Positions 1-64,000 are shown, counted from the stretch's first letter. The stretch is 64,000 nt of DNA from Candidatus Bathyarchaeota archaeon (GCA_026014725.1 JAOZHV010000052.1:62001-126000), one strand, 5' to 3'. Notes: generated from the letters alone by a model not told the origin. Numbers and translations: made by a program.

Positions 1-138
1 GGTTTTGTTTGAACCCGTGACAACGTAGATGCGGTAGCCATTTTTGAGGAGCTCATTAGATAAGTAGTACACGTAGGAGCCTGTTCCGCCTGTAAGAGGC
101 CAATACTCAGGTGAGATAAAGCAGACTTTAGGCGGCAT
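1..138 (-). CDS. Glycosyltransferase family 4, N-terminal fragment (runs off left edge)
   Basis: Only the first 46 codons lie in the window. They read from an ATG at 138 and encode a start typical of GT-B (GT4) glycosyltransferases: PPKVCFISPEYWP, then a glycine-rich TGGTGSYVYYL segment and a YRIYVVTG beta strand. Members transfer sugars from nucleotide-sugar donors onto lipid or glycan acceptors at the inner face of the membrane. The ATG overlaps the stop of the upstream family-2 glycosyltransferase by one base (TGATG), so the two are translationally coupled. The catalytic half is outside the window, so donor and acceptor cannot be judged. Confidence 0.75.
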   Translation of the reverse strand, partial: MPPKVCFISPEYWPLTGGTGSYVYYLSNELLKNGYRIYVVTGSNKT

Positions 139-1127
139 CACTTATTCCTCCCAGCTAGGTACCGAGCCGATGTTATGACTGCGCCGACAAACCACGCTGC
201 AGACCGCACAAAATAAAGCACAACAAGCCGCATAGCCGACCAGTCATGAAACTTGAGAGAGATTTTGACCGCTGAGTAAACGAAGTAAACAAGCATCGCC
301 AGCAGAACCAGTCCTGAGCCAACCCAGAGTGACCTAAACAGTGGAACAATTCCCAACAGAAACAGCGCCAAAGCCGCCAAAAGCAGTACAGGCTGAATAT
401 TCATGCCCACATCCGTGATTTCATCGCCCCGTGCTAAGCGCCCGTGTTTGAAGTAGAGTTTTAGCGTGTTCTTGCCGTACTGCAGTTGCTGCCGATAGTA
501 CGCCTTAAGCGTTGGACGATTAAAATGATAGCAAACCACGCTGGGCTCGTAAGCGATTTTGTAGCCTTTGGCGCTTAGGCGAAAACCCAAGTCCGTGTCA
601 TACTGGCTCGGCAAGTTTTCGTCCCATCCGCCTGCCTCCTCAATAACCGAGCGTTTCAAAAGCAGGTTCATGGTGGCTATGCGTCCAGTGTACTTGCCGA
701 TGCGCTGGTAGCGGGTTTTGATGTCGTAGCCGATGGCTCTTGCCCACGGATTGCTAGTGTTCCATGTCTCGATGGTACCGCTAACCCCTGCCACCTGCTC
801 TTCGCCAAGATGGGGCACGAGTTTTCGGAGCCACTGCGGCTCGACTTTTGCGTCAGAATCAACGAAACCCAGAATAGGATGCTGGGCAATTTTGAGGGCG
901 TAGTTGTATGCGGCGGGGCAGTTTAGGCGAATCGAGATTACTTTGACTGGATATTGCTCTGCGATTTTGACGGTGTTGTCTTTGCTTTCGCCGTCCATAA
1001 CAATGATTTCAAAGTTTTCTTGAGGGTATTCCTGCGATAGGAGGGATTTTAGGCACTCCGCTATGGTTTCTTGGTTGTTGTAGCTGGCGACGATGATTGA
1101 AACCTTGGGCAGTGCTTGCTCAGCCAT
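138..1127 (-). CDS. Family 2 glycosyltransferase with C-terminal membrane segments
   Basis: A 329-residue GT-A fold enzyme. The N-terminal strand VSIIVASYNN (about residues 9-18), the MDGESKD segment and a DSD metal/nucleotide-sugar motif (residues 90-92) mark GT2. About 80 C-terminal residues form three hydrophobic segments that should anchor it in the membrane. I chose the ATG at 1127 because AGGGGG lies just upstream and it starts 4 bases after the stop of the preceding gene; an upstream in-frame start would overlap that gene by about 150 bases. It sits between a dolichol-phosphate-sugar synthase-like enzyme and a GT4 enzyme, which suggests assembly of an N-glycan or other surface polysaccharide. 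The sugar is unknown. Confidence 0.85.
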   Translation of the reverse strand: MAEQALPKVSIIVASYNNQETIAECLKSLLSQEYPQENFEIIVMDGESKDNTVKIAEQYPVKVISIRLNCPAAYNYALKIAQHPILGFVDSDAKVEPQWLRKLVPHLGEEQVAGVSGTIETWNTSNPWARAIGYDIKTRYQRIGKYTGRIATMNLLLKRSVIEEAGGWDENLPSQYDTDLGFRLSAKGYKIAYEPSVVCYHFNRPTLKAYYRQQLQYGKNTLKLYFKHGRLARGDEITDVGMNIQPVLLLAALALFLLGIVPLFRSLWVGSGLVLLAMLVYFVYSAVKISLKFHDWSAMRLVVLYFVRSAAWFVGAVITSARYLAGRNK

Positions 1128-1131
1128 TTTG

Positions 1132-1830
1132 CTACCCCCTAAAACGTGCAAGCATAATTGAGTAGAGAATTTTTGAGCCATCCCACATTGGGTCAACGCC
1201 CGAGTGCCCGTACGTGCGCTGCTCAAAACTAATCGGCACCTCTGATACGCGGAAACCAGCTCTGACGGTTTTGACAAGCATTTCTGATTCTATTTCGTAT
1301 TCTCGCGCGTACAGTTTTTGTTTTTCTATGACTTCCCGTTTCATAGCTCGGTAGCCCGACTGGGAATCAGTGATGGCTACGCCCGTGAACGCTTCGATTA
1401 GGCGGTTGAAGATTTTGACACCGAAAGCGTTGATTCTGCGCGTCGCCACATGTTTGTGATTGAGGTAGCGGGAGCCGATAGTTAAATCCGCCTCGCCATG
1501 TAGAATAGGCGCTAAAATTTCAGGCAATTCTTCGGGGAGGTGGGAGCCGTCTGAGTCGATGGTGACTACAATGTCGCCTTTGGCTTTGGCGAATCCAGCA
1601 CGGAGCGCATAACCTTTGCCTAAATGCTGAGTTAAAGTAAAAACTCTTGCGCCGCGTTTTTTGGCTGCTTCGAGCGAGTTGTCGTATGAGCAGTCATCGA
1701 TAACAATTATTTCAAAGTTCAAGCCTGTCTGCTGCGCGGCGACTTTTACGCGGTCAATTATGTTGCCTATGGTTAATTCCTCGTTGTAAACAGGAATTAT
1801 TATGGAAAGCAGCATTTGCTGGTGGCTCAT
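1132..1830 (-). CDS. Dolichyl-phosphate mannose/glucose synthase-like GT2
   Basis: A 232-residue soluble GT2 enzyme resembling archaeal dolichol-phosphate hexose synthases, which charge dolichyl phosphate with a hexose for N-glycosylation. Visible motifs are IIIPVYNEE near the N-terminus, DDCSYDNS, the DSD motif (about residues 92-94) followed by GSHLPEE, and SGYRAM. It lacks the C-terminal membrane domain of longer DPM1-type enzymes. Start: a CTTATAAAG box at 1856-1864 predicts transcription starting near 1836, leaving the ATG at 1830 almost leaderless; an in-frame ATG at 1848 would lie upstream of the transcript and one at 1815 would truncate little. It heads the minus-strand glycosyltransferase operon. 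Confidence 0.82.
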   Translation of the reverse strand: MSHQQMLLSIIIPVYNEELTIGNIIDRVKVAAQQTGLNFEIIVIDDCSYDNSLEAAKKRGARVFTLTQHLGKGYALRAGFAKAKGDIVVTIDSDGSHLPEELPEILAPILHGEADLTIGSRYLNHKHVATRRINAFGVKIFNRLIEAFTGVAITDSQSGYRAMKREVIEKQKLYAREYEIESEMLVKTVRAGFRVSEVPISFEQRTYGHSGVDPMWDGSKILYSIMLARFRG

Positions 1831-1855
1831 TTGTTTATGAAGCTTCATGGAAGAC

Positions 1856-1864
1856 CTTATAAAG
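1856..1864. promoter_or_regulatory. Shared TATA box of a divergent promoter
   Basis: CTTATAAAG is nearly symmetric and lies between two diverging genes. Read on the minus strand it sits about 26 bases before the ATG at 1830. Read on the plus strand it predicts a start near 1887, 28 bases before the plus gene at 1915. One TATA element may therefore serve both directions. This is by sequence match only. Confidence 0.45.
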
Positions 1865-1914
1865 TTTGGCTACTCCAACTTTGTAACCAATTGAACGGCA
1901 GAAAGAGGTTAGAA

Positions 1915-2472
1915 ATGCAAAGCACCCTTAACAATCAAGCCTATGCTGACAGAAAATTGTGGTTTTCCATGTGGTTTCTTGGGGCAATTGTTACTTTTGG
2001 CGCTGCTTTTTTTCCGATGTTTTATCGCTTAGTTGAGGGCAGAAACAAACACTTCCAGAAAGAGGCGGAAATAGAAAAGCAAATAGCGGATTATTTGAAA
2101 AGTCAAGGGAAAGAGCCGCCAAAAAAAAGCAATACCCCTGTGAAAGTGATGAATGCGAAGGCGTGGGCTGCAAGCATCATCTTTGTCGTGCCCGTTTTTG
2201 TCATAGTTTACTTATTGTCCAAGGATTTGGTAGAGCATGAACAGAATCAGGACGCCTTCCTTGCGGCTGCTTTTCCCGAGCGCATGTTTATGCCGCAGAC
2301 CATACCGATAACAAAATATGCCTTGGTCACGTTAGTTACGCTGGGCGTGGGAGTCATCTATTGGCTATACAAGGTTGTCAACTTGTATAACGCTCACTTT
2401 AAAGCACACTCAATAGTAGAGAAAGAAATCAGCAGGTTAATGGAGGAACAAAAAGTTGTCGAGCACATGTAA
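1915..2472 (+). CDS. Three-helix membrane protein of unknown function
   Basis: A 185-residue protein with three hydrophobic stretches: about residues 14-36 (FSMWFLGAIVTFGAAFF), 83-103 and 135-155. Between helix 1 and helix 2 is a charged, lysine/glutamate-rich segment of about 45 residues, and a charged tail follows helix 3. I do not recognise the family. The ATG at 1915 is preceded by AGAGG. The last 17 bases overlap the next gene, whose Shine-Dalgarno (GGAGG) lies inside this reading frame, so the two are probably co-transcribed. No catalytic motif is visible. Confidence 0.75.
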   Translation: MQSTLNNQAYADRKLWFSMWFLGAIVTFGAAFFPMFYRLVEGRNKHFQKEAEIEKQIADYLKSQGKEPPKKSNTPVKVMNAKAWAASIIFVVPVFVIVYLLSKDLVEHEQNQDAFLAAAFPERMFMPQTIPITKYALVTLVTLGVGVIYWLYKVVNLYNAHFKAHSIVEKEISRLMEEQKVVEHM

Positions 2473-3571
2473 AAAACGCCGTTTCGTCAGCCATGGCGGA
2501 GACATCTGGGGTTTCAGCCGAAAATACAACATACCCCTAGAAGAAGTGCTCGAGTTTAGTGGACCCATAAACTTTCTAGGCCCTTCCCCCAAAGCGTTGC
2601 AAGCTGCAAAAGACAACGCTAAATTAATCCGTTATTATCCTGACCCAAACCCCGTGGAGTTTAAAGAGCAAATTGCCAAGTACGTTGGGCACAGTGTTGA
2701 AGAAAAAAACATTCTCTTAGGTAACGGGTCAATTGAGCTAATCTACACAATAACAGAGATTCTGCCGCGAGGCTTTAAGGCGCTGATTCCTGTGCCTTCG
2801 TTTTCTGAGTACGAGAAAGCGGCGCTTCGCGTCGGCGGCGAGCCAGTGTTCATTCAACTGCCAGAGAATTTTTCGTTGGAAATTGACAAAATCAAAGAAG
2901 CTGTGACTGATGAGACGCGGATACTGTGCATATGCAACCCGCATAGCCCCTCTGGAACACTCTATGGCAAAGATGAACTATTAGACCTTGTTGAGTTCTG
3001 TCAAAAGAAAGACGTCATCTTCAGCATAGACGAGAACTACATTGAATTCGCCGAGAAAGGCGAAGCGACAACGCTTGCAGGCATGGTTAAGAAGTATGAG
3101 AACCTTTTCGTCATTCGTTCAGTCACCAAGTTTTATGGCATGCCGGGAATCCGCTTCGGCTACGGCATCGGCGCACAGAACCTCATTGACAAGTTGGAAA
3201 ACATGCGGTTGCCATGGAGTATTAACGCTTTAGCTGGCGCGGTAACTCTGGCAGCCTTCAACGACACGGAGTTCATAGAGAACACCAAGCAAACCATCGC
3301 CAAAAATCGAGAAGCCCTCGCCCAAGCCCTCAGCGAAGTCGTGGGTTTACGTGTGTATCCGTCCGTGACTAACTTTTTGCTTGTAAAAATCCTGAACCGA
3401 AAAATCACATCTACCATGCTAAAGGAACTGCTGGCTAAAGAGTACATCCTCATCCGTGACTGCTGCACCTTCATGGGCATGGACGACAGTTACTTCAGAG
3501 TCACCGTTCGCTCAGCAAAAGACAACCAGAAACTGGTAGAAACAATCAAGCACATACTAAGCAAAAACTAA
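2456..3571 (+). CDS. HisC/CobC-type PLP aminotransferase family protein
   Basis: A 371-residue fold-type I PLP enzyme of the histidinol-phosphate aminotransferase group. The N-terminal SHGGDIW followed by EFSGPINFLGP resembles CobC/CobD-type L-threonine-O-3-phosphate decarboxylases, which supply aminopropanol phosphate for cobamides. The PLP lysine is K225 in SVTKFYG; NPHSPSG (161-167) and DENY (192-195) are the usual cofactor-site motifs. Start is TTG at 2456 with GGAGG about 9 bases upstream. A cobamide role would suit the B12-type radical SAM genes later in the window, but no cob gene is adjacent. HisC activity is the main alternative, and family motifs alone do not decide between them. 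Confidence 0.8.
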   Translation: MSSTCKKRRFVSHGGDIWGFSRKYNIPLEEVLEFSGPINFLGPSPKALQAAKDNAKLIRYYPDPNPVEFKEQIAKYVGHSVEEKNILLGNGSIELIYTITEILPRGFKALIPVPSFSEYEKAALRVGGEPVFIQLPENFSLEIDKIKEAVTDETRILCICNPHSPSGTLYGKDELLDLVEFCQKKDVIFSIDENYIEFAEKGEATTLAGMVKKYENLFVIRSVTKFYGMPGIRFGYGIGAQNLIDKLENMRLPWSINALAGAVTLAAFNDTEFIENTKQTIAKNREALAQALSEVVGLRVYPSVTNFLLVKILNRKITSTMLKELLAKEYILIRDCCTFMGMDDSYFRVTVRSAKDNQKLVETIKHILSKN

Positions 3572-3578
3572 ATTGCAC

Positions 3579-3665
3579 AACATATTTGTATCCTAATAGT
3601 GGTTCTATGCAGAAACCTATAGGGGGTATGTGTTATTGGCGCTTTTTCAGGTCAATAAATGTAGT
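3579..3665 (+). repeat. Intergenic repeat R1, copy A
   Basis: About 87 bases that align with 55466-55553. A block at 3604-3627 (24 bases, containing CTATGCAGAAACC then TATAGGGGG) is identical in the two copies, and the flanking AACATATTTG is conserved at the same 26-base spacing. Downstream, TTATTG (3633-3638) can pair with CAATAA (3653-3658); copy B keeps the stem with CTATTG/CAATAG. It lies between the 3' ends of converging genes. No protein is credible here. Confidence 0.7.
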
Positions 3666-3671
3666 ATGTGG

Positions 3672-4289
3672 TCAAAATGCAGAGTTCGCGTTCTTGACAG
3701 TTTTTAACAAATCTAAAACCGTGTTAAACAAAGAATCCGCCACGACTTCCCGTGGTTTGTCACCATCGATTCTTATCAACTCGCCTTTCTCGACGAATTT
3801 AAGGTAAATCTCACGCACCTTACGCTGGGTCTCCAACGTCTCCATCACAGACTTCTTGCGCTTTAGGCGTTCAAGCACCCGTTCAGGGGGCACGTCGATA
3901 AAAAGTGCAAAGTCAGGTTGCAGAGCACGAGCGTTAATGGTTTTAATCCAATCTAAGCTTAAGCCAGCACTGCCTTGGTAAGCTAAGGTCGAGTAGAGGT
4001 AACGGTCACAAACCACAATCTTGCCCTCCTCGAGGGCAGGTAATATCTCGTTTTGCACATGCTCTACGCGGTCTGCCGAAAACAGGAGTGCCTCAGCCTC
4101 AACTGGCAACCGTTTCTCGCCATACAAACAGCATTCTCGGATGAAAGTGCCTGTTTTGCCGCGGCTGGGCTCTGCGGTCAGAATTGCCTTGTGAGTTTTT
4201 AACAGTCTCTGTGTGAGTAGTATGGCTTGGGTGGTTTTTCCGCTTCCGTCTAACCCCTCGATAACGATGAAGACGCCTTTATTATTCAT
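3672..4289 (-). CDS. tmk: Thymidylate kinase
   Basis: A 205-residue dTMP kinase that phosphorylates dTMP to dTDP with ATP. The P-loop GLDGSGKTT (residues 12-20), the EPSRGKTG segment contributing to dTMP binding, and the DRYLYSTLAYQG motif with its catalytic DR(Y/F) are all present; length is normal for the family. A TTATAATG box at 4319-4326 (minus strand) predicts transcription starting near 4297, so either the ATG at 4289 or a leaderless TTG at 4298 is the start. It is a single gene, convergent with the aminotransferase at 2456-3571. Confidence 0.92.
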   Translation of the reverse strand: MNNKGVFIVIEGLDGSGKTTQAILLTQRLLKTHKAILTAEPSRGKTGTFIRECCLYGEKRLPVEAEALLFSADRVEHVQNEILPALEEGKIVVCDRYLYSTLAYQGSAGLSLDWIKTINARALQPDFALFIDVPPERVLERLKRKKSVMETLETQRKVREIYLKFVEKGELIRIDGDKPREVVADSLFNTVLDLLKTVKNANSAF

Positions 4290-4298
4290 CTTTTTCAA

Positions 4299-4656
4299 CT
4301 CGGCTGCTTAGCGTTACACATTATAAGGGAGATACATAAATAAAGTGTGTGAAAAAGTCTTTTTGAACTGAAAATCCCGTTCTAAATTAAGCCACAGTTA
4401 ATCGCTGACTTACAGCAACGAGAATTTGAACATGGAGTTGTAAAAGACGACAAGAAATAAAACAAATTGTAAAAATTCAAGCGAATTTTTAAAAAAATAT
4501 TGTTAAAAAAGTGCATTTCGCTACTTCTTGTAGTTTTTTTTCTATTTTTGAAACGAAAAATTTTACTTAAGCCATATTAAGCTGAACGTTCATTGTACTT
4601 TTAGCAAGGGATTGCTTTCCAAATCCCTTCTGAATAAAACATCGAGGAGAATAAAA
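4299..4656. other. AT-rich gene-free leader with a perfect palindrome
   Basis: About 358 bases without a credible gene between tmk and the propeller gene at 4657. It is markedly AT-rich. AAAAATTC (4471-4478) and GAATTTTT (4483-4490) form an 8-base perfect inverted repeat around AAGC. It could be an operator or a hairpin; it is not followed by a T-run typical of a terminator. GAGGAG at 4644-4649 is the Shine-Dalgarno of the next gene. The long leader suggests a regulated or strongly expressed surface protein. Confidence 0.5.
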
Positions 4657-7560
4657 ATGCGAAGTTCTAAAAACAAAATTTTGGCTATTGCAATCATGAT
4701 ATTATTAACAGCGTCAATAATGCTATTATCAACTGCTAACGCGCATTCACCAGCATGGCAAATTCCAACGCACGCCTTCATCGTTGTAGCACCAAACCCA
4801 ATAGGTGTCGGTCAGGAGGCGCATGTTTACATGTGGCTTGCCGAAGTTTTCGGAGCCGCTGGAGGAACTACTGCTACCACTGGCACGAATGGTTCCACAG
4901 CAAGCGCAGCACTACTATCAAACAACTACAGATTCCACAACTACCAGCTTACAATCACCGACCCTAACGGAACAAAGACAACACAAACTTTTGATATAAT
5001 ATGGGACACAACATCATCACAATTCACTAAATTCATTCCTGACAAGGTTGGCACCTACACTTTCAACTTTACGTTCCCAGGACAAGCCTACGCGCAATAT
5101 GCAGGTCAATACTATGAAAAATCAATACTAGTTAATGACACCTACCTGCCCAGCTCAGCATCAACAACACTAACAGTACAGGAAGAACCGCTTCCAGCTC
5201 CCATAACTAGCTATCCGCTTCCTAAAGAGTACTGGACTCGCCCAATCTACGGTGAAAACACTGACTGGTGGAAAATCTCCTCAAACTGGCTAGGCTACAC
5301 AGCACCAGTTCCAGGAGGTTACGACCCAGGCACCACATTTGCTCGACTATTCCACAAAGATGCTATAGGACCCTTGACTTCACATGTGATGTGGACAAGG
5401 GCTCTCCAGTTTGGAGGTGTTGTCGGAGGAAACCAGTTCTATGCAGGCGGTTCATACCCTGAAGGAGACGCTTTAGGGGTTCAATATTTCGAAGGCACAT
5501 CATACCAGCCACGATTCCCGAACCCACTAATCATCAACGGATACCTAATCTATACGGAACCCGTCGCTTTCTCAGGTCCAACTAGTGGCCCAACGACATG
5601 CATTGACATGCGATCAGGGAAAGTTCTTTGGTCCAGAACTGATGTCCCACCGCTATCATTCGGCTACATATACAACCTTTGGGACCCTGACCAACACGGA
5701 GTCTTCCCACCATATCTATTCACCGCCAACTTTGCCAGATGTTTCGATGCATATACAGGCAACCAACTGTTCAACGTAACAGGTGTTCCTACAGGTACTG
5801 CAGTACTAGGCCCCAATGGTGAACACTTAAGATATGTCATTTCTAACGCTGGGACAGCGACCAATCCACAATGGTACTTGGCTCAGTGGAACTCATCAAG
5901 ACTATGGCAATACGATATTAACCCATACACGGGCGGTGGAAGCCTGTCGCCATCAATCATAAATGCAAGTAACGGAGTACTCGTCTCTACAGTTCCCATC
6001 CCTCTCGCAGGCACCACTGGAACCATTCGAACCACAACAGGTGGAACTACGGTCACAGTACCCTATGGTTCTACTTTGACCGTTAATGCAAACATTCCCA
6101 TCAACTCAACCACTGTCGGGGGCGTAGCTGGTATAGGAATCGCTACTTATGACTGGAATATTTCCTTGCCTTGGCTCAACACGATGCCTGTGCAACCCGT
6201 CTACAGCACCACAACAGGACAAACTACACCCGCACCAGCAGGAACAAACCCGGTTACAATAGTTGCAGCTAAATACGGCGACATGTTACTTTGCAGAAAC
6301 GGTTCCCTACCCACTGGTTTCGGAGCTACCCGATCAGGTTATCCGCAACTTCCTTACACGTTTTTCGTAGTCAACCTCAATGCATCTAAAGGCGCAATTG
6401 GATCAATAAGATGGATGAAAACATATGACCCGCCAGCAGGCAACATCACTCTTGTACAAGGACCAACCGACTTTGAAACAGGCGTTTTCATATTCAACCT
6501 GCAAGAAACCATGCAATGGGAAGGATACAGCTTAACCAACGGCCAAAAACTATGGGGCCCAACCGCACCCCAAACCACATGGGACTACTATGGTTACCCA
6601 GGAACAACAACATTACCAGGCACAGTTGCTTACGGTAAACTGTACTGCAGCTCTTTCGGAGGAATCTGCTACTGCTATGATGATACGACAGGAAAAATAT
6701 TGTGGACCTATGGTAACGGCGGCGAAGGAAACAGCACATTTGCTGGCTTGACTGTCTTTTACGGTAACTGGCCAACCATGATTCAATCGATTGCTAATGA
6801 CGTAATATATCTTGCCACAGATGAGCATACAATGCCCAATCCATTCTACAAAGGATGCGTCTACACAGCCATCAACGCAAGCACAGGCGAAGAAATATGG
6901 AAACTCTCAGGATATTGCAGCGAATGGTCAACTCCTGGAAGTGCATGGGCTACAGCAGATGGCTACATAGCCTGCATGAACGGTCTAGACAATAATGTCT
7001 ACAGCATAGGCAGAGGACCAAGCGCTACCACAGTTACAGCACCAAATATCGGCGTATCCTTTGGAACATCAATAGTACTTAAAGGCACAGTCATTGATAC
7101 TTCACCTGGCACGAAACAAGACACGCAAGCCGCGCGCTTCCCCAACGGAGTTCCATGCGCTTCCGATAAGAGCATGACGGATTGGATGGGTTATGTCTAT
7201 CAGCAAAAGCCTCTTCCAACCAACTTCACAGGGGTTGACGTGGTGATTGACGTGTTGGACTCTAACGGCAACTATCGCAATATTGGCACAGCAACCACCG
7301 ATTCAAGTGGTACATATAGATTTACATGGACACCTGATATCCCAGGCGACTACATTGTCATTGCTTCATTCCAAGGCACAAATGGTTACTGGCCATCATA
7401 TGCGGAAGAAGGTTTCACTGTGATGGAACAAGGGGCCACAGCATCACCTTACCCTGTAGTTAATTTGCCACCAACTGAAATGTACTTCGCCATAAGCACA
7501 ATCGCAATAATCATCGCGATAGCCATAGCCACTTTACTGCTACTGAGAAAAAAGCCATAG
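4657..7560 (+). CDS. Large secreted PQQ-like beta-propeller protein with C-terminal membrane anchor
   Basis: A 967-residue cell-surface protein. The N-terminus is a signal peptide (MRSSKNKILAIAIM... ending STANA, about 29 residues). An Ig-like segment follows, then a beta-propeller with degenerate PQQ-type blades (for example TTGKILWTYGNGG and ASTGEEIWKLSG). Near residues 870-925 is a second beta-sandwich (TDSSGTYRFTWTPDIPGDY) like archaeal surface-protein domains. The C-terminus is one membrane helix ending LLLLRKKP. The ATG at 4657 follows GAGGAG. It lacks the clean YVGS blade repeats of the 49174-51411 protein. No PQQ biosynthesis genes are present, so a cofactor-free structural or S-layer-like role is more likely than a quinoprotein dehydrogenase. 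Confidence 0.82.
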   Translation: MRSSKNKILAIAIMILLTASIMLLSTANAHSPAWQIPTHAFIVVAPNPIGVGQEAHVYMWLAEVFGAAGGTTATTGTNGSTASAALLSNNYRFHNYQLTITDPNGTKTTQTFDIIWDTTSSQFTKFIPDKVGTYTFNFTFPGQAYAQYAGQYYEKSILVNDTYLPSSASTTLTVQEEPLPAPITSYPLPKEYWTRPIYGENTDWWKISSNWLGYTAPVPGGYDPGTTFARLFHKDAIGPLTSHVMWTRALQFGGVVGGNQFYAGGSYPEGDALGVQYFEGTSYQPRFPNPLIINGYLIYTEPVAFSGPTSGPTTCIDMRSGKVLWSRTDVPPLSFGYIYNLWDPDQHGVFPPYLFTANFARCFDAYTGNQLFNVTGVPTGTAVLGPNGEHLRYVISNAGTATNPQWYLAQWNSSRLWQYDINPYTGGGSLSPSIINASNGVLVSTVPIPLAGTTGTIRTTTGGTTVTVPYGSTLTVNANIPINSTTVGGVAGIGIATYDWNISLPWLNTMPVQPVYSTTTGQTTPAPAGTNPVTIVAAKYGDMLLCRNGSLPTGFGATRSGYPQLPYTFFVVNLNASKGAIGSIRWMKTYDPPAGNITLVQGPTDFETGVFIFNLQETMQWEGYSLTNGQKLWGPTAPQTTWDYYGYPGTTTLPGTVAYGKLYCSSFGGICYCYDDTTGKILWTYGNGGEGNSTFAGLTVFYGNWPTMIQSIANDVIYLATDEHTMPNPFYKGCVYTAINASTGEEIWKLSGYCSEWSTPGSAWATADGYIACMNGLDNNVYSIGRGPSATTVTAPNIGVSFGTSIVLKGTVIDTSPGTKQDTQAARFPNGVPCASDKSMTDWMGYVYQQKPLPTNFTGVDVVIDVLDSNGNYRNIGTATTDSSGTYRFTWTPDIPGDYIVIASFQGTNGYWPSYAEEGFTVMEQGATASPYPVVNLPPTEMYFAISTIAIIIAIAIATLLLLRKKP

Positions 7561-7589
7561 AGTGAAACAGAATTTGACCCACATAATTC

Positions 7590-7610
7590 AATTCCCCCTT
7601 TTTTAGTCAA
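7590..7610 (+). terminator. T-rich terminator after the propeller gene
   Basis: A C-run followed by TTTTTT (about 7594-7604) lies 35 bases after the stop at 7560. This resembles the poly-T termination signals of archaea. No strong hairpin precedes it. Confidence 0.4.
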
Positions 7611-7752
7611 ACTTAAAAAATGAGTTTTGCAATTCTCCGTGATGGCATTCGACTTGCCTAAAGTATAAATGTGTAATACGTGATAAAACGGTCTTGTCTA
7701 AACAACGTTAAAAAAGTTGAATACATTAGCTTACAACTGTGAGGGCTTGCTT

Positions 7753-9033
7753 GTGCCTAAAGCTTACTGGGGAGAAATAAAAGACCCTGTCCACGGCTAC
7801 GTGTACATTACGGAAGCAGAAAAAAACATCATTGACTCTTATCCAGTGCAACGACTAAGACGGCTACGCCAGCTTGCAGGGTCAGAATACGTTTATCCAG
7901 GTGCCAACCACACGCGTTTTGAACACTGCGTTGGCGTCATGTACCTCGCAGGTAAAGTGCTGGAGAACCCAAACATCTCCAAAATAGTAAGTGACGAGGA
8001 AGTGGATGTTTGCAGAATTTCAGCCCTGCTCCACGATGTTGGTCATGGTCCTTTCTCGCATGTTTTTGAGCACTTACTAATTAGTGAATTGGAGAAGACG
8101 CATGAGGACATTACATCGTGGATTGTTGAGAAGAGCGAAGTCGGCGACAAACTCTCCAAGATGGGTTATAAGCCAGCGGAAGTCGCCAAACTCGCGGTTG
8201 GGAACCTTCACAAAAAAGACAGAGCCTTCTTAGACCAAATCATCAGCAGCGCCGTTGACGTTGACAAGCAAGACTTCATCGTCCGAGACACCTACCACAC
8301 GGGCGCTGAATACGGCTTTATTGACGTGTTTAGACTAATCCATGCGCTTGACGTGTTAGGCGAAAACTTGGCAGTGGAACTCGGTGCGCTCTCAGCTTTA
8401 GAAGCCTTTATGATTGCGCGAATCGAATCGTTCAAAAGCATCTATTTCCACCGCGTCGGCAGGGCAGCGCAACTTATGCTGGCAACCGCCATGGAAAAAG
8501 CCAACAGCGAATTAGGCTTAACAGCGTTCAAGTCTCCTGAAGACTACTTAGCACTTGACGATTACACTGTTTGGTCCGCGCTTAAAAAATGTAAAGCCTC
8601 AAAGGGCATAATTGAAAACTTAGAGCGCCGTCGCATGCTCAAATGCGCTTATGAAAGAACGTTCTACCAGAAAGACACGATGATATCAAACATTTTCGGG
8701 CGCGAATCTTACAGGCGACAGATGCAAGTGGAAATCGCCAAAGACGCTGGGATACAACCTGAAGATGTAATCATTGATGTGCCAACCGTGCCCTCCGTGC
8801 CTTACCACCACGCTGTTCTTATGGAGTCGATGGAGATTCCAGTCTTCACCCGAACCCCAACGGGAGCAAAAACGCCCCAGCGCCTCAGCGAAATCTCAAA
8901 AATCTTCGAAACCCTCAAAGGCTTCATGAACATTCTCAGAGTTTACACTGACGAGGCTAACCGCACCAAAGTTGAAAAAGCAACAGCAAAAATCTTAGGC
9001 AAGATTCCGTCAGCTGCAAAAATCTCATTTTGA
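7753..9033 (+). CDS. HD-domain phosphohydrolase (dGTPase/SAMHD1-like)
   Basis: A 426-residue HD superfamily hydrolase. It opens with KAYWGEIKDPVHGYV, the usual archaeal start, followed by QRLRRLRQL and the metal ligands: H in HTRFEHCVG (about residue 58), HD in LLHDVGHGPFSH (94-95) and D in DVDKQDF. Relatives hydrolyse dNTPs or nucleotide monophosphates; substrate is not deducible here. I prefer the GTG at 7753 because GAGGG lies 8 bases upstream and the protein then begins at the conserved segment; an in-frame TTG at 7717 has no such signal. Single gene, same strand as the following unknown gene. Confidence 0.85.
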   Translation: MPKAYWGEIKDPVHGYVYITEAEKNIIDSYPVQRLRRLRQLAGSEYVYPGANHTRFEHCVGVMYLAGKVLENPNISKIVSDEEVDVCRISALLHDVGHGPFSHVFEHLLISELEKTHEDITSWIVEKSEVGDKLSKMGYKPAEVAKLAVGNLHKKDRAFLDQIISSAVDVDKQDFIVRDTYHTGAEYGFIDVFRLIHALDVLGENLAVELGALSALEAFMIARIESFKSIYFHRVGRAAQLMLATAMEKANSELGLTAFKSPEDYLALDDYTVWSALKKCKASKGIIENLERRRMLKCAYERTFYQKDTMISNIFGRESYRRQMQVEIAKDAGIQPEDVIIDVPTVPSVPYHHAVLMESMEIPVFTRTPTGAKTPQRLSEISKIFETLKGFMNILRVYTDEANRTKVEKATAKILGKIPSAAKISF

Positions 9034-9096
9034 GGAATGTTGTTTCTTAAATACTAGTCCTTGCTTAAAAGAGATATTTGAGAAGTTGGGAAGGGA

Positions 9097-9633
9097 GTGG
9101 CTGTGTCAAAACCAAACCAGAATAACACTGAAGAAAAGAAAGTTATAAGCGTCAGAATTAAAGGAAAAAACGAACCAAAAGCCGAGCCATCAATTCTGTT
9201 TCCACCACAAGAAATCAAAAGATACGTCACCGAGTTTGTGGCTTCATGGATAAGAGGGGACATAATTATCCGTTTTCCAACCGCTGCTGAACTAGCCAAG
9301 AAAACCCCGTTGAGCATAGCGTTCCCAACTGACCCATCCGTTGACGCAGAACTAAAAATAAAAGAACACTACGTTGACCAATTATCCATAATAGCTGGAA
9401 TAAAACCCTCCTCCGCCAGTGAGCAAGAAAAAGCAATCTCTGAAGTCTTCAAAATGCTCCTCATGTTCCGCTCCGCCAACCGCATAGAAGGAAAAATCAT
9501 CTCAAACGACATAGAAAAACGAGTCCTAGAACTCGAAAAAACCGTCAAAACCCAGAGCAAACTCATCGACCAAATAACCGCTTTCTTGTTTAAGCCAAAA
9601 CAACCCAAACCCCGCAAACGTGCAAAAACCTAA
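9097..9633 (+). CDS. Conserved-looking soluble protein of unknown function with C-terminal coiled coil
   Basis: A 178-residue hydrophilic protein that I do not recognise. The first 30 residues and the last 15 (KPKQPKPRKRAKT) are lysine-rich and probably disordered. The middle is a compact alpha/beta stretch (YVTEFVASWIRGDIIIRFP), and residues about 140-165 (EKRVLELEKTVKTQSKLI) have heptad spacing typical of a coiled coil. GTG at 9097 and GTG at 9103 are both possible starts; GGGAG at 9093-9097 fits the second better. The basic tail suggests nucleic-acid or ribosome binding, which is inference only. Confidence 0.7.
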   Translation: MAVSKPNQNNTEEKKVISVRIKGKNEPKAEPSILFPPQEIKRYVTEFVASWIRGDIIIRFPTAAELAKKTPLSIAFPTDPSVDAELKIKEHYVDQLSIIAGIKPSSASEQEKAISEVFKMLLMFRSANRIEGKIISNDIEKRVLELEKTVKTQSKLIDQITAFLFKPKQPKPRKRAKT

Positions 9634-9657
9634 AAGCATGATTTCTGAAGGGTAAGG

Positions 9658-9665
9658 TTTATTCG
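9658..9665 (+). promoter_or_regulatory. TATA-like box of tRNA-Glu
   Basis: TTTATTCG begins about 47 bases before the mature tRNA, a usual distance for archaeal tRNA promoters. Sequence match only. Confidence 0.35.
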
Positions 9666-9704
9666 AAGGAAATTGTATTCTGCATGTGCTTTCGGACAAT
9701 AGCC

Positions 9705-9779
9705 GCTCCGGTAGTATAGTCCGGCCAAGTATACCGGCCTTTCGAGTCGGTGACCCGGGTCCAAATCCCGGCCGGAGCA
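9705..9779 (+). tRNA. tRNA-Glu (anticodon UUC)
   Basis: A 75-base cloverleaf. The acceptor GCTCCGG (9705-9711) pairs with CCGGAGC (9772-9778), with discriminator A at 9779. The anticodon stem CCGGC/GTCGG encloses the loop CTTTCGA with anticodon TTC at 9741-9743, reading GAA. The T-arm CCGGGTCCAAATCCCGG is complete. The 3' CCA is not encoded (CAC follows). No intron is seen. Confidence 0.95.
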
Positions 9780-9874
9780 CTAAAACTAAATCTTTTGAAA
9801 AATTCAGGGCATGACAAGCTTTTTTTATTCAAACAAGGGTTAATAGGAGAGGTGAGTAAGCGGAGGTTTATGTT

Positions 9875-10684
9875 ATGTTAAGTCAATCCAAAGAGTTGAA
9901 GCCACTGGCTAAATTGATTTCGCTGTCAGGGAAATCTGCTTTGATTACTGGTGCCGCTTCAGGCATCGGTAAGGCGATAGCATACAGGTTTGCGGAAGCA
10001 GGGGCAGATTTGGAGCTTGTTGATATTAACGAGGAAAAGCTCAAGGGTTCCTGTGAGGAGCTTTCAAAGTTTAATGTGAAAGTGAACGCTCACAAGGTTG
10101 ATCTTTCTAATAAGGCAGAGATAGAGCAGTTGTGGACTAAACTGGAAGGAAAAGAACCAGACGTACTCGTTAATAACGCTGGTAGCTATCCCATGAAAGA
10201 TTTTCTTGAGTTAGATGAAGAGTTTCTCCAGAAAGTAATGGACATCAACCTGAACTCGGCGTTATGGATGTGCCAAGGCATGATTAAAGCGCGAAAAAAG
10301 AAGGGAGGCAATATTATTAATATTGCTTCAGTTGAGGCAGTGTTGCCATTAAAAGAGGACCTTGTGCCTTACGGTTTGAGCAAAGTCGGCGTCATAATGC
10401 TTACGCGGTCTTTAGCTGCAGAGTACGGCAGGCATGGTTTTAGGATAAACGCGTTGGTGCCGGGAGGGGTCTTCACTCCTGGAACTAAGAGTTTAGTTAA
10501 AGAAGCTCTCAAATTTAATGTTGGCATTATCCAAACGGGTTTAGAGTATCGGCAAAGGTTGCCAATGGGAAGACTGGGGGAACCAGACGAAATCGCACGG
10601 ATGGCGCTTGTGCTTGCATGCGACTTGTCAAGTTACGTACATGGGGCGCTGGTTGCCGTTGACGGCGGATTCCTTTCCGCCTAA
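9875..10684 (+). CDS. Short-chain dehydrogenase/reductase (SDR)
   Basis: A 269-residue classical SDR, an NAD(P)(H)-dependent oxidoreductase. The cofactor motif TGAASGIG is at residues 25-32, NNAG at 100-103, the catalytic serine in INIASVE (S152), and the YxxxK pair in YGLSK (Y166, K170). VDGG near the C-terminus completes the fold. Acidic DIN after beta-2 suggests NAD rather than NADP. The start has GGAGG 8 bases upstream. Substrate is not predictable; related proteins act on sugars, 3-oxoacyl groups or alcohols. It is followed by a clear hairpin terminator. Confidence 0.9.
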   Translation: MLSQSKELKPLAKLISLSGKSALITGAASGIGKAIAYRFAEAGADLELVDINEEKLKGSCEELSKFNVKVNAHKVDLSNKAEIEQLWTKLEGKEPDVLVNNAGSYPMKDFLELDEEFLQKVMDINLNSALWMCQGMIKARKKKGGNIINIASVEAVLPLKEDLVPYGLSKVGVIMLTRSLAAEYGRHGFRINALVPGGVFTPGTKSLVKEALKFNVGIIQTGLEYRQRLPMGRLGEPDEIARMALVLACDLSSYVHGALVAVDGGFLSA

Positions 10685-10697
10685 ACAAACCAAGACG

Positions 10698-10742
10698 CAC
10701 ACTAAATCACCAGTCAAACATGGGGTTTAGTGTGTGTTTTTT
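10698..10742 (+). terminator. Hairpin terminator after the SDR gene
   Basis: CACACTAAA (10698-10706) pairs perfectly with TTTAGTGTG (10726-10734), and TTTTTT follows at 10737-10742. The 3' arm overlaps the last codons of the opposite-strand zinc-finger gene. Confidence 0.65.
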
Positions 10743-10932
10743 CAGGTGTTCCATGCATGCTCTCATAATGCCTATCGAATTGCGAGTGGGTTTTGAATGT
10801 TTTGCCGCATATTGGGCAAACGATTTTGCCTGCTTCTACCCCTCGCAGGGGCTCTTGAGAGGAGGACGGCGGCATTTTAGGCAGAATCGAGCGTGCTTTT
10901 GCTTTGTTGCTGTGAAACGGTTTTGGCTCCAT
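10714..10932 (-). CDS. Small C2H2 zinc-finger protein
   Basis: A 72-residue protein with one classical C2H2 finger: CPICGKTFKTHSQFDRHYESMH, with C39, C42, H55 and H60 (C-x2-C-x12-H-x4-H). The N-terminal 30 residues are basic and proline/serine-rich, and the tail is again basic. Single-finger C2H2 proteins occur in archaea and are assumed to bind nucleic acid or protein; none has a well-defined role that fits here. Convergent with the SDR gene, whose terminator it overlaps. Confidence 0.75.
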   Translation of the reverse strand: MEPKPFHSNKAKARSILPKMPPSSSQEPLRGVEAGKIVCPICGKTFKTHSQFDRHYESMHGTPEKTHTKPHV

Positions 10933-11037
10933 AAAAATGGCACTTCAGAATAAAGCGTGTTTGCGCTTCTCTTAAACATATGTGATTGTGCCTTGGTTGT
11001 AACAAAAAAATGAGAAAAAGGAAAAATGAATGGTGGT

Positions 11038-11694
11038 TTAGGCTGGTAGCTGTTTTCCACAGTTAGGGCAGAAGGCTATGTTTGGTTGTGCGGGGGCACC
11101 GCAGTTAGGGCAGTAACGCTGCGCTTGTGTACCTTCTGTTGGCGGTGGAGGCGGTGGCGGTGCATAAGTGTAGGATTGTTGCCCAGAGGTTTTCATCGAG
11201 AAGAAGCCTATGGCGACGAATATCCAAGCGATGAATATCAAGATTCCACCGATGAAGATTATGGTTAATATGGCACCCCACCATAGTAGCGTACCTGCAG
11301 TTTCAAAGGAATGTTCGCCTGTTTTCTGTGCCAGCGTATTCAGCGTCATTCTTAGCCGTTTAGCAGCCATGATGTAGAATATGAAAGCAACCACTAGACC
11401 TGCAAAGAATCCGAGTAATCCCAAGCCTATTAAGAATATCGACACAATGCCAACTGCTAATATGCCGAAGGAGACTGCGAATGCGATGGCTGCAATTATA
11501 TAATAGATGAAGCCTGTGAGTGCGTTGCTATACATTGCCGGGTCTTGGTAGTTGTTGGAGAATCCTTTGATCGCCATGAGCAATAGGATGACGCCAATTA
11601 TGCTTAAGACACTCCCTGCCCAAGGAACTATCCCCAGTATCAGTAGTATTGAACCTATCATAGCCATTGTCTTGTTTGACTCTAAAGTGCTCAT
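11038..11694 (-). CDS. DUF996-like membrane protein with C-terminal zinc ribbon
   Basis: A 218-residue protein with about five hydrophobic helices (residues roughly 10-30, 35-45, 60-85, 85-115 and 140-165). A proline-rich linker (PPPPPPP, near 178) leads to a zinc ribbon: YCPNCGAPAQPNIAFCPNCG, two CxxC pairs. The arrangement of a multi-helix domain plus zinc ribbon resembles archaeal DUF996 proteins, whose role is unknown. The start ATG follows TTGAGGATATTC, containing GAGG. Single gene divergent from the M32 carboxypeptidase. Confidence 0.78.
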   Translation of the reverse strand: MSTLESNKTMAMIGSILLILGIVPWAGSVLSIIGVILLLMAIKGFSNNYQDPAMYSNALTGFIYYIIAAIAFAVSFGILAVGIVSIFLIGLGLLGFFAGLVVAFIFYIMAAKRLRMTLNTLAQKTGEHSFETAGTLLWWGAILTIIFIGGILIFIAWIFVAIGFFSMKTSGQQSYTYAPPPPPPPTEGTQAQRYCPNCGAPAQPNIAFCPNCGKQLPA

Positions 11695-11780
11695 TTTAGA
11701 ATATCCTCAACAAAAGTGCAGTTGCTTCGTAAATAAAAGCTTTTGCAAGCAAATTATCGGTTGACTGACTAAGGGCTGCC

Positions 11781-11825
11781 CCCTTTAAATAAAGGGAGGG
11801 GTCTATTGCAAAGCATCAGAGCAGT
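11781..11825 (+). repeat. TATA-GGGG motif element (R3-like)
   Basis: CCCTTTAAATAAAGGG is a 6-base perfect inverted repeat around AAAT, followed by AGGGG and then TTGCAAAGCATCAGAGCA. The layout (TTTA-rich box, G-run, then an AGAGC-like tract) recalls elements at 22600, 38301 and 41470-41511. It lies about 80 bases upstream of the M32 carboxypeptidase gene. Similarity is partial. Confidence 0.35.
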
Positions 11826-11882
11826 GCCTTTAACCTAACAGTAAATAAACACGCTCAACATTGAACCCTAAAGGGAACCGCA

Positions 11883-13415
11883 GTGACAAGCAACATTCAA
11901 TCAGCTTACAGAGAACTCTTATCAAAAGCTAAAGACCTATTCGTGCTCTCGACAGTTCAAAGCATTATTCACTGGGACATGGAAACCTACATGCCGCCAA
12001 ACGCTGTGGAGCAGCGAAGTCAACAACTCGCATTACTCAGCCGCATAGGGCACAAGCTTGCCACCGACCCACAGATAGAAAAACTCGTAAACACAATCCA
12101 AACAAGCCCAGACTATCAAGCACTTGGGCAAGTGGAAAAACGAAACATTTACCTCATCCGAAAAAGCTACCGAGAACAAACTGCTCTGCCAGAAAAACTC
12201 GTTTCAGACCTTGCCATGCAAGAAGCAGTAACAGTTAACACTTGGAAGAAGGCTAAAGCACAAAAAGACTTTGGCTTATTCAAGGCTGATTTGGAAAAAC
12301 TTTTAGGCTTAAGTAAGCAAGCGGCAGGAATCCTCATGAAAGTTAAAGAAACCAAGACACCCTATGAAGCGTTGATTGATAATTTTGAGCCAAAAATGTC
12401 AGCCCAAACCATCACAGAAACCTTTACCAAACTTTTGGATGGCTTAAAGCCCCTCATAGCAAAGATTGAAAACTGCCAAAACAAACCATCCGCTAATGTT
12501 CTCAACCAGCGTGTGCCAGTAGAGAACCAACGAATAATTGCGCAACTCATCACTCAAACGCTCGGCTATGATACAGCTTCACCGCAAGCCTGTGGAAGAG
12601 TGGATGAAACAGAACATCCCTTCACCACAGGATGCTACAATGATGTCCGCATAACCACCCATTACTACCCCCACAACTACGCCAGCTCAATCTTCTCCGT
12701 ACTCCACGAAACAGGCCACGCAATCTATGAACGAAACCTCAAACCAGAATGGAAATACCAACCAGTCGGCGCTACATGCTCCTTTGGTATACACGAATCA
12801 CAATCAAGATTTTACGAGAACATAATTGGGCGCTCCGACGAGTTCTGGACAAGTTTCCTGCCCCAAGTAAAACTGGTAGCACCAAGCCTCTCAAACCTTG
12901 AACTAGACACTTTCATACGCGCCATAAACAGGGTTGAAAGGTCAAAGATTCGTATCGAAGCCGACGAAGTAACCTACAGCCTCCACATCATTATCCGTTT
13001 CGAGATTGAAAGAGACCTCTTCGCCGACAAAATCACAATCAACGAGCTCCCAGAGGTCTGGAACCAGAAATATGCTGAATACCTTGGCGTAAAAGTGGAG
13101 AACGACTCGGAAGGCGTAATGCAAGACACACATTGGGCAAGCGGACTGTACGGCTATTTTCCGAGCTATGCGCTGGGCAACATATACAGCGGTCAAATAG
13201 TAGCCTCCATAACAAGCGCAACGCCCGATTGGCGCCGCGAGCTCGCAAAAGGAAACCTAAAACCCGTAAACGATTGGCTAAAAGAGAACATCCACAGCAA
13301 AGGAAACCTCTACGACCCAGAAGAACTAATCAAAATAGCGACAGACTGCAAGTTGAACTCAGAACAGTACCTGCAATACCTAAACGAGAAATACGGCGAA
13401 CTTTACGGATTTTGA
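11883..13415 (+). CDS. Carboxypeptidase Taq (M32 metallocarboxypeptidase)
   Basis: A 510-residue M32 zinc carboxypeptidase, which removes C-terminal residues from peptides in the cytosol. All family signatures are visible: HPF (245-247), HETGH (275-279, the HExxH zinc site), HESQSRFYEN, the IEADE segment carrying further catalytic residues, and GVMQDTHW near residue 415. Length is standard. The GTG start at 11883 follows AAAGGGAA. It likely works in peptide turnover; the neighbours give no more specific link. Confidence 0.95.
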   Translation: MTSNIQSAYRELLSKAKDLFVLSTVQSIIHWDMETYMPPNAVEQRSQQLALLSRIGHKLATDPQIEKLVNTIQTSPDYQALGQVEKRNIYLIRKSYREQTALPEKLVSDLAMQEAVTVNTWKKAKAQKDFGLFKADLEKLLGLSKQAAGILMKVKETKTPYEALIDNFEPKMSAQTITETFTKLLDGLKPLIAKIENCQNKPSANVLNQRVPVENQRIIAQLITQTLGYDTASPQACGRVDETEHPFTTGCYNDVRITTHYYPHNYASSIFSVLHETGHAIYERNLKPEWKYQPVGATCSFGIHESQSRFYENIIGRSDEFWTSFLPQVKLVAPSLSNLELDTFIRAINRVERSKIRIEADEVTYSLHIIIRFEIERDLFADKITINELPEVWNQKYAEYLGVKVENDSEGVMQDTHWASGLYGYFPSYALGNIYSGQIVASITSATPDWRRELAKGNLKPVNDWLKENIHSKGNLYDPEELIKIATDCKLNSEQYLQYLNEKYGELYGF

Positions 13416-13594
13416 ACAGGCGGCTTCTTAATTAATTCCTTGTAGAGGTACAGTATAAGATAGACTGCGATTGAACCTATGAAAAGGTAAACACCAGCAT
13501 AACCAATGATTGCGTTATACGTGTTGGCACCAACCAAAAACAGCACAAACCCTATGATGAATACGCCAAGCAGCGTCCACTCAATCCAAGACAT
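13403..13594 (-). CDS. Two-helix small membrane protein
   Basis: A 63-residue protein with two hydrophobic helices (about residues 8-23 and 28-50) and a basic C-terminus (KELIKKPPVQNP). It overlaps the 3' end of the M32 gene by 13 bases on the opposite strand. I do not recognise it. Its composition and clean start make it a credible small membrane protein rather than a chance frame. Confidence 0.6.
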   Translation of the reverse strand: MSWIEWTLLGVFIIGFVLFLVGANTYNAIIGYAGVYLFIGSIAVYLILYLYKELIKKPPVQNP

Positions 13595-13760
13595 ATAGTT
13601 CCCTCGCCGAATTAGGCATTCAATACAACGTTAACATATAAAGATTTACCGATGATACCCGACATTTAACTCCGCGCCTCAAAAGAAAAAACAGAAAAGA
13701 GCAACTTAGCGCTAAAGTTCCATTCCACCATTACGATATTTTCTATTGCATCCGACATTC

Positions 13761-13768
13761 TTATATAC
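13761..13768 (+). promoter_or_regulatory. TATA box of the Fae-Hps gene
   Basis: TTATATAC begins 42 bases before the ATG at 13803, predicting transcription starting near 13788. GGAGA just before the ATG is the ribosome site. Confidence 0.5.
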
Positions 13769-13802
13769 AAGTTACGCTAAAAAAACGACTGGAGAAAAAC
13801 AA

Positions 13803-15245
13803 ATGTCGGGAACAGAAGTAAAAAAGCCAGAAACAAAAGAAGAATTTATAAAAATACTCCTTGAAGCAGCAAAAAAAGAGGTTGGTTCTAAAGGAAAGCC
13901 GACAAAACCGACAATTATCGGAACTGCAAAGGAAATGAACATTCATAGAGATACACTTTATACATGGTTAAAGGACTTTAATGTCGATTTCAAAGAGATT
14001 GTTGACCGTATGCCGACAGTCGTTGCAGATGAAACTAGGGAAGAAACGGGAAGCGTATACTTGATTGGCGAATCACTGGTTGGTGAAGGAAACGAAGTTG
14101 CACACGTTGACCTCATGATAGGCGACAAAAACGGTCCAGTTGGATTAGCATTCGCTAACGGCATGACAAACCTATCTGCAGGACACACACCACTGCTGGC
14201 AGTTATTCGACCAAACCTGCCGCCAAAGCCACACACGCTCATAGTTCCAAAAGTCACCGTGAAGAATATGGAGGATACTGGAAAGATTTTCGGTCCAGCC
14301 CAAGCGGCAGTTGCAAAAGCCATCGCTGACTCAGCAGAAGAAGGCATCATCCCACAAGACAAGCTCGACGAGTGGGTAATCATATGCAGTGTGTTCATTC
14401 ACCCACAAGCATCTGATTACCGCAAAATCTATCAGTACAATTATGGCGCAACAAAAATGGCGCTGCAACGCGCGTTAAAGAAGTATCCATCACTAGACAA
14501 GATAATCTATGACAAAGACCGCGCAAAGCACCCAATCATGGGCTTCAAAGTTCCACGCCTATGGAGACCACCATACCTGCAAATTGCGCTGGATGCACCC
14601 TCACTTGAAAGCGCAAAGAAAGTTCTTGAACAACTGCCGGGCAGCGACAGAATCATCATTGAAGTAGGAACGCCACTCATAAAACGTTACGGCACAAGAG
14701 TAATCAGTGACCTACGGCAAGTAGCCAAAGACAAATTCATCATAGCAGACCTCAAAACCTTAGACGTAGGCAAAGTCGAGGCAGACATCGCCTACGAAGA
14801 CACTGCAGACGCTGTTGTCGCAGCTGGATTAGCCCCACCTGAAACCCTTGACGCATTCGTGCATGAAGCCAAACGATTGGGAATATACGCCATCATAGAC
14901 ATGCTCAACGTTGAAGACGTACTTGGAAAACTTAAAGCGCTCAAAAACTTCCCAGACGTAATCATCCTGCACCGCGGTATTGACCAAGAAAGCGGCAGAA
15001 CCTGCGGACTAGAACGCATAAAGATGATTCGGGACATGTTCTGTGACAAAAAGTTCCTAATCGCAGTCGCAGGCGGCATTGTACCAGAAACAGCCAAAGA
15101 AGCCCTAGAGCTTGGCGCAGACATACTGGTCGTAGGACGCTACGTAACACAGTCCAAAGACATTGAGCGCGCAGTAAGAGACTACCTTGAACTAACACCG
15201 AGCATGCGCGAAGACATCGACCTGTTTAGAGTCCACACAGAATAA
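13803..15245 (+). CDS. fae-hps: Bifunctional formaldehyde-activating enzyme / 3-hexulose-6-phosphate synthase with N-terminal HTH-like extension
   Basis: A 480-residue protein. Residues about 82-245 are Fae ([11 protein letters not shown] with catalytic His101), which condenses formaldehyde with tetrahydromethanopterin. Residues about 258-470 are Hps (ADLKTLD at 315-321, then GGIVPET), interconverting hexulose-6-phosphate with ribulose-5-phosphate plus formaldehyde. In archaea the pair supplies ribose phosphate by the reverse ribulose-monophosphate route while trapping formaldehyde. Residues 1-75 are extra: [19 protein letters not shown] (41-59) reads like a helix-turn-helix, which I do not recall from Fae-Hps proteins. 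The ATG at 13803 follows GGAG and a good TATA box, so the extension is real. It may self-regulate or may only be structural. Confidence 0.93.
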
Positions 15246-15252
15246 ACCAACT

Positions 15253-15287
15253 GAGCGGAAAACCGCTCCAACCTTTTCCTTTTTTCT
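15253..15287 (+). terminator. Hairpin terminator after Fae-Hps
   Basis: GAGCGG (15253-15258) pairs with CCGCTC (15263-15268) around AAAA, followed by a T-rich tract (CCTTTTCCTTTTTTC) up to the converging MFS gene. Confidence 0.65.
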
Positions 15288-16510
15288 TATGTTGAACGTT
15301 TTAGTGTTAGGAAAGCAAAAAGGAACGTTAACGCCGCAATCAGAAACGTAGGCAAATAATTCAGGTTATCAGCCAAAAATGGACCAAGAAATGAACCGAC
15401 TCCTGCGCCTAAGCCGACGAGTCCGTCGAATAAGCCGCTTTTGCCCTCGGGTATGAGTTCCATTGAGAGAGAAAGCATCATGATATAGTACATGCCGTAC
15501 GCGAAGCCCATGCAAACCAAGACAACACCCGTTACCAGTGTCGGTGAGAAGGCAAATTGGATGGCGCCAACCAAGAGGAAGATTAAGAGACTGCGGAAAA
15601 GTACAAATCGCGGCATCTGGCGTCTGATTTCCATGTTTCTGGCTTGGCGGCTAATCAAGAAGTATCCTGTGGTTGCTCCAATCGAGCTGAGCATGTAGGC
15701 AACGTAGACCATGCTTGGGGATAATTGTAAGCCTTGGTTTAGGAAAATAGGCAGAGGCGTGAAGAATATGCTTGTAGCAAGAGAAAACAGCACGATGGCG
15801 AAAGCAAACCCCAAAAAGTTATCCTTCTTGAACGAACCGTCCCACCGTAACCCATCCATAAGCTTGGTTGAGGCTTGCACACCCCGCCAAGTGTAATCGA
15901 TTTTTCGTTCTATGCCGACTAGTCGGCGTTCAAAAATAATCAAGGGGTCAGCAACCAGCGCTACCGATAGTATGAAAGCTACCAAGCTTAAGGCGCTGCA
16001 CAGGTACAGTGTGTAATTTGCCAAGACGCCAAAGCTCAGCGTGGACGCGAAAGCGAATAACCCGATGACTAACCCGACGACAAAGCCGATTTCAGTGAAG
16101 CCTTCGTAGATGCCGTAGGATTTTTCCCATTCATCACGGCTATAGTGCTCGGCTATGAGAACGTTTTTTGGTGCCTCATGCGCTACGTGGAGCACTTGCA
16201 TGACCACGTAGAGGACGACGAAGAGGATGATGTTTTGTGCAAACGGCAAAGTCATAAGAAAGAGTATGACTGCTGAGGAAAGAAACGATAGTAAGATGAA
16301 GGCTTTGTAGTGACGTGTGGTGTCGCAGAGGTATCCCCAAAGGAAAGAGGCGGGGATGGAGCAGAAAATGGCTGCTGAAGTCATAATGCCCAGCGCGACT
16401 AGTGGTCCGCCAAGAACGCTTGTGTCGTTGAAGGCGACCAGGTATAGGGGTATGAAGACGCTTAACAGTCCGAATGCTATTTCGTGAAAGAAGAAACCTA
16501 GCCGCCACAT
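15287..16510 (-). CDS. Major facilitator superfamily transporter
   Basis: A 407-residue integral membrane protein with about 12 hydrophobic helices in two six-helix halves. The loop after helix 2 reads GYLCDTTRHYK, a variant of the MFS GxxxD(R/K)xGR motif A. The middle loop (residues about 190-215) is charged, as usual. Substrate cannot be inferred. The ATG at 16510 begins MWRLGFFF; a TTG two codons upstream is also possible. It is divergent from the S6e gene and convergent with Fae-Hps. Confidence 0.85.
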   Translation of the reverse strand: MWRLGFFFHEIAFGLLSVFIPLYLVAFNDTSVLGGPLVALGIMTSAAIFCSIPASFLWGYLCDTTRHYKAFILLSFLSSAVILFLMTLPFAQNIILFVVLYVVMQVLHVAHEAPKNVLIAEHYSRDEWEKSYGIYEGFTEIGFVVGLVIGLFAFASTLSFGVLANYTLYLCSALSLVAFILSVALVADPLIIFERRLVGIERKIDYTWRGVQASTKLMDGLRWDGSFKKDNFLGFAFAIVLFSLATSIFFTPLPIFLNQGLQLSPSMVYVAYMLSSIGATTGYFLISRQARNMEIRRQMPRFVLFRSLLIFLLVGAIQFAFSPTLVTGVVLVCMGFAYGMYYIMMLSLSMELIPEGKSGLFDGLVGLGAGVGSFLGPFLADNLNYLPTFLIAALTFLFAFLTLKRST

Positions 16511-16651
16511 AGCCAAATGACGACTTAAAGGTAAAATTAAAACCTTTAGCTATGATGCCTAAACTTTGCTTAAGTGTTGCTTAATGCCGAATTCTTCATA
16601 AATCCTTAAATGTTAGTTGCTCAACTTCTTACTGCGCTGGAGAATACACTA

Positions 16652-17029
16652 ATGGCAAAGTTTAAGATAATAGTTTCCGACCCGCAAGATGGAAAATCCA
16701 AAGTCGTCGAAATAGAAGATGCACGTGCAGCACCGCTCATCGGAAGAAAAATCGGTGAAACAGTAGACGGCTCAATAGTAGACCTACCAGCCCACAAAGT
16801 GCAAATTATGGGCGGCTCAGACAGAGACGGCGTCCCCATGAGAGGCAATGTACACGGCGGAGTAAGACGCCAAGTCGTCTTAAGCGGCGGAACAGGTTTT
16901 AACCCCAACAGAAAGGGCGAGAGGAAACGCAAAACAGTTCGCGGAAGCGTCATAACTGACGAAATCGTTCAAATCAACATGAAAATTGTTGAAAGGCCAG
17001 CAAAAGCCCCAGAAGCAAAGGCACAGTAG
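16652..17029 (+). CDS. rps6e: 30S ribosomal protein S6e
   Basis: A 125-residue archaeal/eukaryotic small-subunit protein. The core KFKIIVSDPQDGKSK, IGRKIGE and the strongly conserved GGSDRDGVPMRGNVHGG segment (about residues 53-70) identify it; the RKGERKRKTVRG block is the rRNA-binding basic stretch. The ATG at 16652 is preceded by GGAGA. It heads the conserved translation block with aIF2 gamma. Confidence 0.97.
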   Translation: MAKFKIIVSDPQDGKSKVVEIEDARAAPLIGRKIGETVDGSIVDLPAHKVQIMGGSDRDGVPMRGNVHGGVRRQVVLSGGTGFNPNRKGERKRKTVRGSVITDEIVQINMKIVERPAKAPEAKAQ

Positions 17030-17070
17030 CCAGCGAAAGCGTGTACTTTAGTATAGTGCATGCTTAAACC

Positions 17071-17078
17071 TTATAAAC
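17071..17078 (+). promoter_or_regulatory. TATA box of the aIF2 gamma gene
   Basis: TTATAAAC lies 61 bases before the ATG at 17132, predicting transcription starting near 17098 with a leader of about 34 bases. Confidence 0.45.
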
Positions 17079-17131
17079 TCCCATAATTAATTCATCCTTT
17101 ACTTATCACATTTATTGGAAAGAAGAATAAC

Positions 17132-18382
17132 ATGAGTAGCGCCAAGAAAGCCTTGCCTAAGCAGCCTGAAGTCAACATCGGCACCATAGGTCACGTGGAC
17201 CACGGAAAAACCACCCTTGTCCAAGCATTAACAGGCACTTGGGCTTCCAGACACAGTGAAGAACTCAAACGAGGCATCACCATAAAACTCGGATACGCAG
17301 ACATGCCCATCTACAAATGCCCAAAATGCGAGCCGCCAAAAAACTACACCATTAAACCCCACTGCGAAGCCTGCAACTCCAAAGCAGAATTCGTCCGAGC
17401 CATAAGCTTTGTCGATGCGCCTGGTCACGAAGCTTTGATGGCAACAATGCTCTCAGGCGCAGCAATCATGGACGGCGCAATTCTTGTTATCGCGGCTGAT
17501 GAACCATGTCCACAGCCCCAGACGCGAGAGCACTTGGCTGCTGCTGAAGTCAGCGGCATAAAAAACATGATTATTGTTCAAAACAAGATTGACATCGTGG
17601 ACCAGAAACGGGCGCTGGAGAGCTACAAGGAGATTAAGAAGTTTGTTAAAGGCACAGTAGCTGAGAACGCGCCGATTATCCCGATTTCAGCGCAACGGCA
17701 AATAAACATTGATGTACTCCTCGACGCGATTCAAACCATAATTCCCACGCCTGAACGAGACCCCACACAACCGCCATTGATGTACATCGTACGTTCTTTT
17801 GACGTTAACAAGCCTGGAACAACAATAGAGGATTTAGAAGGCGGCATCATAGGCGGAACCATAGCGCAGGGCAAGTTCGCGGTTGGCGAAGAAATTGAAA
17901 TCCGCCCAGGAATTATGGCGGAGCGAGAGGGCAAAACCGTTTATGACCCACTAATCAGCGAGATAGTAAGCCTGCATGCGGGTGAAAAAAGCGTCAAGGA
18001 AGCCACCTGCGGAGGGCTTGTGGGCGTTGGTACTTTGCTTGACCCATCGTATTCGAAGGCTGATGGATTAACAGGAAGCATCGCTGGAAAAACAGGCATG
18101 CTCCCTCCGACACTGACTGAACTTACGTTGGAAACGCATGTTTTGGAGCGAGTAGTGGGAACAAAGGAGCTTTTGAAAGTCGAGAAAATCAACCCTGACG
18201 AAACCTTGTTGCTTCATGTTGGTGCTGCTGTGAACGTTGGCAAAGTAGTCCATATCAAACAGAACGTCATAAAAGTAAAGTTGACTCGCCCAATTTGTGC
18301 ACTGCCAAACTCGAGGGTTGCGATAAGCCGCAAAATCACTGCCCGCTGGAGACTAATCGGCTACGGACTAATCGTAAAGTAG
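17132..18382 (+). CDS. eif2g: Translation initiation factor aIF2, gamma subunit
   Basis: A 416-residue GTPase that brings initiator Met-tRNA to the 30S subunit. G1 is GHVDHGKTT (20-28), G3 DAPGH (95-99) and G4 NKID (151-154). The zinc knuckle between switch regions uses C63, C66, C78 and C81 (CPKC...CEAC), diagnostic of aIF2 gamma rather than EF1A. Domains II and III follow, ending RWRLIGYGLIVK. Length is normal. It follows S6e, an order common in archaea. Confidence 0.98.
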   Translation: MSSAKKALPKQPEVNIGTIGHVDHGKTTLVQALTGTWASRHSEELKRGITIKLGYADMPIYKCPKCEPPKNYTIKPHCEACNSKAEFVRAISFVDAPGHEALMATMLSGAAIMDGAILVIAADEPCPQPQTREHLAAAEVSGIKNMIIVQNKIDIVDQKRALESYKEIKKFVKGTVAENAPIIPISAQRQINIDVLLDAIQTIIPTPERDPTQPPLMYIVRSFDVNKPGTTIEDLEGGIIGGTIAQGKFAVGEEIEIRPGIMAEREGKTVYDPLISEIVSLHAGEKSVKEATCGGLVGVGTLLDPSYSKADGLTGSIAGKTGMLPPTLTELTLETHVLERVVGTKELLKVEKINPDETLLLHVGAAVNVGKVVHIKQNVIKVKLTRPICALPNSRVAISRKITARWRLIGYGLIVK

Positions 18383-18384
18383 CC

Positions 18385-18816
18385 TTAATCTTTTACCATA
18401 CCCTGTTTTTTGAGGAAATCATGCGCTTTCTGAAGCACATCTCGGGCGTTTTTAAAGGTTAATTTCGCCATAGCCTGCTTGTAATCCAGCCAAATGTAGC
18501 CTACATGCTCAAAAGATATCTCAACTTTGTCAGTGTGTGACTCCATAAGGAAGAAAACGACTTCTTTATTCACGGTTAATCCCTGTCGTCTATAAAAATA
18601 AGAAATAGTTTCCTTAAACCCCTCGACAAATTCCGCGTCAGTTATGCTTGTTTCTTCTCGTAGTTCGCGAATAACCGTTTGTTTTTCAGCTTCGTTTGGT
18701 TCAACATTGCCTTTCACGAAGTCCCAATGACCCGCCGCATAGTTAAGTAGAAGATATTTGGTGGTGTCGCCTTGTCTCAAAAAAATAATTGCACCAGAGG
18801 ATTTTTCGCGTAGCAT
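18385..18816 (-). CDS. Nudix hydrolase (Ap4A hydrolase-like)
   Basis: A 143-residue Nudix enzyme. The box is complete: G36-x5-E42-x7-R50-E51-x2-E54-E55, in the segment GNVEPNEAEKQ then TVIRELREETSI. The opening SSGAIIF and GHWDFVKGN match bis(5'-nucleosyl)-tetraphosphatases, which cleave Ap4A-type dinucleotides. It is convergent with aIF2 gamma, 2 bases apart, and interrupts the otherwise plus-strand translation block. Confidence 0.88.
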   Translation of the reverse strand: MLREKSSGAIIFLRQGDTTKYLLLNYAAGHWDFVKGNVEPNEAEKQTVIRELREETSITDAEFVEGFKETISYFYRRQGLTVNKEVVFFLMESHTDKVEISFEHVGYIWLDYKQAMAKLTFKNARDVLQKAHDFLKKQGMVKD

Positions 18817-18948
18817 TTTATTTTTTTCACCGTTAATTGCTCCAATTCATGAACTCTTGATATTTAAAGTAATGCCAAAATCCAGCAACCTTGCGGCAAA
18901 ACCTTAAAATCCCCCAAAACAACGTTAAGCATTCAGGAGCCAAGACAA

Positions 18949-19374
18949 GTGACGGCTTCAGCAAAAAGAGCAGGAATTCTAAAGGTTATTTTGGACTCTA
19001 ACGCGTTTTTTGTCCCGTTAGAATTCAAGATCGACATTTTTGAGGGGCTCAAACGGTTACTTAACAGGAATGTTGAGTTTGTTTTGCTCTCGCCTATTAA
19101 ACAAGAGCTTGAGTTGCTTGCAGGCGGTGATTCACCGAAGATTCGCAAGGAAGCACTTTTTGCGTTGCGGCTTGCGGAGAAATGCAAGTATGTTGTGGTT
19201 GAAGACAGCGAAAAAGCAACTACTGACGATGTTATTGTTAGAGTTGCTAAAAGCTGGGATTCTCCAGTGTTTACGAACGATAGAGCCTTAAGGAAGAGGC
19301 TAAGAGATATAAGTGTGCCAGTGATTTATGTGAGGCAAAAATCGCGTCTAGACATTGACGGGTTGATATCGTAG
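18949..19374 (+). CDS. PIN-domain endonuclease, Fcf1/Utp24-like
   Basis: A 141-residue PIN-domain protein. The first acidic residue is D16 in VILDSNAFF; TTDDVIV and FTNDRALRKRL carry the later metal ligands. The archaeal Fcf1/Utp24 group is linked to cleavage in 16S/18S rRNA maturation, and its position just before rpo7, spt4 and S24e is the conserved archaeal arrangement. The start is GTG at 18949. The stop TAG is immediately followed by the ATG of rpo7, so the genes are coupled. Confidence 0.88.
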   Translation: MTASAKRAGILKVILDSNAFFVPLEFKIDIFEGLKRLLNRNVEFVLLSPIKQELELLAGGDSPKIRKEALFALRLAEKCKYVVVEDSEKATTDDVIVRVAKSWDSPVFTNDRALRKRLRDISVPVIYVRQKSRLDIDGLIS

Positions 19375-19965
19375 ATGTTCAAACTAATTACTCTTCAAGA
19401 TACTATTCGCATTCCGCCCGAAACGTTCGGCAACCCACTTGAGAAAGTTGGGCGAGACCAAGTGAAACATAAGTATGAGGGCGTTGTGGATGAAGAATTA
19501 GGTTACGTTATAGCCGTTACAGGTATAGAAGTAAGTCCCATCGGCAAAATAATCCCCGGCGACGGCGCCACCTACCACAAAGTAACGTTTTCTCTCTTGA
19601 CATTCTACCCTATAATTCAAGAAGTCGTAGAAGGCGATGTGGTTGAAATTGCAGATTTCGGCGCTTTTGTCCGAATCGGGCCAATTGATGCGCTACTTCA
19701 TGTTTCCCAGCTTATGGATGATTACATTTCCTATGACGAAAAGCAAGGCGTTCTGCTGGGGAAAGAAAGCAAGAGGAAACTTACTTCAGGCGACCAAGTT
19801 CGTGTCAGAATAACCGCTGTTTCTCTGGGCAGAGCGGGTAGTTCAGGAAAAATCGGCGTCACCGCTAGACAGCCATTTCTCGGCAAGCTAGAATGGTTAA
19901 AGCTTGACCAAGAAAAGGAAGCAGTCGAGAAGAAACCTGCTGAGGCGAAAGAAAAAGCAGCCTAA
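19375..19965 (+). CDS. rpo7: DNA-directed RNA polymerase subunit Rpo7 (E')
   Basis: A 196-residue RNA polymerase stalk subunit, partner of Rpo4. The N-terminal tip domain (FKLITLQDTIRIPP) is followed by an S1 RNA-binding domain at about residues 80-165 (GDVVEIADFGAFVRIGP). The C-terminal 25 residues are alanine/lysine/glutamate-rich and lie beyond the usual end of the protein. It forms an operon with the PIN gene upstream and spt4 20 bases downstream. Confidence 0.97.
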   Translation: MFKLITLQDTIRIPPETFGNPLEKVGRDQVKHKYEGVVDEELGYVIAVTGIEVSPIGKIIPGDGATYHKVTFSLLTFYPIIQEVVEGDVVEIADFGAFVRIGPIDALLHVSQLMDDYISYDEKQGVLLGKESKRKLTSGDQVRVRITAVSLGRAGSSGKIGVTARQPFLGKLEWLKLDQEKEAVEKKPAEAKEKAA

Positions 19966-19984
19966 AGGAGAGGGGTAAAAAACA

Positions 19985-20170
19985 ATGAGTGAAAAAGCAT
20001 GCAGTAACTGTCATTTCATAACAAAAGAGAACATCTGTCCTAAGTGCAAATCAACAAGCTTTAGCGAAGACTACAGCGGCTTAGTAGTCATGTTTGACCC
20101 TGAGCACTCAGCTATCGCAAAAGCAATGAACATAAAAGAGAAAGGCCGTTACGCACTGAAAGTTCGTTAA
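19985..20170 (+). CDS. spt4: Transcription elongation factor Spt4 (RpoE'')
   Basis: A 61-residue zinc protein that pairs with Spt5 to aid elongation. Zinc ligands are C6, C9, C18 and C21 (CSNC...CPKC), followed by the SEDYSGLVVMFDPEHS strand typical of Spt4. The GGAGAGGGG upstream is a strong ribosome site. It is the last gene before a hairpin terminator. Confidence 0.96.
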   Translation: MSEKACSNCHFITKENICPKCKSTSFSEDYSGLVVMFDPEHSAIAKAMNIKEKGRYALKVR

Positions 20171-20172
20171 TT

Positions 20173-20212
20173 GCACGGTTAACTTCTTAACGTACCGTGC
20201 TCTTCTTTTATT
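20173..20212 (+). terminator. Hairpin terminator after spt4
   Basis: GCACGGT (20173-20179) pairs with ACCGTGC (20194-20200), followed by TCTTCTTTTATT. A secondary TTAA/TTAA pairing lies in the loop. Confidence 0.6.
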
Positions 20213-20223
20213 GGTTGAACAAG

Positions 20224-20751
20224 ATGACTGTAGAATATCGGGTTACTCCTGAACTTCGCACGAAATTCAAAGAACCATTTGGCGTTCTAATTAAAGGTGA
20301 ACCCGCCGAAACAATAAGCGCAGTAAAAGAGCTGATTGAGAGGGAAAAGCCCTCAAGATTGATTTCAGTTGGCGATGTAGTCTCACACAATTTACATGAA
20401 AGCAACGTTCACCCGCAACTTACCATCATTGATAACAAGTATCTTAGAAAACAAACAGCCCAGCAAGAAGCGCCTGTGGAAAAAACCGTTTATGTAAGTA
20501 ATCCGCAAGGAACAATAACGCAGGAAGCAATCGATGCCATCAAGAAAGCCTTAGACAAAAACGAGCACACACACATAGTTGTTGATGGAGAGGAAGATTT
20601 GCTGGTTCTTATTGCGGTTTTGCATGCTCCAGAAAACGCATTTGTGCTTTACGGTCAGCCTTATTCGGGCATTGTGCTTGTTAAAGGGACTTTAGAGAAG
20701 AAAGCTCAAGTGAGCGAGTTTCTAAATGTTATGAAAGCTTCGAAAAGCTAA
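20224..20751 (+). CDS. GTP-dependent dephospho-CoA kinase (DUF359)
   Basis: A 175-residue protein of the archaeal DUF359 family, which uses GTP to phosphorylate dephospho-CoA in the last step of CoA synthesis. The segments PFGVLIKG, ISVGDVVSHNL, IDNKYLRK and VDGEEDLLVLIAVL match the family core. The ATG at 20224 is preferred; upstream in-frame starts extend into the spt4 terminator. Its place between spt4 and S24e is the usual archaeal arrangement. Confidence 0.93.
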   Translation: MTVEYRVTPELRTKFKEPFGVLIKGEPAETISAVKELIEREKPSRLISVGDVVSHNLHESNVHPQLTIIDNKYLRKQTAQQEAPVEKTVYVSNPQGTITQEAIDAIKKALDKNEHTHIVVDGEEDLLVLIAVLHAPENAFVLYGQPYSGIVLVKGTLEKKAQVSEFLNVMKASKS

Positions 20752-20794
20752 ATAAGAAGAATACTGTATGAAGTTACGCCTCAAGTGAACATTA

Positions 20795-21103
20795 ATGCAA
20801 GTCAAAATAGATTCAACCAAGGACAACCCACTTCTAAAACGGAGAGAAGTAGGCTTCACTATCATTCAGGGTGCAAAAGAGAAAACTCCCGAAAGGCTAG
20901 AAGTAAAGAAAGCTCTAGCTGTTGAACTTAAAATTGGCGAGGATGTCATTTTCGTCAAAAAGATGAACACTAAAACAGGAACTAACATCACAAAGGGGAT
21001 TGCTAATGTATATCAAACCGTTGAGCAAGCAAAGGCAATAGAACCGATATACATTCAAAAACGCAATACTCCACCTGAAAAACCTAAAGAGGAGAATGCA
21101 TAA
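20795..21103 (+). CDS. rps24e: 30S ribosomal protein S24e
   Basis: A 102-residue small-subunit protein: DNPLLKRREVGF at the start, then TPERLEVKKALA, and IANVYQTVEQAKAIEP near the C-terminus, all characteristic. The TAATG overlap couples it to S27ae. Confidence 0.97.
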   Translation: MQVKIDSTKDNPLLKRREVGFTIIQGAKEKTPERLEVKKALAVELKIGEDVIFVKKMNTKTGTNITKGIANVYQTVEQAKAIEPIYIQKRNTPPEKPKEENA

Positions 21104-21360
21104 TGTCCAAAAAACCAGCAGAACCAGTAGCGGTAGCGGCTCCAGCAACACCAGCACCAGTTGCAAAAGCTGAAAAAGGAAAGCATCCGAAGAAACATAA
21201 AGACGAAAAAGGAGTCCACGCAATGTACAAAGCAGAAGGCGACAAAGTCACCAGAACACGCCCAACATGTGAGCGTTGCGGGCCTGGATACTTTATGGCA
21301 GACCACCATAACAGGTACACTTGTGGTCACTGCGGCTTTACACGCTACAAGCAAAAATAA
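21103..21360 (+). CDS. rps27ae: 30S ribosomal protein S27ae
   Basis: An 85-residue zinc-binding small-subunit protein. The zinc site uses C56, C59, C74 and C77 (CERC...CGHC) with GPGYFMADHHNRYTCG between them. The first 35 residues are an alanine/proline/lysine-rich extension, longer than in many archaeal S27ae proteins and probably disordered. Translationally coupled to S24e. Confidence 0.96.
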   Translation: MSKKPAEPVAVAAPATPAPVAKAEKGKHPKKHKDEKGVHAMYKAEGDKVTRTRPTCERCGPGYFMADHHNRYTCGHCGFTRYKQK

Positions 21361-21406
21361 ACACTTTTAAATCTCCCTTAGTACGATTACGTTCTGATGA
21401 TTCGTA

Positions 21407-21835
21407 ATGCTTAGAGTAAACGTGATAATTAACAGCATTTCTGCCGAACGTTTTTGGGATATTCGAAAGCCTGTTCCGCCTATTCAGATAAACACTAACA
21501 TCAATGTTGTAGGTATGGAAAAGAAGCCTGATGAATCCTTGGAAGTTCCTTTTGTTTTATCAATCGCTTATAACCCCTCCATTGCCCAGATAAGCTTGAA
21601 GGGCAACGCTCTTGTAAACGGTGAAAAAGCAGAGGTTGATAAAGTTCTTAGCGATTATGAGCAAAAGAAGCCGCCAGCACAAATAATTATCCAATCAATA
21701 TCTAACGTTGTCTTCATCGAGTCAGTGCTTATATCGAGAACGCTGAATATTCCGCCGCCAATTCCGTTACCGCAAATTCCTGAAGCAGGAAAACCGCCAA
21801 GCCAAAAACCAGCAGGACGAGACTACAGCGCTTAG
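21407..21835 (+). CDS. Unknown soluble beta-rich protein
   Basis: A 142-residue protein rich in alternating hydrophobic strands (NVIINSISAERF, VPFVLSIAYNPSIAQISLKGNALV, IIIQSISNVVFIESVLISRTLNIP), ending in a proline-rich tail. I do not recognise the family with confidence. The pattern, including ISAERFWDI near the start, loosely resembles archaeal SecB-like/DUF proteins, but that is only an impression. It follows S27ae by 46 bases on the same strand and may share its transcript. Confidence 0.65.
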   Translation: MLRVNVIINSISAERFWDIRKPVPPIQINTNINVVGMEKKPDESLEVPFVLSIAYNPSIAQISLKGNALVNGEKAEVDKVLSDYEQKKPPAQIIIQSISNVVFIESVLISRTLNIPPPIPLPQIPEAGKPPSQKPAGRDYSA

Positions 21836-21895
21836 AGAAGCTATTTAATAGGATAGCAAAAAAATATAGCGATGTTGAAGTATAGTAATTAATCG

Positions 21896-22564
21896 ATGCT
21901 GATGAGGAAAAGAGTAAAAGTAGCCTGTATATTGCTTCTACTTTTAGCAAGTTTGTTTAGCTTGAATCTGGTAACTGCAAACCCGGTCCCTTATCCAACT
22001 GAACCCAGCCAAGAATTCCCTGTTCTCGATATAAAGTCACCAAAAAGTGGGGAAGTCTATACAGTTACCGATGTAGATCTAAATTTTACTGTTACTAAGC
22101 CAGAATCGTGGGATCGCTATTGGATGGGATTACCTGTTATAGGTTCTTATTCTGTTGGCGTATATTTGGATGGAGAGCGGATTCAATGGTTTGTTGATCC
22201 ACAGCGTTCGGGGTTTCCATCTGATACTTTCTCAATAAATTTAAATGGACTAACGAGAGGCAGTCACAGAGCAGAAATAGTGATTGACGCGTTCGCGTTT
22301 TATGACGACCCTAACGCTACAAGGGGGGATTATCTCCAGAATTTTAACAATATCTCAAAAACAATATTCTTTATGGTAAACGCAGACCCACCCACGCCAT
22401 CGCCTTCTATGGAACCAACAACAGAAGCAGAGCTTTTTTCAACAACGATAGTTATTGCTACTTCAGTGCCAGTAGCTGTTATTGCCATAGGGTTACTATT
22501 CTACTCTAAATGGCGCTTAAAGAAATCCCTTAAACCTCCTATTTATGGCATAAACAATTCTTAA
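21896..22564 (+). CDS. Secreted single-pass membrane protein with Ig-like domain
   Basis: A 222-residue surface protein. A signal peptide (about residues 1-28, ending LVTANP) is followed by a beta-sandwich domain (PKSGEVYTVTDVDLNFTV, YSVGVYLDGERIQWFV, GSHRAEIVID). A proline/threonine-rich stalk (TPSPSMEPTT) leads to one helix (residues about 183-205) and a basic tail. The outside portion presumably mediates surface structure. No enzyme motif is visible. ATG at 21896 or 21902 can both serve. Confidence 0.75.
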   Translation: MLMRKRVKVACILLLLLASLFSLNLVTANPVPYPTEPSQEFPVLDIKSPKSGEVYTVTDVDLNFTVTKPESWDRYWMGLPVIGSYSVGVYLDGERIQWFVDPQRSGFPSDTFSINLNGLTRGSHRAEIVIDAFAFYDDPNATRGDYLQNFNNISKTIFFMVNADPPTPSPSMEPTTEAELFSTTIVIATSVPVAVIAIGLLFYSKWRLKKSLKPPIYGINNS

Positions 22565-22597
22565 CCTAAGACAGTCAGCGCTAAAACCAAAGTTCAG

Positions 22598-22635
22598 CCC
22601 TTTATAGGGAGGGGGCACAGCAACGCAACAAAAGA
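22598..22635 (+). repeat. TATA-GGGGG motif element (R3-like)
   Basis: CCCTTTATAGGGAGGGGG is followed by CACAGCAACGCAACAAAAG. The layout resembles the element at 38301-38343, which has CAGAGCAACAAAAG after its G-run. It lies between converging genes. Confidence 0.35.
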
Positions 22636-22645
22636 AAAGAGTGGG

Positions 22646-23878
22646 TTAGATTTTTTTGGTTTTGGTTGCGGTTTCCAGAGCAACTACGCCTGGAAGCTTT
22701 TTACCCATCAAAAACTCAATCAGTGCTCCGCCAGCAGTGCTAATGTATCCAATTTTTTTGGATAAGCCGTATTCTTGAATTGCTGCGATGGTGTTTCCGC
22801 CGCCTGCAAGACTGAACCCTTTGGAGTTGGCGATGGCTTCGAACACTTTTTTAGTGCCGTAGTTGAATTCCTTGTTTTCGTAAACGCCCATTGGTCCGCT
22901 GACAACAATGGATTTTGCACTGGCAATCAACTTCGCATACTGGTCAACAGTTTTTGCGCCGATGTCAAATATTGAATACTCAGTGGGCAACTTGCTGACA
23001 GGGATTTCTTTGCGTTTGCCGTTCATGTCAAGGGCGACATCCACTGGAACAACAACCTTGTCACCGTACTGCTCCATCAATGCTTTGATGCCTGGAATCA
23101 AACCTGTTAGCTCTTTTTTCGCCAAGAAGTCCAAGTTTTTCTTGCCTAAATCTACGCCTTTTGCCGCTAAGAACAACTGCGATGTAACGCCGCCAACGAC
23201 CACGTAATCTGCGATGCCATTCCCAAGAACATATTTGCTAATTTCTAGCGAATCGTCAGCTTTAGCTCCACCCATAACGTAAACAGATGGCTTCTCAGGC
23301 TTCTCCAACGCTTTGCTGAGTGATTTTAGTTCGCGTTCCATGATGCGTCCAGCGGCAGACGGCAAAACCGCGGTGAAACCAACCATTGAAACGTGTCCAC
23401 GGTGTGCTGCGGCGAAAGCATCGTTAACGAACAAGTCAGCTAGAGGCGCAAGATTCTGCACCAGCTCCGTCTTTGAATGGTCTTCAGGTGTTCCGCTCTT
23501 AGTTTCCTTATCCCAACTGCGCACGTTTTCCAAAACAAGGATTTCCCCGCCTTTTAGGGCTTTGATGGCGGCTTTGGCTTTATCACCGAAAACATCATCA
23601 ACGTACTTCACTGGGCACTTGAGAATCTTCTGCAATATTGCAGCGTGCTCTTTTAGCGGCGTGTAGTCAGGGTCCCCTTTTCTGCCCTGATGCGCCAAGA
23701 CCACGGTTTTTGCGCCTTTTTCCGCAAGTTCTTTCAGCGTTGATTCAGCATGGGCTCGAATGCGCACGTCACTTGTTACTTTTTTTGTTGCTGGATCAAT
23801 TTCGGAGTTAAAGTCCACTCGTACTAGAACCACTTTATTTTTTACGTCAAAATCGTCTAAAGTCTTATACTTCGCCAT
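22646..23878 (-). CDS. pgk: Phosphoglycerate kinase
   Basis: A 410-residue enzyme that transfers phosphate between 1,3-bisphosphoglycerate and ADP. Motifs: VVLVRVDFNS (residues about 15-24), VLAHQGRKG, FVNDAFAAAHR, VMGGAKADDS, and the C-terminal nucleotide-binding LAGGGNT and STAGGALIEFL. The sequence looks archaeal in type. GGATGAGAG precedes the ATG. It lies 77 bases downstream of gapA on the same strand, so the two consecutive glycolytic/gluconeogenic steps are probably co-expressed. Confidence 0.97.
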   Translation of the reverse strand: MAKYKTLDDFDVKNKVVLVRVDFNSEIDPATKKVTSDVRIRAHAESTLKELAEKGAKTVVLAHQGRKGDPDYTPLKEHAAILQKILKCPVKYVDDVFGDKAKAAIKALKGGEILVLENVRSWDKETKSGTPEDHSKTELVQNLAPLADLFVNDAFAAAHRGHVSMVGFTAVLPSAAGRIMERELKSLSKALEKPEKPSVYVMGGAKADDSLEISKYVLGNGIADYVVVGGVTSQLFLAAKGVDLGKKNLDFLAKKELTGLIPGIKALMEQYGDKVVVPVDVALDMNGKRKEIPVSKLPTEYSIFDIGAKTVDQYAKLIASAKSIVVSGPMGVYENKEFNYGTKKVFEAIANSKGFSLAGGGNTIAAIQEYGLSKKIGYISTAGGALIEFLMGKKLPGVVALETATKTKKI

Positions 23879-23955
23879 TTTCTCTCATCCTTCAATTAAT
23901 TTTATAGCATAAAAAGAAAAAGATAGGAAGAATTTAAGCTTACTTGCACGTTTGC

Positions 23956-24975
23956 TTAAAGCTTCGCTTTCTTGCCAATCATTTCGATGAATTCAACCAT
24001 GCGGTTGCTAAAGCCCCACTCGTTATCGTACCATGCGAAGACTTTAACGAAGTTGCTCTTCTCACCTAAAACCATGGTCAACTGTGCATCGAAAACGGCT
24101 GAATATGTGCTGTGTAATACGTCGCTTGAAACGATTGGGTCCTCAGTATATTGCAGGATGCCTTTGAGTTCGCCTTCAGCGGCTTTCTTCATGGCAGCGT
24201 TGATTTCATCTTTAGTGACTTCCTTGCCTAAAACTGCGGTTAAGTCAACGATTGAAACGTCAGCTGTGGGAACACGCAGGGAGTAACCGTTCATTTTACC
24301 TGTGCAGCTTGGCAGAACCAGCCCGATGGCTTTTGCTGCGCCTGTGCTGGTTGGGATGATGTTTAGGGCTGCTGCACGTGCTCTGCGGGCGTCTTTGTGG
24401 ACGAGGTCTTGGATGCGTTGGTCGTTGGTGTAGCTGTGGCAGGTTGTCATTAAGGCTTTTTCTAGACCGAAGTTGTCGGCGAGGACTTTGCTGACTGGAG
24501 CTAGGCAGTTGGTTGTGCAACTGGCATTTGAGAGAATGTTGTGTTTCTCAGGGTCATAGTTTTTGTCGTTGACGCCTAAAACAAAGGTTGCATCAGGATT
24601 TTCTGCTGGTGCGCTGATGAGTACTTTTTTGGCTCCTGCTTGGAAGTGTTTGCTTGCTCCTTCACGGTTAGTGAAGAGACCTGTAGATTCTACAGCTAGA
24701 TAGACTCCTAGCTCTTTCCATGGAAGTGTCGCTGGGTCTTTTGTGCTGAGAACTTTAAGAGTTTTTCCATTGACAATTAGGTCGTTGCCTTGGACTTCGA
24801 CGGTTCCTGGGAAGCGCCCGTGGACTGAATCGTATTTCAGTAGGTGCGCGTTTGTTTTTGCGTCGGCGAGGTCGTTGATGGCCACAAAGTCGATGTTTGC
24901 GTTGCGTTCGAGGGCTGCGCGGTAGAGAAGTCTTCCGATTCTTCCGAATCCGTTAATTCCAACTTTTATCGCCAT
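23956..24975 (-). CDS. gap: Glyceraldehyde-3-phosphate dehydrogenase, class I (bacterial type)
   Basis: A 339-residue phosphorylating [15 protein letters not shown] at the N-terminus, the NDL acidic end of beta-2 (favouring NAD), and the catalytic [12 protein letters not shown] with C153 plus H180 in TCHSYTNDQ define class I. Most archaea instead carry class II GAPDH, whose active site differs, so this gene was probably acquired from bacteria. The ribosome site GGTGAT lies 4 bases before the ATG. An upstream TATA-like CTTAAATATACTTATATG is at about 25045-25062. Confidence 0.95.
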
Positions 24976-25044
24976 TAAATATCACCATTTTTGGTGTGTC
25001 TGTACAAGGGATACTGACTTAATAGTTTTTCCGACAAAAATAGC

Positions 25045-25062
25045 GAGCATATAAGTATATTT
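25045..25062 (-). promoter_or_regulatory. Candidate promoter of gap-pgk
   Basis: On the minus strand CTTAAATATACTTATATG holds two overlapping TATA-like boxes about 70-85 bases before the gap ATG. Either could direct the operon. Confidence 0.35.
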
Positions 25063-25067
25063 AAGCG

Positions 25068-25559
25068 TTAATTTGCTTGAGTATTTTTGCGCTGGTCTTG
25101 CTTTCTAACCCTATACAGCAACACAACAAGGGAAACAATCATCACCACGACTATAACAGCGATAATACCTACGACAAAGGCTAATGGGAAACCCACAAAG
25201 TTTGCTTCTCTTTCTGCTGTTGCAGTTTCACCCATAGAATTAAACGCCACAACCTTAATCATACGCAAACCAAGCTCGTAGTTGTTGGTATCAAACTGCC
25301 AACTAAACGGTGCAGACGTATCATTTAATTGCAGAGCATCATCGAGGTAAAATTCAAGGTAAACAACATCCTCGGAAACATTCGTGTTGATAGTCCAAAG
25401 ACCGTTGATGTCGTTGCCCATGCCGTAACCGTTGTCCTTGTAGAAACTCAAACTCAACGAAGGAGTAGCATGCGCAACAGAAAAACAAGACAGCATCAAT
25501 GCAAAGGAAATCAGGAAGAGACAAACTGACTTTTTGCTCTTAGGAGCCAATGCTAACAC
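25068..25559 (-). CDS. Secreted single-pass membrane protein, unknown
   Basis: A 163-residue protein with a signal peptide (SKKSVCLFLISFALMLSCFS, cut near AHA), an exported beta-rich domain of about 90 residues (VVYLEFYLDDALQLN, LGLRMIKVVAFNSMGETAT) resembling an Ig-like surface module, and one helix near the C-terminus with a basic tail. Start: a TTTATATAG box at 25584-25592 predicts transcription from about 25562, so the GTG at 25559 is essentially leaderless. An in-frame ATG at 25625 lies upstream of that promoter and would bury the signal peptide. TTG at 25550 is a further alternative. Confidence 0.7.
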   Translation of the reverse strand: MLALAPKSKKSVCLFLISFALMLSCFSVAHATPSLSLSFYKDNGYGMGNDINGLWTINTNVSEDVVYLEFYLDDALQLNDTSAPFSWQFDTNNYELGLRMIKVVAFNSMGETATAEREANFVGFPLAFVVGIIAVIVVVMIVSLVVLLYRVRKQDQRKNTQAN

Positions 25560-25583
25560 CTGCCTCAACCTACTAGCTTCTGC

Positions 25584-25592
25584 TATATAAAA
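25584..25592 (-). promoter_or_regulatory. TATA box deciding the start of the preceding-listed secreted protein
   Basis: TTTATATAG on the minus strand lies 25-33 bases before the GTG at 25559. It argues for a leaderless transcript. Confidence 0.5.
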
Positions 25593-25701
25593 ACAAATTC
25601 CAAATCTGCTTTTTGGGCATCGCATATTTGCCGCCTAAGCCTTCGCCAACCTAGCGCCTATATAATAGGGGGCTATAGAAAAAAAACACGCGTGAACCAG
25701 T

Positions 25702-26283
25702 TCATTGTTCTTTCGATTGAAGCCAATTAGCAAGATAAACTTGGTTCGTGTTGCCGACTTTTTCTAGGGAAACCACGCCTCTTTCTGCTAAGCGCGCGAT
25801 GATTCGGTGAGTTTTAAGCCGACTCAAACCCGTTTCACTTCGAATATACTTTTGCAAATACTTCCCATCATGAGCATTCAAGACATCGACAACTTTCCGC
25901 TCATCAACAGTCAGGGTTTTAGAAACAGACTCAAACGCAGACACACCCGAACCCAACTTATCAGAAACCACCGCAGGCGAAACAACACCAACCTTGATTT
26001 GAGGATACAAAAGATAATACCCCAAACCAACCAGCCCAATCACTGTCACAGCAATCAGCACCGCAAAGGTAACACCAAAATAAGGCAACATCGAATCAGT
26101 CGAATTCGCCACATTACCGTTCTGCCCCATCATTCCACTGCTACCCCACATGCGATGCATCCAGTCACTAGAACCTTGCGTTACCGAATTAGAGGCAAAA
26201 ACCACAAAACCAACCGCAGTTAACGTCACCAACGCCGCAAGGGAAACAATCACTATGACAAGAAACACACTAACTCTTTTCAT
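25702..26283 (-). CDS. Membrane-anchored winged-helix regulator with Met/His-rich loop
   Basis: A 193-residue protein. Helix 1 (about residues 5-30) and helix 2 (about 68-93) bracket an exported loop containing SSDWMHRMWGSSGMMGQNG (38-56), rich in Met with one His. The cytosolic C-terminus (about 125-190) is a winged helix: TLTVDERKVVDVL, then SRLKTHRIIARLAERGVV and a wing NTNQVYLAN. This suggests a membrane-tethered transcription factor that senses something outside. Thiophilic metals such as copper often bind Met-rich loops, but that is inference. No metal transporter is nearby. Confidence 0.75.
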   Translation of the reverse strand: MKRVSVFLVIVIVSLAALVTLTAVGFVVFASNSVTQGSSDWMHRMWGSSGMMGQNGNVANSTDSMLPYFGVTFAVLIAVTVIGLVGLGYYLLYPQIKVGVVSPAVVSDKLGSGVSAFESVSKTLTVDERKVVDVLNAHDGKYLQKYIRSETGLSRLKTHRIIARLAERGVVSLEKVGNTNQVYLANWLQSKEQ

Positions 26284-26433
26284 GTTATATCTAAAAAAGA
26301 CTTATCCAAACACAGATTTAAGGATTCTTCCACAAAACAAACTTTTCCTCAATAAAATAACGCAACCAAAAAAACAAAAAGTAAATTGGTGGCGAGATGA
26401 CCGCCAAAAAAAGGCAATCAATCATGTTACCGC

Positions 26434-28062
26434 TTATTCCACTTGCGTTGGCACATACCTTGAAAGATAACCTTTCGCAATCTTTGGGTTTCTAGGCTTC
26501 CAAGCCGCCAACCGCTTTTTCAGTTCCTGCTCAGACAACTCAACTCTCAAAACGCGATTGGGAATATCAATAGTTATCAAGTCGCCATTTTTGAGGGCGG
26601 CAATTGGACCACCAACAAACGCTTCAGGAGCAACATGTCCAATGCAAGGTCCACGAGTCGCACCCGAAAACCTGCCATCCGTAATCAAAGCCACACTCTC
26701 GCTAAGACCCATACCAGCAATCGTCGCAGTCGGAATAAGCATCTCAGGCATACCAGGTCCACCTCTTGGACCCTCATAACGAATAACCACAACGTCACCA
26801 GCTTTCACATCACGCCGCTTCATGGCTTCCTCAGCTTCATGCTCAGAATCATACACTTTAGCGGGACCCTGATGCTTCATCATTTTAGGCGAAACAGCTG
26901 CCATCTTGACAACTGCGCCTTGCGGTGCCAAGTTGCCTCGTAAAATGGCTATGCCGCCTTCCTTGTGCACGGGATTGTCTAGCGGACGAATAACTTCGGT
27001 GTTAATGACTTTGGCGTCCTTGACGTTTTCGCCGACTGTTTTACCTGTTACTGTTAGTGCGTCATAGTGTATGAACGGTTTTAGTTCTTTGATGAGCGCT
27101 GGCAGTCCTCCTGCAGTGTGTAGGTCTTCCATGTCGTAGACGCCGCTTGGAATCATGCTGCAGAGGTGTGGGACTTTTTTGCCGATGTCGTCGTAGTTTG
27201 TTAGGCTCAGTTTTGCGCCTGCTTCTGCAGCGATGGCTGAAAGGTGCAGGACGGTGTTTGTGGAGCCTCCTAGTGCCATGTCAACTGCGGCAGCGTTGTC
27301 AAAGGCGTTTTGAGTCATAATCTGCGAAGGTTTAATGTCTTTTTGGACGAGTTCTACGATTTTTTCTCCTGACTCTTTGGCGATTCTTTGTTTTTGGGCT
27401 CCGTTTGCTAGTGCGGTTGCACAATAAGGCAGTGACATGCCGAGTGCTTCGGTAACGCATGCCATGGTGTTAGCGGTGAACATGCCGTTGCAGCTGCCGC
27501 ATCCTGGGCAAGCCACATCTTCAAGAATCGCTGATTCTTCGGCGGTCATTTTTCCTGCGAATACTTTTCCGACAGCCTCAAAAACGTTGTTAACCCCGAC
27601 TTTTCTGCCTTCCAGAATGCCTGATGCCATTGGTCCTCCCGTGACGAATACGGCTGGAATGTCGAGGCGTGCGGCTGCCATGAGCATGCCGGGAACGATT
27701 TTGTCGCAACTTGAGAGAAGGACGATGCCGTCGAGGCGGTGTGCTTGTGCCATGATTTCGACGCTGTCGGCGATTAGTTCGCGACTTGGCAAAGAATAGC
27801 GCATGCCTTGGTGCCCCATAGCGATGCCGTCACATACAGCTATAGTGTTGAATTCGAAGGGTGTTGCGCCTGCCGCTGTGATGCCTGCTTTTACGGCTTC
27901 GCCCAATGCGCGGAGGTGTGTGTGTCCGGGGACGATGTTTGTGTAGCTGTTTGCTATGCCGATGAATGGTTTAGAAATATCTTGGTCTGTTAGTCCTAGG
28001 CTTTTTAGGAGGGCTCTGTGTGGTGCCCGTTCGGTTCCAAGTTTAATTTCGTTGCTTCTCAT
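26434..28062 (-). CDS. ilvD: Dihydroxy-acid dehydratase
   Basis: A 542-residue Fe-S enzyme that dehydrates 2,3-dihydroxy-3-methyl acids to 2-oxo acids in branched-chain amino-acid synthesis. Motifs: CDGIAMGH (77-84), SSCDKIVPG with C119, and [17 protein letters not shown] with C185, C188 and C191. [11 protein letters not shown] and TDGRFSG are near the C-terminus. GAAGG precedes the ATG. IlvE at 33278-34162 catalyses the next step; other ilv genes are not in the window. Confidence 0.97.
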
Positions 28063-28246
28063 TTTGTTTGTGCCTTCTGTGTGTTAGTTTGCTTGTTGAT
28101 TGTATTAGTTGGGGTTGCTGTTAAGTTTTGTGCGGCAAATATGTACGTGCGTACCTGCAAATGGCAAATGGGTTATCAGAAACAAAATTCTAATATTAAC
28201 CAATGCAAATTCACTAATCAACCCCAAAAAACTGGGTGTATGCAGA
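28063..28246. promoter_or_regulatory. ilvD / tRNA-Val divergent region with palindromes
   Basis: This gap holds a 12-base palindrome GTACGTGCGTAC (28143-28154), whose 5-base arms could be a dimeric operator site. A separate 9-base inverted pair, TTGGGGTTG (28109-28117) and CAACCCCAA (28219-28227), encloses it. Both lie between the ilvD start and the tRNA. Either could affect ilvD; neither matches an operator I know. Confidence 0.4.
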
Positions 28247-28321
28247 GGGCCGGTCGTCTAGCTTGGTTAGGACATTGGCTTTACGAGCCAAAGGTCGCCG
28301 GTTCAAGTCCGGCTCGGCCCA
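28247..28321 (+). tRNA. tRNA-Val (anticodon UAC)
   Basis: A 75-base cloverleaf. The acceptor GGGCCGG (28247-28253) pairs with TCGGCCC (one G-U pair), discriminator A at 28321. The anticodon stem TTGGC/GCCAA encloses TTTACGA with anticodon TAC, reading GUA. The T-arm GCCGGTTCAAGTCCGGC is perfect. The next three bases are CCA, so the tail appears encoded, unlike tRNA-Glu. Confidence 0.95.
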
Positions 28322-28332
28322 CCATTGTTTCG

Positions 28333-28414
28333 GTTTTTTTCTAGTAGTAGAAGAAAGTGGCTCCCTTACTCATCATCTACCAGTGGACTTGTCTAGGCGT
28401 TGCTTTTTTGTGTC
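28333..28414 (+). repeat. Intergenic repeat R2, copy 1
   Basis: About 82 bases aligning with 56461-56547. Identical blocks are TAGTAGAAGAA (28345-28355), ACTCATCATCTACCAG (28368-28383) and TTGCTTTTTTGTGTC (28400-28414); the last two have the same 32-base spacing in both copies. The T-run could end a small RNA of about 60-70 bases. It lies just after tRNA-Val and before proS, outside any credible gene. Confidence 0.65.
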
Positions 28415-28583
28415 TGCGTCTGGTTTGGGTTGCTGTTTGGTTGTGGAGGTGCACAAGCAGTATTGGGCAAATATGGTTGTTAATATGGCTGTTGTGTCCC
28501 TGTTTTATTGCTGTTTTGTCCTTTGTGCCCGTTATGGTTTTATACACTGTCAGCATACAAAACAAAAGAAGAGAGAAAAAACT

Positions 28584-30026
28584 ATGTCCGATACTGGTGT
28601 AACCGTCAAGAAAAACCAAGACTTCAACGAATGGTACGTTGAAGTAGTTTTGAAAGCTGGACTTGCTGATTACGCGCCCGTTAAAGGTTGCATGATTATC
28701 CGCGAGGACGCTTATGCGGTTTGGGAGAAAATTCAAGAAATCCTCAACTGCAAAATTAGAGCCACAGGACACCGCAACGTGTATTTTCCGTTGTTCATCC
28801 CTGAAGCGTTCCTCAAAAAAGAAGCCGAACACTTCGAAGGCTTCACTCCCGAGGTCGCTTGGATAACGCAGGGCGGAGACACGCCGCTTGAGGAGAAGCT
28901 TGCGATTAGGCCGACAAGCGAGACTATAATGTATGATACGTTTAGCAAGTGGATACGCAGTTGGCGCGATTTGCCCATCAAAATTAACCAGTGGTGCAAC
29001 ATTGTGCGGTGGGAAACCAAAGCCACCAAGCTGTTCTTGCGCACACGAGAGTTTCTCTGGCAGGAAGGGCACACCGCACACGCCAGCAGTGAAGAAGCTG
29101 AAGCTGAGGTCATGTACGCGCTAAACGAGTACAAAGACTTAATGGAAAATTACCTTGCCATCCCCGTCCTAATTGGCGTGAAGAGTGATAGCGAAAAGTT
29201 TGCAGGAGCACTCTACACAACCGCGCTGGAAGCCATCATGCCTGACGGGAAGGCGTTGCAGATGGGAACCAGCCACAACTTGGGGCAGCATTTCGCTAAA
29301 GTGTTTGACATAAAATACATCGGTGAAGACAAACAAGACCACTACGTTTGGCAAACCAGTTGGGGCATCACAACAAGACTCATCGGTGCCATGATAATGG
29401 TACACGGTGACGACAAAGGCTTGATTATGCCTCCCAAAGTTGCGCCAGTGCATGTTGTCATCGTTCCTATACCGTTTAAGGGAGCAGAGCCCGAAGCAAT
29501 CGCCGCCAAAGCCAAAGAAATCGCAGACACCCTCAAAGCCAAATGCTTAAGCGTAATCCTTGACGACCGACAAGAATACACGCCGGGCTGGAAGTTTAAC
29601 CAGTGGGAACTCAAAGGCGTCCCCATCCGCATAGAAATTGGTCCAAGAGACCTCAAACAAGGACAAGTCGTAATGGTCAGACGCGATACTGGTCAAAAGA
29701 CCCCTGTAAAAGAAGCTGACATCCCAGCTACGGTGGACAAGCTTCTGCAGGAAATACAAGACAATATGCTAGCTAAAGCCAAAGCAATCTTACAAGACAA
29801 AACTACCCTTGTGCAAAGTTACGATGAATTTAAGAAAGTGATTGAGGAGAAAGGCGGCTTCCTAAAGGCAGCATGGTGCGGCAACCCTGAATGCGAAGCA
29901 AAAATCAAGGATGAAACAGGCGCAACCATCAGGGTCATACCGTTCCAGAAGGAAGAGCCAAAGACAAACTGCATTATCTGCGGACAAAAAGCCAAGGATA
30001 CAGCATATTTCGCAAGGTCATACTAA
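28584..30026 (+). CDS. proS: Prolyl-tRNA synthetase, archaeal/eukaryotic type
   Basis: A 480-residue class II synthetase. NVYFPLFIPE (motif 1 region), RPTSETIMYDTFSKW, VRWETKATKLFLRTREFLWQEGHTAH (motif 2 region) and RLIGAMIMVHGDDKGL (motif 3) are present. The C-terminal zinc-like domain has WCGNPECE and NCIICGQ and ends ARSY, the archaeal form lacking the bacterial editing insertion. The ATG at 28584 is chosen because the open frame upstream runs through tRNA-Val and repeat R2. A TTTTATAC box lies about 45 bases upstream. Confidence 0.97.
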   Translation: MSDTGVTVKKNQDFNEWYVEVVLKAGLADYAPVKGCMIIREDAYAVWEKIQEILNCKIRATGHRNVYFPLFIPEAFLKKEAEHFEGFTPEVAWITQGGDTPLEEKLAIRPTSETIMYDTFSKWIRSWRDLPIKINQWCNIVRWETKATKLFLRTREFLWQEGHTAHASSEEAEAEVMYALNEYKDLMENYLAIPVLIGVKSDSEKFAGALYTTALEAIMPDGKALQMGTSHNLGQHFAKVFDIKYIGEDKQDHYVWQTSWGITTRLIGAMIMVHGDDKGLIMPPKVAPVHVVIVPIPFKGAEPEAIAAKAKEIADTLKAKCLSVILDDRQEYTPGWKFNQWELKGVPIRIEIGPRDLKQGQVVMVRRDTGQKTPVKEADIPATVDKLLQEIQDNMLAKAKAILQDKTTLVQSYDEFKKVIEEKGGFLKAAWCGNPECEAKIKDETGATIRVIPFQKEEPKTNCIICGQKAKDTAYFARSY

Positions 30027-30029
30027 AAG

Positions 30030-31868
30030 CTACTCTTCCAGTTTCACATGGATGGCTAGTTGCTGAGCCTCAGCTTGCAAACCCAATTTTTGCAAAGTTG
30101 ATTTTTTCGGAATTCCGCTGTCGTCCCAGCTCCGCTTAGCATAATAAGCGCTAAGCATGCTGTGGTATTTTTCTAAATTGAGCACTGAGCCTTCCAATCG
30201 ACCTGCAACGAGGGGCTCTTTAAACCACCGCATAGGCGGAACATCCAAATCCCGATTCCACTTCTGTCCGTACTCTCTGATCCAGAAAGCGCGAATCAAG
30301 TTGAGTATGCGGTCGCTGATTTCGTTTATGCGTTGCAAAGAAAAGTCTACTCCTGTTGCTGCCTTTAGGTATTTATGGTACCACTCCAGCGCCAACCCCA
30401 GCGAGTTGTAGGGGAAACGGCAAACTCCAACCGCTTCGAAAAATCCACCGCGAATAAGTTGAGTCTGAACTAGAAAATCAGCTTTTGCTGAGTCGTAGTT
30501 TTCTCTGCCTGCTTTAATTTCCCAAGTAATCAGCCAAGCATCTTTGTGGTGAGCACCAATACTACTTGTGCCATAAGCCAAAGCCATCCCAGGCGCAGCG
30601 TGGCAGTCGTAAGCGCTGATTTCTAAGCCTTTAACGTGCATTGCCCAATCACTTGACTCCCCACCAATAGCGGTCGCGGCGGAGCGAACGCCCTCAGCCA
30701 AAACAGCGCCGACACCACGCCTGTAAGCAATATCAAAAATCAATGTTTTGATTGCGTCAAAATCGCCCCAGCTGATTTTGTCGGCTATTAGTCCTTTTTC
30801 GCTGGCTTCCATGGCAAAACCAAGCACGTTGCCAAGAGAAATACTATCAAACCCAAACTCATCCGCCAAGCGGTTCAAGGTGGAAACCTGCGATAGATTG
30901 CCAAGACCGATATTTGAGCCCAGCATTACCACGTTCTCATAATCAAGCTCTGCGTCTTTGCCTTCGCTGTCTTTGACGACGTTGCCGCAGGTCATGTTGC
31001 ATTGGGGGCAACCACGGTTGGCTACTTTCATTTTTTCCATAGTAAACCCGCCAATGCCCTCAGCCTCATCAAAAATGCCCCGCCTAAAATTAAATGTGGG
31101 AAGCACACTGTTTTCCTGCGACCATTCAACCGTTGACATGGTGCCTTGTCGTTTCCAGAAGCCATAGAGCGGTTTCGCTAAGACTTCCTTGTAACCGTCC
31201 GCTGCAAGCTTACGCATTTCCTCAGGCATTGCAAGAGGAATCGGCTTTGTGCCCTCAATCACAATGGCTTTAAGATTCTTAGAACCCATAACAGCGCCCA
31301 TGCCTGGACGCCCGCCAGCACGTCCCTCTTGGGAGACAACCGTGGCGAATTTCACAAGGTTTTCACCTGCTTGCCCAATGGATAATATGCCAGATGTACG
31401 TGGGAAACGTTCTCTTAAGCGTTCTTCAGTTTCAAAGGAGCTTTTGCCCCAGAGATCTTTGGCATCCAAAAACTCAACAGCGTCATTTTTTATGTGAAGG
31501 ATAACTGGTTTTGGTGCTTTGCCCTTGATTATGAGGGCATCGTAGCCAGCTTTGCGCATGTAAACCGCCGCTAACGTTCCAAGATTGCCGTCGCCGTAAC
31601 CGCCTGTTAGCGGGCTTTTAGAAGCTACAACCAGTTTGCCACTGTTAGGCAAACCAATAGCAGTGAGGGGTCCAGCGGCGAAAATCAGCAGGTTTTCGGG
31701 CGATAGAGGGTCGGTTCCTTCTTTGAGCCTGTCCCATAGGATTTTAGCTGCAAAGCCTCTGCCGCCCAGAAAATTTAACGCTAAACTTTCATCGTATTGC
31801 TCAGCTTCGGCTCTGCCTGTTGCAAGGTCTATGTTTAAAAATGTACCAGTCCAGCCTAACAGTTTCAT
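30030..31868 (-). CDS. aor: Aldehyde:ferredoxin oxidoreductase
   Basis: A 612-residue tungsten- or molybdopterin-dependent enzyme that oxidises aldehydes to carboxylates with ferredoxin as acceptor. The [4Fe-4S] ligands are C287, C290 and C294 (GCPQCNMTCG) and C483 in VGVCRFP. GGRGFAAKILWD and LNFLGGRG near the N-terminus and GRPGMGAVMGSKNLKA are pterin-domain signatures. In an anaerobic archaeon it likely clears aldehydes from amino-acid or sugar breakdown. Convergent with proS; divergent from the aminotransferase at 32012. Confidence 0.95.
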   Translation of the reverse strand: MKLLGWTGTFLNIDLATGRAEAEQYDESLALNFLGGRGFAAKILWDRLKEGTDPLSPENLLIFAAGPLTAIGLPNSGKLVVASKSPLTGGYGDGNLGTLAAVYMRKAGYDALIIKGKAPKPVILHIKNDAVEFLDAKDLWGKSSFETEERLRERFPRTSGILSIGQAGENLVKFATVVSQEGRAGGRPGMGAVMGSKNLKAIVIEGTKPIPLAMPEEMRKLAADGYKEVLAKPLYGFWKRQGTMSTVEWSQENSVLPTFNFRRGIFDEAEGIGGFTMEKMKVANRGCPQCNMTCGNVVKDSEGKDAELDYENVVMLGSNIGLGNLSQVSTLNRLADEFGFDSISLGNVLGFAMEASEKGLIADKISWGDFDAIKTLIFDIAYRRGVGAVLAEGVRSAATAIGGESSDWAMHVKGLEISAYDCHAAPGMALAYGTSSIGAHHKDAWLITWEIKAGRENYDSAKADFLVQTQLIRGGFFEAVGVCRFPYNSLGLALEWYHKYLKAATGVDFSLQRINEISDRILNLIRAFWIREYGQKWNRDLDVPPMRWFKEPLVAGRLEGSVLNLEKYHSMLSAYYAKRSWDDSGIPKKSTLQKLGLQAEAQQLAIHVKLEE

Positions 31869-32011
31869 CTTTTAAAACCGATTGTATGAAAAAGGAAAAC
31901 GGCAATAAAAACGTGCTGAGAAAGGCATTTGTGCGCTCAAGAAAAAGTATAATAGCCCTTGCTGCACCGTTTACTGTTAGGAAGATTTATTTTTTGGACT
32001 ATACAAGTGTT

Positions 32012-33271
32012 GTGGCTATAGGTAACACTACTTTGGCGCACGTAAAGGTAACCAGCCGAGCAAGCAACATCGAATATGCCATACGGGACGTCATAGCGCA
32101 CACTGAGCATTTAGTTAAGAACGGCAAAAAAATCTACTACTTAAACATCGGTGACCCCGCAGCGTTTGATTTTCAAACACCACAGTACGTTAAAGACGCG
32201 CTCTGCAAAGCAATCGAAGAAGACAACAATTACTATTCACCCAGCGAGGGCAGGCTTGAACTCAGAGAGGCAATCGTCAGAAAAGAGAAGAGAGTAAACA
32301 ACGTAGACATCACCGCAGACAACGTGATAATCACCGAAGGCATCTCAGAGGGCATCCAAATGATTCTGGCAGCGCTCGTCGAGAGAGGCGATGAGATTCT
32401 CTTTCCAGGCCCAACCTATCCGCCGTATATTTCGTACACTCGGTTCTTTGACGGCACCCCCGTCGCCTACGAAACCATCGAAGAAGAAGGCTGGCAACCT
32501 AACATCGACGATTTGCGAAGCAAAATCTCACCTAAAACGCGCGCTATAGTAATCACTAACCCAAACAATCCTACTGGCAGCGTTTACAGCGCCAAGATGA
32601 TAAAGGAAATGCTTGACATAGCAGGCGAACATAACCTGCCCGTGCTTTCCGACGAGATTTACGACCAGTTAACTTACGAGAAAGAATTCGTCAGCACCGC
32701 GTATCTCTCCAAAGACGTGCCAGTGGTGGGACTAAATGGGTTCTCAAAAGTTTACCAGATGACTGGCTGGCGTCTCGGCTACATGTACTTTAAAGGCGAA
32801 GGCAAACAACTCGATGACCTGCGGTTAGGCGTTGAGAAGCAATGCAGAATCCGCCTGTGTGCAAACACGCCTGTGCAGATAGCTGGAGCAGCAGCACTCA
32901 ACGGTCCACAGGATTTTGTGAAGGGCATTGTTGACCGCCTAAGAGAGCGTCGGGATTTCGCTTGGAAGCGGCTAAACGAAATCGAAGGCATCACTACGAC
33001 CAAACCTGAAGGCGCATTCTACATATTCCCGAAGATTCATGCAATCGGCAAAAGATGGAAATCTGACATGGAGTTTGTGGTGGAATTGCTCAAAGAAACA
33101 GGCGTTCTCATCGTTAACGGTTCAGGCTTCGACCCAGTCTACGGCAAAGACCACGTTCGAGTGGTGTTTCTGCCGCCGATAAAAGAACTAGACGAAGCGT
33201 TCAACGCATTAGAGCGGTTCATGAAAAAGAAAGAAAAGAAAGTCGTCCACGGACAAGTGGGCTACGGCTAA
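32012..33271 (+). CDS. Aspartate/alanine-type aminotransferase (class I)
   Basis: A 419-residue PLP enzyme. LNIGDPAAFDF is typical of AlaAT-like archaeal aminotransferases; NPNNPTG (183-189), SDEIYDQL, the PLP lysine K246 in NGFSKVYQ and TGWRLGYM complete it. It probably moves amino groups between alanine, aspartate or glutamate and 2-oxo acids. Start: TTTATTTT at about 31985 predicts transcription near 32010, making GTG at 32012 leaderless, and the protein then begins at the family's usual place. Upstream in-frame ATGs (31886, and 31820 inside the aor gene) would add an unrelated N-terminus. TTG at 32033 is also possible. Confidence 0.87.
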   Translation: MAIGNTTLAHVKVTSRASNIEYAIRDVIAHTEHLVKNGKKIYYLNIGDPAAFDFQTPQYVKDALCKAIEEDNNYYSPSEGRLELREAIVRKEKRVNNVDITADNVIITEGISEGIQMILAALVERGDEILFPGPTYPPYISYTRFFDGTPVAYETIEEEGWQPNIDDLRSKISPKTRAIVITNPNNPTGSVYSAKMIKEMLDIAGEHNLPVLSDEIYDQLTYEKEFVSTAYLSKDVPVVGLNGFSKVYQMTGWRLGYMYFKGEGKQLDDLRLGVEKQCRIRLCANTPVQIAGAAALNGPQDFVKGIVDRLRERRDFAWKRLNEIEGITTTKPEGAFYIFPKIHAIGKRWKSDMEFVVELLKETGVLIVNGSGFDPVYGKDHVRVVFLPPIKELDEAFNALERFMKKKEKKVVHGQVGYG

Positions 33272-33277
33272 AAAATT

Positions 33278-34162
33278 TTAGACTTTTACGCCGTTTGCTG
33301 GGTCTTCGATTACTTTCTGAAACTCAGCCATCAACTTCTTTGTGATTGGTCCAGGTTTGCCTGTGCCGATTTGGCGTTTGTTGACTTCTCGTATGGGAAC
33401 AACTTCCATGGCTGTTCCAGTAAAGAAGGCTTCGTCAGCAGTGAAAATCATAAACGGCGTTAGATTGGTCACTGTCAGCTTTATGCCAAGTTTAGCGGCG
33501 AGTTCTCTGATGATGTCAGCGGTGATTCCTGCAAGCGCTCCTGTCGAAGTCGGCGGCGTCAGTAGTTCACCGCTTTTGACGATGAAGATGTTTTCTCCAA
33601 CGCCTTCAGCGATGCAACCGTTATGTTCTAGGCAGATGGCTTCGTCAACGCCGCATGCGTTGGCTTCGATTTTTGCCATGACGCTGTTTAGGTAGTTGAG
33701 CGATTTTATCTCATGCGACGTTGCGTCAACTGGGTTTCTGCGTACCCATGAAAACATGGCGGTGACACCAGTTTCTTTAGCGTTTCCAGACCTGATGGAA
33801 ATTTGGTCAGTTATGATTATTACTGAGGGCTCGGGGCACTTGCGCGGGTCTAACCCTAAATCGCCGACACCGCGAGTTACGACCAAGCGTATGTAACTGT
33901 CTTTTAAGTTGTTTTTTCTGAGGGTTTCAACGACGGCTTTTATCATTTCCTCTTTTGTCATCGGCATCTGCATTGTTAAAGCGTGGGCTGAACGGTACAG
34001 GCGGTCAATGTGCTCTTTTAGCTTGAACACAACACCGTTGTACTCGCGGATGCCTTCGAAGACGCCGTCGCCGTAGAGGAAGCCGTGGTCATAGACGGAG
34101 ATTTTAGCCTTTGATTTCGGATAGTATTCTCCGTCAATGTAGACTTGCAATTCACTGCTCAT
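33278..34162 (-). CDS. ilvE: Branched-chain amino-acid aminotransferase
   Basis: A 294-residue fold-type IV PLP enzyme that converts branched-chain 2-oxo acids to Ile, Leu and Val. YDHGFLYGDGVFEGIREYNG (24-43) is diagnostic, K153 in HEIKSLNYLNS binds PLP, and EGVGENIFIV and FFTGTAMEVVPI are conserved. It completes the step after IlvD (26434-28062). Convergent with the aminotransferase gene, 6 bases apart. Confidence 0.96.
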   Translation of the reverse strand: MSSELQVYIDGEYYPKSKAKISVYDHGFLYGDGVFEGIREYNGVVFKLKEHIDRLYRSAHALTMQMPMTKEEMIKAVVETLRKNNLKDSYIRLVVTRGVGDLGLDPRKCPEPSVIIITDQISIRSGNAKETGVTAMFSWVRRNPVDATSHEIKSLNYLNSVMAKIEANACGVDEAICLEHNGCIAEGVGENIFIVKSGELLTPPTSTGALAGITADIIRELAAKLGIKLTVTNLTPFMIFTADEAFFTGTAMEVVPIREVNKRQIGTGKPGPITKKLMAEFQKVIEDPANGVKV

Positions 34163-34245
34163 TTGTAAATCACTTCACGTAGTGCGTTTTCATATTGTTC
34201 GATTATCTCATATAGTTTACGTCAACGAACCCTATATTTCATTTA

Positions 34246-36147
34246 TCAGCCGTGGAATTGTGGACGTTTAGACAGGTACATCGGCAACGGCAGAGGCTTG
34301 AAAGGTTTACCAGCAATTTTCCCTGAAACTTTGGTGATTAGTTGGTCAACGGTCATGTTTTCCTGTTTACCCTTGAGTTCACGGTCACGAACCGACAGCA
34401 TGCTCGACTCAATCTCCCGCTCGCCCACAACAATGATGTAGGGCACCCACTCCTGCTCAGCTTCACGGATTTTCTTCTGCAAAGTCGCCGCAGAATCATC
34501 AATGTCAACTCGGATGCAGTGCGAACTGATTTGCTGGGCAAGAGCCTCAACTTTGTCGAGGAACTTGTCAGAAAGCGGAATAAGCCTAACCTGCGTCGGC
34601 GAGAGCCACAGCGGAAGCATCGGCGCTTTGCCCGCCATCTGTTCACGGTAAGCCTTCTCAAGCAACGCGTAAATGTCCCGTTCAATGGCACCGCTCGGAC
34701 TGCAATGCAATATCAGCGGGTACTGTTTTTCGCCTTTTTCGTCCACGTAGGTTATTTCGTAGCGTTTAGCGTTTTCCACATCGATTTGGTCAGTGCTGAG
34801 CGCTGCGGCTTTGTCTTGGTTGTCAACAAAGTTTAGGTCCCATTTGAGCGCGAAATAGAAGAACCGCTCGTTCCAAACCTCAGCCAAAATAGGCTTCCCG
34901 AAAGCTTGTGCAAGTTCGGTTATGAAGTCTTTGTGTTCAGCGTAGAAGTCTTTGGTGAAGCGCATGGCAATCTCGTAATCGCTCTTTTCTAAGCCGATGT
35001 TGCTTAACACGTCTATGCAGAGGTTAAAGCGCACCATGAACTCTTTTTTGGCTTGTTCAAGGTCAGTGCAAAGCGCATGGCAATCAGGCATCGTAAACGC
35101 GCGTAACCGTTTTAAGCCCACGACTTCACCGCTCTTTTCTCGCCTGAAACTGTAACGTGTTAACTCGTAGAGTTTGATGGGCATCTGTTTGTAGCTGAAC
35201 TGAGCATCGTGAGCCATCAAAAATTGCCCAAAGCACGCTGCAAAACGCAAGAAAAGTTCCTTGTCTTCGGACTTAAGCACGTATTGGCGTGCAGGAAAAC
35301 GGTTGAGGTAACTGGACAGGCTTGGATGGTTAAAATCGTACATGAGGGGCGTTTCAACTTCCATGCCGCCGTACTCTGCAACACGAGCGCTAACGTATTG
35401 CTCAAGAAGCGACTTAATCATGCGCCCTTTAGGGTACCAGCGAATGTTGCCTGGGTCACTGCCCGGCTCGTAATCGGCGATTTCAAGCCGCTTCATCAAA
35501 GGCACATGAGGCGGCATCACCGTCACGGCGCGGGTCTTCTTGATTTCATACTGGGAGAACTTTTGTAAGTTCGTGTGACCCTTAAACTTGAATTCCTCAA
35601 TCGGTACCAGTGAGCCATCGGTTTGCAAGATATGCCAGTAAGACTTCATCGTGTCTTCGGCTTTGAGCGCCGCAGAAACTGGTTCTTCCTCTTTTTTGGC
35701 GCCTTCACTTGGGGTTTTTGCTTCTGCCTCGACGGGGGCTGGCGCGTAGCTTCTGGCTTGTTCAGCTAGGGGATGCCCCTTGATTGAGATTGTGAATTGT
35801 TTGTTCCAACCGAATGGCGCGCGGAAAGTTTCGATGCCTTTCTCTTTTGCGTAGGCTTCCATGTCCTTGATTGTTTTTAGTGCTTCTGAGGGCTTTGAGA
35901 GGTTGCTGCTTAGGTGAGCGAACGGGTAAATGAGTATGCGGTTAACCTTAAGTTTACCCAGAAACGCCCTAACGTCATCGATGGCTTTTTTCGCCATGGC
36001 GGTGTTGTCGCCTTCTTCTATGGCGGTGAATAATACGACGATTTCTTCTAGGCGGTTTTCTTTTTTCTCAGCTTCCTCTGCGGAAGCGATTTCTTTTTCG
36101 ATTGGTGTGAAAACTATAAAGTTACTGTGTAATTGTAGTATTCGCAT
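34246..36147 (-). CDS. thrS: Threonyl-tRNA synthetase, archaeal type
   Basis: A 633-residue class II synthetase. Residues 1-140 are the archaeal D-aminoacyl-tRNA deacylase-like editing domain (MRILQLHSNFIVFTP; RILIYPFAHLSSNLSKP). A linker rich in Pro/Glu (about 145-165) precedes the catalytic core with TRYSFRREKSGEVVGLKRLRAFTMPD and LHCSPSGAIERDIYAL, then the anticodon domain. Both catalytic and editing domains are on one protein. The leader AAGAGTGAGTTACC before the ATG nearly matches that of the sugar kinase at 37330. Confidence 0.96.
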   Translation of the reverse strand: MRILQLHSNFIVFTPIEKEIASAEEAEKKENRLEEIVVLFTAIEEGDNTAMAKKAIDDVRAFLGKLKVNRILIYPFAHLSSNLSKPSEALKTIKDMEAYAKEKGIETFRAPFGWNKQFTISIKGHPLAEQARSYAPAPVEAEAKTPSEGAKKEEEPVSAALKAEDTMKSYWHILQTDGSLVPIEEFKFKGHTNLQKFSQYEIKKTRAVTVMPPHVPLMKRLEIADYEPGSDPGNIRWYPKGRMIKSLLEQYVSARVAEYGGMEVETPLMYDFNHPSLSSYLNRFPARQYVLKSEDKELFLRFAACFGQFLMAHDAQFSYKQMPIKLYELTRYSFRREKSGEVVGLKRLRAFTMPDCHALCTDLEQAKKEFMVRFNLCIDVLSNIGLEKSDYEIAMRFTKDFYAEHKDFITELAQAFGKPILAEVWNERFFYFALKWDLNFVDNQDKAAALSTDQIDVENAKRYEITYVDEKGEKQYPLILHCSPSGAIERDIYALLEKAYREQMAGKAPMLPLWLSPTQVRLIPLSDKFLDKVEALAQQISSHCIRVDIDDSAATLQKKIREAEQEWVPYIIVVGEREIESSMLSVRDRELKGKQENMTVDQLITKVSGKIAGKPFKPLPLPMYLSKRPQFHG

Positions 36148-36159
36148 GGTAACTCACTC

Positions 36160-36360
36160 TTAGTGACCATAACGCCACTTATCTAATGTTTTGTCTTTTT
36201 TTGTTTTCTTTTTATATTCTTTGTAGTGTTCCCTACAAAGGTACGCACGCTTGTCGCTACCGACATTTAATCCGGCGGCTTTTACTTTTTCAGCCGATAT
36301 TGAACGTATGGCTTCCTTGCCGCACACGCTGCAATTTACACCTTTATCGATGCGTCCCAA
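36160..36360 (-). CDS. Small archaeal zinc-binding protein
   Basis: A 66-residue basic protein with a probable zinc site: NCSVCG near the N-terminus and LCREHYKEYKKK in the second half (CxxC plus CxxH). The rest is lysine-rich (KKTKKDKTLDKW), suggesting RNA or ribosome contact. I recognise the general type from archaeal genomes but know no function. I prefer TTG at 36360 because GGAG lies 7-8 bases upstream and the product then starts GRIDKGVNC; a GTG at 36369 directly abuts that signal. It ends 12 bases before thrS and may be co-transcribed with it. Confidence 0.7.
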   Translation of the reverse strand: MGRIDKGVNCSVCGKEAIRSISAEKVKAAGLNVGSDKRAYLCREHYKEYKKKTKKDKTLDKWRYGH

Positions 36361-36403
36361 ACAATCCACGCTCCAAAGGTCAGTTTACTACGTACATATA
36401 ATT

Positions 36404-37330
36404 CTATTGCTTAAGTTCCTTTTCATACAAAGACTGTGCTCTTTGATAAATTTCTTCTTTTTTACCAAAGAAAGTAGGTCCAATTCCCTCAAGAACCTGC
36501 GAAGCGGCTGCACACCCTACTGCCGCGCACCATAGGGATTCTTTTTGTTTTAGGTATTCGCTGAGGAATGCTCCTATGAAAACGTCTCCTGCGCCTGTAG
36601 GGTCAACGATTACGTTTGATGAGCAAGCTGGAATGTCATAAAATGCGCCATCAACCGAGAGCAATGCGCCCCTTACGCCTCTTGTTACGATGACGGTTTC
36701 TACGCCAAAGTCGTGAACTGCCTTTATGGCTGGTTTGAGTTCAGATGTTCCAGTTAAAGCGTAGATTTCGTCTGCTGTTGACTTGTAAATGTTCACAAGG
36801 CTAAGAATATGGTTGTCAATTTTTGCCGTGTTAGTTACGGCGCCGTTTTCATCAAAACTCCGCACTATACCTTGAGGGTCAAGAGAGATAACATCAGCAC
36901 ATTTCTTTAAGTGTTCAACAGCCTCGCTTGAGATTTCGTTTGCTATGGGTGCAATGTGAATAGCCTTAGCGGCGGCGCCTGAAGGCAAATCGTCCACGGT
37001 GAGCGGTGAGCCCTTGCATTTTAGCGTCAAGATGCGACTTGACAAGTCTTTGTTATAACAAAGTTCAAAACGTGTAGTTTTTTCACCTACAACTTTATGA
37101 ACATTTGAAACGTTAACGCCTTCTTTCTTGAGCCACCAAAGGTACGCTTCAGGAAAGTCTTCCCCTACTCTGGAATAAACTTTTACAGTTGAGCCTAAGC
37201 GTCTTGCGATAAGAGAAGTGTAGGTGACTGCCCCGCCTACCACAACAAAGGGCGCTGTTCTGGTCGGCAACAGAATTGTGTCAATTGAGAAGTGACCAAC
37301 CACTGCCAAATCAGAAATGATAGCACCCAT
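36404..37330 (-). CDS. PfkB-family sugar kinase
   Basis: A 308-residue ribokinase-family enzyme that phosphorylates a sugar or nucleoside with ATP. VVGGAVTYTSLIARRLG is the substrate-side signature and VDPTGAGDVFIGAFLSEYL holds the catalytic DPTGAGD with its base aspartate. Substrate is not predictable from sequence; relatives act on ribose, nucleosides or inositol. The neighbouring inositol-phosphate synthase (40214-41299) makes inositol kinase one option, only by loose proximity. The leader TAAGAGTGAGTTAAC precedes the ATG. Confidence 0.87.
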   Translation of the reverse strand: MGAIISDLAVVGHFSIDTILLPTRTAPFVVVGGAVTYTSLIARRLGSTVKVYSRVGEDFPEAYLWWLKKEGVNVSNVHKVVGEKTTRFELCYNKDLSSRILTLKCKGSPLTVDDLPSGAAAKAIHIAPIANEISSEAVEHLKKCADVISLDPQGIVRSFDENGAVTNTAKIDNHILSLVNIYKSTADEIYALTGTSELKPAIKAVHDFGVETVIVTRGVRGALLSVDGAFYDIPACSSNVIVDPTGAGDVFIGAFLSEYLKQKESLWCAAVGCAAASQVLEGIGPTFFGKKEEIYQRAQSLYEKELKQ

Positions 37331-37439
37331 GTTAACTCACTCTTAGGAAGATTAAAGCACCTAGTATATAGGATTAGCCCAAGCAACAATTAAAATAACA
37401 ATTAAGCGATGGCTAAAAAGCATGCTTTTCTAGTTAAAA

Positions 37440-38240
37440 TTAACCGCTTAAGAAAACAAGAACGTCTTCGTTAAACTTTTTACTTGACACCATGTGACCT
37501 TTGCCTTCGTAGATGATTAGCTTAGAGTTCGGTATTCCAGCCGCGGTTTCACGGAGTAGCTCAACAGGACAAAAATAATCGCGGTCACCAGCAACCACAA
37601 GAGTAGACGCAACAATTTGGGAAAGCTTATTTTTGCAGTCATGCGCAATTTCAGCCTTGCCTTCAACCAACAGGTCAGCAGGACATTTGGGCTTTTGGAG
37701 CGTGCTTGAGCCAAAAAGGCTTGTAAAAAACTTTAGAAACCTTACCTTTAGTCTCCCACCAACCATCATAGGGGCTAAACTGCGAAATGCCTCTCTTGTC
37801 CTGCCTTGACTAGCCAACTCGGCAAAATGCATGTCCAATTCGGCACCTTCTTTGCTGAAGCGGTAAGCTGACATAGCTATTACTAAACGACGGACAAGCT
37901 CTGGATGGTCAGCTGCTAACTGCAAAGCAATCAACCCTCCGTATGATTCGCCGATAACGTCAACTGGTCCACCGTTAAACTCGTCTCTGATGACTACTGC
38001 AAAATCCTCAGCCATGTCCGCAGTAGAGTAACCTTCAGGCAAATCACTCTTGCGAGACATCATGTAAATGGTATATTTCTTGCTTAGGAAACTGAACTGC
38101 TTTGACATTAAGCCTGAGAGGTAGTTGCCTGGTCCACCGCTAAAAACCAAAAGAAGCTTCTCGCCTTTGCCGAAGCGAATGTAGGGAACCCCATTCTTGA
38201 AAACCCCTCTCTCAACCAAGGTTAAACCCAAAGAAAGCAT
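37440..38240 (-). CDS. Alpha/beta-fold hydrolase
   Basis: A 266-residue serine hydrolase. The nucleophile elbow is GESYGG (S99), the acid lies in VAGDRDYFCP and the histidine in YEGKGHMVSS; the oxyanion segment FSGGPGNY precedes the elbow. Substrates of this fold vary widely (esters, peptides, lactones). It is a single gene with a TATA-like TTTATATTC about 45 bases upstream. The ATG at 38240 is preferred over a TTG two codons earlier. Confidence 0.85.
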   Translation of the reverse strand: MLSLGLTLVERGVFKNGVPYIRFGKGEKLLLVFSGGPGNYLSGLMSKQFSFLSKKYTIYMMSRKSDLPEGYSTADMAEDFAVVIRDEFNGGPVDVIGESYGGLIALQLAADHPELVRRLVIAMSAYRFSKEGAELDMHFAELASQGRTREAFRSLAPMMVGGRLKVRFLKFFTSLFGSSTLQKPKCPADLLVEGKAEIAHDCKNKLSQIVASTLVVAGDRDYFCPVELLRETAAGIPNSKLIIYEGKGHMVSSKKFNEDVLVFLSG

Positions 38241-38300
38241 CGGCAATTAAGCAAATAAGCTTTAACGAGCGGTCTGATTTTGAATATAAAAAAATTTTGT

Positions 38301-38343
38301 CTTTATATAGGGGGATAGGAGTAGCTGCAGAGCAACAAAAGAC
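38301..38343 (+). repeat. R3 element, copy 1 (TATATA-GGGGG)
   Basis: CTTTATATAGGGGG (38301-38314) followed by ATAGGAGTAGCTGCAGAGCAACA. The minus-strand sequence from 41511 to 41470 matches it: CTTTATGGGGGG, AAGGTAGTTGCAGAGCAAGA. It sits between two minus-strand genes and touches the stop of the reductase gene. On the minus strand its TATATAAAG could also act as a TATA box. Confidence 0.45.
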
Positions 38344-38346
38344 AGC

Positions 38347-39693
38347 TTACCGCAGCTTCATTAAAACCATTTCAGCCGCAAGCACCATTGGCTCCCATGT
38401 TTCGCAGAGCGGTGGCGCATAGGCAGTGTCCGCTTTTGCAAGTTCACGTACTGTCATACCTTTTTGGATGGCGAAACTGAGGCAGTTTATGCGTTGAGTA
38501 ACTTCTTCTCCGCCTATAACTTGCCCCCCCACGATGCGCTGGGATTCTTTCTCGACGACAAGCTTGACTTTTATTGGTTTGGCGCCTGGGAAATAGTCCG
38601 CTTTGGTCTTGCTGGTTATTGCTCCTGTGACAACTTCGATGCGGTTGCGTGCGGCAGCAGTTTCAGTTAAACCCGTGTTACCTGCCTCAATCTCAAAGAG
38701 ACGCGTAACTGCCGAAGCTAGGACGCCGCCAAACTGCGAGTAGTCTCCTGCAGCGTTGACACCTGCAACCTTGCCTTGCCGAACAGCGATTGTGCCGAGT
38801 TGTGCACACATGGGTTTGTGAGTTATGATGTTTGGTGCTTCAGCGCAATCGCCAACAGCATAAACGTCTTTGACATCAGTTTCCATTCTGCCATTAGTCT
38901 TGATAGCGCGTGATTCACCAAGCGTTATGCCTGCCTCAACAGCAAGTTTCGTGTTAGCCCGCACACCAAAAGCACTGATAAACATGTCAGCTTCAATTTT
39001 TTCGCCGCCAGCCATCACAGCCGTAACTTTTTCGTCGCCTAAGAATTCTTCCACGCTTTTACTCGTAAGAATCTTCATGCCCTTCTCTTGAAGGTGCTCT
39101 TGAACAAGCTTTGCCATGTCAGCGTCAAGCAACTGGGGCAAAATCTGCGGCAACATTTCAACAATAGTAACTGTTAAGCCGTGCTCAATTAAGCCTACGC
39201 CAACTTCTAAGCCAATTAAGCCAGCGCCCATGATGACAGCTGATTTGGCGCCTGCTTTAACGGCTTCATCGATTTTTTCGCCATCTTCAATGCTTCTGAG
39301 ACTTAAGATGCCTTGTTTTTCTCTGCCTTTAATCGGCGGCATGAATGCGTCTGCACCAGTTGCAATTACGAGGCTATCGTATGGCAAGGTTTCAGCGGCG
39401 CCTTCTTTGGTCTGGACGGTGACGGTTTTTTCTTTGGTGTTGATTGCCGTGGCTTTGGTTTCAGTGCGCAAGTTAAGCTTGAGCATCTGGAAATATGCGG
39501 GTGGATAAACAATTAAATCCCTAAATGACGCAATGTGCCCGCCGATAACGAACGGTAAACCACAACGTGAGTAACCAGCAGTTTTCTCTTGGGTTACAAG
39601 GGTAATTTCTGCGGTGCGGTCTTTCTTGCGTGCGGCTGAGGCTGCTTCAACACCTGCAGCGTTAGCTCCGATGACGATTATGCGTCTAGCCAT
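38347..39693 (-). CDS. FAD-dependent pyridine nucleotide-disulfide oxidoreductase (CoA-disulfide reductase/NADH oxidase-like)
   Basis: A 448-residue flavoprotein. The FAD motif GANAAG is at residues 9-14 and the NAD motif GAGLIGLEVG is near 155; VYAVGDCAE closes the FAD domain. The redox centre is a single cysteine, C44 in SRCGLP, as in CoA-disulfide reductases and NADH oxidases, not the CxxxxC pair of lipoamide dehydrogenase. It starts 19 bases after the GcvH stop on the same strand, so it is probably co-transcribed with an H protein. That suggests it acts on a lipoyl or low-molecular-weight thiol, an inference from position only. AAGG precedes the ATG at 39693. Confidence 0.85.
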   Translation of the reverse strand: MARRIIVIGANAAGVEAASAARKKDRTAEITLVTQEKTAGYSRCGLPFVIGGHIASFRDLIVYPPAYFQMLKLNLRTETKATAINTKEKTVTVQTKEGAAETLPYDSLVIATGADAFMPPIKGREKQGILSLRSIEDGEKIDEAVKAGAKSAVIMGAGLIGLEVGVGLIEHGLTVTIVEMLPQILPQLLDADMAKLVQEHLQEKGMKILTSKSVEEFLGDEKVTAVMAGGEKIEADMFISAFGVRANTKLAVEAGITLGESRAIKTNGRMETDVKDVYAVGDCAEAPNIITHKPMCAQLGTIAVRQGKVAGVNAAGDYSQFGGVLASAVTRLFEIEAGNTGLTETAAARNRIEVVTGAITSKTKADYFPGAKPIKVKLVVEKESQRIVGGQVIGGEEVTQRINCLSFAIQKGMTVRELAKADTAYAPPLCETWEPMVLAAEMVLMKLR

Positions 39694-39712
39694 GCATTTG
39701 TCGCCTTCAACT

Positions 39713-40132
39713 TTAGCATTGCCCAGCAGCTTGAGCTTTGTGCCATTCAACTGCTTTGATGAAGTCCATTAGGTTGGCGAGTTCTGCTTGCAGGTTTGAG
39801 GGTTTAACGACCAGTAACCAGCCTTTTTCGTAGGGGTCTTCGTTTAGTGTTTCTGGTTTAGATTGAACTTCATCGTTGACTTCTTCGATGGTTCCGCTGA
39901 CTGGCGCAACAAGGTCTGAAACAGCTTTTACGGATTCTAGGGTTCCATACGGCTCGTTTTGTTTAACTTCGCTTCCTGCGCTTGGAAGTTCAGCGTAAAC
40001 AATCTCACGCAGTGACTTTTGTGCGTAGTCAGTTATACCGATACGGACTTTGTCTCCTTCGATTTTTACCCATTCAAAATCTTTCGAGAAATAGAGGCCT
40101 TCTGGCACTTCGTATGCTTCAACTTTTACCAT
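39713..40132 (-). CDS. gcvH: Glycine cleavage system H protein
   Basis: A 139-residue lipoyl-carrier protein. The lipoylated lysine is K69 in LESVKAVSDL; GITDYAQKSLREIVY and VAPVSGTIEEVND flank it as in all H proteins. The carrier shuttles aminomethyl groups among P, T and L proteins. No P or T protein gene is present; only the single-cysteine disulfide reductase follows. The C-terminal ending is slightly longer than usual (EWHKAQAAGQC). Confidence 0.95.
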   Translation of the reverse strand: MVKVEAYEVPEGLYFSKDFEWVKIEGDKVRIGITDYAQKSLREIVYAELPSAGSEVKQNEPYGTLESVKAVSDLVAPVSGTIEEVNDEVQSKPETLNEDPYEKGWLLVVKPSNLQAELANLMDFIKAVEWHKAQAAGQC

Positions 40133-40213
40133 GCGTTTGAACCTTCTAAGTATTGTTGAGTTACCAAAAAGTAGGTAACCCTATAAAAAGCTTTAACGGA
40201 ACTAAAGTTTAAT

Positions 40214-41299
40214 TTATCGTTCGCGTTTGCCTGCTATCCACTCTTCTGTCCATTGGCGAGCTTGGTTGTCGGGGATTTGAATTGGCGGGTGCTTAAACGC
40301 GTAAGCAGGCATACTAAGCAAGGCGCCTGCGATTTTGCGGTCCAAAGCGATTTTTGCTGCGCGGATGAGATCAATTACGACTCCTGCGCTGTTTGGTGAA
40401 TCTTCGACTTCTAGTTTAACGCTGATGTTGATGGGGCGGTCGCCGAATTTTCTGCCTTTAAGCGAGATATAACAGATTTTCTTGTTGTCTAGAAAGCCGA
40501 CGAAGTCTGAGGGACCAATGCGTGTGGGAAGCTCGTATGGGACAAGGCTGGTGACTGCTTCGGTTTTGCTGATGCGTTTGGATTTTAAGCGGTTCTCCAC
40601 GGTCATATTTTGAAAGTCGGTGTCGCCGCCGAGGTTAAGCTGGTAAGTTTCGTCAACGATTACGCCTCTGTCTAGGCATAAACGTACAAGCGTACGGTGC
40701 AGGATGGTTGCGCCGACTTGGCTTTTGATGTCGTCGCCAAGGACGGGTAAGCCTGCGTTTTCGAATCTTTTTGGCCACTCGCCCGATTTGTCGCTGCCGA
40801 TAAATTCGGGCATACAGTTCACGAAAGCGCATCCTGCATCAATTGCGCATTGAGCGTAAAATCGGACTGCGTCGTGGCTACCAACTGGGAGGTAGTTGAC
40901 GAGAACGTGAGTTCTTGTTTCCTTTAGAATGTTGACAATGCTTTCTTTGGTGGTTTTGCTGTCGTCGTAAACGTTGAATGTTTGCCGCATGTGGGGTGCT
41001 ACGCCGTCGAGAATGATTCCAGGCGATACTTTGACACCTAAGTTGGGGACATCTGCGAATTTTTCGCAACAGTTGGGTTTTATCCAGATGGCTTCTGAGA
41101 GGTCTTTTCCGATTTTGTCTTTGTTAACTTCAAAAGCCGCGACAAATTTTATATCGCTTATGTGATAGCCGCCAAAGTTGACGTGCATGAGCCCTGGGAC
41201 TGTGGTGTCTGGTTTTGCGTTTTTGTAGTATTGTGTTCCTTGTATTAGGGCTGATGCGCTGTTGCCAACGCCAACTATTGCTACTCGAATTTCAGGCAT
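40214..41299 (-). CDS. ino1: myo-Inositol-3-phosphate synthase
   Basis: A 361-residue NAD-dependent enzyme converting glucose-6-phosphate to inositol-3-phosphate, the precursor of archaetidylinositol and compatible solutes. GVGNSASALIQG is the NAD fold, and NYLPVGS, CAFVNCMPEFIGSD, DIKSQVGATILHR and the SPNSAGVVIDLIRAAKIALD segment are strong signatures. Length is as in the archaeal form, shorter than the eukaryotic one. The ATG at 41299 or at 41311 may start it; neither has a clear ribosome site. Confidence 0.95.
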   Translation of the reverse strand: MPEIRVAIVGVGNSASALIQGTQYYKNAKPDTTVPGLMHVNFGGYHISDIKFVAAFEVNKDKIGKDLSEAIWIKPNCCEKFADVPNLGVKVSPGIILDGVAPHMRQTFNVYDDSKTTKESIVNILKETRTHVLVNYLPVGSHDAVRFYAQCAIDAGCAFVNCMPEFIGSDKSGEWPKRFENAGLPVLGDDIKSQVGATILHRTLVRLCLDRGVIVDETYQLNLGGDTDFQNMTVENRLKSKRISKTEAVTSLVPYELPTRIGPSDFVGFLDNKKICYISLKGRKFGDRPINISVKLEVEDSPNSAGVVIDLIRAAKIALDRKIAGALLSMPAYAFKHPPIQIPDNQARQWTEEWIAGKRER

Positions 41300-41570
41300 G
41301 ATGGTAATCATCCGATTCGTTGATTTAGTTTAGGCTTACGTTAGGGTGCGCTATAACTTTTTCCTAGAGAATTGCTAATGTTTCTGTTAAAGTTGATGGC
41401 GTTGAGATGGACATCTGCAGAGCTTCTCTTATTGGAGTGATTACGAGTCGACATGAAACCATCCAGGGAAAGGTTTCTTGCTCTGCAACTACCTTGTCCC
41501 CCCATAAAGAATAAAATACATGTTTTAACTTGATTTTTGCGATTAAACGAGAAATAAAGGCAAAAGTGGA
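41300..41570. ncRNA. Gene-free gap with nested inverted repeats (candidate structured RNA) and R3 copy 2
   Basis: TGCAGAGC (41416-41423) can pair with GCTCTGCA (41480-41487); inside, GAAACC (41455-41460) pairs with GGTTTC (41472-41477) around 11 bases. On the minus strand 41511-41470 is R3 copy 2 (CTTTATGGGGGG then GTTGCAGAGCAAGAAACC), so the 3' arm of the outer stem is part of that repeat. No protein is visible. Whether it is transcribed is unknown. Confidence 0.4.
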
Positions 41571-42674
41571 TTATTGTTTTTTCTTTAATTCTTCTCGTAT
41601 TCGCTCAAGGTACTTGGGGTCTTCCCTGAGCACCTTGGGAATGTAGTTGCATGCTGGGTCTGATTCAAACAGGTCGCCCGTGTAGAATTCAGCGCGTGTT
41701 CTGCATCCGCCGCAGATTTCTCGGTACTCACAGACGCCACATCTGCCCTTGAGGTTACTTTTGTCGCGAAGTTTAAGGTGGAACTCGCTTTTCTGCAGGT
41801 CATCCCAAGCTTGACGCAGGGAAGTGTTCTTAACGTTGCCGACGCGGTAGCCTTCGTGGAAGCCGCAGCTTCGGTAGTCACCGTTCTCTGTGATGCCGAT
41901 GTAGTTGCCGCCGATGGTGCATCTGCCGAGGTAGCCTTCGTTGAACCAGTCCCAGAAGTCCACAGAGTTTTTCTGTTTAACGATACGTGCATAGAAGGGT
42001 GAGTAAACGTTGACTTTGACTTTGCCGTAGAGTTTACGCTGTATTTCATAGATTTCGTTGAATGCATCCTCATACTGCTGAGGGGTTGGCGCGAGGTCTT
42101 CCATATTTTCGCCTGCTCTGCCGACGGGAACAAGGTTGTGGTAGACGACTGAGCGGGCTTTGTATTCTTCCGCCAGCGCTGCTGTGTGCGCCATCTGGTG
42201 GATGTTGTATTTTGTCATGGTTGTGACTAAGCAGTCCAGCAAGCCGACGCTACTGAGTTTCTTCATGGCATGAAGAGCTTTATCATAGCCGCCTTTGCGC
42301 CTTATGCGGTCGTTTGTGTCGCGTTCGCCGTCGATGCTGATGGCTGTTTTAACGTTGTATTTTGTCAGTTTATTGAAGCGTTCTTCATCCCACGCGTAGC
42401 CGCTGGTGATTAAACTGACGTTAAGGTTATGCTGTTTCTCCGCATACTCGATAATTTCCCAAATATCAGGGCGAACCAAAGGTTCTCCACCGCTGATTCC
42501 AAACCATTGCGAGCCGAACTTTGCCATTTCGTCAACCATATGTTTGGCTTCTGCCGTGCTCAACTCTTGGTCAGCTGCATAATCTTTTACGTAACTACAA
42601 TATGTACAGGTGCCGACGCAGTTCCGCGTGCACCGCCAAACCACCATAAATAATGGTGTAGTTGTAGGGTTCAT
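41571..42674 (-). CDS. Radical SAM enzyme with SPASM/twitch domain, AhbD/NirJ-like
   Basis: A 367-residue radical SAM protein. The SAM cluster motif is C19-x3-C23-x2-C26, with an additional C15 just before it. GISGGEPLVRPDIW and SLITSGYAWDEERF follow as in AhbD/NirJ/PqqE proteins. The C-terminal SPASM-type region has RCGVCEYREICGGCRTRAEF and a final DPAC, able to bind a second [4Fe-4S] cluster. Relatives decarboxylate siroheme-type tetrapyrroles (AhbC/D) or modify peptides; which applies is open. A paralogue is at 51493-52569. Single gene. Confidence 0.87.
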   Translation of the reverse strand: MNPTTTPLFMVVWRCTRNCVGTCTYCSYVKDYAADQELSTAEAKHMVDEMAKFGSQWFGISGGEPLVRPDIWEIIEYAEKQHNLNVSLITSGYAWDEERFNKLTKYNVKTAISIDGERDTNDRIRRKGGYDKALHAMKKLSSVGLLDCLVTTMTKYNIHQMAHTAALAEEYKARSVVYHNLVPVGRAGENMEDLAPTPQQYEDAFNEIYEIQRKLYGKVKVNVYSPFYARIVKQKNSVDFWDWFNEGYLGRCTIGGNYIGITENGDYRSCGFHEGYRVGNVKNTSLRQAWDDLQKSEFHLKLRDKSNLKGRCGVCEYREICGGCRTRAEFYTGDLFESDPACNYIPKVLREDPKYLERIREELKKKQ

Positions 42675-42811
42675 TCAAATCAACAGTGAATTAGATTTGC
42701 CTAGTCGATATAAAACTTACTGAAAAGAAACGGTTTTTTAGCTTTTTAGGAAAAGGCGCAGATGCTTCCATATCTAGCGTTTCTACGCTTGGAAGATTGC
42801 TTATTAATGTG

Positions 42812-43270
42812 TTAATTTTGTTGCTCTATTTTTCGGTATTTTCGCCTGTTTTGGATAAGCCCTTCAATGGTGAAAACAATCAGCGCTAAGCCTGTTATGA
42901 GCATTAACAGGACAAAGAAGACTTTGAACTCGTAATTTTCAACTGGATAATGAAGAAAGAAAACTATGGCTTCTATGATGAAGACTCCTAGAAAAACCAG
43001 AGAATAACGCCATATCTGGGGAATTAAACGGCTTCCTATCCAGACGTAACCTGCAATAGACGCTTTAGTTTTAATGGTGTATTCACCATATGCGTTCTTC
43101 TGCAGATAGCCTATGTCTTCAAGTTTTTGGAGGTGTCTGTATGCAACGCTGGGGCTACTAAGGTTCACGCCTTTCATGACATCTCTGGGTCCAACGGGTT
43201 TGCCTTTTCTTACAACATACAAGTAAACATCTTCGGTTAATCCCTCAAGTTCTATGTCAGCATTAGTCAC
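42812..43270 (-). CDS. Membrane-bound winged-helix regulator
   Basis: A 152-residue protein. The N-terminal half is a winged helix (VYLYVVRKGKPVGPRDVMK, then SSPSVAYRHLQKLEDIGYLQKN) and the C-terminal half has two helices (about residues 88-108 and 116-140) with a basic tail. It is divergent from the RnfD-like fusion gene (43541), so it is a candidate regulator of it. I prefer GTG at 43270, which has GAGG 8 bases upstream and starts the protein at the domain; a TTG start at 43351 would add 27 residues. Confidence 0.72.
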   Translation of the reverse strand: MTNADIELEGLTEDVYLYVVRKGKPVGPRDVMKGVNLSSPSVAYRHLQKLEDIGYLQKNAYGEYTIKTKASIAGYVWIGSRLIPQIWRYSLVFLGVFIIEAIVFFLHYPVENYEFKVFFVLLMLITGLALIVFTIEGLIQNRRKYRKIEQQN

Positions 43271-43484
43271 GTTTAAGCCTCGCAAGCAAGAGACAATTTG
43301 CGATTTACACGTATTAGCTTTACTTAAAAGCAGTTTTGCCACTGGTAACAATTTGTTTACAGCAGACTAATTACAAGGTGCAAAAGAGGACAAGTTTGCC
43401 CCTGAGAAAGAAAAATGCTTGTTAATTTTTAATTTTCATAAACTTTTTGCTTCCATATTAAACACATGATGTCTCAAGGAAAGT

Positions 43485-43494
43485 CTTATAAAAC
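43485..43494 (+). promoter_or_regulatory. TATA box of the RnfD-like gene
   Basis: CTTATAAAAC lies about 50 bases before the ATG at 43541. AAGGAG at about 43523 is the ribosome site. Confidence 0.5.
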
Positions 43495-43540
43495 CTATTA
43501 ACGCTAAAAGGAATTAGAAATCAAGGAGATTGTATAGAGA

Positions 43541-44923
43541 ATGTCTTCAAAACCAAAAGATTATTCGTGGATGACTAAAGATAAACTAATGACCTACACC
43601 TTCTTTGCCCTCCTCGCAATAGCAATTGTAACCATAGTCATGTGGTGGGGCGTATCCTCCTCAGACATGATGACTGGTGCAACGGTAGGTATGGACTTTG
43701 GATTAACAGTATTAATCAACTGCCTTATTGCAATAGGCATTGCAGTAGGCATAGATGTATTGCTAAACAAAGTCACCGTCGATAGTCCCCTCAACATTAT
43801 GTCTGCTGCAGTTTTTGGCTTGATTGTTGCAATGTCTTATTCTGTTGGAGAACCAGTGATGCGCGCAAGCGAAGTGCTTCCATTGGTTGGTCCTCAATCA
43901 TTCATCTACGTTGCGCTCATAACTGTCGTCGGTATGGTACTGTTCAAAAAACTCCAAGGCTTAAAAAGAAAATACGTCAACCCAGCCGCAGCCGCAAAAC
44001 TTCTGGTTCTTGCTTTCGTTGGAATCTTTACAGTGCTTATCCCAGCTGACCACCTCCTCTCAGGTGGATTACAAGTGCCTTCATTAGCAGGTCCAGTCGG
44101 CTATGATGTAATAGGCGGAAACGGTGCTGCCGGATTTGGCTTTTACGTGTACAGTTGCTTTGCTAACCCAATGTTACAACTTCCAAGTGCTGTTTCACAA
44201 TCTGACGTGTTCAACTTGCTGTTCCTACAAAAGTTCCACGGCTGGCCAGGTGGCGCTTCAAGCATCGCTGTAATAGTCGTTGGCATCGTACTGTTCGCTC
44301 TTCTACGTCGGTACATAAAATGGAGAATTACCGCAGCATACTTTGCCTCAGTAGCAGTGACAGCCGTCATATTGAACTTCGTGTTCCCAGGCGGCGACTT
44401 ACTGTTAAGGCTCGGCTTTAGCCTATTCGTAGGAAGCTCAATATTCCTAGCGTTCTTCATGGCAACCGACCCCGCATCAACACCGTTAACATATTTAGGT
44501 CAGATAATATTCGGCGTAGGCTTAGGAGTGCTGACAGTTCTGTTGCAAACTGTGGGTTTCTTTGGCGGTTCAATCTTAGCACTAGTCATAATGAACCTCA
44601 CGTCACCTGTCTTAGACCGCGTAGGCAAACTAAAGCCAGCAACTGAAAAGAAAGAGCCAAAACTACCCAAAGCCAAAGCATTTGCAGCTGAGAAAGTCAA
44701 AGTTTACGACTGCATAAGATGCGGTGCCTGCATGAGAGTTTGTTGCCACAATCTTAGCCCAATACTGATCAAACAAGCATTTGACAAACAAAACTTCGAT
44801 GCCATGATTAAACTCAACGCTGACTACTGCGATGGCTGTGGACACTGCAGTTTCGTATGCCCCTCAAGAATCGATTTGAAAGGTAGTGTACTTAGAGCAA
44901 AAGCAATGCTACGACAGCAATAA
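43541..44923 (+). CDS. RnfD/NqrB-like membrane protein fused to RnfC-type double [4Fe-4S] domain
   Basis: A 460-residue protein. Residues 1-360 form about ten helices of NqrB/RnfD type, including FMATDPASTPLTYLGQ (306-321). Residues 385-460 are a cytosolic ferredoxin-like domain: C391-x2-C394-x2-C397-x3-C401 and C430-x2-C433-x2-C436-x3-CPSR (C440), which matches the C-terminus of RnfC. A DMMTGAT segment (42-48) after helix 1 fits the DxxTGAT consensus for covalent FMN attachment. This suggests an electron-driven ion pump or a membrane ferredoxin oxidoreductase in one chain. The other Rnf subunits (A, B, E, G) are absent here. It is followed by another membrane protein. Confidence 0.85.
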   Translation: MSSKPKDYSWMTKDKLMTYTFFALLAIAIVTIVMWWGVSSSDMMTGATVGMDFGLTVLINCLIAIGIAVGIDVLLNKVTVDSPLNIMSAAVFGLIVAMSYSVGEPVMRASEVLPLVGPQSFIYVALITVVGMVLFKKLQGLKRKYVNPAAAAKLLVLAFVGIFTVLIPADHLLSGGLQVPSLAGPVGYDVIGGNGAAGFGFYVYSCFANPMLQLPSAVSQSDVFNLLFLQKFHGWPGGASSIAVIVVGIVLFALLRRYIKWRITAAYFASVAVTAVILNFVFPGGDLLLRLGFSLFVGSSIFLAFFMATDPASTPLTYLGQIIFGVGLGVLTVLLQTVGFFGGSILALVIMNLTSPVLDRVGKLKPATEKKEPKLPKAKAFAAEKVKVYDCIRCGACMRVCCHNLSPILIKQAFDKQNFDAMIKLNADYCDGCGHCSFVCPSRIDLKGSVLRAKAMLRQQ

Positions 44924-44929
44924 AGAACT

Positions 44930-44965
44930 TCAATTCCCTAACCTTTTCTTTTATTATTGGTCTAC
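44930..44965 (+). terminator. T-rich terminator after the RnfD-like gene
   Basis: ACCTTTTCTTTTATTATT follows the stop at 44923 by about 16 bases. No hairpin. Confidence 0.3.
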
Positions 44966-45034
44966 CCGCATGCTTAAAACCCAATCGAAGACTTTTGCCG
45001 CCTAAACATCCATACCGAGCTTCACAGCATTAAG

Positions 45035-45043
45035 CTTATAAAC
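45035..45043 (+). promoter_or_regulatory. TATA box upstream of the 45077 gene
   Basis: CTTATAAAC lies 42 bases before the TTG start, so this gene can be transcribed on its own as well as with its neighbour. Confidence 0.45.
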
Positions 45044-45076
45044 TCGCCACAACGTAAATAAGTCAAGGGATAAAAA

Positions 45077-45835
45077 TTGGAAGAAAATAAATTCAAGCTA
45101 AAAAACCTATTTGATGCCATTGTTATACCGATAATTCTGGTAATACTCATCTTCGTCTTCGCAGTTTACATCAACGTAGGCGGACAACACCACATCCTTG
45201 GTGCTACCAACGTAATCGCTGTTATCTTGGTTAACGGTTTTGCTCAAATGATTGTTCTCGGTGTCCCACTGGTTCTAGGTTTGCTGTGGAATAAATGGGC
45301 AGGCGGAGCGGCAGGCTTCATCATGGGTGGCATATACTACTTAGCAAACGCGGGTCAATATAATGGACTATATGCAATGGGCGGAATGGTTCAGGTAACA
45401 ATTCCACTGACCAACGACACAATAGCTGGAATTGCAAACGGTACTATCACCTCTGTTACTGGCAGCGGTTATTCAGCGGTGCCTTACAACTTTTTCGGCG
45501 ACATAAGCATGCTCTTCTACCTCGTCAACGCTGTCATAATCGGCTACATTGCAGGTTCGCTCAGTGGCGGATCCACAAACTTCAAACGAATGCTAGGCGC
45601 AGGCTTAACCGCATCTCTGATAACCGCAGTCATTCAAGCATTTATGAACTACAACGTCTCGCTTGGCGATCCAACTGACCCGTATTCTGCAAGAGGTATG
45701 GCAGTAGCCCAATGGGCAAACGATCCTCTGATGGCAATCGTGACAGGTTTCGTTCCAAGCATTGCCTTGGGCATAATAGTACCTGTTCTCGCTAAAGTCA
45801 TGACTTGGTATGGCATTCAGCCACAGAAACACTAA
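45077..45835 (+). CDS. Multi-helix membrane protein of unknown function next to the RnfD-like gene
   Basis: A 252-residue protein with about six to seven helices (first at residues 12-32, last near 222-243) and small, glycine-rich loops such as KWAGGAAGFIMGG and YIAGSLSGGS. I do not recognise it. The loop at about 105-135 (TNDTIAGIANGTITSVTGSGYS) lies outside between helices. TTG at 45077 follows GGGAT. Adjacency and shared orientation suggest it may partner the RnfD-like fusion, for instance as a second pump or channel subunit; no motif proves that. Confidence 0.7.
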   Translation: MEENKFKLKNLFDAIVIPIILVILIFVFAVYINVGGQHHILGATNVIAVILVNGFAQMIVLGVPLVLGLLWNKWAGGAAGFIMGGIYYLANAGQYNGLYAMGGMVQVTIPLTNDTIAGIANGTITSVTGSGYSAVPYNFFGDISMLFYLVNAVIIGYIAGSLSGGSTNFKRMLGAGLTASLITAVIQAFMNYNVSLGDPTDPYSARGMAVAQWANDPLMAIVTGFVPSIALGIIVPVLAKVMTWYGIQPQKH

Positions 45836-45983
45836 GAAAAATTCCCCCTTCCTTTTCTTTTCTGTTCACGCTTATGACGTTCCGCAGAAATTTTTTTTGA
45901 AAGTCTTTTAGCTCGGAAACAAATAGAAAAGCGAGGTAATACACGCTTAGGCAAAAACAAAAATGAAGAAAAAATGAAGAAAA

Positions 45984-47270
45984 TTAGGCGTGTTTAGGCG
46001 CAAATTCCCATGCGATATTGCCTTTCCAAACTTCACCCTGCTTAGTCAACCTAATCTCGTTTTCATCAATCTCGATTAAGCCTTGGTCTTTTAGTTTTTG
46101 CAGTTGCGCTGGAAAGACCTTTTCGGGGATTGTGTTGAATTTTTCCATGAATTCTTTTTTGCTCACGGGCAACCGCAGGTACAGGCGCGTCATGGTTCTT
46201 CTCATCATATCCTCTTGTGTTGATTCTGACAGCCTGCAAATGGGCAGTTTACCAGACGCCACCGTCGCCATGTAGTCGTGTATGTTTTCGAGGTTTGAGT
46301 AAGAGAACCTTTGAAGGTAACCCATGAAGCATCCAGCCCCTGTGGTTAGTATGCCTCCCCATGGCCAACCGTTTAGGCAGTTCTCACGCATGTGCCACTC
46401 CACGCGGCTGTAGCGGTCGTGACCAACCGCTTTGTATCCTGCTTCAGTTAGCATCTTGTAAGCGGTAAGGTACATTTGCTTTTCATACTCCGCATCTCCT
46501 GGCGGCGGAGAAACACCTGTCTTTATCATCTTCTCTAAAAGCGTGCCTGGGTCAACGTGTAGTGAATAAGCATCTATTTCAACATCTAACTCAATGGCTT
46601 TCTTTAGCGTAGCAATCCAGCTTTCCATTGTCTGCCCAGGCAAGTTATACATCAAATCAACACAGACGCATAAGCCAAGCTTTCGTGCATGTCGAATGGC
46701 TTTTTCCACGTCTGCCGCGCTGTCTGGCAGACAAAGCATTTTGCGTAGTTTGTCATCAAAAGTTTGAGCGCCCATGTCCATCTGGTAAACGCCGTACTCG
46801 GCAAGTTTGTCAATTTTTTTGAGGGCAAGGGTCTTTGAGGAACCCGTGACTTTGATGAAGTACTCATCATTAGTGTTAAAGTTCGCTTTACAAAAATCGA
46901 TGAGGTCAATCATCTGTTCAGCCGTCAAAACGCTTGGGGTTCCGCCGCCCAAGACGATTTCGTCAAATACGCTTGTTTTGACGTATTTTGTTTTAGCGTA
47001 CATAGCCAACTCTTTTTTGAGCAAGTCAAGATAAGGCTCAATTTTGACTTTGCTGGTTGCAGTTGTTGGGAAATAACAGAAAGCGCATCTTGAGTCGCAA
47101 ACAGAAATCCAAGGTTGCAACTCCATCAACCTGCCAGAAGTATTCTCAGTGTTTAGAAATTCCATGAATGCTTGATATGTTTCAGGTTTGATGTCTGGGT
47201 AATCCCTGTAGGTGTATGGGGGCCAGTTTTCTCGTGAACCGTAAACTTCTGGCTCAGAGGCTTTTGTCAT
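45984..47270 (-). CDS. HemW/HemN-like radical SAM enzyme
   Basis: A 428-residue radical SAM enzyme. The cluster cysteines are C58, C62 and C65 (CDSRCAFC). GGGTPSVLT, then DMGAQTFDDKLRKML and VDLMYNLPGQTMESW, are the signatures of the coproporphyrinogen-dehydrogenase/HemW family; the C-terminal winged domain (PVSKKEFMEKF, LIEIDENEIRLTKQG) fits too. Family roles include haem chaperoning, oxidative decarboxylation of coproporphyrinogen and haem degradation. True HemN has an extra N-terminal motif that I do not see. It follows a B12-type rSAM gene on the same strand across a 354-base gap. Confidence 0.83.
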   Translation of the reverse strand: MTKASEPEVYGSRENWPPYTYRDYPDIKPETYQAFMEFLNTENTSGRLMELQPWISVCDSRCAFCYFPTTATSKVKIEPYLDLLKKELAMYAKTKYVKTSVFDEIVLGGGTPSVLTAEQMIDLIDFCKANFNTNDEYFIKVTGSSKTLALKKIDKLAEYGVYQMDMGAQTFDDKLRKMLCLPDSAADVEKAIRHARKLGLCVCVDLMYNLPGQTMESWIATLKKAIELDVEIDAYSLHVDPGTLLEKMIKTGVSPPPGDAEYEKQMYLTAYKMLTEAGYKAVGHDRYSRVEWHMRENCLNGWPWGGILTTGAGCFMGYLQRFSYSNLENIHDYMATVASGKLPICRLSESTQEDMMRRTMTRLYLRLPVSKKEFMEKFNTIPEKVFPAQLQKLKDQGLIEIDENEIRLTKQGEVWKGNIAWEFAPKHA

Positions 47271-47624
47271 TTTAGTGATTCGGTCCTTTTTGATTTGTAG
47301 GTTTACAACGGTTCGTAGGCATAATAAAGTTTACGTTAAAAAGCCGTAACTTGAAAATTCAGCATCAGCAACCTCTTCTCTATTGTTTAAACAGTAAATA
47401 GGCAGGGCACAGTGTATAATTGCCAGCTTTTTGATTGAGCTAATGCTTAGCTGTCATGTTGTCAGTGGATACTTTCCACTTAGAATTATAAACAAAGTTC
47501 CGAATAAATGGTCTTATGCTAAGGCAGCTGGGCTGAAAGGGCTCTGGAAAGGCTATGATGAAAATAAAGCCCATGCATCATGTTTTTACATTCTCCTGTA
47601 AAGTGTTCCAGAGCCTCAGCAAAC
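47271..47624. other. Gene-free gap between HemW-like and B12-rSAM genes
   Basis: About 354 bases without a credible gene. It contains a small hairpin (AGTGGA / TCCACT around 47461-47481) and the complex inverted-repeat structure at 47540-47615. The HemW-like gene begins right after it on the minus strand. A minus-strand TATA is not obvious. Confidence 0.5.
47540..47615. ncRNA. Candidate three-way-junction structured RNA
   Basis: GGCTCTGGAA (47540-47549) and TTCCAGAGCC (47606-47615) are a perfect 10-base inverted repeat. Inside it are two further hairpins: ATGATG (47555-47560) / CATCAT (47576-47581) and TTTACA (47585-47590) / TGTAAA (47597-47602). The set folds as one closing stem with two arms, on either strand. 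It starts 9 bases after the stop of the B12-rSAM gene. It may be a 3'-UTR element, an independent RNA or a leader element of the HemW-like gene. Confidence 0.5.
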
Positions 47625-49022
47625 CTACATGCGTGCCATGATTCGCCAGAGGTTATAGTTTATTGCAGTTCTAACCATTATTTTGCTGTACAAGTTGCCC
47701 TTAAAGTAGCCTTTTACCGCTTGCCGCACGATGTAGCGTGGGGAGTAGAATTGGTTGTAGAATTTCTTTCGCATTTCCGCTATGTCTTTAGCGGGCAGGT
47801 TGGGGTCTTCAAAGATAGGGTTCATCGTGTTGTAGAGTTTCCAGTCCTCTGCCATTTTCCACCCGTTCTTCTCAACGAGTTCACGAAGGGCAGTGCCGGG
47901 GTAGGGTGTGGCGTGGCAAAGCCAAACATCGTCGGGTTCGGCTCTGCGGACAAAATCAAGCGTCTCCTGCAGGGTTTCTCTTGTCTCGCCTGGATAGCCT
48001 AAGATGACTGATACTGTAACGAACATGCCTGCTTCTTTTGCCCATTTAATCGCGTTATCGCATTGTTCGTTGGTGACGCCTCTTTTTAGGATGGCGCGCA
48101 TTTGGGGGCAACCTGACTCTATGCCGAACATGATTTCGTCACAGTGTGCTTTGCCCATTTTGGTTAGGAGTTCTTTGGTGACTACGTCTGCGCGGGTTCC
48201 GCATCCCCATCGCAGGTTAATTTTGCGTTCAATCATGCCGTCGCAGATTTGTGTGGCCCTATGTTTATCGAAAGTTAATGTGTCGTCTTGGAAAGCTACG
48301 CCTTCAGCGCCGTATTCGTCTCTGAGCCATTCCAGCTCGTCAAGAACGTTCTTTGGGCTTCGGGCTCTAAACTGTGCCCCAAACATTTGCGAGGCAACGC
48401 AGAAAGTGCATTGGAAGGGGCATCCCCTGCTGGTTATAACCGACAACAATTTTTGTCCTGCAATCCAGTATTTTTCGATAGGAACAAACTTGTAAGCGGG
48501 ACGAGGCAACGCGTCGAGGTTTTGGATGAAGGGTCGAGGGGCTGTTCGGATGATTTCGTTGCCTTTCCTAAACATTATGCCTTTAACATCAGCGAGTTTC
48601 TGCAAACTCGGTTGCTTGGCAAGTTCTAAGAGGGTTTCTTCTCCTTCACCATGCACTATGAGGTCAACTGATTTCTCAGTAGCAAGGATTTCTTTGCCTG
48701 AAAAAGTTGCGTGTGGTCCGCCCATAATGATTTTTGCGTCTGGACACGCCTCTTTAGCTAAACGTGCAGCTTTGAAAGCTGACTCAATCGTAGGTGTCAT
48801 GGAGCTGATGCCGACGATGTCTGGCTGAAAGGCTGCTATTTCAGCTTGGAGTTTTTCATGACTAAATTGCAGGACGGGGGCGTCAATGATTTTTACTTCA
48901 AAACCGTTTTGGTCCAAAACTGCCGCCATGTAAGCTAAGCCCAACGGCGGAAAAAGTGGGTGGTGACCGATTCCTTGTAGAAGCGGTGGAGTAACGAGGA
49001 CTATTTTTTTGTTTGGGTTCAT
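47625..49022 (-). CDS. B12-binding-domain radical SAM enzyme (subgroup B)
   Basis: A 465-residue enzyme. The N-terminal 150 residues are a B12-binding-like Rossmann domain (PPLGLAYMAAVL, DIVGISSMTPT, IIMGGPHATF, DLIVHGEGEETL) without the DxHxxG motif, as usual in this class. The radical SAM core has C201-x3-C205-x2-C208 (CPFQCTFC), then FGAQFRARSPKNVLDELEWL and FGIESGCPQM. Known members methylate unactivated carbons, close rings or modify lipids and tetrapyrroles. It belongs with the 58378 and 63266 paralogues. It follows a beta-propeller gene on the same strand. Confidence 0.87.
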   Translation of the reverse strand: MNPNKKIVLVTPPLLQGIGHHPLFPPLGLAYMAAVLDQNGFEVKIIDAPVLQFSHEKLQAEIAAFQPDIVGISSMTPTIESAFKAARLAKEACPDAKIIMGGPHATFSGKEILATEKSVDLIVHGEGEETLLELAKQPSLQKLADVKGIMFRKGNEIIRTAPRPFIQNLDALPRPAYKFVPIEKYWIAGQKLLSVITSRGCPFQCTFCVASQMFGAQFRARSPKNVLDELEWLRDEYGAEGVAFQDDTLTFDKHRATQICDGMIERKINLRWGCGTRADVVTKELLTKMGKAHCDEIMFGIESGCPQMRAILKRGVTNEQCDNAIKWAKEAGMFVTVSVILGYPGETRETLQETLDFVRRAEPDDVWLCHATPYPGTALRELVEKNGWKMAEDWKLYNTMNPIFEDPNLPAKDIAEMRKKFYNQFYSPRYIVRQAVKGYFKGNLYSKIMVRTAINYNLWRIMARM

Positions 49023-49173
49023 TTCACCATACACGCGTGCAGAGGGGTTAATCGGGGTGGTTGGTCATCCGATTAGGTATAGCTTAGCCAATGTTTTTGG
49101 GACTTTTGAACTTTACGTTACCTGAAAGTTTTTCGTAAATTATGAGGGTTGACCTAAAATTGGCTCTTTAAAC

Positions 49174-51411
49174 TCAAGCGATTTGTTTGGGCTTGGTTCT
49201 AAAGAACACTAAACCAGCCGCCACAAGAACCGTCAAAACCCCAAGGAAAGCAAATGTGACATAAACTAGTGGAGAGGTTTCAGACGCTTGTTGTTCAACA
49301 GGTAAGGAGTCGAAGGCGTATATCATGTGGTCGTAGGAGCCAACGTAAACTCCCTCCGCAGATATTCCAGGTGAAGAGACAACTTGTCCGCCTGTAGCAT
49401 AACTCCATTTGAAACCGCCATTCCCTGCATCAAGAGCATAGAGTTTGCCGTCATATGAGCCAAATAGTACCGTTCCATCCGCTACTGCTGGCGATGACGC
49501 AACTTCTCCACCCGTCATGTAATCCCACACAAGTTTGCCGTCGGAAGCACCAAGGCAATACAACTTTTTGTCGTCTGAACCAACGTAGACTTTGCCGTCT
49601 GCAATGGCGGGAGACGAAGAAACAGCGCCGCCAGTCGTGTAATTCCAAATCTGTTGCCCCTTTGAAGCATCTATCGCGTATATGTTATGGTCGTAGGAAC
49701 CCACGTACAATACGCCGTTTGATATGGCAGGCGAAGACACAACGTATCCACCTGTGGCAAATTTCCATAGAAAGTCACCGTTTAGAGCATCAAGCGCATA
49801 TACGTTGCCATCGTTTGAACCAATATAGAGTACGTTATTGACGATAGCTGGTGAGGACACCATTATCTGGTCGCCTGTCGTGTAATTCCAAACCAAGCTA
49901 CCATCCGAAGCATTCAGGGCGTAGATGCTGTAGTCCTCTGAGCCTATATACACTACGCCTTCGTAGACCGCGGGTGAAGAAACAATTGCGAATCCAGTGA
50001 GGTAGCTCCAAATGTAAGCGCCTGTTTTTGCATCTAAAGCGTAGACTTTGCCGTTGTAAGAGCCCACGTAAAGCACTCCGTCCGCAATTGCTGGGGCAGA
50101 AAACATGACCATGTCTCCAGTGTCATAGCTCCAGACCACCGTGTTGTGTAGTTCCCAATCGTAGCCAACCATGCCTGTGGAAGCATTCAAACAGTACACT
50201 TTACCATCATGGGAACCGACATAAACTAAACCATCCGCGACCGTTGGCGAGGAATCAACTGGGCCTCCCGTTGCAAATCTCCAAACAAGTTTGCCGTCTT
50301 GCGCGTTTAAGGCGTATAGTTTTCCATCCCACGAACCCACATATACTCTGCCTTGAGCTACCGTGGGCCAAGAAATCACCATGTCATCTGTTATAAAACT
50401 CCATATGAATTCTCCATCAGTAGCGTTTAGAGCATACACTTTGCCGTCATCAGACCCTACATAAACCACGTTGCCCTGAACGGTTGGTGAAGAGGCAACG
50501 CCTCCGCCTGTTTTGTAACTCCAAACCTTTGTGCCATCTGACGTCTTGAGAGCGTAAACGTGGTTATCCAGAGACCCAATGTAGACTATACCGTTTGAAA
50601 CATAAGGTGAAGAGTAGATGTCGCCTCTTGTTGTGAAAGACCATTTTAGTGTGCCGTCGAAAGCGTTTATGGCATAAATGTTGTTATCCATCGAACCAAC
50701 GTAAACTACGCCGTTAGCAACGTATGGTACAGAAACGATTATGTCGCCTGTCTCATAGCTCCAAACAAGTTCGCCATCAGTAGCGTTTAGAGCGTAGAGC
50801 TTTTTATCCAATGAGCCAACGTACACTATGCCCCCGCTTACAGTGGTGGAAGACAGCATTATCGGCGCTCCAGTGGCATAACTCCATAAGCGTTCTCCAG
50901 TTGTAAGTTTCAAAGCGTAAACGTTGTTGTCCTCTGAACCAAAATAGACTACGCCGTCAACAATGAAGGGGTCAGAATCAACATAATACCCAGTAGTGAA
51001 ACTCCAAAGTTTCTTGCCATTGCTGGCGTTTAATGCATAAAGGTTGTGGTCCTCTGAACCAACACAAACAACGCCGTTTGCAACTGCGGGGCGAGAAATC
51101 ACTATCCCGCCTGTAGTGTAGTTCCAAATAACTTTGCCTGTAGCAACGTCGAAAGCGTAAACCTTGTGGTCATACGAACCCACGTACACTACGCCATCAA
51201 CAACGGTGGGCGAACCTACTTGGCCGCCTGTGTTGAATTTCCACAACGTCTGATTCGTTTGGGGTACACGTGCATTTGAGTAGCCGTCATGAGCAAGGTT
51301 ACGGCGGAACATAGGCCACGAGTTCTCGTTTAGTTGGTTCTCTGCAAAGGCAACGCTTGGAACTAAAAAGAGCGCCACTAAGAGGAGGCAGATGATTTTT
51401 TTCCCATTCAT
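49174..51411 (-). CDS. Secreted 16-blade PQQ-type beta-propeller protein with membrane anchor
   Basis: A 745-residue surface protein. Signal peptide at residues 1-23 (ending VAFA), then sixteen repeats of about 40 residues with consensus VYVGSYDxKVYALDAxxGxxxWxYxTG, enough for two eight-bladed propellers, and one C-terminal helix with a basic tail. Repeats are unusually regular, pointing to recent expansion or strong structural constraint. The quinoprotein catalytic residues and PQQ genes are not evident, so it may be a BamB-like scaffold or a binding protein. The AhbD-like rSAM gene lies 81 bases upstream on the same strand and a B12-rSAM gene lies downstream. Confidence 0.88.
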   Translation of the reverse strand: MNGKKIICLLLVALFLVPSVAFAENQLNENSWPMFRRNLAHDGYSNARVPQTNQTLWKFNTGGQVGSPTVVDGVVYVGSYDHKVYAFDVATGKVIWNYTTGGIVISRPAVANGVVCVGSEDHNLYALNASNGKKLWSFTTGYYVDSDPFIVDGVVYFGSEDNNVYALKLTTGERLWSYATGAPIMLSSTTVSGGIVYVGSLDKKLYALNATDGELVWSYETGDIIVSVPYVANGVVYVGSMDNNIYAINAFDGTLKWSFTTRGDIYSSPYVSNGIVYIGSLDNHVYALKTSDGTKVWSYKTGGGVASSPTVQGNVVYVGSDDGKVYALNATDGEFIWSFITDDMVISWPTVAQGRVYVGSWDGKLYALNAQDGKLVWRFATGGPVDSSPTVADGLVYVGSHDGKVYCLNASTGMVGYDWELHNTVVWSYDTGDMVMFSAPAIADGVLYVGSYNGKVYALDAKTGAYIWSYLTGFAIVSSPAVYEGVVYIGSEDYSIYALNASDGSLVWNYTTGDQIMVSSPAIVNNVLYIGSNDGNVYALDALNGDFLWKFATGGYVVSSPAISNGVLYVGSYDHNIYAIDASKGQQIWNYTTGGAVSSSPAIADGKVYVGSDDKKLYCLGASDGKLVWDYMTGGEVASSPAVADGTVLFGSYDGKLYALDAGNGGFKWSYATGGQVVSSPGISAEGVYVGSYDHMIYAFDSLPVEQQASETSPLVYVTFAFLGVLTVLVAAGLVFFRTKPKQIA

Positions 51412-51492
51412 TTCTACTCTTAATTATTCTTCGCTGGTATTGCTTATAAGATATTTTGTAAAATAAAGGGAGCGAAGAAAAAAGTGTTTACG

Positions 51493-52569
51493 CTATTTTT
51501 TACGCAGAGCCTCTGGAATGTAGGCGCAAGCGGGGTCAGATTCCGCTATGTCGCCCGTGTAGGCGTAAGCTCGGTTTCTGCATCCGCCGCAGATTTCGCG
51601 GTACTCGCAAACTCCGCATTTGCCCTTTAGCACGTTTCGGGCTTGGAATTTGTTGTAGTAGGGTGATTGTTTGACTTCTTCCCAGGCGGTAGTTAAGCTT
51701 TTGTTTCTTATGTTGCCCAGCATTAACGGTTCAGAAGGCTGCAGGTCTGTGTAGAAGCAGGGGATTAAGTCACCGTTTTCTGTTACGCTCAAATATCCGC
51801 CGAAGGCGAAGTAGGTGCATTTACCATGGAACTCCTTCTCGTACCACTCGTTAAACTGTGCCTCAGGGATTCTTTGTTTTACAACTCGGGCAAAATGTGG
51901 GCAATGAACGTGCACTTCAAATTTGCCTCTGTACTTTTCTGTGATGTCCCAAATGTGATTCAAAACCCACTCGTACTGTTCAGGTGTGGGGGTCAGTTCC
52001 ATGGTGGATTTTGCTCTGCCACTGGGCACCAAGTGATTGTACCAGACGAAGTTAGCATGGTATTTGTCAGCTAATTCGGCAACGTGGTCAAGGTACTTGT
52101 AGTTTACGGTCGTTATTGCACAGGCTAAGCCGTTTAGGATTTTGCCCTTGGAAAGTTTTTCGATGGCTGCCAACGCTTTCTTGTACGAGCCTATTCCGCG
52201 CAGTTGGTCGTTGATTTCTTCTGGCCCGTCAATGCTGACAGATGTCCAAACTTGGTTTTTCACCAAATTATCGTATATGTCGCCGTCAACAAAGCATCCG
52301 TTGGTTAATAGGCACACGTTTAAGCCTTTGCTCTTAGCGTAAGTCACAATCTCAAAGATGTCTTTGCGCATGAGCGGTTCGCCACCTTTTATTCCGAACC
52401 ATCTTACGCCGAACTTGTGCACTTCATCAACCAAATGGAACGCTTCTTGCGTAGTCATTTCTCTTGGAGCATGTTGACCTGTAGCATCAACATTGCAGTA
52501 TCTGCATCGAGCGTTGCAGGCTCCTGTTGCTCTCCAAGAAGTCATAAGTAAAGGACCTTTATGCGTCAA
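51493..52569 (-). CDS. Radical SAM enzyme with SPASM/twitch domain, AhbD/NirJ-like
   Basis: A 358-residue paralogue of the 41571-42674 protein. The SAM cluster is C18-x3-C22-x2-C25 (CNARCRYC); FGIKGGEPLMRKDIF, TNGCFVDGDIYDNL and SVSIDGPEE follow. The C-terminus KCGVCEYREICGGCRNRAYAYTGDIAESDPAC closely follows the AhbD/NirJ pattern, where a second [4Fe-4S] cluster binds. Roles in the family: haem-b synthesis by decarboxylation, haem d1 or peptide modification. The start is TTG at 52569. Its position upstream of a secreted propeller gene suggests a functional link to it. Confidence 0.87.
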   Translation of the reverse strand: MTHKGPLLMTSWRATGACNARCRYCNVDATGQHAPREMTTQEAFHLVDEVHKFGVRWFGIKGGEPLMRKDIFEIVTYAKSKGLNVCLLTNGCFVDGDIYDNLVKNQVWTSVSIDGPEEINDQLRGIGSYKKALAAIEKLSKGKILNGLACAITTVNYKYLDHVAELADKYHANFVWYNHLVPSGRAKSTMELTPTPEQYEWVLNHIWDITEKYRGKFEVHVHCPHFARVVKQRIPEAQFNEWYEKEFHGKCTYFAFGGYLSVTENGDLIPCFYTDLQPSEPLMLGNIRNKSLTTAWEEVKQSPYYNKFQARNVLKGKCGVCEYREICGGCRNRAYAYTGDIAESDPACAYIPEALRKK

Positions 52570-52835
52570 GGTAAAACCAACCCCAAATTCTCTTCAATGA
52601 TTGATTGTTTAACGTTTCTTTTCAACCTAAAAAAGATTATGCGCTGACTTCTTATTTTCATTTACGATGTTTTTTAGCAATTATAGCTTGCTGGAATATT
52701 TGCTGAAAGCGCATTTCTGCTGGATTCAGTAAAGCTTATACTCAAATAAACTTATGAATATGATTGGGCAAGGAATCGAAGTATCTCTTGACAAGAATCC
52801 ATATGTTGCCCATGAATATGCGGGGGTAAACTACA
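52570..52835. promoter_or_regulatory. Divergent promoter region between the rSAM and propeller genes
   Basis: About 266 bases. GCTTATACT near 52733 is a TATA-like box for the plus-strand propeller gene and would give a leader of about 75 bases. Within it, ATG at 52803 opens a nine-codon frame that ends in TAA at 52827-52829, in frame with the propeller. GGGGGT at 52822-52827 is the best ribosome site. No other gene is seen. Confidence 0.45.
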
Positions 52836-55397
52836 ATAAGAAAATTCCCAATCATAGCAATTCTATCTTTCTTGTTGCTTTCATCAGTTTACGCTCCAAT
52901 TTCACTCTACCAAACGAACTCTGTTAGTGCACAAGTTAACGCTTCAAACAGCGCGGTTTTGAACCAGTATGATTGGCCCCAGTTCCAAGGCGATTCCTCT
53001 TACGCTCGGTTTTCAGCAGGCCCCGCCCCCAACAAATTCTCAATCTTGTGGGAAACTAACATGACTGAAATTCAACCCTACATCTCAGCGTTCAACGGAA
53101 AAATCTACGCCTGCAACCACACGCACGCTTTAGCGCTTGACCAAACAGGAAAAATCGTGTGGGGAACAGCTTTTCCTGAACGTACAACGTGGCCTGTCGC
53201 CTACAAAATCGATGATTCACACATGGTAGTGGAGAACTATTGTTTTAACCCCGAAACAGGCGCTCTGCTGTGGACCAGCACTGATTTTAATGCTTTCACA
53301 GGCATCTTCAACAGCAACGTCTACAGCCCCGAAGAAAAAATGTTCTACACCAAAGTCGGCTCCTACATAGAAGCTTGGGACTTCTCAAACCCAGCAAAAC
53401 CGCCAACACGAACGTGGAGAACCTACATACGCGGCGGCGGCATAACAGGCATCGGAACTGCATACGGCGACGGCAAGGTTTTCACTGGCTCGTTTGAGAA
53501 CCAGCAGTTGGCGCTTGATGCCAAAACAGGCGATGTTTTATGGACAACCCTGACCAAGGGTCCAATGGTTTTCACGGGTGCTTACTCTGATGGCAGATAC
53601 TTCAAGGGAGGCACAGACGACAACACAATGTACTGCTTTAACGCCACAAACGGCGAAATCCTCTGGACATACAAACCTGACACAAACGGCTACTTCGTCA
53701 CAGGCTGCGCTGTAGCATACGGCATGGTTTATGAAATGAACAAAGACGGTTTCCTCTACGCTTTCGATGTGGAAACAGGCGAGGTAATGTGGAAGTACAA
53801 GGGTCCAAACGATTCGCTCATGTGGCCTGGAATGCCCACAGTTGCAGACGGCAAACTCTACGTGACAACAGGGCAATCCGCCCAGTACAATGCTCCTGAA
53901 GGCATATCCGAGTTCTCTTGTTTAAACGCTTTCACAGGTGAAACTATTTGGTCACTTACCTTAGAAGCGTTGCCACCACGAGAATCTGTTGCCATTGCTT
54001 ACGGCATGTTGCTTATGATTCCAGGTGACGTAACAACAGCGGTTGATACGATTTCAGGAACCGAGTACACTACAGCTAACCAGATATGGGCAATTGGAGA
54101 GAAATCGGTTCCCGTTAGTTCTTGGCCTATGTGGCGTGCTGACCCAGTCCACTCGTCTACAGCGCCAATTGGTCCAGCAAACCTTTCTTTGACTTGGAAG
54201 TTTGAAACAAAAGGCTCAGTTATTTCTTCACCAAGCGTAGTGGACGGCATAGTCTACTTTGGCTCTCAAGATAAGAACATATATGCCATCGGCGCATGGA
54301 GCGGCCAGTTGATTTGGAAATATGAAACCTTGGCACCCATCGAATCTTCCCCTGCAGTTGTGAACGGCAGAGTTTACACGGGAGGCGACGACGGCTACGT
54401 TTACTGTTTAGATGCATACAAGGGCACGCTAATCTGGAAAACATTTGTAAACGGCGATTTACCTTTCACCTTCGGCAACTTGGTTTTGAAATCTTCACCT
54501 GCAGTTGCTGACGGCATAGTTTACGTCGGTTCCTTAGACAATTACACGTATGCTATTAACGCAAACAACGGCGACATCGTGTGGAAAACCAAAACTGAAG
54601 GTCCAGTTTCGTCTTCACCAGCGGTAGCTGGGGGTGCTGTCTACATATTGTCTGAGGAACCCCAGACAGGAGCTTTCTACAAGTTTGATGCCAAAACTGG
54701 CGATGTAATCTGGAAGAAAAAGTTCCCCTACCGAATTTCCTTTGCCGGCGGTACCCAAATGATGGGTTCTCCATCCGTCGCTGATGGCATGGTGTTTGCA
54801 ATGTCTAACTGGGGCGATTACTTCTGCATAGACACCCAAACTGGCGCGATAAAGTGGACTTTTTCAAACCCGACAGCCAGCGAGTTTATTGTTTCTTCAC
54901 CCATTTACGTTGACGGCAAAGTTTTCGTCATTGACAAATTCAACTTGGCATGTCTCGACGCAACCAACGGTTACACCATTTGGAGTACGTATACAGGCGA
55001 CGAGTTGTATGTTGCTCCTTCTTATGCTGACGGCAAAGTCTACATGGTAACGAGTCAACGTAACATATTCGTCCTAGACGTAACCAATAACGGTACAAAA
55101 ATCGCGACTGCCACCACAGGCTCCAGCAGTTGGTCATCGCCAACTATAGCTAACGGAAGATTGTATGTGGGATGCCACGACTGGAATGTTTACTGCTACT
55201 CCGAATCATACACTCAAGGTGAAAGCACACCTGCTCCTACATCTACGCCAACACCGTTCGAGTTGCCCTCTGAATACATGGTTTTAATTGCAGTCGCAGT
55301 CATCATAGTTGTCATCTTTGTTTCTGTCGGCTACTTTGTTTTGAAACGGGCTAACATCTCCCTTTCAAACCGCTTCTCCGAGAAACCCACTGATTAA
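52836..55397 (+). CDS. Secreted PQQ-like beta-propeller protein with anchor (start codon in doubt)
   Basis: A protein of about 853 residues with two propeller-like halves (blades such as VYVGSLDNYTYAINANNGDIVWKT; YFGSQDKNIYAIGAWSGQLIWKY), a Thr/Pro linker (TPAPTSTPTPF) and a C-terminal helix. Start: the in-frame sequence before the first good TTG (52872) encodes IRKFPIIAILSFLLLSSVYA, a textbook signal peptide. The strongest ribosome site, GGGGGT, sits 8 bases before an ATA (52836), not ATG. In-frame ATGs at 52803, 52812 and 52818 are cut off by TAA at 52827. So either ATA initiates, the TAA is an error or mutation, or TTG 52872 starts with a shortened signal. Confidence 0.82.
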   Translation: MRKFPIIAILSFLLLSSVYAPISLYQTNSVSAQVNASNSAVLNQYDWPQFQGDSSYARFSAGPAPNKFSILWETNMTEIQPYISAFNGKIYACNHTHALALDQTGKIVWGTAFPERTTWPVAYKIDDSHMVVENYCFNPETGALLWTSTDFNAFTGIFNSNVYSPEEKMFYTKVGSYIEAWDFSNPAKPPTRTWRTYIRGGGITGIGTAYGDGKVFTGSFENQQLALDAKTGDVLWTTLTKGPMVFTGAYSDGRYFKGGTDDNTMYCFNATNGEILWTYKPDTNGYFVTGCAVAYGMVYEMNKDGFLYAFDVETGEVMWKYKGPNDSLMWPGMPTVADGKLYVTTGQSAQYNAPEGISEFSCLNAFTGETIWSLTLEALPPRESVAIAYGMLLMIPGDVTTAVDTISGTEYTTANQIWAIGEKSVPVSSWPMWRADPVHSSTAPIGPANLSLTWKFETKGSVISSPSVVDGIVYFGSQDKNIYAIGAWSGQLIWKYETLAPIESSPAVVNGRVYTGGDDGYVYCLDAYKGTLIWKTFVNGDLPFTFGNLVLKSSPAVADGIVYVGSLDNYTYAINANNGDIVWKTKTEGPVSSSPAVAGGAVYILSEEPQTGAFYKFDAKTGDVIWKKKFPYRISFAGGTQMMGSPSVADGMVFAMSNWGDYFCIDTQTGAIKWTFSNPTASEFIVSSPIYVDGKVFVIDKFNLACLDATNGYTIWSTYTGDELYVAPSYADGKVYMVTSQRNIFVLDVTNNGTKIATATTGSSSWSSPTIANGRLYVGCHDWNVYCYSESYTQGESTPAPTSTPTPFELPSEYMVLIAVAVIIVVIFVSVGYFVLKRANISLSNRFSEKPTD

Positions 55398-55465
55398 AAG
55401 TACTCCTGCTCAGCGCGCTCTTAACTTGAAGAAACCGATTTTCTGGTCACAATTGACAGAACCCG

Positions 55466-55553
55466 AACATATTTGGAGCATATTAGAAACTCTATGCAGA
55501 AACCTATAGGGGGTGGGTTACTATTGGTGATTTTGGCGGTCAATAGCATGTTG
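55466..55553 (+). repeat. Intergenic repeat R1, copy B
   Basis: Aligns with 3579-3665, same strand. The identical 24-base block is 55491-55514. CTATTG (55521-55526) pairs with CAATAG (55541-55546), where copy A has TTATTG/CAATAA: one base pair changed on both sides, keeping the stem, with the same 14-base loop. It lies upstream of the first Dph6-like gene. Confidence 0.7.
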
Positions 55554-55686
55554 AAAACTTGTTGTCACGTTATTCTGAAAACGCAACTTAAACGTAGCGG
55601 TGTTGTCGGATTTCGTAAACGCTTAATAAGTTAACATGTTTAGTCTAACATCCAAAACAATTCAAACTCGCTTGGATGTTAAAGCA

Positions 55687-56442
55687 ATGAAAGTTGTTGT
55701 TCACTGGAGCGGCGGAAAAGACTGCTGCACAGCACTCCACAAAGTAATCGAGCAGGGACACGAAGTAGCATGCTTGGTTACGTACATTTACATGGATCCC
55801 TACATTTTCCACAGCTTCAAAGTCATAGAGCTGCAAGCGAAAACGCTGGGGCTTCCGCACCAGTTTGTAAAAATCACAGACAACCGTTATGACGATATTA
55901 TGGGTACCCTTGAACGGCTACATAAAGAAGAAGGCGTCGAAGCCATAGTCACAGGCGACATCGACAACGTCCATCATAGGCGCGTGTGGAAAGACGCTTG
56001 CAAAAAATTAGGCGTCAAACTCTTAATGCCGCTTTGGGATAGACCGCTCAACCTGATTCCAGGCAGTCGCTACCGCAAGCGAATCATGGAAATTGAGCAG
56101 TCAACAGGAGTTAAAGCAATCCTGAGCTGCATTGACCAAAGATACTTCACGCAGGATTGGCTGGGGCGCTGGATTGACAGGAAATGCATCGAAGACATGA
56201 AGCCCCTCGTTGGTCCAGCAGGTAAAGGAATAGATGTCTCAGGCGAGCCTGGCGAGTACCACTCAACTTCACTTGATGCGCCATTGTTCAAGGAACGCAT
56301 TGAAATAACCAAATTCACCAAGAAAAGCAAAGTGGTTGATTTTGGAGGCTCGCCCTTCAGAGAGGGAAACTTTCTCTATATGGATATTGAAGAAGCCGTT
56401 CTTAAACCCAAAAACCAAAACACCCCTTCCCTAAAACAGTAG
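55687..56442 (+). CDS. Dph6-like PP-loop ATPase (diphthine-ammonia ligase family), paralogue 1
   Basis: A 251-residue adenine-nucleotide alpha-hydrolase. The PP-loop is SGGKDCC (residues 8-14), then HKVIEQGHEVACLVTY; VEAIVTGDI and EPGEYHSTSLDAPLF are the later family signatures. Dph6 amidates diphthine on EF2 with ATP and ammonia; other members of this MJ0570-type group are uncharacterised. I chose ATG 55687 because the paralogue at 60607 begins at the same residue. It is flanked by repeats R1 and R2 and sits among B12-rSAM genes. One paralogue may be the true diphthamide enzyme and the other diverged. Confidence 0.85.
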   Translation: MKVVVHWSGGKDCCTALHKVIEQGHEVACLVTYIYMDPYIFHSFKVIELQAKTLGLPHQFVKITDNRYDDIMGTLERLHKEEGVEAIVTGDIDNVHHRRVWKDACKKLGVKLLMPLWDRPLNLIPGSRYRKRIMEIEQSTGVKAILSCIDQRYFTQDWLGRWIDRKCIEDMKPLVGPAGKGIDVSGEPGEYHSTSLDAPLFKERIEITKFTKKSKVVDFGGSPFREGNFLYMDIEEAVLKPKNQNTPSLKQ

Positions 56443-56460
56443 TTCAAGCCTTTTTTGATT

Positions 56461-56547
56461 GGTTTGTTTTTTTATAGTAGAAGAAGAGAGTGCCCGCCCT
56501 ACTCATCATCTACCAGCAGATATTGTAAATTATTGCTTTTTTGTGTC
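56461..56547 (+). repeat. Intergenic repeat R2, copy 2
   Basis: Aligns with 28333-28414: TAGTAGAAGAA (56475-56485), ACTCATCATCTACCAG (56501-56516), TTGCTTTTTTGTGTC (56533-56547), with a 3-base length change between the first two blocks. It lies just after the Dph6-like gene. No gene covers it. Confidence 0.65.
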
Positions 56548-56684
56548 ATCGTTAGCCCCAGACTGCAGGCAGGTTGTAGCCAATTCTGCAACTTGATTAA
56601 AAATTTAAAGATTGCCGTTGACCTGTTTTATCGTAATGTTGATAAAGCGACCCTGCCCTAGAACAGTAAAGTCTGGAGTTAAGC

Positions 56685-56990
56685 ATGGTGTCAGAAAAAC
56701 AAGTTATCGGCAACCTTACACTAAACATTGTTTGGCTCTGCGGAGGAACAACCGCCGACATAACTCCAGCGCCGCCGGTAAAGTTTAAAATGGATCAAGC
56801 ATGTGAAAAAATAAAAAAACAACACCTGAAAATCCGTGTGAAGTCGCCGATGATGTTGATGTTTGATTATATGAAGATGGAGATAAGCCTCTTTGACGGG
56901 GGGCGTATGCTAATCAAAAACGTCACGGACAACAAACTGCCAACAAAAGCCTACATCGAAATTCTCAAAACAATCAACGTGCCTATATAG
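56685..56990 (+). CDS. Small unknown protein, possibly a ThiF/MoeB-tail-like domain
   Basis: A 101-residue protein with no signal or membrane segment. The end LFDGGRMLIKNVTDNKLPTKAY... ILK resembles the C-terminal domain of archaeal ThiF/HesA-type E1-like proteins (LFxDGRxxIKxx...A..IY..IL), and PAPPVKFKMDQACEKI could be the first strand and helix. Without the adenylation domain it cannot act as E1. This is weak recognition; treat it as unknown. Its stop is 9 bases from the converging B12-rSAM gene's stop. Confidence 0.6.
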   Translation: MVSEKQVIGNLTLNIVWLCGGTTADITPAPPVKFKMDQACEKIKKQHLKIRVKSPMMLMFDYMKMEISLFDGGRMLIKNVTDNKLPTKAYIEILKTINVPI

Positions 56991-56998
56991 CAAAATGG

Positions 56999-58360
56999 CT
57001 AGTGAAAAATCAGTTTAGTACCTTTCTTGAGGGCGCTTGCAAAGCCTTCTTGCCGAATAACGCGGATCAGCCTAGCCGCTGACTTTTGGCAGTTCCGCTG
57101 GAAGTCTCTTTGGATTTTCACAAGCATATCATAATCGAAGTCGGCAGTTTTGACGCGTGCCAAATAGTTATCCATCTGGTCATACAAGTCTTGGTTTACT
57201 ACTTCATCGTAGAGTTTGCTGCCGGGGCAAGCGATGTAAATGTTGAATTGGCACCAGTCGGAATTCAAGCTCTTCGCGAACTTGAATGTGTCTTTCATGT
57301 CGTTAACTGTTTCTCCGGGGATTCCGAGCATAAATGAAGTAGCTGTTCGGATTCCAACTTGCCTGCACAACTCAAAAGTGCGTTTTACCTCTTGCAAATC
57401 GATGCCCTTGTTTAGCTTCTGCTGAATCTTGGGTGAGCCCGATTCGAGCCCAAAGAAGATGGTTTGGCAACCAGCAGACTTCATGTCAAAGAGCAATTCT
57501 TTTGAGATTAGGTCTGCTCGGGTTTCACATGTCCACTTAAGGTCTAACTTATTTTCTACAATTAGGCGGCAAAGCTCAGCTGTTCGTGTTTTGTTTATGG
57601 TAAAGTTGTCGCCGACAAAGTAGATGCCTCTTGTGCTGTAATTCGCTATCATGTGCTTTATTTCGTCTATGACTCTTTTCGGTGAAAAAGCGCGGCAAGT
57701 GGGTCCCCACAACTCTCTGGTTTCGCAGTAGGCGCATTTGTAGGGGCACCCTCGCAGTATACTCATGGTGTCAACAGGTTTAACATCCAAGTAGCTCAAG
57801 GCGCGATCATACATTTTCATCGGCAACAAATGACGCGCAGGAAACGGCACGGCATCCAAATCGGCGATGAACTCTGGTGGACTCTTAACGTTCTTGCCGT
57901 TTAGCCTAAGTGCCACGCCAGGAATCTTAGAAATTGTGCTGTCTGGTTCGCCTTTCAGGATGCTATTGGCAAGCTTTACCATTGCTTGCTCTCCTTCGCC
58001 GATGACTACGTAGTCTATTTCTTTATGCGCCAGCATGGTGTCAGGCATGTATGACGGGTGAGGACCGCCAACCACCACTCTGCAGGTTGGGCAGGCTTCC
58101 TTAACCGCCTTGGCTGTCTCGATGCATCGCTCGTACGTGAGGGAACTGCAGGTTATGCCCACAATTGTTGGCGAGCGCTTTTTGACTTCCAGCTTGACTT
58201 CTTCGATTGGTCGCTCCAGCAAGTAATTGTCATAGATTTCAGTTTGAAAGCTGCTCTTTTCTAGGGCTGCAGCAACATAGGCTAATCCCAGTGGAGGAAG
58301 CTTTCCAGCCATGCCCCAAGGCGATTTTAACGGTGGAGCAGTGGTCATCAGAAGAATCAA
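56999..58360 (-). CDS. B12-binding-domain radical SAM enzyme (subgroup A)
   Basis: A 453-residue enzyme. It starts at TTG 58360 (preceded by GGAG), giving ILLMTTAPP at the N-terminus, exactly as in its paralogue at 60835. The B12-like domain has PPLGLAYVAAAL, IVGITCSSLTYERC and GGPHPSY; the SAM cluster is C205-x3-C209-x2-C212 (CPYKCAYC), followed by CRAFSPKRVIDEI and FVGDNFTINK. Subgroup A differs from B by CETR(E/K)LWG after the cysteines. It is 17 bases after the subgroup-B gene at 58378, so the pair is one operon. Substrate unknown. Confidence 0.87.
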   Translation of the reverse strand: MILLMTTAPPLKSPWGMAGKLPPLGLAYVAAALEKSSFQTEIYDNYLLERPIEEVKLEVKKRSPTIVGITCSSLTYERCIETAKAVKEACPTCRVVVGGPHPSYMPDTMLAHKEIDYVVIGEGEQAMVKLANSILKGEPDSTISKIPGVALRLNGKNVKSPPEFIADLDAVPFPARHLLPMKMYDRALSYLDVKPVDTMSILRGCPYKCAYCETRELWGPTCRAFSPKRVIDEIKHMIANYSTRGIYFVGDNFTINKTRTAELCRLIVENKLDLKWTCETRADLISKELLFDMKSAGCQTIFFGLESGSPKIQQKLNKGIDLQEVKRTFELCRQVGIRTATSFMLGIPGETVNDMKDTFKFAKSLNSDWCQFNIYIACPGSKLYDEVVNQDLYDQMDNYLARVKTADFDYDMLVKIQRDFQRNCQKSAARLIRVIRQEGFASALKKGTKLIFH

Positions 58361-58377
58361 AGTGCTTTCTCCAAGCT

Positions 58378-59790
58378 TTATTTTAGTATACTGTCTGCTT
58401 TTGCCCTCACAGCTCTGCGGAAGTGCGCCAGTATTAGGCGAAATGCGCCAAGACCCCACATCTTGCCCTTCTTGAACATGCCCAAAGCACTGACAAAGTA
58501 TGCTGGACTGAGGTAGAAGCTTTGGAAGGCTTGCTCTCGTATTTGGCTGAGTTCTTGCATGGTCATGTTTGGAATCTCAAACGTTGGGGTTGCCGTGTCG
58601 TACTTATCAAAGTCAGTTATTTTCAGCGAGCCGTTGGCTTTGACTTCGTCATACATGGGTGTTCCTGGGTAAGGTGTGGCTATGTAGAAGCCGACATCAT
58701 TAGGGTTGAGTTCCTTGATGAACCGTATTGTTTCCCAAGCGCTCTCCTTGGTTTCGCCTGGAAAGCCCAAAATGACTCCTGCAACCGTCATTAAGCCTGC
58801 TTCTTTTGCCCACTTAAACGCGCGCCTTGTCTGCGCGAGCGAGAAGCCTTTGCCCATGCTTTCTAATTGTTTCTTTGAGCCTGATTCAACGCCGAACCAA
58901 ACACCGACGCAACCTGCCTTACGCATCTTGACAAGTAGCTCTTTGCTGACCATGTCCACGCGGGTTTCACAATCCCATTTAATCTTTAAACCTCGGCGGT
59001 GTATCTCGTCGCAGATTTCTTCGGTTCTGGCTTGGTCTACTGTGAAGGCGTCGTCGTAAAATGTGAATTGGGTTGCATGATAGGTCTTGTGCAGATACTC
59101 TAGTTCGTCAACTACGTTTTTTGGGCTTCGCATGCGGTATTTTCTGCCGAACATTCGGACAGCAGTGCAGAAGTTACACCAGAACACACAGCCTCTGCTT
59201 GTCATCACAGGGTAAGGTATCGAACCGTACTTGCGGAGATTATCACTGTGCTTCCAAAGATGCAGTGCTGGGAAAGGCAAGCTGTCGAGGTCTTCCAAAA
59301 AGGGGCGGTCAGGGTTCCTCTTGATTTTGTTGTCTTCCCTGCAAGTTGTTCCTACAAGGTCGTGGAAGGCTTGATGGTTTTCCACTCTCTGGGCGAGTTC
59401 AAGCATTGTTTGTTCTCCTTCACCTCTTACGATAACGTCTAAGGCTGGCTCTTCCTGCAATGCCTTGTCATCCCAGAAAGTGACATGTGACCCGCCGATT
59501 GCTGTTATGCAGTTTGGGAAAACCTCTTTTGCACTTTTTGCGATTTTGAGGGCTGACTTGTAAGTGAGTGTGGTGGAGGTGATGCCGACTATGTCAGGTT
59601 TAAATTTAATGAGTTCTTCTCTGACCTGTTCGTGGGTAAGGTTGTATGCTTGGCAATCAACCACGTTAACTTGAAAATTGTTCTTGTGCAATACCGCGCC
59701 CAAGTAACCAAGACCCAGTGGCATGAACGCTGGATGCTGATGCGAACCAACTGGGTAGGGTGGATTGACAAGAGTTATGCGAGTTTTCAT
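58378..59790 (-). CDS. B12-binding-domain radical SAM enzyme (subgroup B)
   Basis: A 470-residue enzyme. LVNPPYPVG and MPLGLGYLGAVL start the B12-like domain, IVGITSTTLTYKSA and GGSHVTFWDD continue it, and the SAM cluster is C201-x3-C205-x2-C208 (CVFWCNFC). YRMRSPKNVVDELEYL and FTFYDDAFTVD follow. It is closely like the partial gene at 63266, even in FWDD and DRPFLEDLDSLPFPA. AGGGAAG precedes the ATG. It lies between a Dph6-like gene and a subgroup-A gene, all minus strand. Confidence 0.88.
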   Translation of the reverse strand: MKTRITLVNPPYPVGSHQHPAFMPLGLGYLGAVLHKNNFQVNVVDCQAYNLTHEQVREELIKFKPDIVGITSTTLTYKSALKIAKSAKEVFPNCITAIGGSHVTFWDDKALQEEPALDVIVRGEGEQTMLELAQRVENHQAFHDLVGTTCREDNKIKRNPDRPFLEDLDSLPFPALHLWKHSDNLRKYGSIPYPVMTSRGCVFWCNFCTAVRMFGRKYRMRSPKNVVDELEYLHKTYHATQFTFYDDAFTVDQARTEEICDEIHRRGLKIKWDCETRVDMVSKELLVKMRKAGCVGVWFGVESGSKKQLESMGKGFSLAQTRRAFKWAKEAGLMTVAGVILGFPGETKESAWETIRFIKELNPNDVGFYIATPYPGTPMYDEVKANGSLKITDFDKYDTATPTFEIPNMTMQELSQIREQAFQSFYLSPAYFVSALGMFKKGKMWGLGAFRLILAHFRRAVRAKADSILK

Positions 59791-59878
59791 TGCGCTTCCC
59801 TAGGCAATAGGAGTTTACATATTTGGGGTTCATTTACTTTATGCAAAACTAATCGAGTTCTCAACAACGGCGTTTCCA

Positions 59879-60607
59879 TCAAGTTACCAGCCCTTTTGGA
59901 GTTTCTTTTGGCTTCAAGAACGCTTCTTTTATGTCCATGTAGAGCCAGTTTCTCTTCCAATTCTTCGCTTTCTCCTTCTTGGTTTTCTTTTTGAATTTGC
60001 TAACGACTAGCGAGTCTTTAAAGAAAGGCGCATCCACAATCGTCGTGTGGTATCCTTGTCCGTCTTCGCTGGACACGTCTATGCCTTTTTCATCTGCCAA
60101 CTGCTTTAGCTCTTTAATGGAGTTGCTGTCGATGGTGCGTCCTAACCATTCTTCGCCAAAAAAGTCCGTGTTGATGCAGTTGAGCATGGGTTTTAAGCCA
60201 GCGTCAACCACTTCCTTGAGAACGTCATAGGTGTCGCCTGAAGGATTCTCTAGCGGCATCATGAAAGCCATGCCTGCTTGTTTTGCCATGCTCTCGTAAT
60301 AGCTTGAGTGGACGATGGCGCATCCTGCGCCTACGATGTCGCCTGTAACCATGCCTTCGACGCCTTCTTCATCGTGCAATTTGACAAGAGTTTTGAGGAT
60401 GTCTTCGTATGACTTCTTAATTTTGACCCGTTTCAGGGGCACGCCTAAAGTTTTGGATTGGAGCTCCATCAGTTTGAAGCTGTGAAAGACGTAATCTCTC
60501 ATGTACTCGTAGGTGAGAAGGTAAGCAACCTCATGTCCCTGCTTGAGGACTTTGTGGTAAGCTAAACAACATTCTTTTCCTCCGCTCCAGTGGACAACTA
60601 ATTTCAT
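59879..60607 (-). CDS. Dph6-like PP-loop ATPase, paralogue 2
   Basis: A 242-residue paralogue of 55687-56442. The PP-loop reads SGGKECC (residues 8-14), with Asp replaced by Glu relative to the first copy; VEGMVTGDIVGAGCAIVH and DGQGYHTTIVDAPFF are the other signatures, the latter lacking the usual GEY/H order. This divergence near the active site suggests altered substrate or reduced diphthamide activity. ATG 60607 has AAGG upstream. It starts the minus-strand operon with two B12-rSAM genes (gap 88 bases). Confidence 0.85.
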   Translation of the reverse strand: MKLVVHWSGGKECCLAYHKVLKQGHEVAYLLTYEYMRDYVFHSFKLMELQSKTLGVPLKRVKIKKSYEDILKTLVKLHDEEGVEGMVTGDIVGAGCAIVHSSYYESMAKQAGMAFMMPLENPSGDTYDVLKEVVDAGLKPMLNCINTDFFGEEWLGRTIDSNSIKELKQLADEKGIDVSSEDGQGYHTTIVDAPFFKDSLVVSKFKKKTKKEKAKNWKRNWLYMDIKEAFLKPKETPKGLVT

Positions 60608-60834
60608 TTTGAACGCCTTCTGCTGGAAAAAGGCGGGTGGAACCGCTATAAAGTTTTGCATTAACCAGCAGTAATCAGTCAAATCAGCAAAAATAGCAAC
60701 AAAATGTTAACCATGACATTTTGAGTTAAAGCTATAAACTGCCAAATAATCAAAACTAAGCAAACATTCAAAGAGAGAGCCACCGTGACACACAGCCAGC
60801 TAAACCAAACATGCGGCAACGAGGAGAAGCAAAT

Positions 60835-62211
60835 TTGATTCTTTTAATGACCACAGCGCCCCCTGAAAGCGGCGCATGGTACCTTGGAAAACGCTTGCCT
60901 CCGATAGGTTTAATGTACATTGCCGCGTCGCTTGAGAAAGCTGGCTTTGAAGTGCAGATGCTCGATAACTACCTCATGAAAAAATCAATCGCTGAAGTTA
61001 AGCAGTTGGTCGCGAAGCTTAATCCGCAAATTGTAGGTATCACATGTGGCTCAGCAACTTACGCACGCTGCATAGAAACCGCCAGAGCCATAAAAGAAGT
61101 CTTGCCTAACTGCAGAATCGTCGTGGGCGGATGGCATGCTTCCTATGAACCTGACAGTTTGCTGGCGAACCCAGAAATCGATTATGTTGTTATGGGGGAA
61201 GGCGAGAGAGCCATCACACAACTTGCCACCTGCATCACTAACGGCAACGAACCCGCCGCCATGACAATCGCTGGCGTTGCATTGAGGCGGCATGGAAAAA
61301 ACATCAAAAACCCGCCTAAATTCATCGAAAACATGGATGAACTTCCTTACCCAGCAAGGCACTTGTTGCCGCTTGAACTCTACGACAGAACCATAGAATA
61401 CCTAAACGTGAAGCCCGCGGATGTCATGAGCATCTCACGCGGGTGCGTCTACAACTGTGGCTTCTGTGAAACAAGAAAACTTTGGGGCAACATCTGCCGA
61501 GGCTTCAGCCCGCAAAGGGTTATCGGTGAAATGCAGGATTTAATGAGTAAATACGGCACGAAAGGCATCTATTTTATCAACGACAACTTTACGCTCAGAA
61601 AAAAAGAAACCCTGGAATTATGCGAATTAATGGTCAAAAACAAATTGGATTTAGAGTGGGTTTGCGACACACGCGTTGACCTCGTCAACCAAGAACTCCT
61701 AGAAAAGATGAGCAGAGCAGGATGCAAGACAATCTGGTTTGGCGTTGAATCAGGCTCAGAAAGAATGCTGCAACGGATTGGCAGAAACACAACGCTGAAG
61801 CAGATAGAAACCGCTTTTGAGCTTTGCCGCAAAAACAGAATACAAACCGCCTGCTCGTTTATGCTTGGCATGCCTGATGAGACGCTCAAAGACATGGAGA
61901 TGTCGCTTAGGTTCGCTAAGAAGTTGAATCCTGACTGGTGTTTGTTTAACGTTTTCATCGCTAACCCAGACAGCAGGCTCTACCAAGAAGTGCTTGAATC
62001 AGGAAAATACGATAAACTTGACGATTTCTTGCTGAGTGTGAAAACTGAAGAGTTCGATTACAACTCGCTTCTGGAAATCCAGCGAAGGTATTTTAGGGAA
62101 TTTAACATGTCGCCAAAGCAAATAATCAAGCGAGTGAGGCGTGAAGGCGTTATCAACTTTGCAAAAAGAAGGCTCAATCCTAAAGCGCCAAAACGTGTTG
62201 GAATCGCTTAA
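60835..62211 (+). CDS. B12-binding-domain radical SAM enzyme (subgroup A)
   Basis: A 458-residue paralogue of 56999-58360. Start is TTG 60835 behind GAGGAG (60821-60826), again giving ILLMTTAPP. IVGITCGSATYARC, GGWHASYEPD and VVMGEGERA belong to the B12-like domain; the cluster is C204-x3-C208-x2-C211 (CVYNCGFC), followed by CRGFSPQRVIGEM and FINDNFTLRKK. Divergent from the Dph6-like gene at 60607 across about 230 bases. Convergent with the methyltransferase, 11 bases apart. Confidence 0.88.
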   Translation: MILLMTTAPPESGAWYLGKRLPPIGLMYIAASLEKAGFEVQMLDNYLMKKSIAEVKQLVAKLNPQIVGITCGSATYARCIETARAIKEVLPNCRIVVGGWHASYEPDSLLANPEIDYVVMGEGERAITQLATCITNGNEPAAMTIAGVALRRHGKNIKNPPKFIENMDELPYPARHLLPLELYDRTIEYLNVKPADVMSISRGCVYNCGFCETRKLWGNICRGFSPQRVIGEMQDLMSKYGTKGIYFINDNFTLRKKETLELCELMVKNKLDLEWVCDTRVDLVNQELLEKMSRAGCKTIWFGVESGSERMLQRIGRNTTLKQIETAFELCRKNRIQTACSFMLGMPDETLKDMEMSLRFAKKLNPDWCLFNVFIANPDSRLYQEVLESGKYDKLDDFLLSVKTEEFDYNSLLEIQRRYFREFNMSPKQIIKRVRREGVINFAKRRLNPKAPKRVGIA

Positions 62212-62222
62212 CAGTTTTAGCA

Positions 62223-63086
62223 CTATTTTTTTGCTATCCAATAACTCATTTCAGGTCTACATAGCAACCGATACAAGTAGAATAACGCGTTTGGGAACAT
62301 TGCACCGTTTAGGTGGTAATCTGCCCTCTCAAACCGTTCGAAACCTGCTTGTTTGAACGTTTGAGCTATTGCATTGTGGTTTATGGCGTGCTCTTTTTTG
62401 TGCCAATAATCAGACAGCGTGTAATCGATTGAGGGCACCCTTAAGCCTGTGATTTGGAAGTAAAAACTGTTGATTAAGGGGTTCGAGTGGAAGTAGAGGC
62501 TCTTTACGAGTTCAGCTAGGCTACTGGGCTCGTTCTTCCAGTAAAAAGGCGAAGCCTCATGGTCAATGTAAATTACTCCGCCTTTCTTTAGTAAACCGCA
62601 AAGTGTTCGAAGCGCGGCAAGGTAATCGGGCAAGTGATGAAGCACCGAATAACCCACTATCAAATCAAACGCACCTTTTGTGAAGTTTAGGTCTTCGATT
62701 GGCGAGTTAATCACTGTGAGTTTGTCGTTGAGGTAGGCGAGGTACTTTTTCTTGAGGATGGCACACATTTCGGCTGAGATGTCTATGGCTGTGACTTTGT
62801 AGCCCATCTGTAGCAGTTTACCTGTTAAGTTGCCTGTGCCTGCGCCAACGTCAAGTGCGTTTTTTTGGTTATCAACAATCTGCTTGTCTATCTGCTCAAG
62901 AAGCGTCTTTACTCTTTTTTGTTCGCGTTTACTGTACACTTCAGGATGAATCAGCTCGTAGTACTCAGCTTCGCTACGGTGAACCTCAATGTTGGCTTGA
63001 TGGATTTTCTCTTTTAGCGTTTGGTCTTTAGGCAATACTGTTTGTGCCTTCTTCACGGTTAGGTTTGTTGAGTAATTAGTTTCCAA
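62223..63086 (-). CDS. Class I SAM-dependent methyltransferase
   Basis: A 287-residue methyltransferase. Motif I is ALDVGAGTGNLTGKLL (residues 77-92), then TAIDISAEMC, and the UbiE-like VGYSVLHHLPDYLAAL (post-motif III). About 75 N-terminal residues precede the fold, and the C-terminus (FYLYRLLCRP) is hydrophobic. It may methylate a small molecule, lipid or quinone-like substrate; position among B12-rSAM genes suggests a related product. It is divergent from the partial rSAM gene at 63266. Confidence 0.85.
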   Translation of the reverse strand: METNYSTNLTVKKAQTVLPKDQTLKEKIHQANIEVHRSEAEYYELIHPEVYSKREQKRVKTLLEQIDKQIVDNQKNALDVGAGTGNLTGKLLQMGYKVTAIDISAEMCAILKKKYLAYLNDKLTVINSPIEDLNFTKGAFDLIVGYSVLHHLPDYLAALRTLCGLLKKGGVIYIDHEASPFYWKNEPSSLAELVKSLYFHSNPLINSFYFQITGLRVPSIDYTLSDYWHKKEHAINHNAIAQTFKQAGFERFERADYHLNGAMFPNALFYLYRLLCRPEMSYWIAKK

Positions 63087-63265
63087 TTAATATATTATTT
63101 TCAAAAATTCAAGAATACGCATCGCAAAATCCAAGAGGCATTCTTAACCTACAGTGTCATAAGAAAATCATCACAGCTGTCTTGTCTTTGAATTTGCTCT
63201 AAAAATGCGAAAAGTTTAAGCACAAAGCGCCGCCTTTGAGAGATAAACACCCGCGTGAAGCAAAA
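63087..63265. other. Divergent gap between methyltransferase and rSAM gene
   Basis: 179 bases, AT-rich near the methyltransferase start (TTAATATATTATTTTC). GTTTAAGC near 63209 is a weak TATA candidate for the plus gene. No gene is seen. Confidence 0.3.
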
Positions 63266-64000
63266 ATGAAGCCTCATATAACATTAGTGAACCCAGCCGC
63301 GCCGCCTGCTGCTGCTATGCATTGGCCCTTTGCACTGTTAGGCTTAGGGTACTTAGGTGCAGTTTTAGAAAAAAACAACTACAAAGTTGACGTAATCGAT
63401 TGCCAAATGCTTAATCTCTCTTTTGAAGACTTCAGAGCTGAGATTGCCAAGCGGCAACCCAACATTGTCGGCATGACTTCCTCCACGTTAACGTATAAAT
63501 CAGGCTTGAAATTGGTGAAAATCGCCAAAGAAGCTTGCCCCAACTGTATTACAATCGCAGGTGGACCCCACGTTACCTTCTGGGACGACCATGCTCTGGA
63601 AGAGTGCCCCGAACTTGACATTGTAGTTAGGAAAGAGGGGGAAGAAACTATGCTGGAACTGGTGCAGAAGATAGAAGCGGGCGAGAGCTACTATGACGTT
63701 TTGGGCATCACCTGCAGAAAAGACGGCAAAATCCACAGAACACCAGACCGCCCATACATTGAAGATTTAGATAGCTTGCCGTTTCCAGCGCGCCACCTGT
63801 GGCCAATGGAGAAGTTCCGTGAACACGAGGATGTGTTGTATTTGGCGACTAGCAGGGGGTGCGTGTACTGGTGTGAATTCTGCGCTACTGTTAGGATGCA
63901 CGGTCGCAAGTACCGCATGCGAAGCCCAAAAAACGTAGTTGACGAGATAGAGTTTCTCCACAAGACGTATGGCATGAGCAATTTCACGTTTTGTGATGAC
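63266..64000 (+). CDS. B12-binding-domain radical SAM enzyme (subgroup B), N-terminal part (runs off right edge)
   Basis: The first 245 codons are in the window, open at the edge. ATG 63266 begins KPHITLVNPAAPP. The B12-like domain has LLGLGYLGAVLEKNN, NIVGMTSSTLTYKSG and GGPHVTFWDD; the SAM cluster is C199-x3-C203-x2-C206 (CVYWCEFC), then YRMRSPKNVVDEIEFL. It closely resembles 58378-59790. The usual GEGE of the B12-like domain reads KEGE here (VVRKEGEE), a small deviation. No ribosome site is evident. Confidence 0.87.
   Translation, partial: MKPHITLVNPAAPPAAAMHWPFALLGLGYLGAVLEKNNYKVDVIDCQMLNLSFEDFRAEIAKRQPNIVGMTSSTLTYKSGLKLVKIAKEACPNCITIAGGPHVTFWDDHALEECPELDIVVRKEGEETMLELVQKIEAGESYYDVLGITCRKDGKIHRTPDRPYIEDLDSLPFPARHLWPMEKFREHEDVLYLATSRGCVYWCEFCATVRMHGRKYRMRSPKNVVDEIEFLHKTYGMSNFTFCDD

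Follow-up and report, generated by a model that had tools for sequence, protein, structure and literature searches.

The window, the whole 64,000-nucleotide stretch of DNA that we analysed, encodes a protein (D-Fer) in which an RnfD-like membrane domain (D) is joined to an RnfC-type ferredoxin domain, and this protein is followed by a second membrane protein (M). With moderate confidence, we read D-Fer as a membrane-anchored electron conduit that derives from the electron-output half of Rnf, now stands alone and would be supplied from F420H2, NADH or ferredoxin. An earlier note on this DNA had left the choice between a membrane electron conduit and a minimal ferredoxin-driven ion pump. The conduit fits the fold, the clusters, the missing Rnf parts and the exchange of donor modules among relatives, and we disfavour the ion pump. 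The features of the window that bear on this reading are the following.

41571..42674, minus strand: R1, AhbD-like radical-SAM/SPASM protein, usually divergent from D
42812..43270, minus strand: winged-helix protein with two membrane helices, 152 aa, probable GTG start at 43270
43541..44923, plus strand: D-Fer, RnfD-like membrane protein with an RnfC-type 2x[4Fe-4S] domain, 460 aa (profile, PDB and fold matches)
43544..44623, plus strand: RnfD/NqrB-like membrane domain of D-Fer, residues 2-361 (PF03116; Foldseek RnfD/NqrB)
44033..44260, plus strand: outer loop of D-Fer, residues 165-240 (45-protein residue comparison)
44696..44890, plus strand: RnfC-type double [4Fe-4S] domain of D-Fer, residues 386-450, eight invariant Cys
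45077..45835, plus strand: M, membrane protein of 252 aa with weak ECF S-component fold similarity
45984..47270, minus strand: R3, HutW/HemW/HemN-like radical-SAM protein that co-occurs with D
47625..49034, minus strand: B12-binding radical-SAM protein resembling BchE/HpnJ (scores below cut-offs), a frequent member of the cassette

Architecture of D-Fer and absence of other Rnf parts

Profile and PDB searches agree with the earlier description of D-Fer as an RnfD/NqrB-like domain and an RnfC-type ferredoxin domain in one 460-residue protein. The Pfam model NQR2_RnfD_RnfE (PF03116) matched residues 2-361 with an E-value of 3.4e-31 (109 bits, cut-off 27.7), and the 4Fe-4S dicluster models of the Pfam profile search matched at approximately 386-443. 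For the tail, the best named match was the last 75 positions of RnfC (TIGR01945, E 8.7e-16), and a comparison with the PDB retrieved the RnfC chains 7zc6_C (E 1.2e-8) and 9eri_C. The cluster cysteines (391, 394, 397, 401, 430, 433, 436 and 440) are invariant in an alignment of 28 sequences. Against the NCBIfam model TIGR01946 (rnfD), D-Fer scored 81.5 bits, which is below the curated cut-off of 207.05. The NAD-binding domain PF00175 gave no match in D-Fer up to an E-value of 1, and the D-Fer of the window has no FrhB_N or FrhB_C domain.

We compared the AlphaFold2 model of D-Fer with the PDB using Foldseek. Matches with E < 0.001 were confined to RnfD and NqrB chains, namely RnfD of A. woodii, A. 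vinelandii and C. tetanomorphum and NqrB of V. cholerae (E 1e-10 to 1e-7). The model therefore has the RnfD-like core, whose absence had been named beforehand as evidence against the reading. The ferredoxin domain was modelled poorly (pLDDT < 50). We considered whether the fusion could be an accident of one assembly and rejected this, because orthologues occur in many genera and the fusions are 54-78% identical.

D-Fer is the single PF03116 protein of the source genome, which is 97% complete, and a search for an Rnf operon elsewhere in this genome, likewise named beforehand as decisive, found none. The genome contains neither ApbE nor RnfC_N; a full RnfC with the FMN/NADH domain was found in one clade of relatives only (see below). 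The lack of RnfA, RnfE and RnfG reported from the window holds across the genome and the class: no protein of the RnfA/RnfE family (PF02508) or of the RnfG/NqrC FMN_bind family (PF04205) exceeded its cut-off in any of 257 genomes of the class, although MAG incompleteness affects such absence calls. Both searches detected their targets in the positive controls (E. coli, T. maritima and M. acetivorans).

The distribution of D is narrow. Among 398 genomes drawn over the phylum, PF03116 proteins were present solely in two families of the window's order, which belongs to the Bathyarchaeia. In a scan of 84,980 species, with one genome per species, every close relative of D came from a MAG with the label Bathyarchaeota, Bathycorpusculum, Bathyarchaeum, Nitrososphaerota or Crenarchaeota. 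Bacterial matches were weaker, and those that we inspected were ordinary RnfD, some of them within RnfC-D-G-E-A-B operons. A search among plasmids yielded nothing informative. Contig matches L117-L128 were considered as possible bacterial D-ferredoxin fusions, and those read as operons proved to be ordinary RnfC-RnfD neighbours that had been matched in two segments.

A locus in which most Rnf subunits are missing could be a decayed, functionless remnant of an ordinary Rnf operon. Partial Rnf genes have been noted before: the accessible text of one study reports BLAST matches to RnfB, RnfC and RnfD in Bathyarchaeota MAGs, with RnfC and RnfD in a minority, and leaves their ability to function open (PMC9534799), and that of another reports that RnfABCDEG was not found in Bathy-6 (PMC7886697). 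We nevertheless consider decay extremely improbable. The same cluster cysteines and flavin-site residues recur without change in many genera, donor modules have been swapped while gene order was kept, and RnfA/E and RnfG are found nowhere in the 257 genomes. The narrower proposal that D-Fer is a decayed Rnf duplicate was ruled out by the strong conservation and by the lack of an Rnf set in the genome or the class. The accessible text of PMC9534799 mentions neither a fusion nor an exchange of donors, and nothing on a partner M, altered residues or co-occurrence, and our literature search found no paper dealing with both RnfD and FrhB.

Exchange of the electron-donor module

D occurs in three architectures. 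In the first, D-Fer stands as it does in the window. In the second, found in five relatives (G096, G097, G112, G045 and G077), a single ORF of 706-752 aa where complete encodes D-Fer-FrhB; both of the proteins scanned (two of the five) carry FrhB_N and FrhB_C over the Pfam cut-offs. In the third, found in the Bathycorpusculum group, a tailless D is followed by a full RnfC with the FMN-binding 51K domain, RnfC_N and the clusters (411 bits against a cut-off of 246). The donor domains vary and the membrane core is constant across the three forms, so the electron-donor module is exchangeable. By homology, the donors would be F420H2 for the FrhB form and NADH for the RnfC form. Ferredoxin, which the earlier note had named as a possible driver, is one candidate among several: some relatives carry a fused F420 module, and others have a full RnfC instead.

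We rooted a tree of the D domain, built with a quick method, on bacterial RnfD. The split form is one clade (support 99) nested within the fusion forms (a 22-row clade, support 96), which makes the fusion the older state and RnfC a later arrival; the tree rules out split D and RnfC as the ancestral state. The fused FrhB domains also form one clade (support 99), whereas their D domains are scattered, and well-supported branches force at least four changes. One FrhB fusion followed by losses, or else transfers, would fit this pattern. We also considered the stand-alone FrhB of the source genome as the direct counterpart of the fused FrhB; this is weakly supported, as it falls in a sister clade.

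Several further observations concern donor proteins. One genome of family f4 (G056) encodes a 433-aa RnfC-like protein (L039:24-1325) that is approximately 35% identical to the RnfC of the split clade, with no adjoining D on its short contig. Another MAG, with 6% contamination (G086; L037, L057 and L101), has three copies of D: one of the fusion type that lacks the cassette, one of the split type accompanied by RnfC, and a third that contains two in-frame TGA codons. In the source genome, a complex I-type (Fpo/Nuo-like) operon (L135:2-8728, contig G000:C26) adjoins an FpoF-like 501-aa protein with an FrhB domain, and the organism therefore has another possible F420H2-linked membrane enzyme. 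The FrhB domain of the F420-dependent oxidoreductases FrhB/FpoF is shared with the D-Fer-FrhB of the five relatives and absent from the protein of the window. In FpoF this domain feeds a complex I-type enzyme; in the relatives it would feed an RnfD-like protein.

Partner protein M and the radical-SAM cassette

The constant partners of D are M and two radical-SAM proteins, R3 and R1. The earlier note had recognized in M a protein of no known family with seven helices, and this holds: no Pfam family or other sequence family matched over its cut-off, and the model has 6-7 long helices (pLDDT 75). Six of the eight top Foldseek matches are ECF S components, all with E-values of 0.1-1; they include PanT (probability 1.00), two chains of TmRibU (0.91-0.98) and ThiT. 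Kinship of M with RnfA/E was ruled out, since there is no family match and no RnfA/E fold among the top matches; the M of the window also has no cysteine to bind a [2Fe-2S] cluster.

In 21 of 29 broad loci, D and M share a strand and are separated by 69-252 bp. Co-occurrence was assessed over 163 genomes of the order, with the sets for D, M and R3 entered by hand from listed rows. D is present in 57 genomes, M in 58 and both in 54 (Fisher p ~1e-34, a value inflated by shared ancestry), and the gene pair that the earlier note had proposed to look for in other archaea is accordingly found together in 54 of the 57 D genomes. M lies approximately 30 kb from D or on another contig in G073 and G072, and D is present without M in G118.

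Paralogues of M occur as tandem pairs in the source genome (L134:7850-9318, contig G000:C44) and in L148 and L149. Islands with such paralogues carry genes for an ACR3-like arsenite transporter, ArsR-like and ArsC-like proteins and small [4Fe-4S] ferredoxins, as named by sequence reading. In at least six related MAGs (L139-L147 and L035; G082, G094, G098, G103, G107 and also G093), the assembly breaks inside the M gene; the contigs end in its first or last third, the middle is missing, and a repeat, an insertion or strain variation may sit there.

The fold matches raise the possibility of redox-assisted uptake, in which M would import a redox-active vitamin (flavin, corrinoid or heme) in the manner of an ECF S component and D-Fer would reduce the cargo at the membrane. 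Besides these matches, a match to ECF_S_CD3073 in 2 of 23 M members (E 0.0095) and three EcfT (CbiQ) proteins in the source genome speak for such a role. We consider it very unlikely, however, as every fold match of M is at E 0.1 or worse, no sequence family match of M exceeds a cut-off, and the paralogues adjoin arsenic-type genes and small ferredoxins.

Across the 29 broad loci, M is usually convergent with R3 and R1 divergent from D, and B12 radical-SAM proteins and PQQ-type beta-propellers are often near D. R3 is present in 63 of the 163 genomes and in 53 of the 57 with D (Fisher p ~1e-27, again inflated by shared ancestry), and of the 33 genera in family f1, the 14 that carry D are also those that carry R3. 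This arrangement suggests another alternative, that D-Fer is a membrane reductase feeding low-potential electrons to R3, R1 and other (B12) radical-SAM enzymes, which would modify a lipid, tetrapyrrole or peptide. R3 and R1 flank D and M in most loci whichever donor module is present, and R3 tracks D both in the order and in the genera of f1. Yet R3 also occurs without D in several genomes of the order, and radical-SAM enzymes usually draw electrons from soluble ferredoxin or flavodoxin; we regard the reductase as rather doubtful.

Other genes recur near D. Downstream of D-Fer and M (47625-62211), the window contains four proteins of the B12-binding radical-SAM type (47625, 56999, 58378 and 60811) and two PQQ-type beta-propeller proteins (49174 and 52872), and genes like this set are found near D in family f4 (L036). 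Several genera encode an MtrH-like methyltransferase no more than 10 kb from D (L048, L055, L060, L043 and further broad loci); a small B12-binding protein and two large membrane proteins, each of approximately 770 aa, often accompany it. The long ORF of the winged-helix protein extends to 43351, and a start at the GTG codon at 43270 agrees best with the length of its relatives (150-155 aa). The diverging membrane winged-helix regulator of the earlier note is present here, but it is a local feature (8 of 29 loci) and not part of the core.

Conserved residues of D and the proposed electron path

We compared 45 D proteins with nine bacterial RnfD, taking the riboflavin contacts from V. cholerae NqrB (PMC10643135). 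The contacts D346, N203, A205 and F342 are kept in all 45. In 44 of the 45, T162 of the riboflavin site is replaced by Phe and N200 by Lys, and the flavin may therefore be absent or different. The covalent-FMN (ApbE-modified) threonine, T236 in NqrB, is lost, the position being occupied by Asn, Leu, Ser, His and other residues. Loss of the FMN fits the loss of RnfG, RnfA and RnfE, and together these form a coherent picture in which the outer, membrane-crossing half of the electron path is gone.

These comparisons bear on the minimal redox-driven ion pump, in which electron flow via D, with M, would move Na+ or H+ through the RnfD channel and conserve energy. RnfD/NqrB is a proposed ion path in Rnf and Nqr (PMC12174285, PMC10643135), and the positions aligned with the NqrB gate residues F338 and F342 are Phe in every one of the 45 proteins. 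However, published models couple electron and ion flow through movements of RnfA/E, RnfG and the covalent FMN, all of which are absent here, and the outer-exit glutamate is glycine in all 45. We consider a pump unlikely.

Within the outer loop, all 45 proteins have H171, K231, H233 and W235, and 44 of them have C206; none of the five residues is shared with the aligned bacterial RnfD. The loop was assigned to the outer side by the positive-inside rule and RnfD homology, and parts of it are of low confidence in the model. It is possible, though somewhat unlikely, that D represents a class of archaeal membrane oxidoreductase not described before and linked to F420H2 in some species. In such an enzyme, the outer covalent FMN would have been swapped for a new Cys206/His171/His233 site (metal, heme or other cofactor), and electrons would be passed to the ECF-S-like M instead of RnfG and RnfA/E.

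We return to the electron conduit. In Rnf, electrons pass from the RnfD riboflavin to two RnfC [4Fe-4S] clusters, the RnfC FMN and NAD (PMC12174285). D-Fer joins as one polypeptide two Rnf pieces that normally touch, RnfD and the cluster end of RnfC. The first steps of the proposed path follow from homology. A cytosolic carrier would reduce the clusters. In this species it would be a soluble ferredoxin or an unlinked partner; in the forms with a fused FrhB it would be F420H2, and in those with a full RnfC it would be NADH. From the clusters, electrons would move on to a flavin or another cofactor in the cytoplasmic-side site that D partly retains, and from there to an acceptor within the membrane or past it. 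The most likely direct partner is M, in place of RnfG/A/E, and the electrons probably serve the pathway to which the linked radical-SAM enzymes belong.

The closest known kind of system is the bacterial two-subunit Nqr/Rnf-like complexes, and D-Fer is built on the same plan. In the accessible text of Meheust et al. (PMC8238504) and of a 2024 study (PMC10979944), these complexes have an RnfD-like domain without the FMN threonine, a fused NAD-binding domain and an FMN_bind partner. Both systems have a C-terminal electron-input domain on an RnfD/NqrB-like polypeptide, have lost the FMN threonine and have few subunits, and one-way electron transfer is proposed for both. Unlike them, D-Fer is archaeal, and it lacks two of their defining features: its input is an RnfC-type 2x[4Fe-4S] domain (joined by FrhB in some relatives) instead of PF00175, and M takes the place of the FMN_bind partner (none in 257 genomes of the class). 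With the Rnf complex (RnfABCDGE), D shares the RnfD fold, the RnfC-type cluster domain and, in the split clade, a full RnfC, but it differs in the missing RnfA, RnfE, RnfG and covalent FMN, in the fusion of D with the cluster domain and in its partner M. NqrB of Na+-NQR resembles D in its fold, in the four conserved riboflavin contacts and in the gate. It differs at T162 and N200, in the T236 and outer glutamate that D has lost, and in its direct quinone output, instead of which D-Fer has a cluster tail.

Bathyarchaeia are reported as predominant archaea of anoxic sediments, but there is no settled view of how NADH, F420H2 and ferredoxin are connected at their membrane. A minimal unit of RnfD plus clusters with natural donor exchange suggests that the output half of Rnf is able to function without the pump. 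Being small, D-Fer lends itself to the question of whether RnfD by itself transfers electrons or moves ions, which is disputed for the full complexes.
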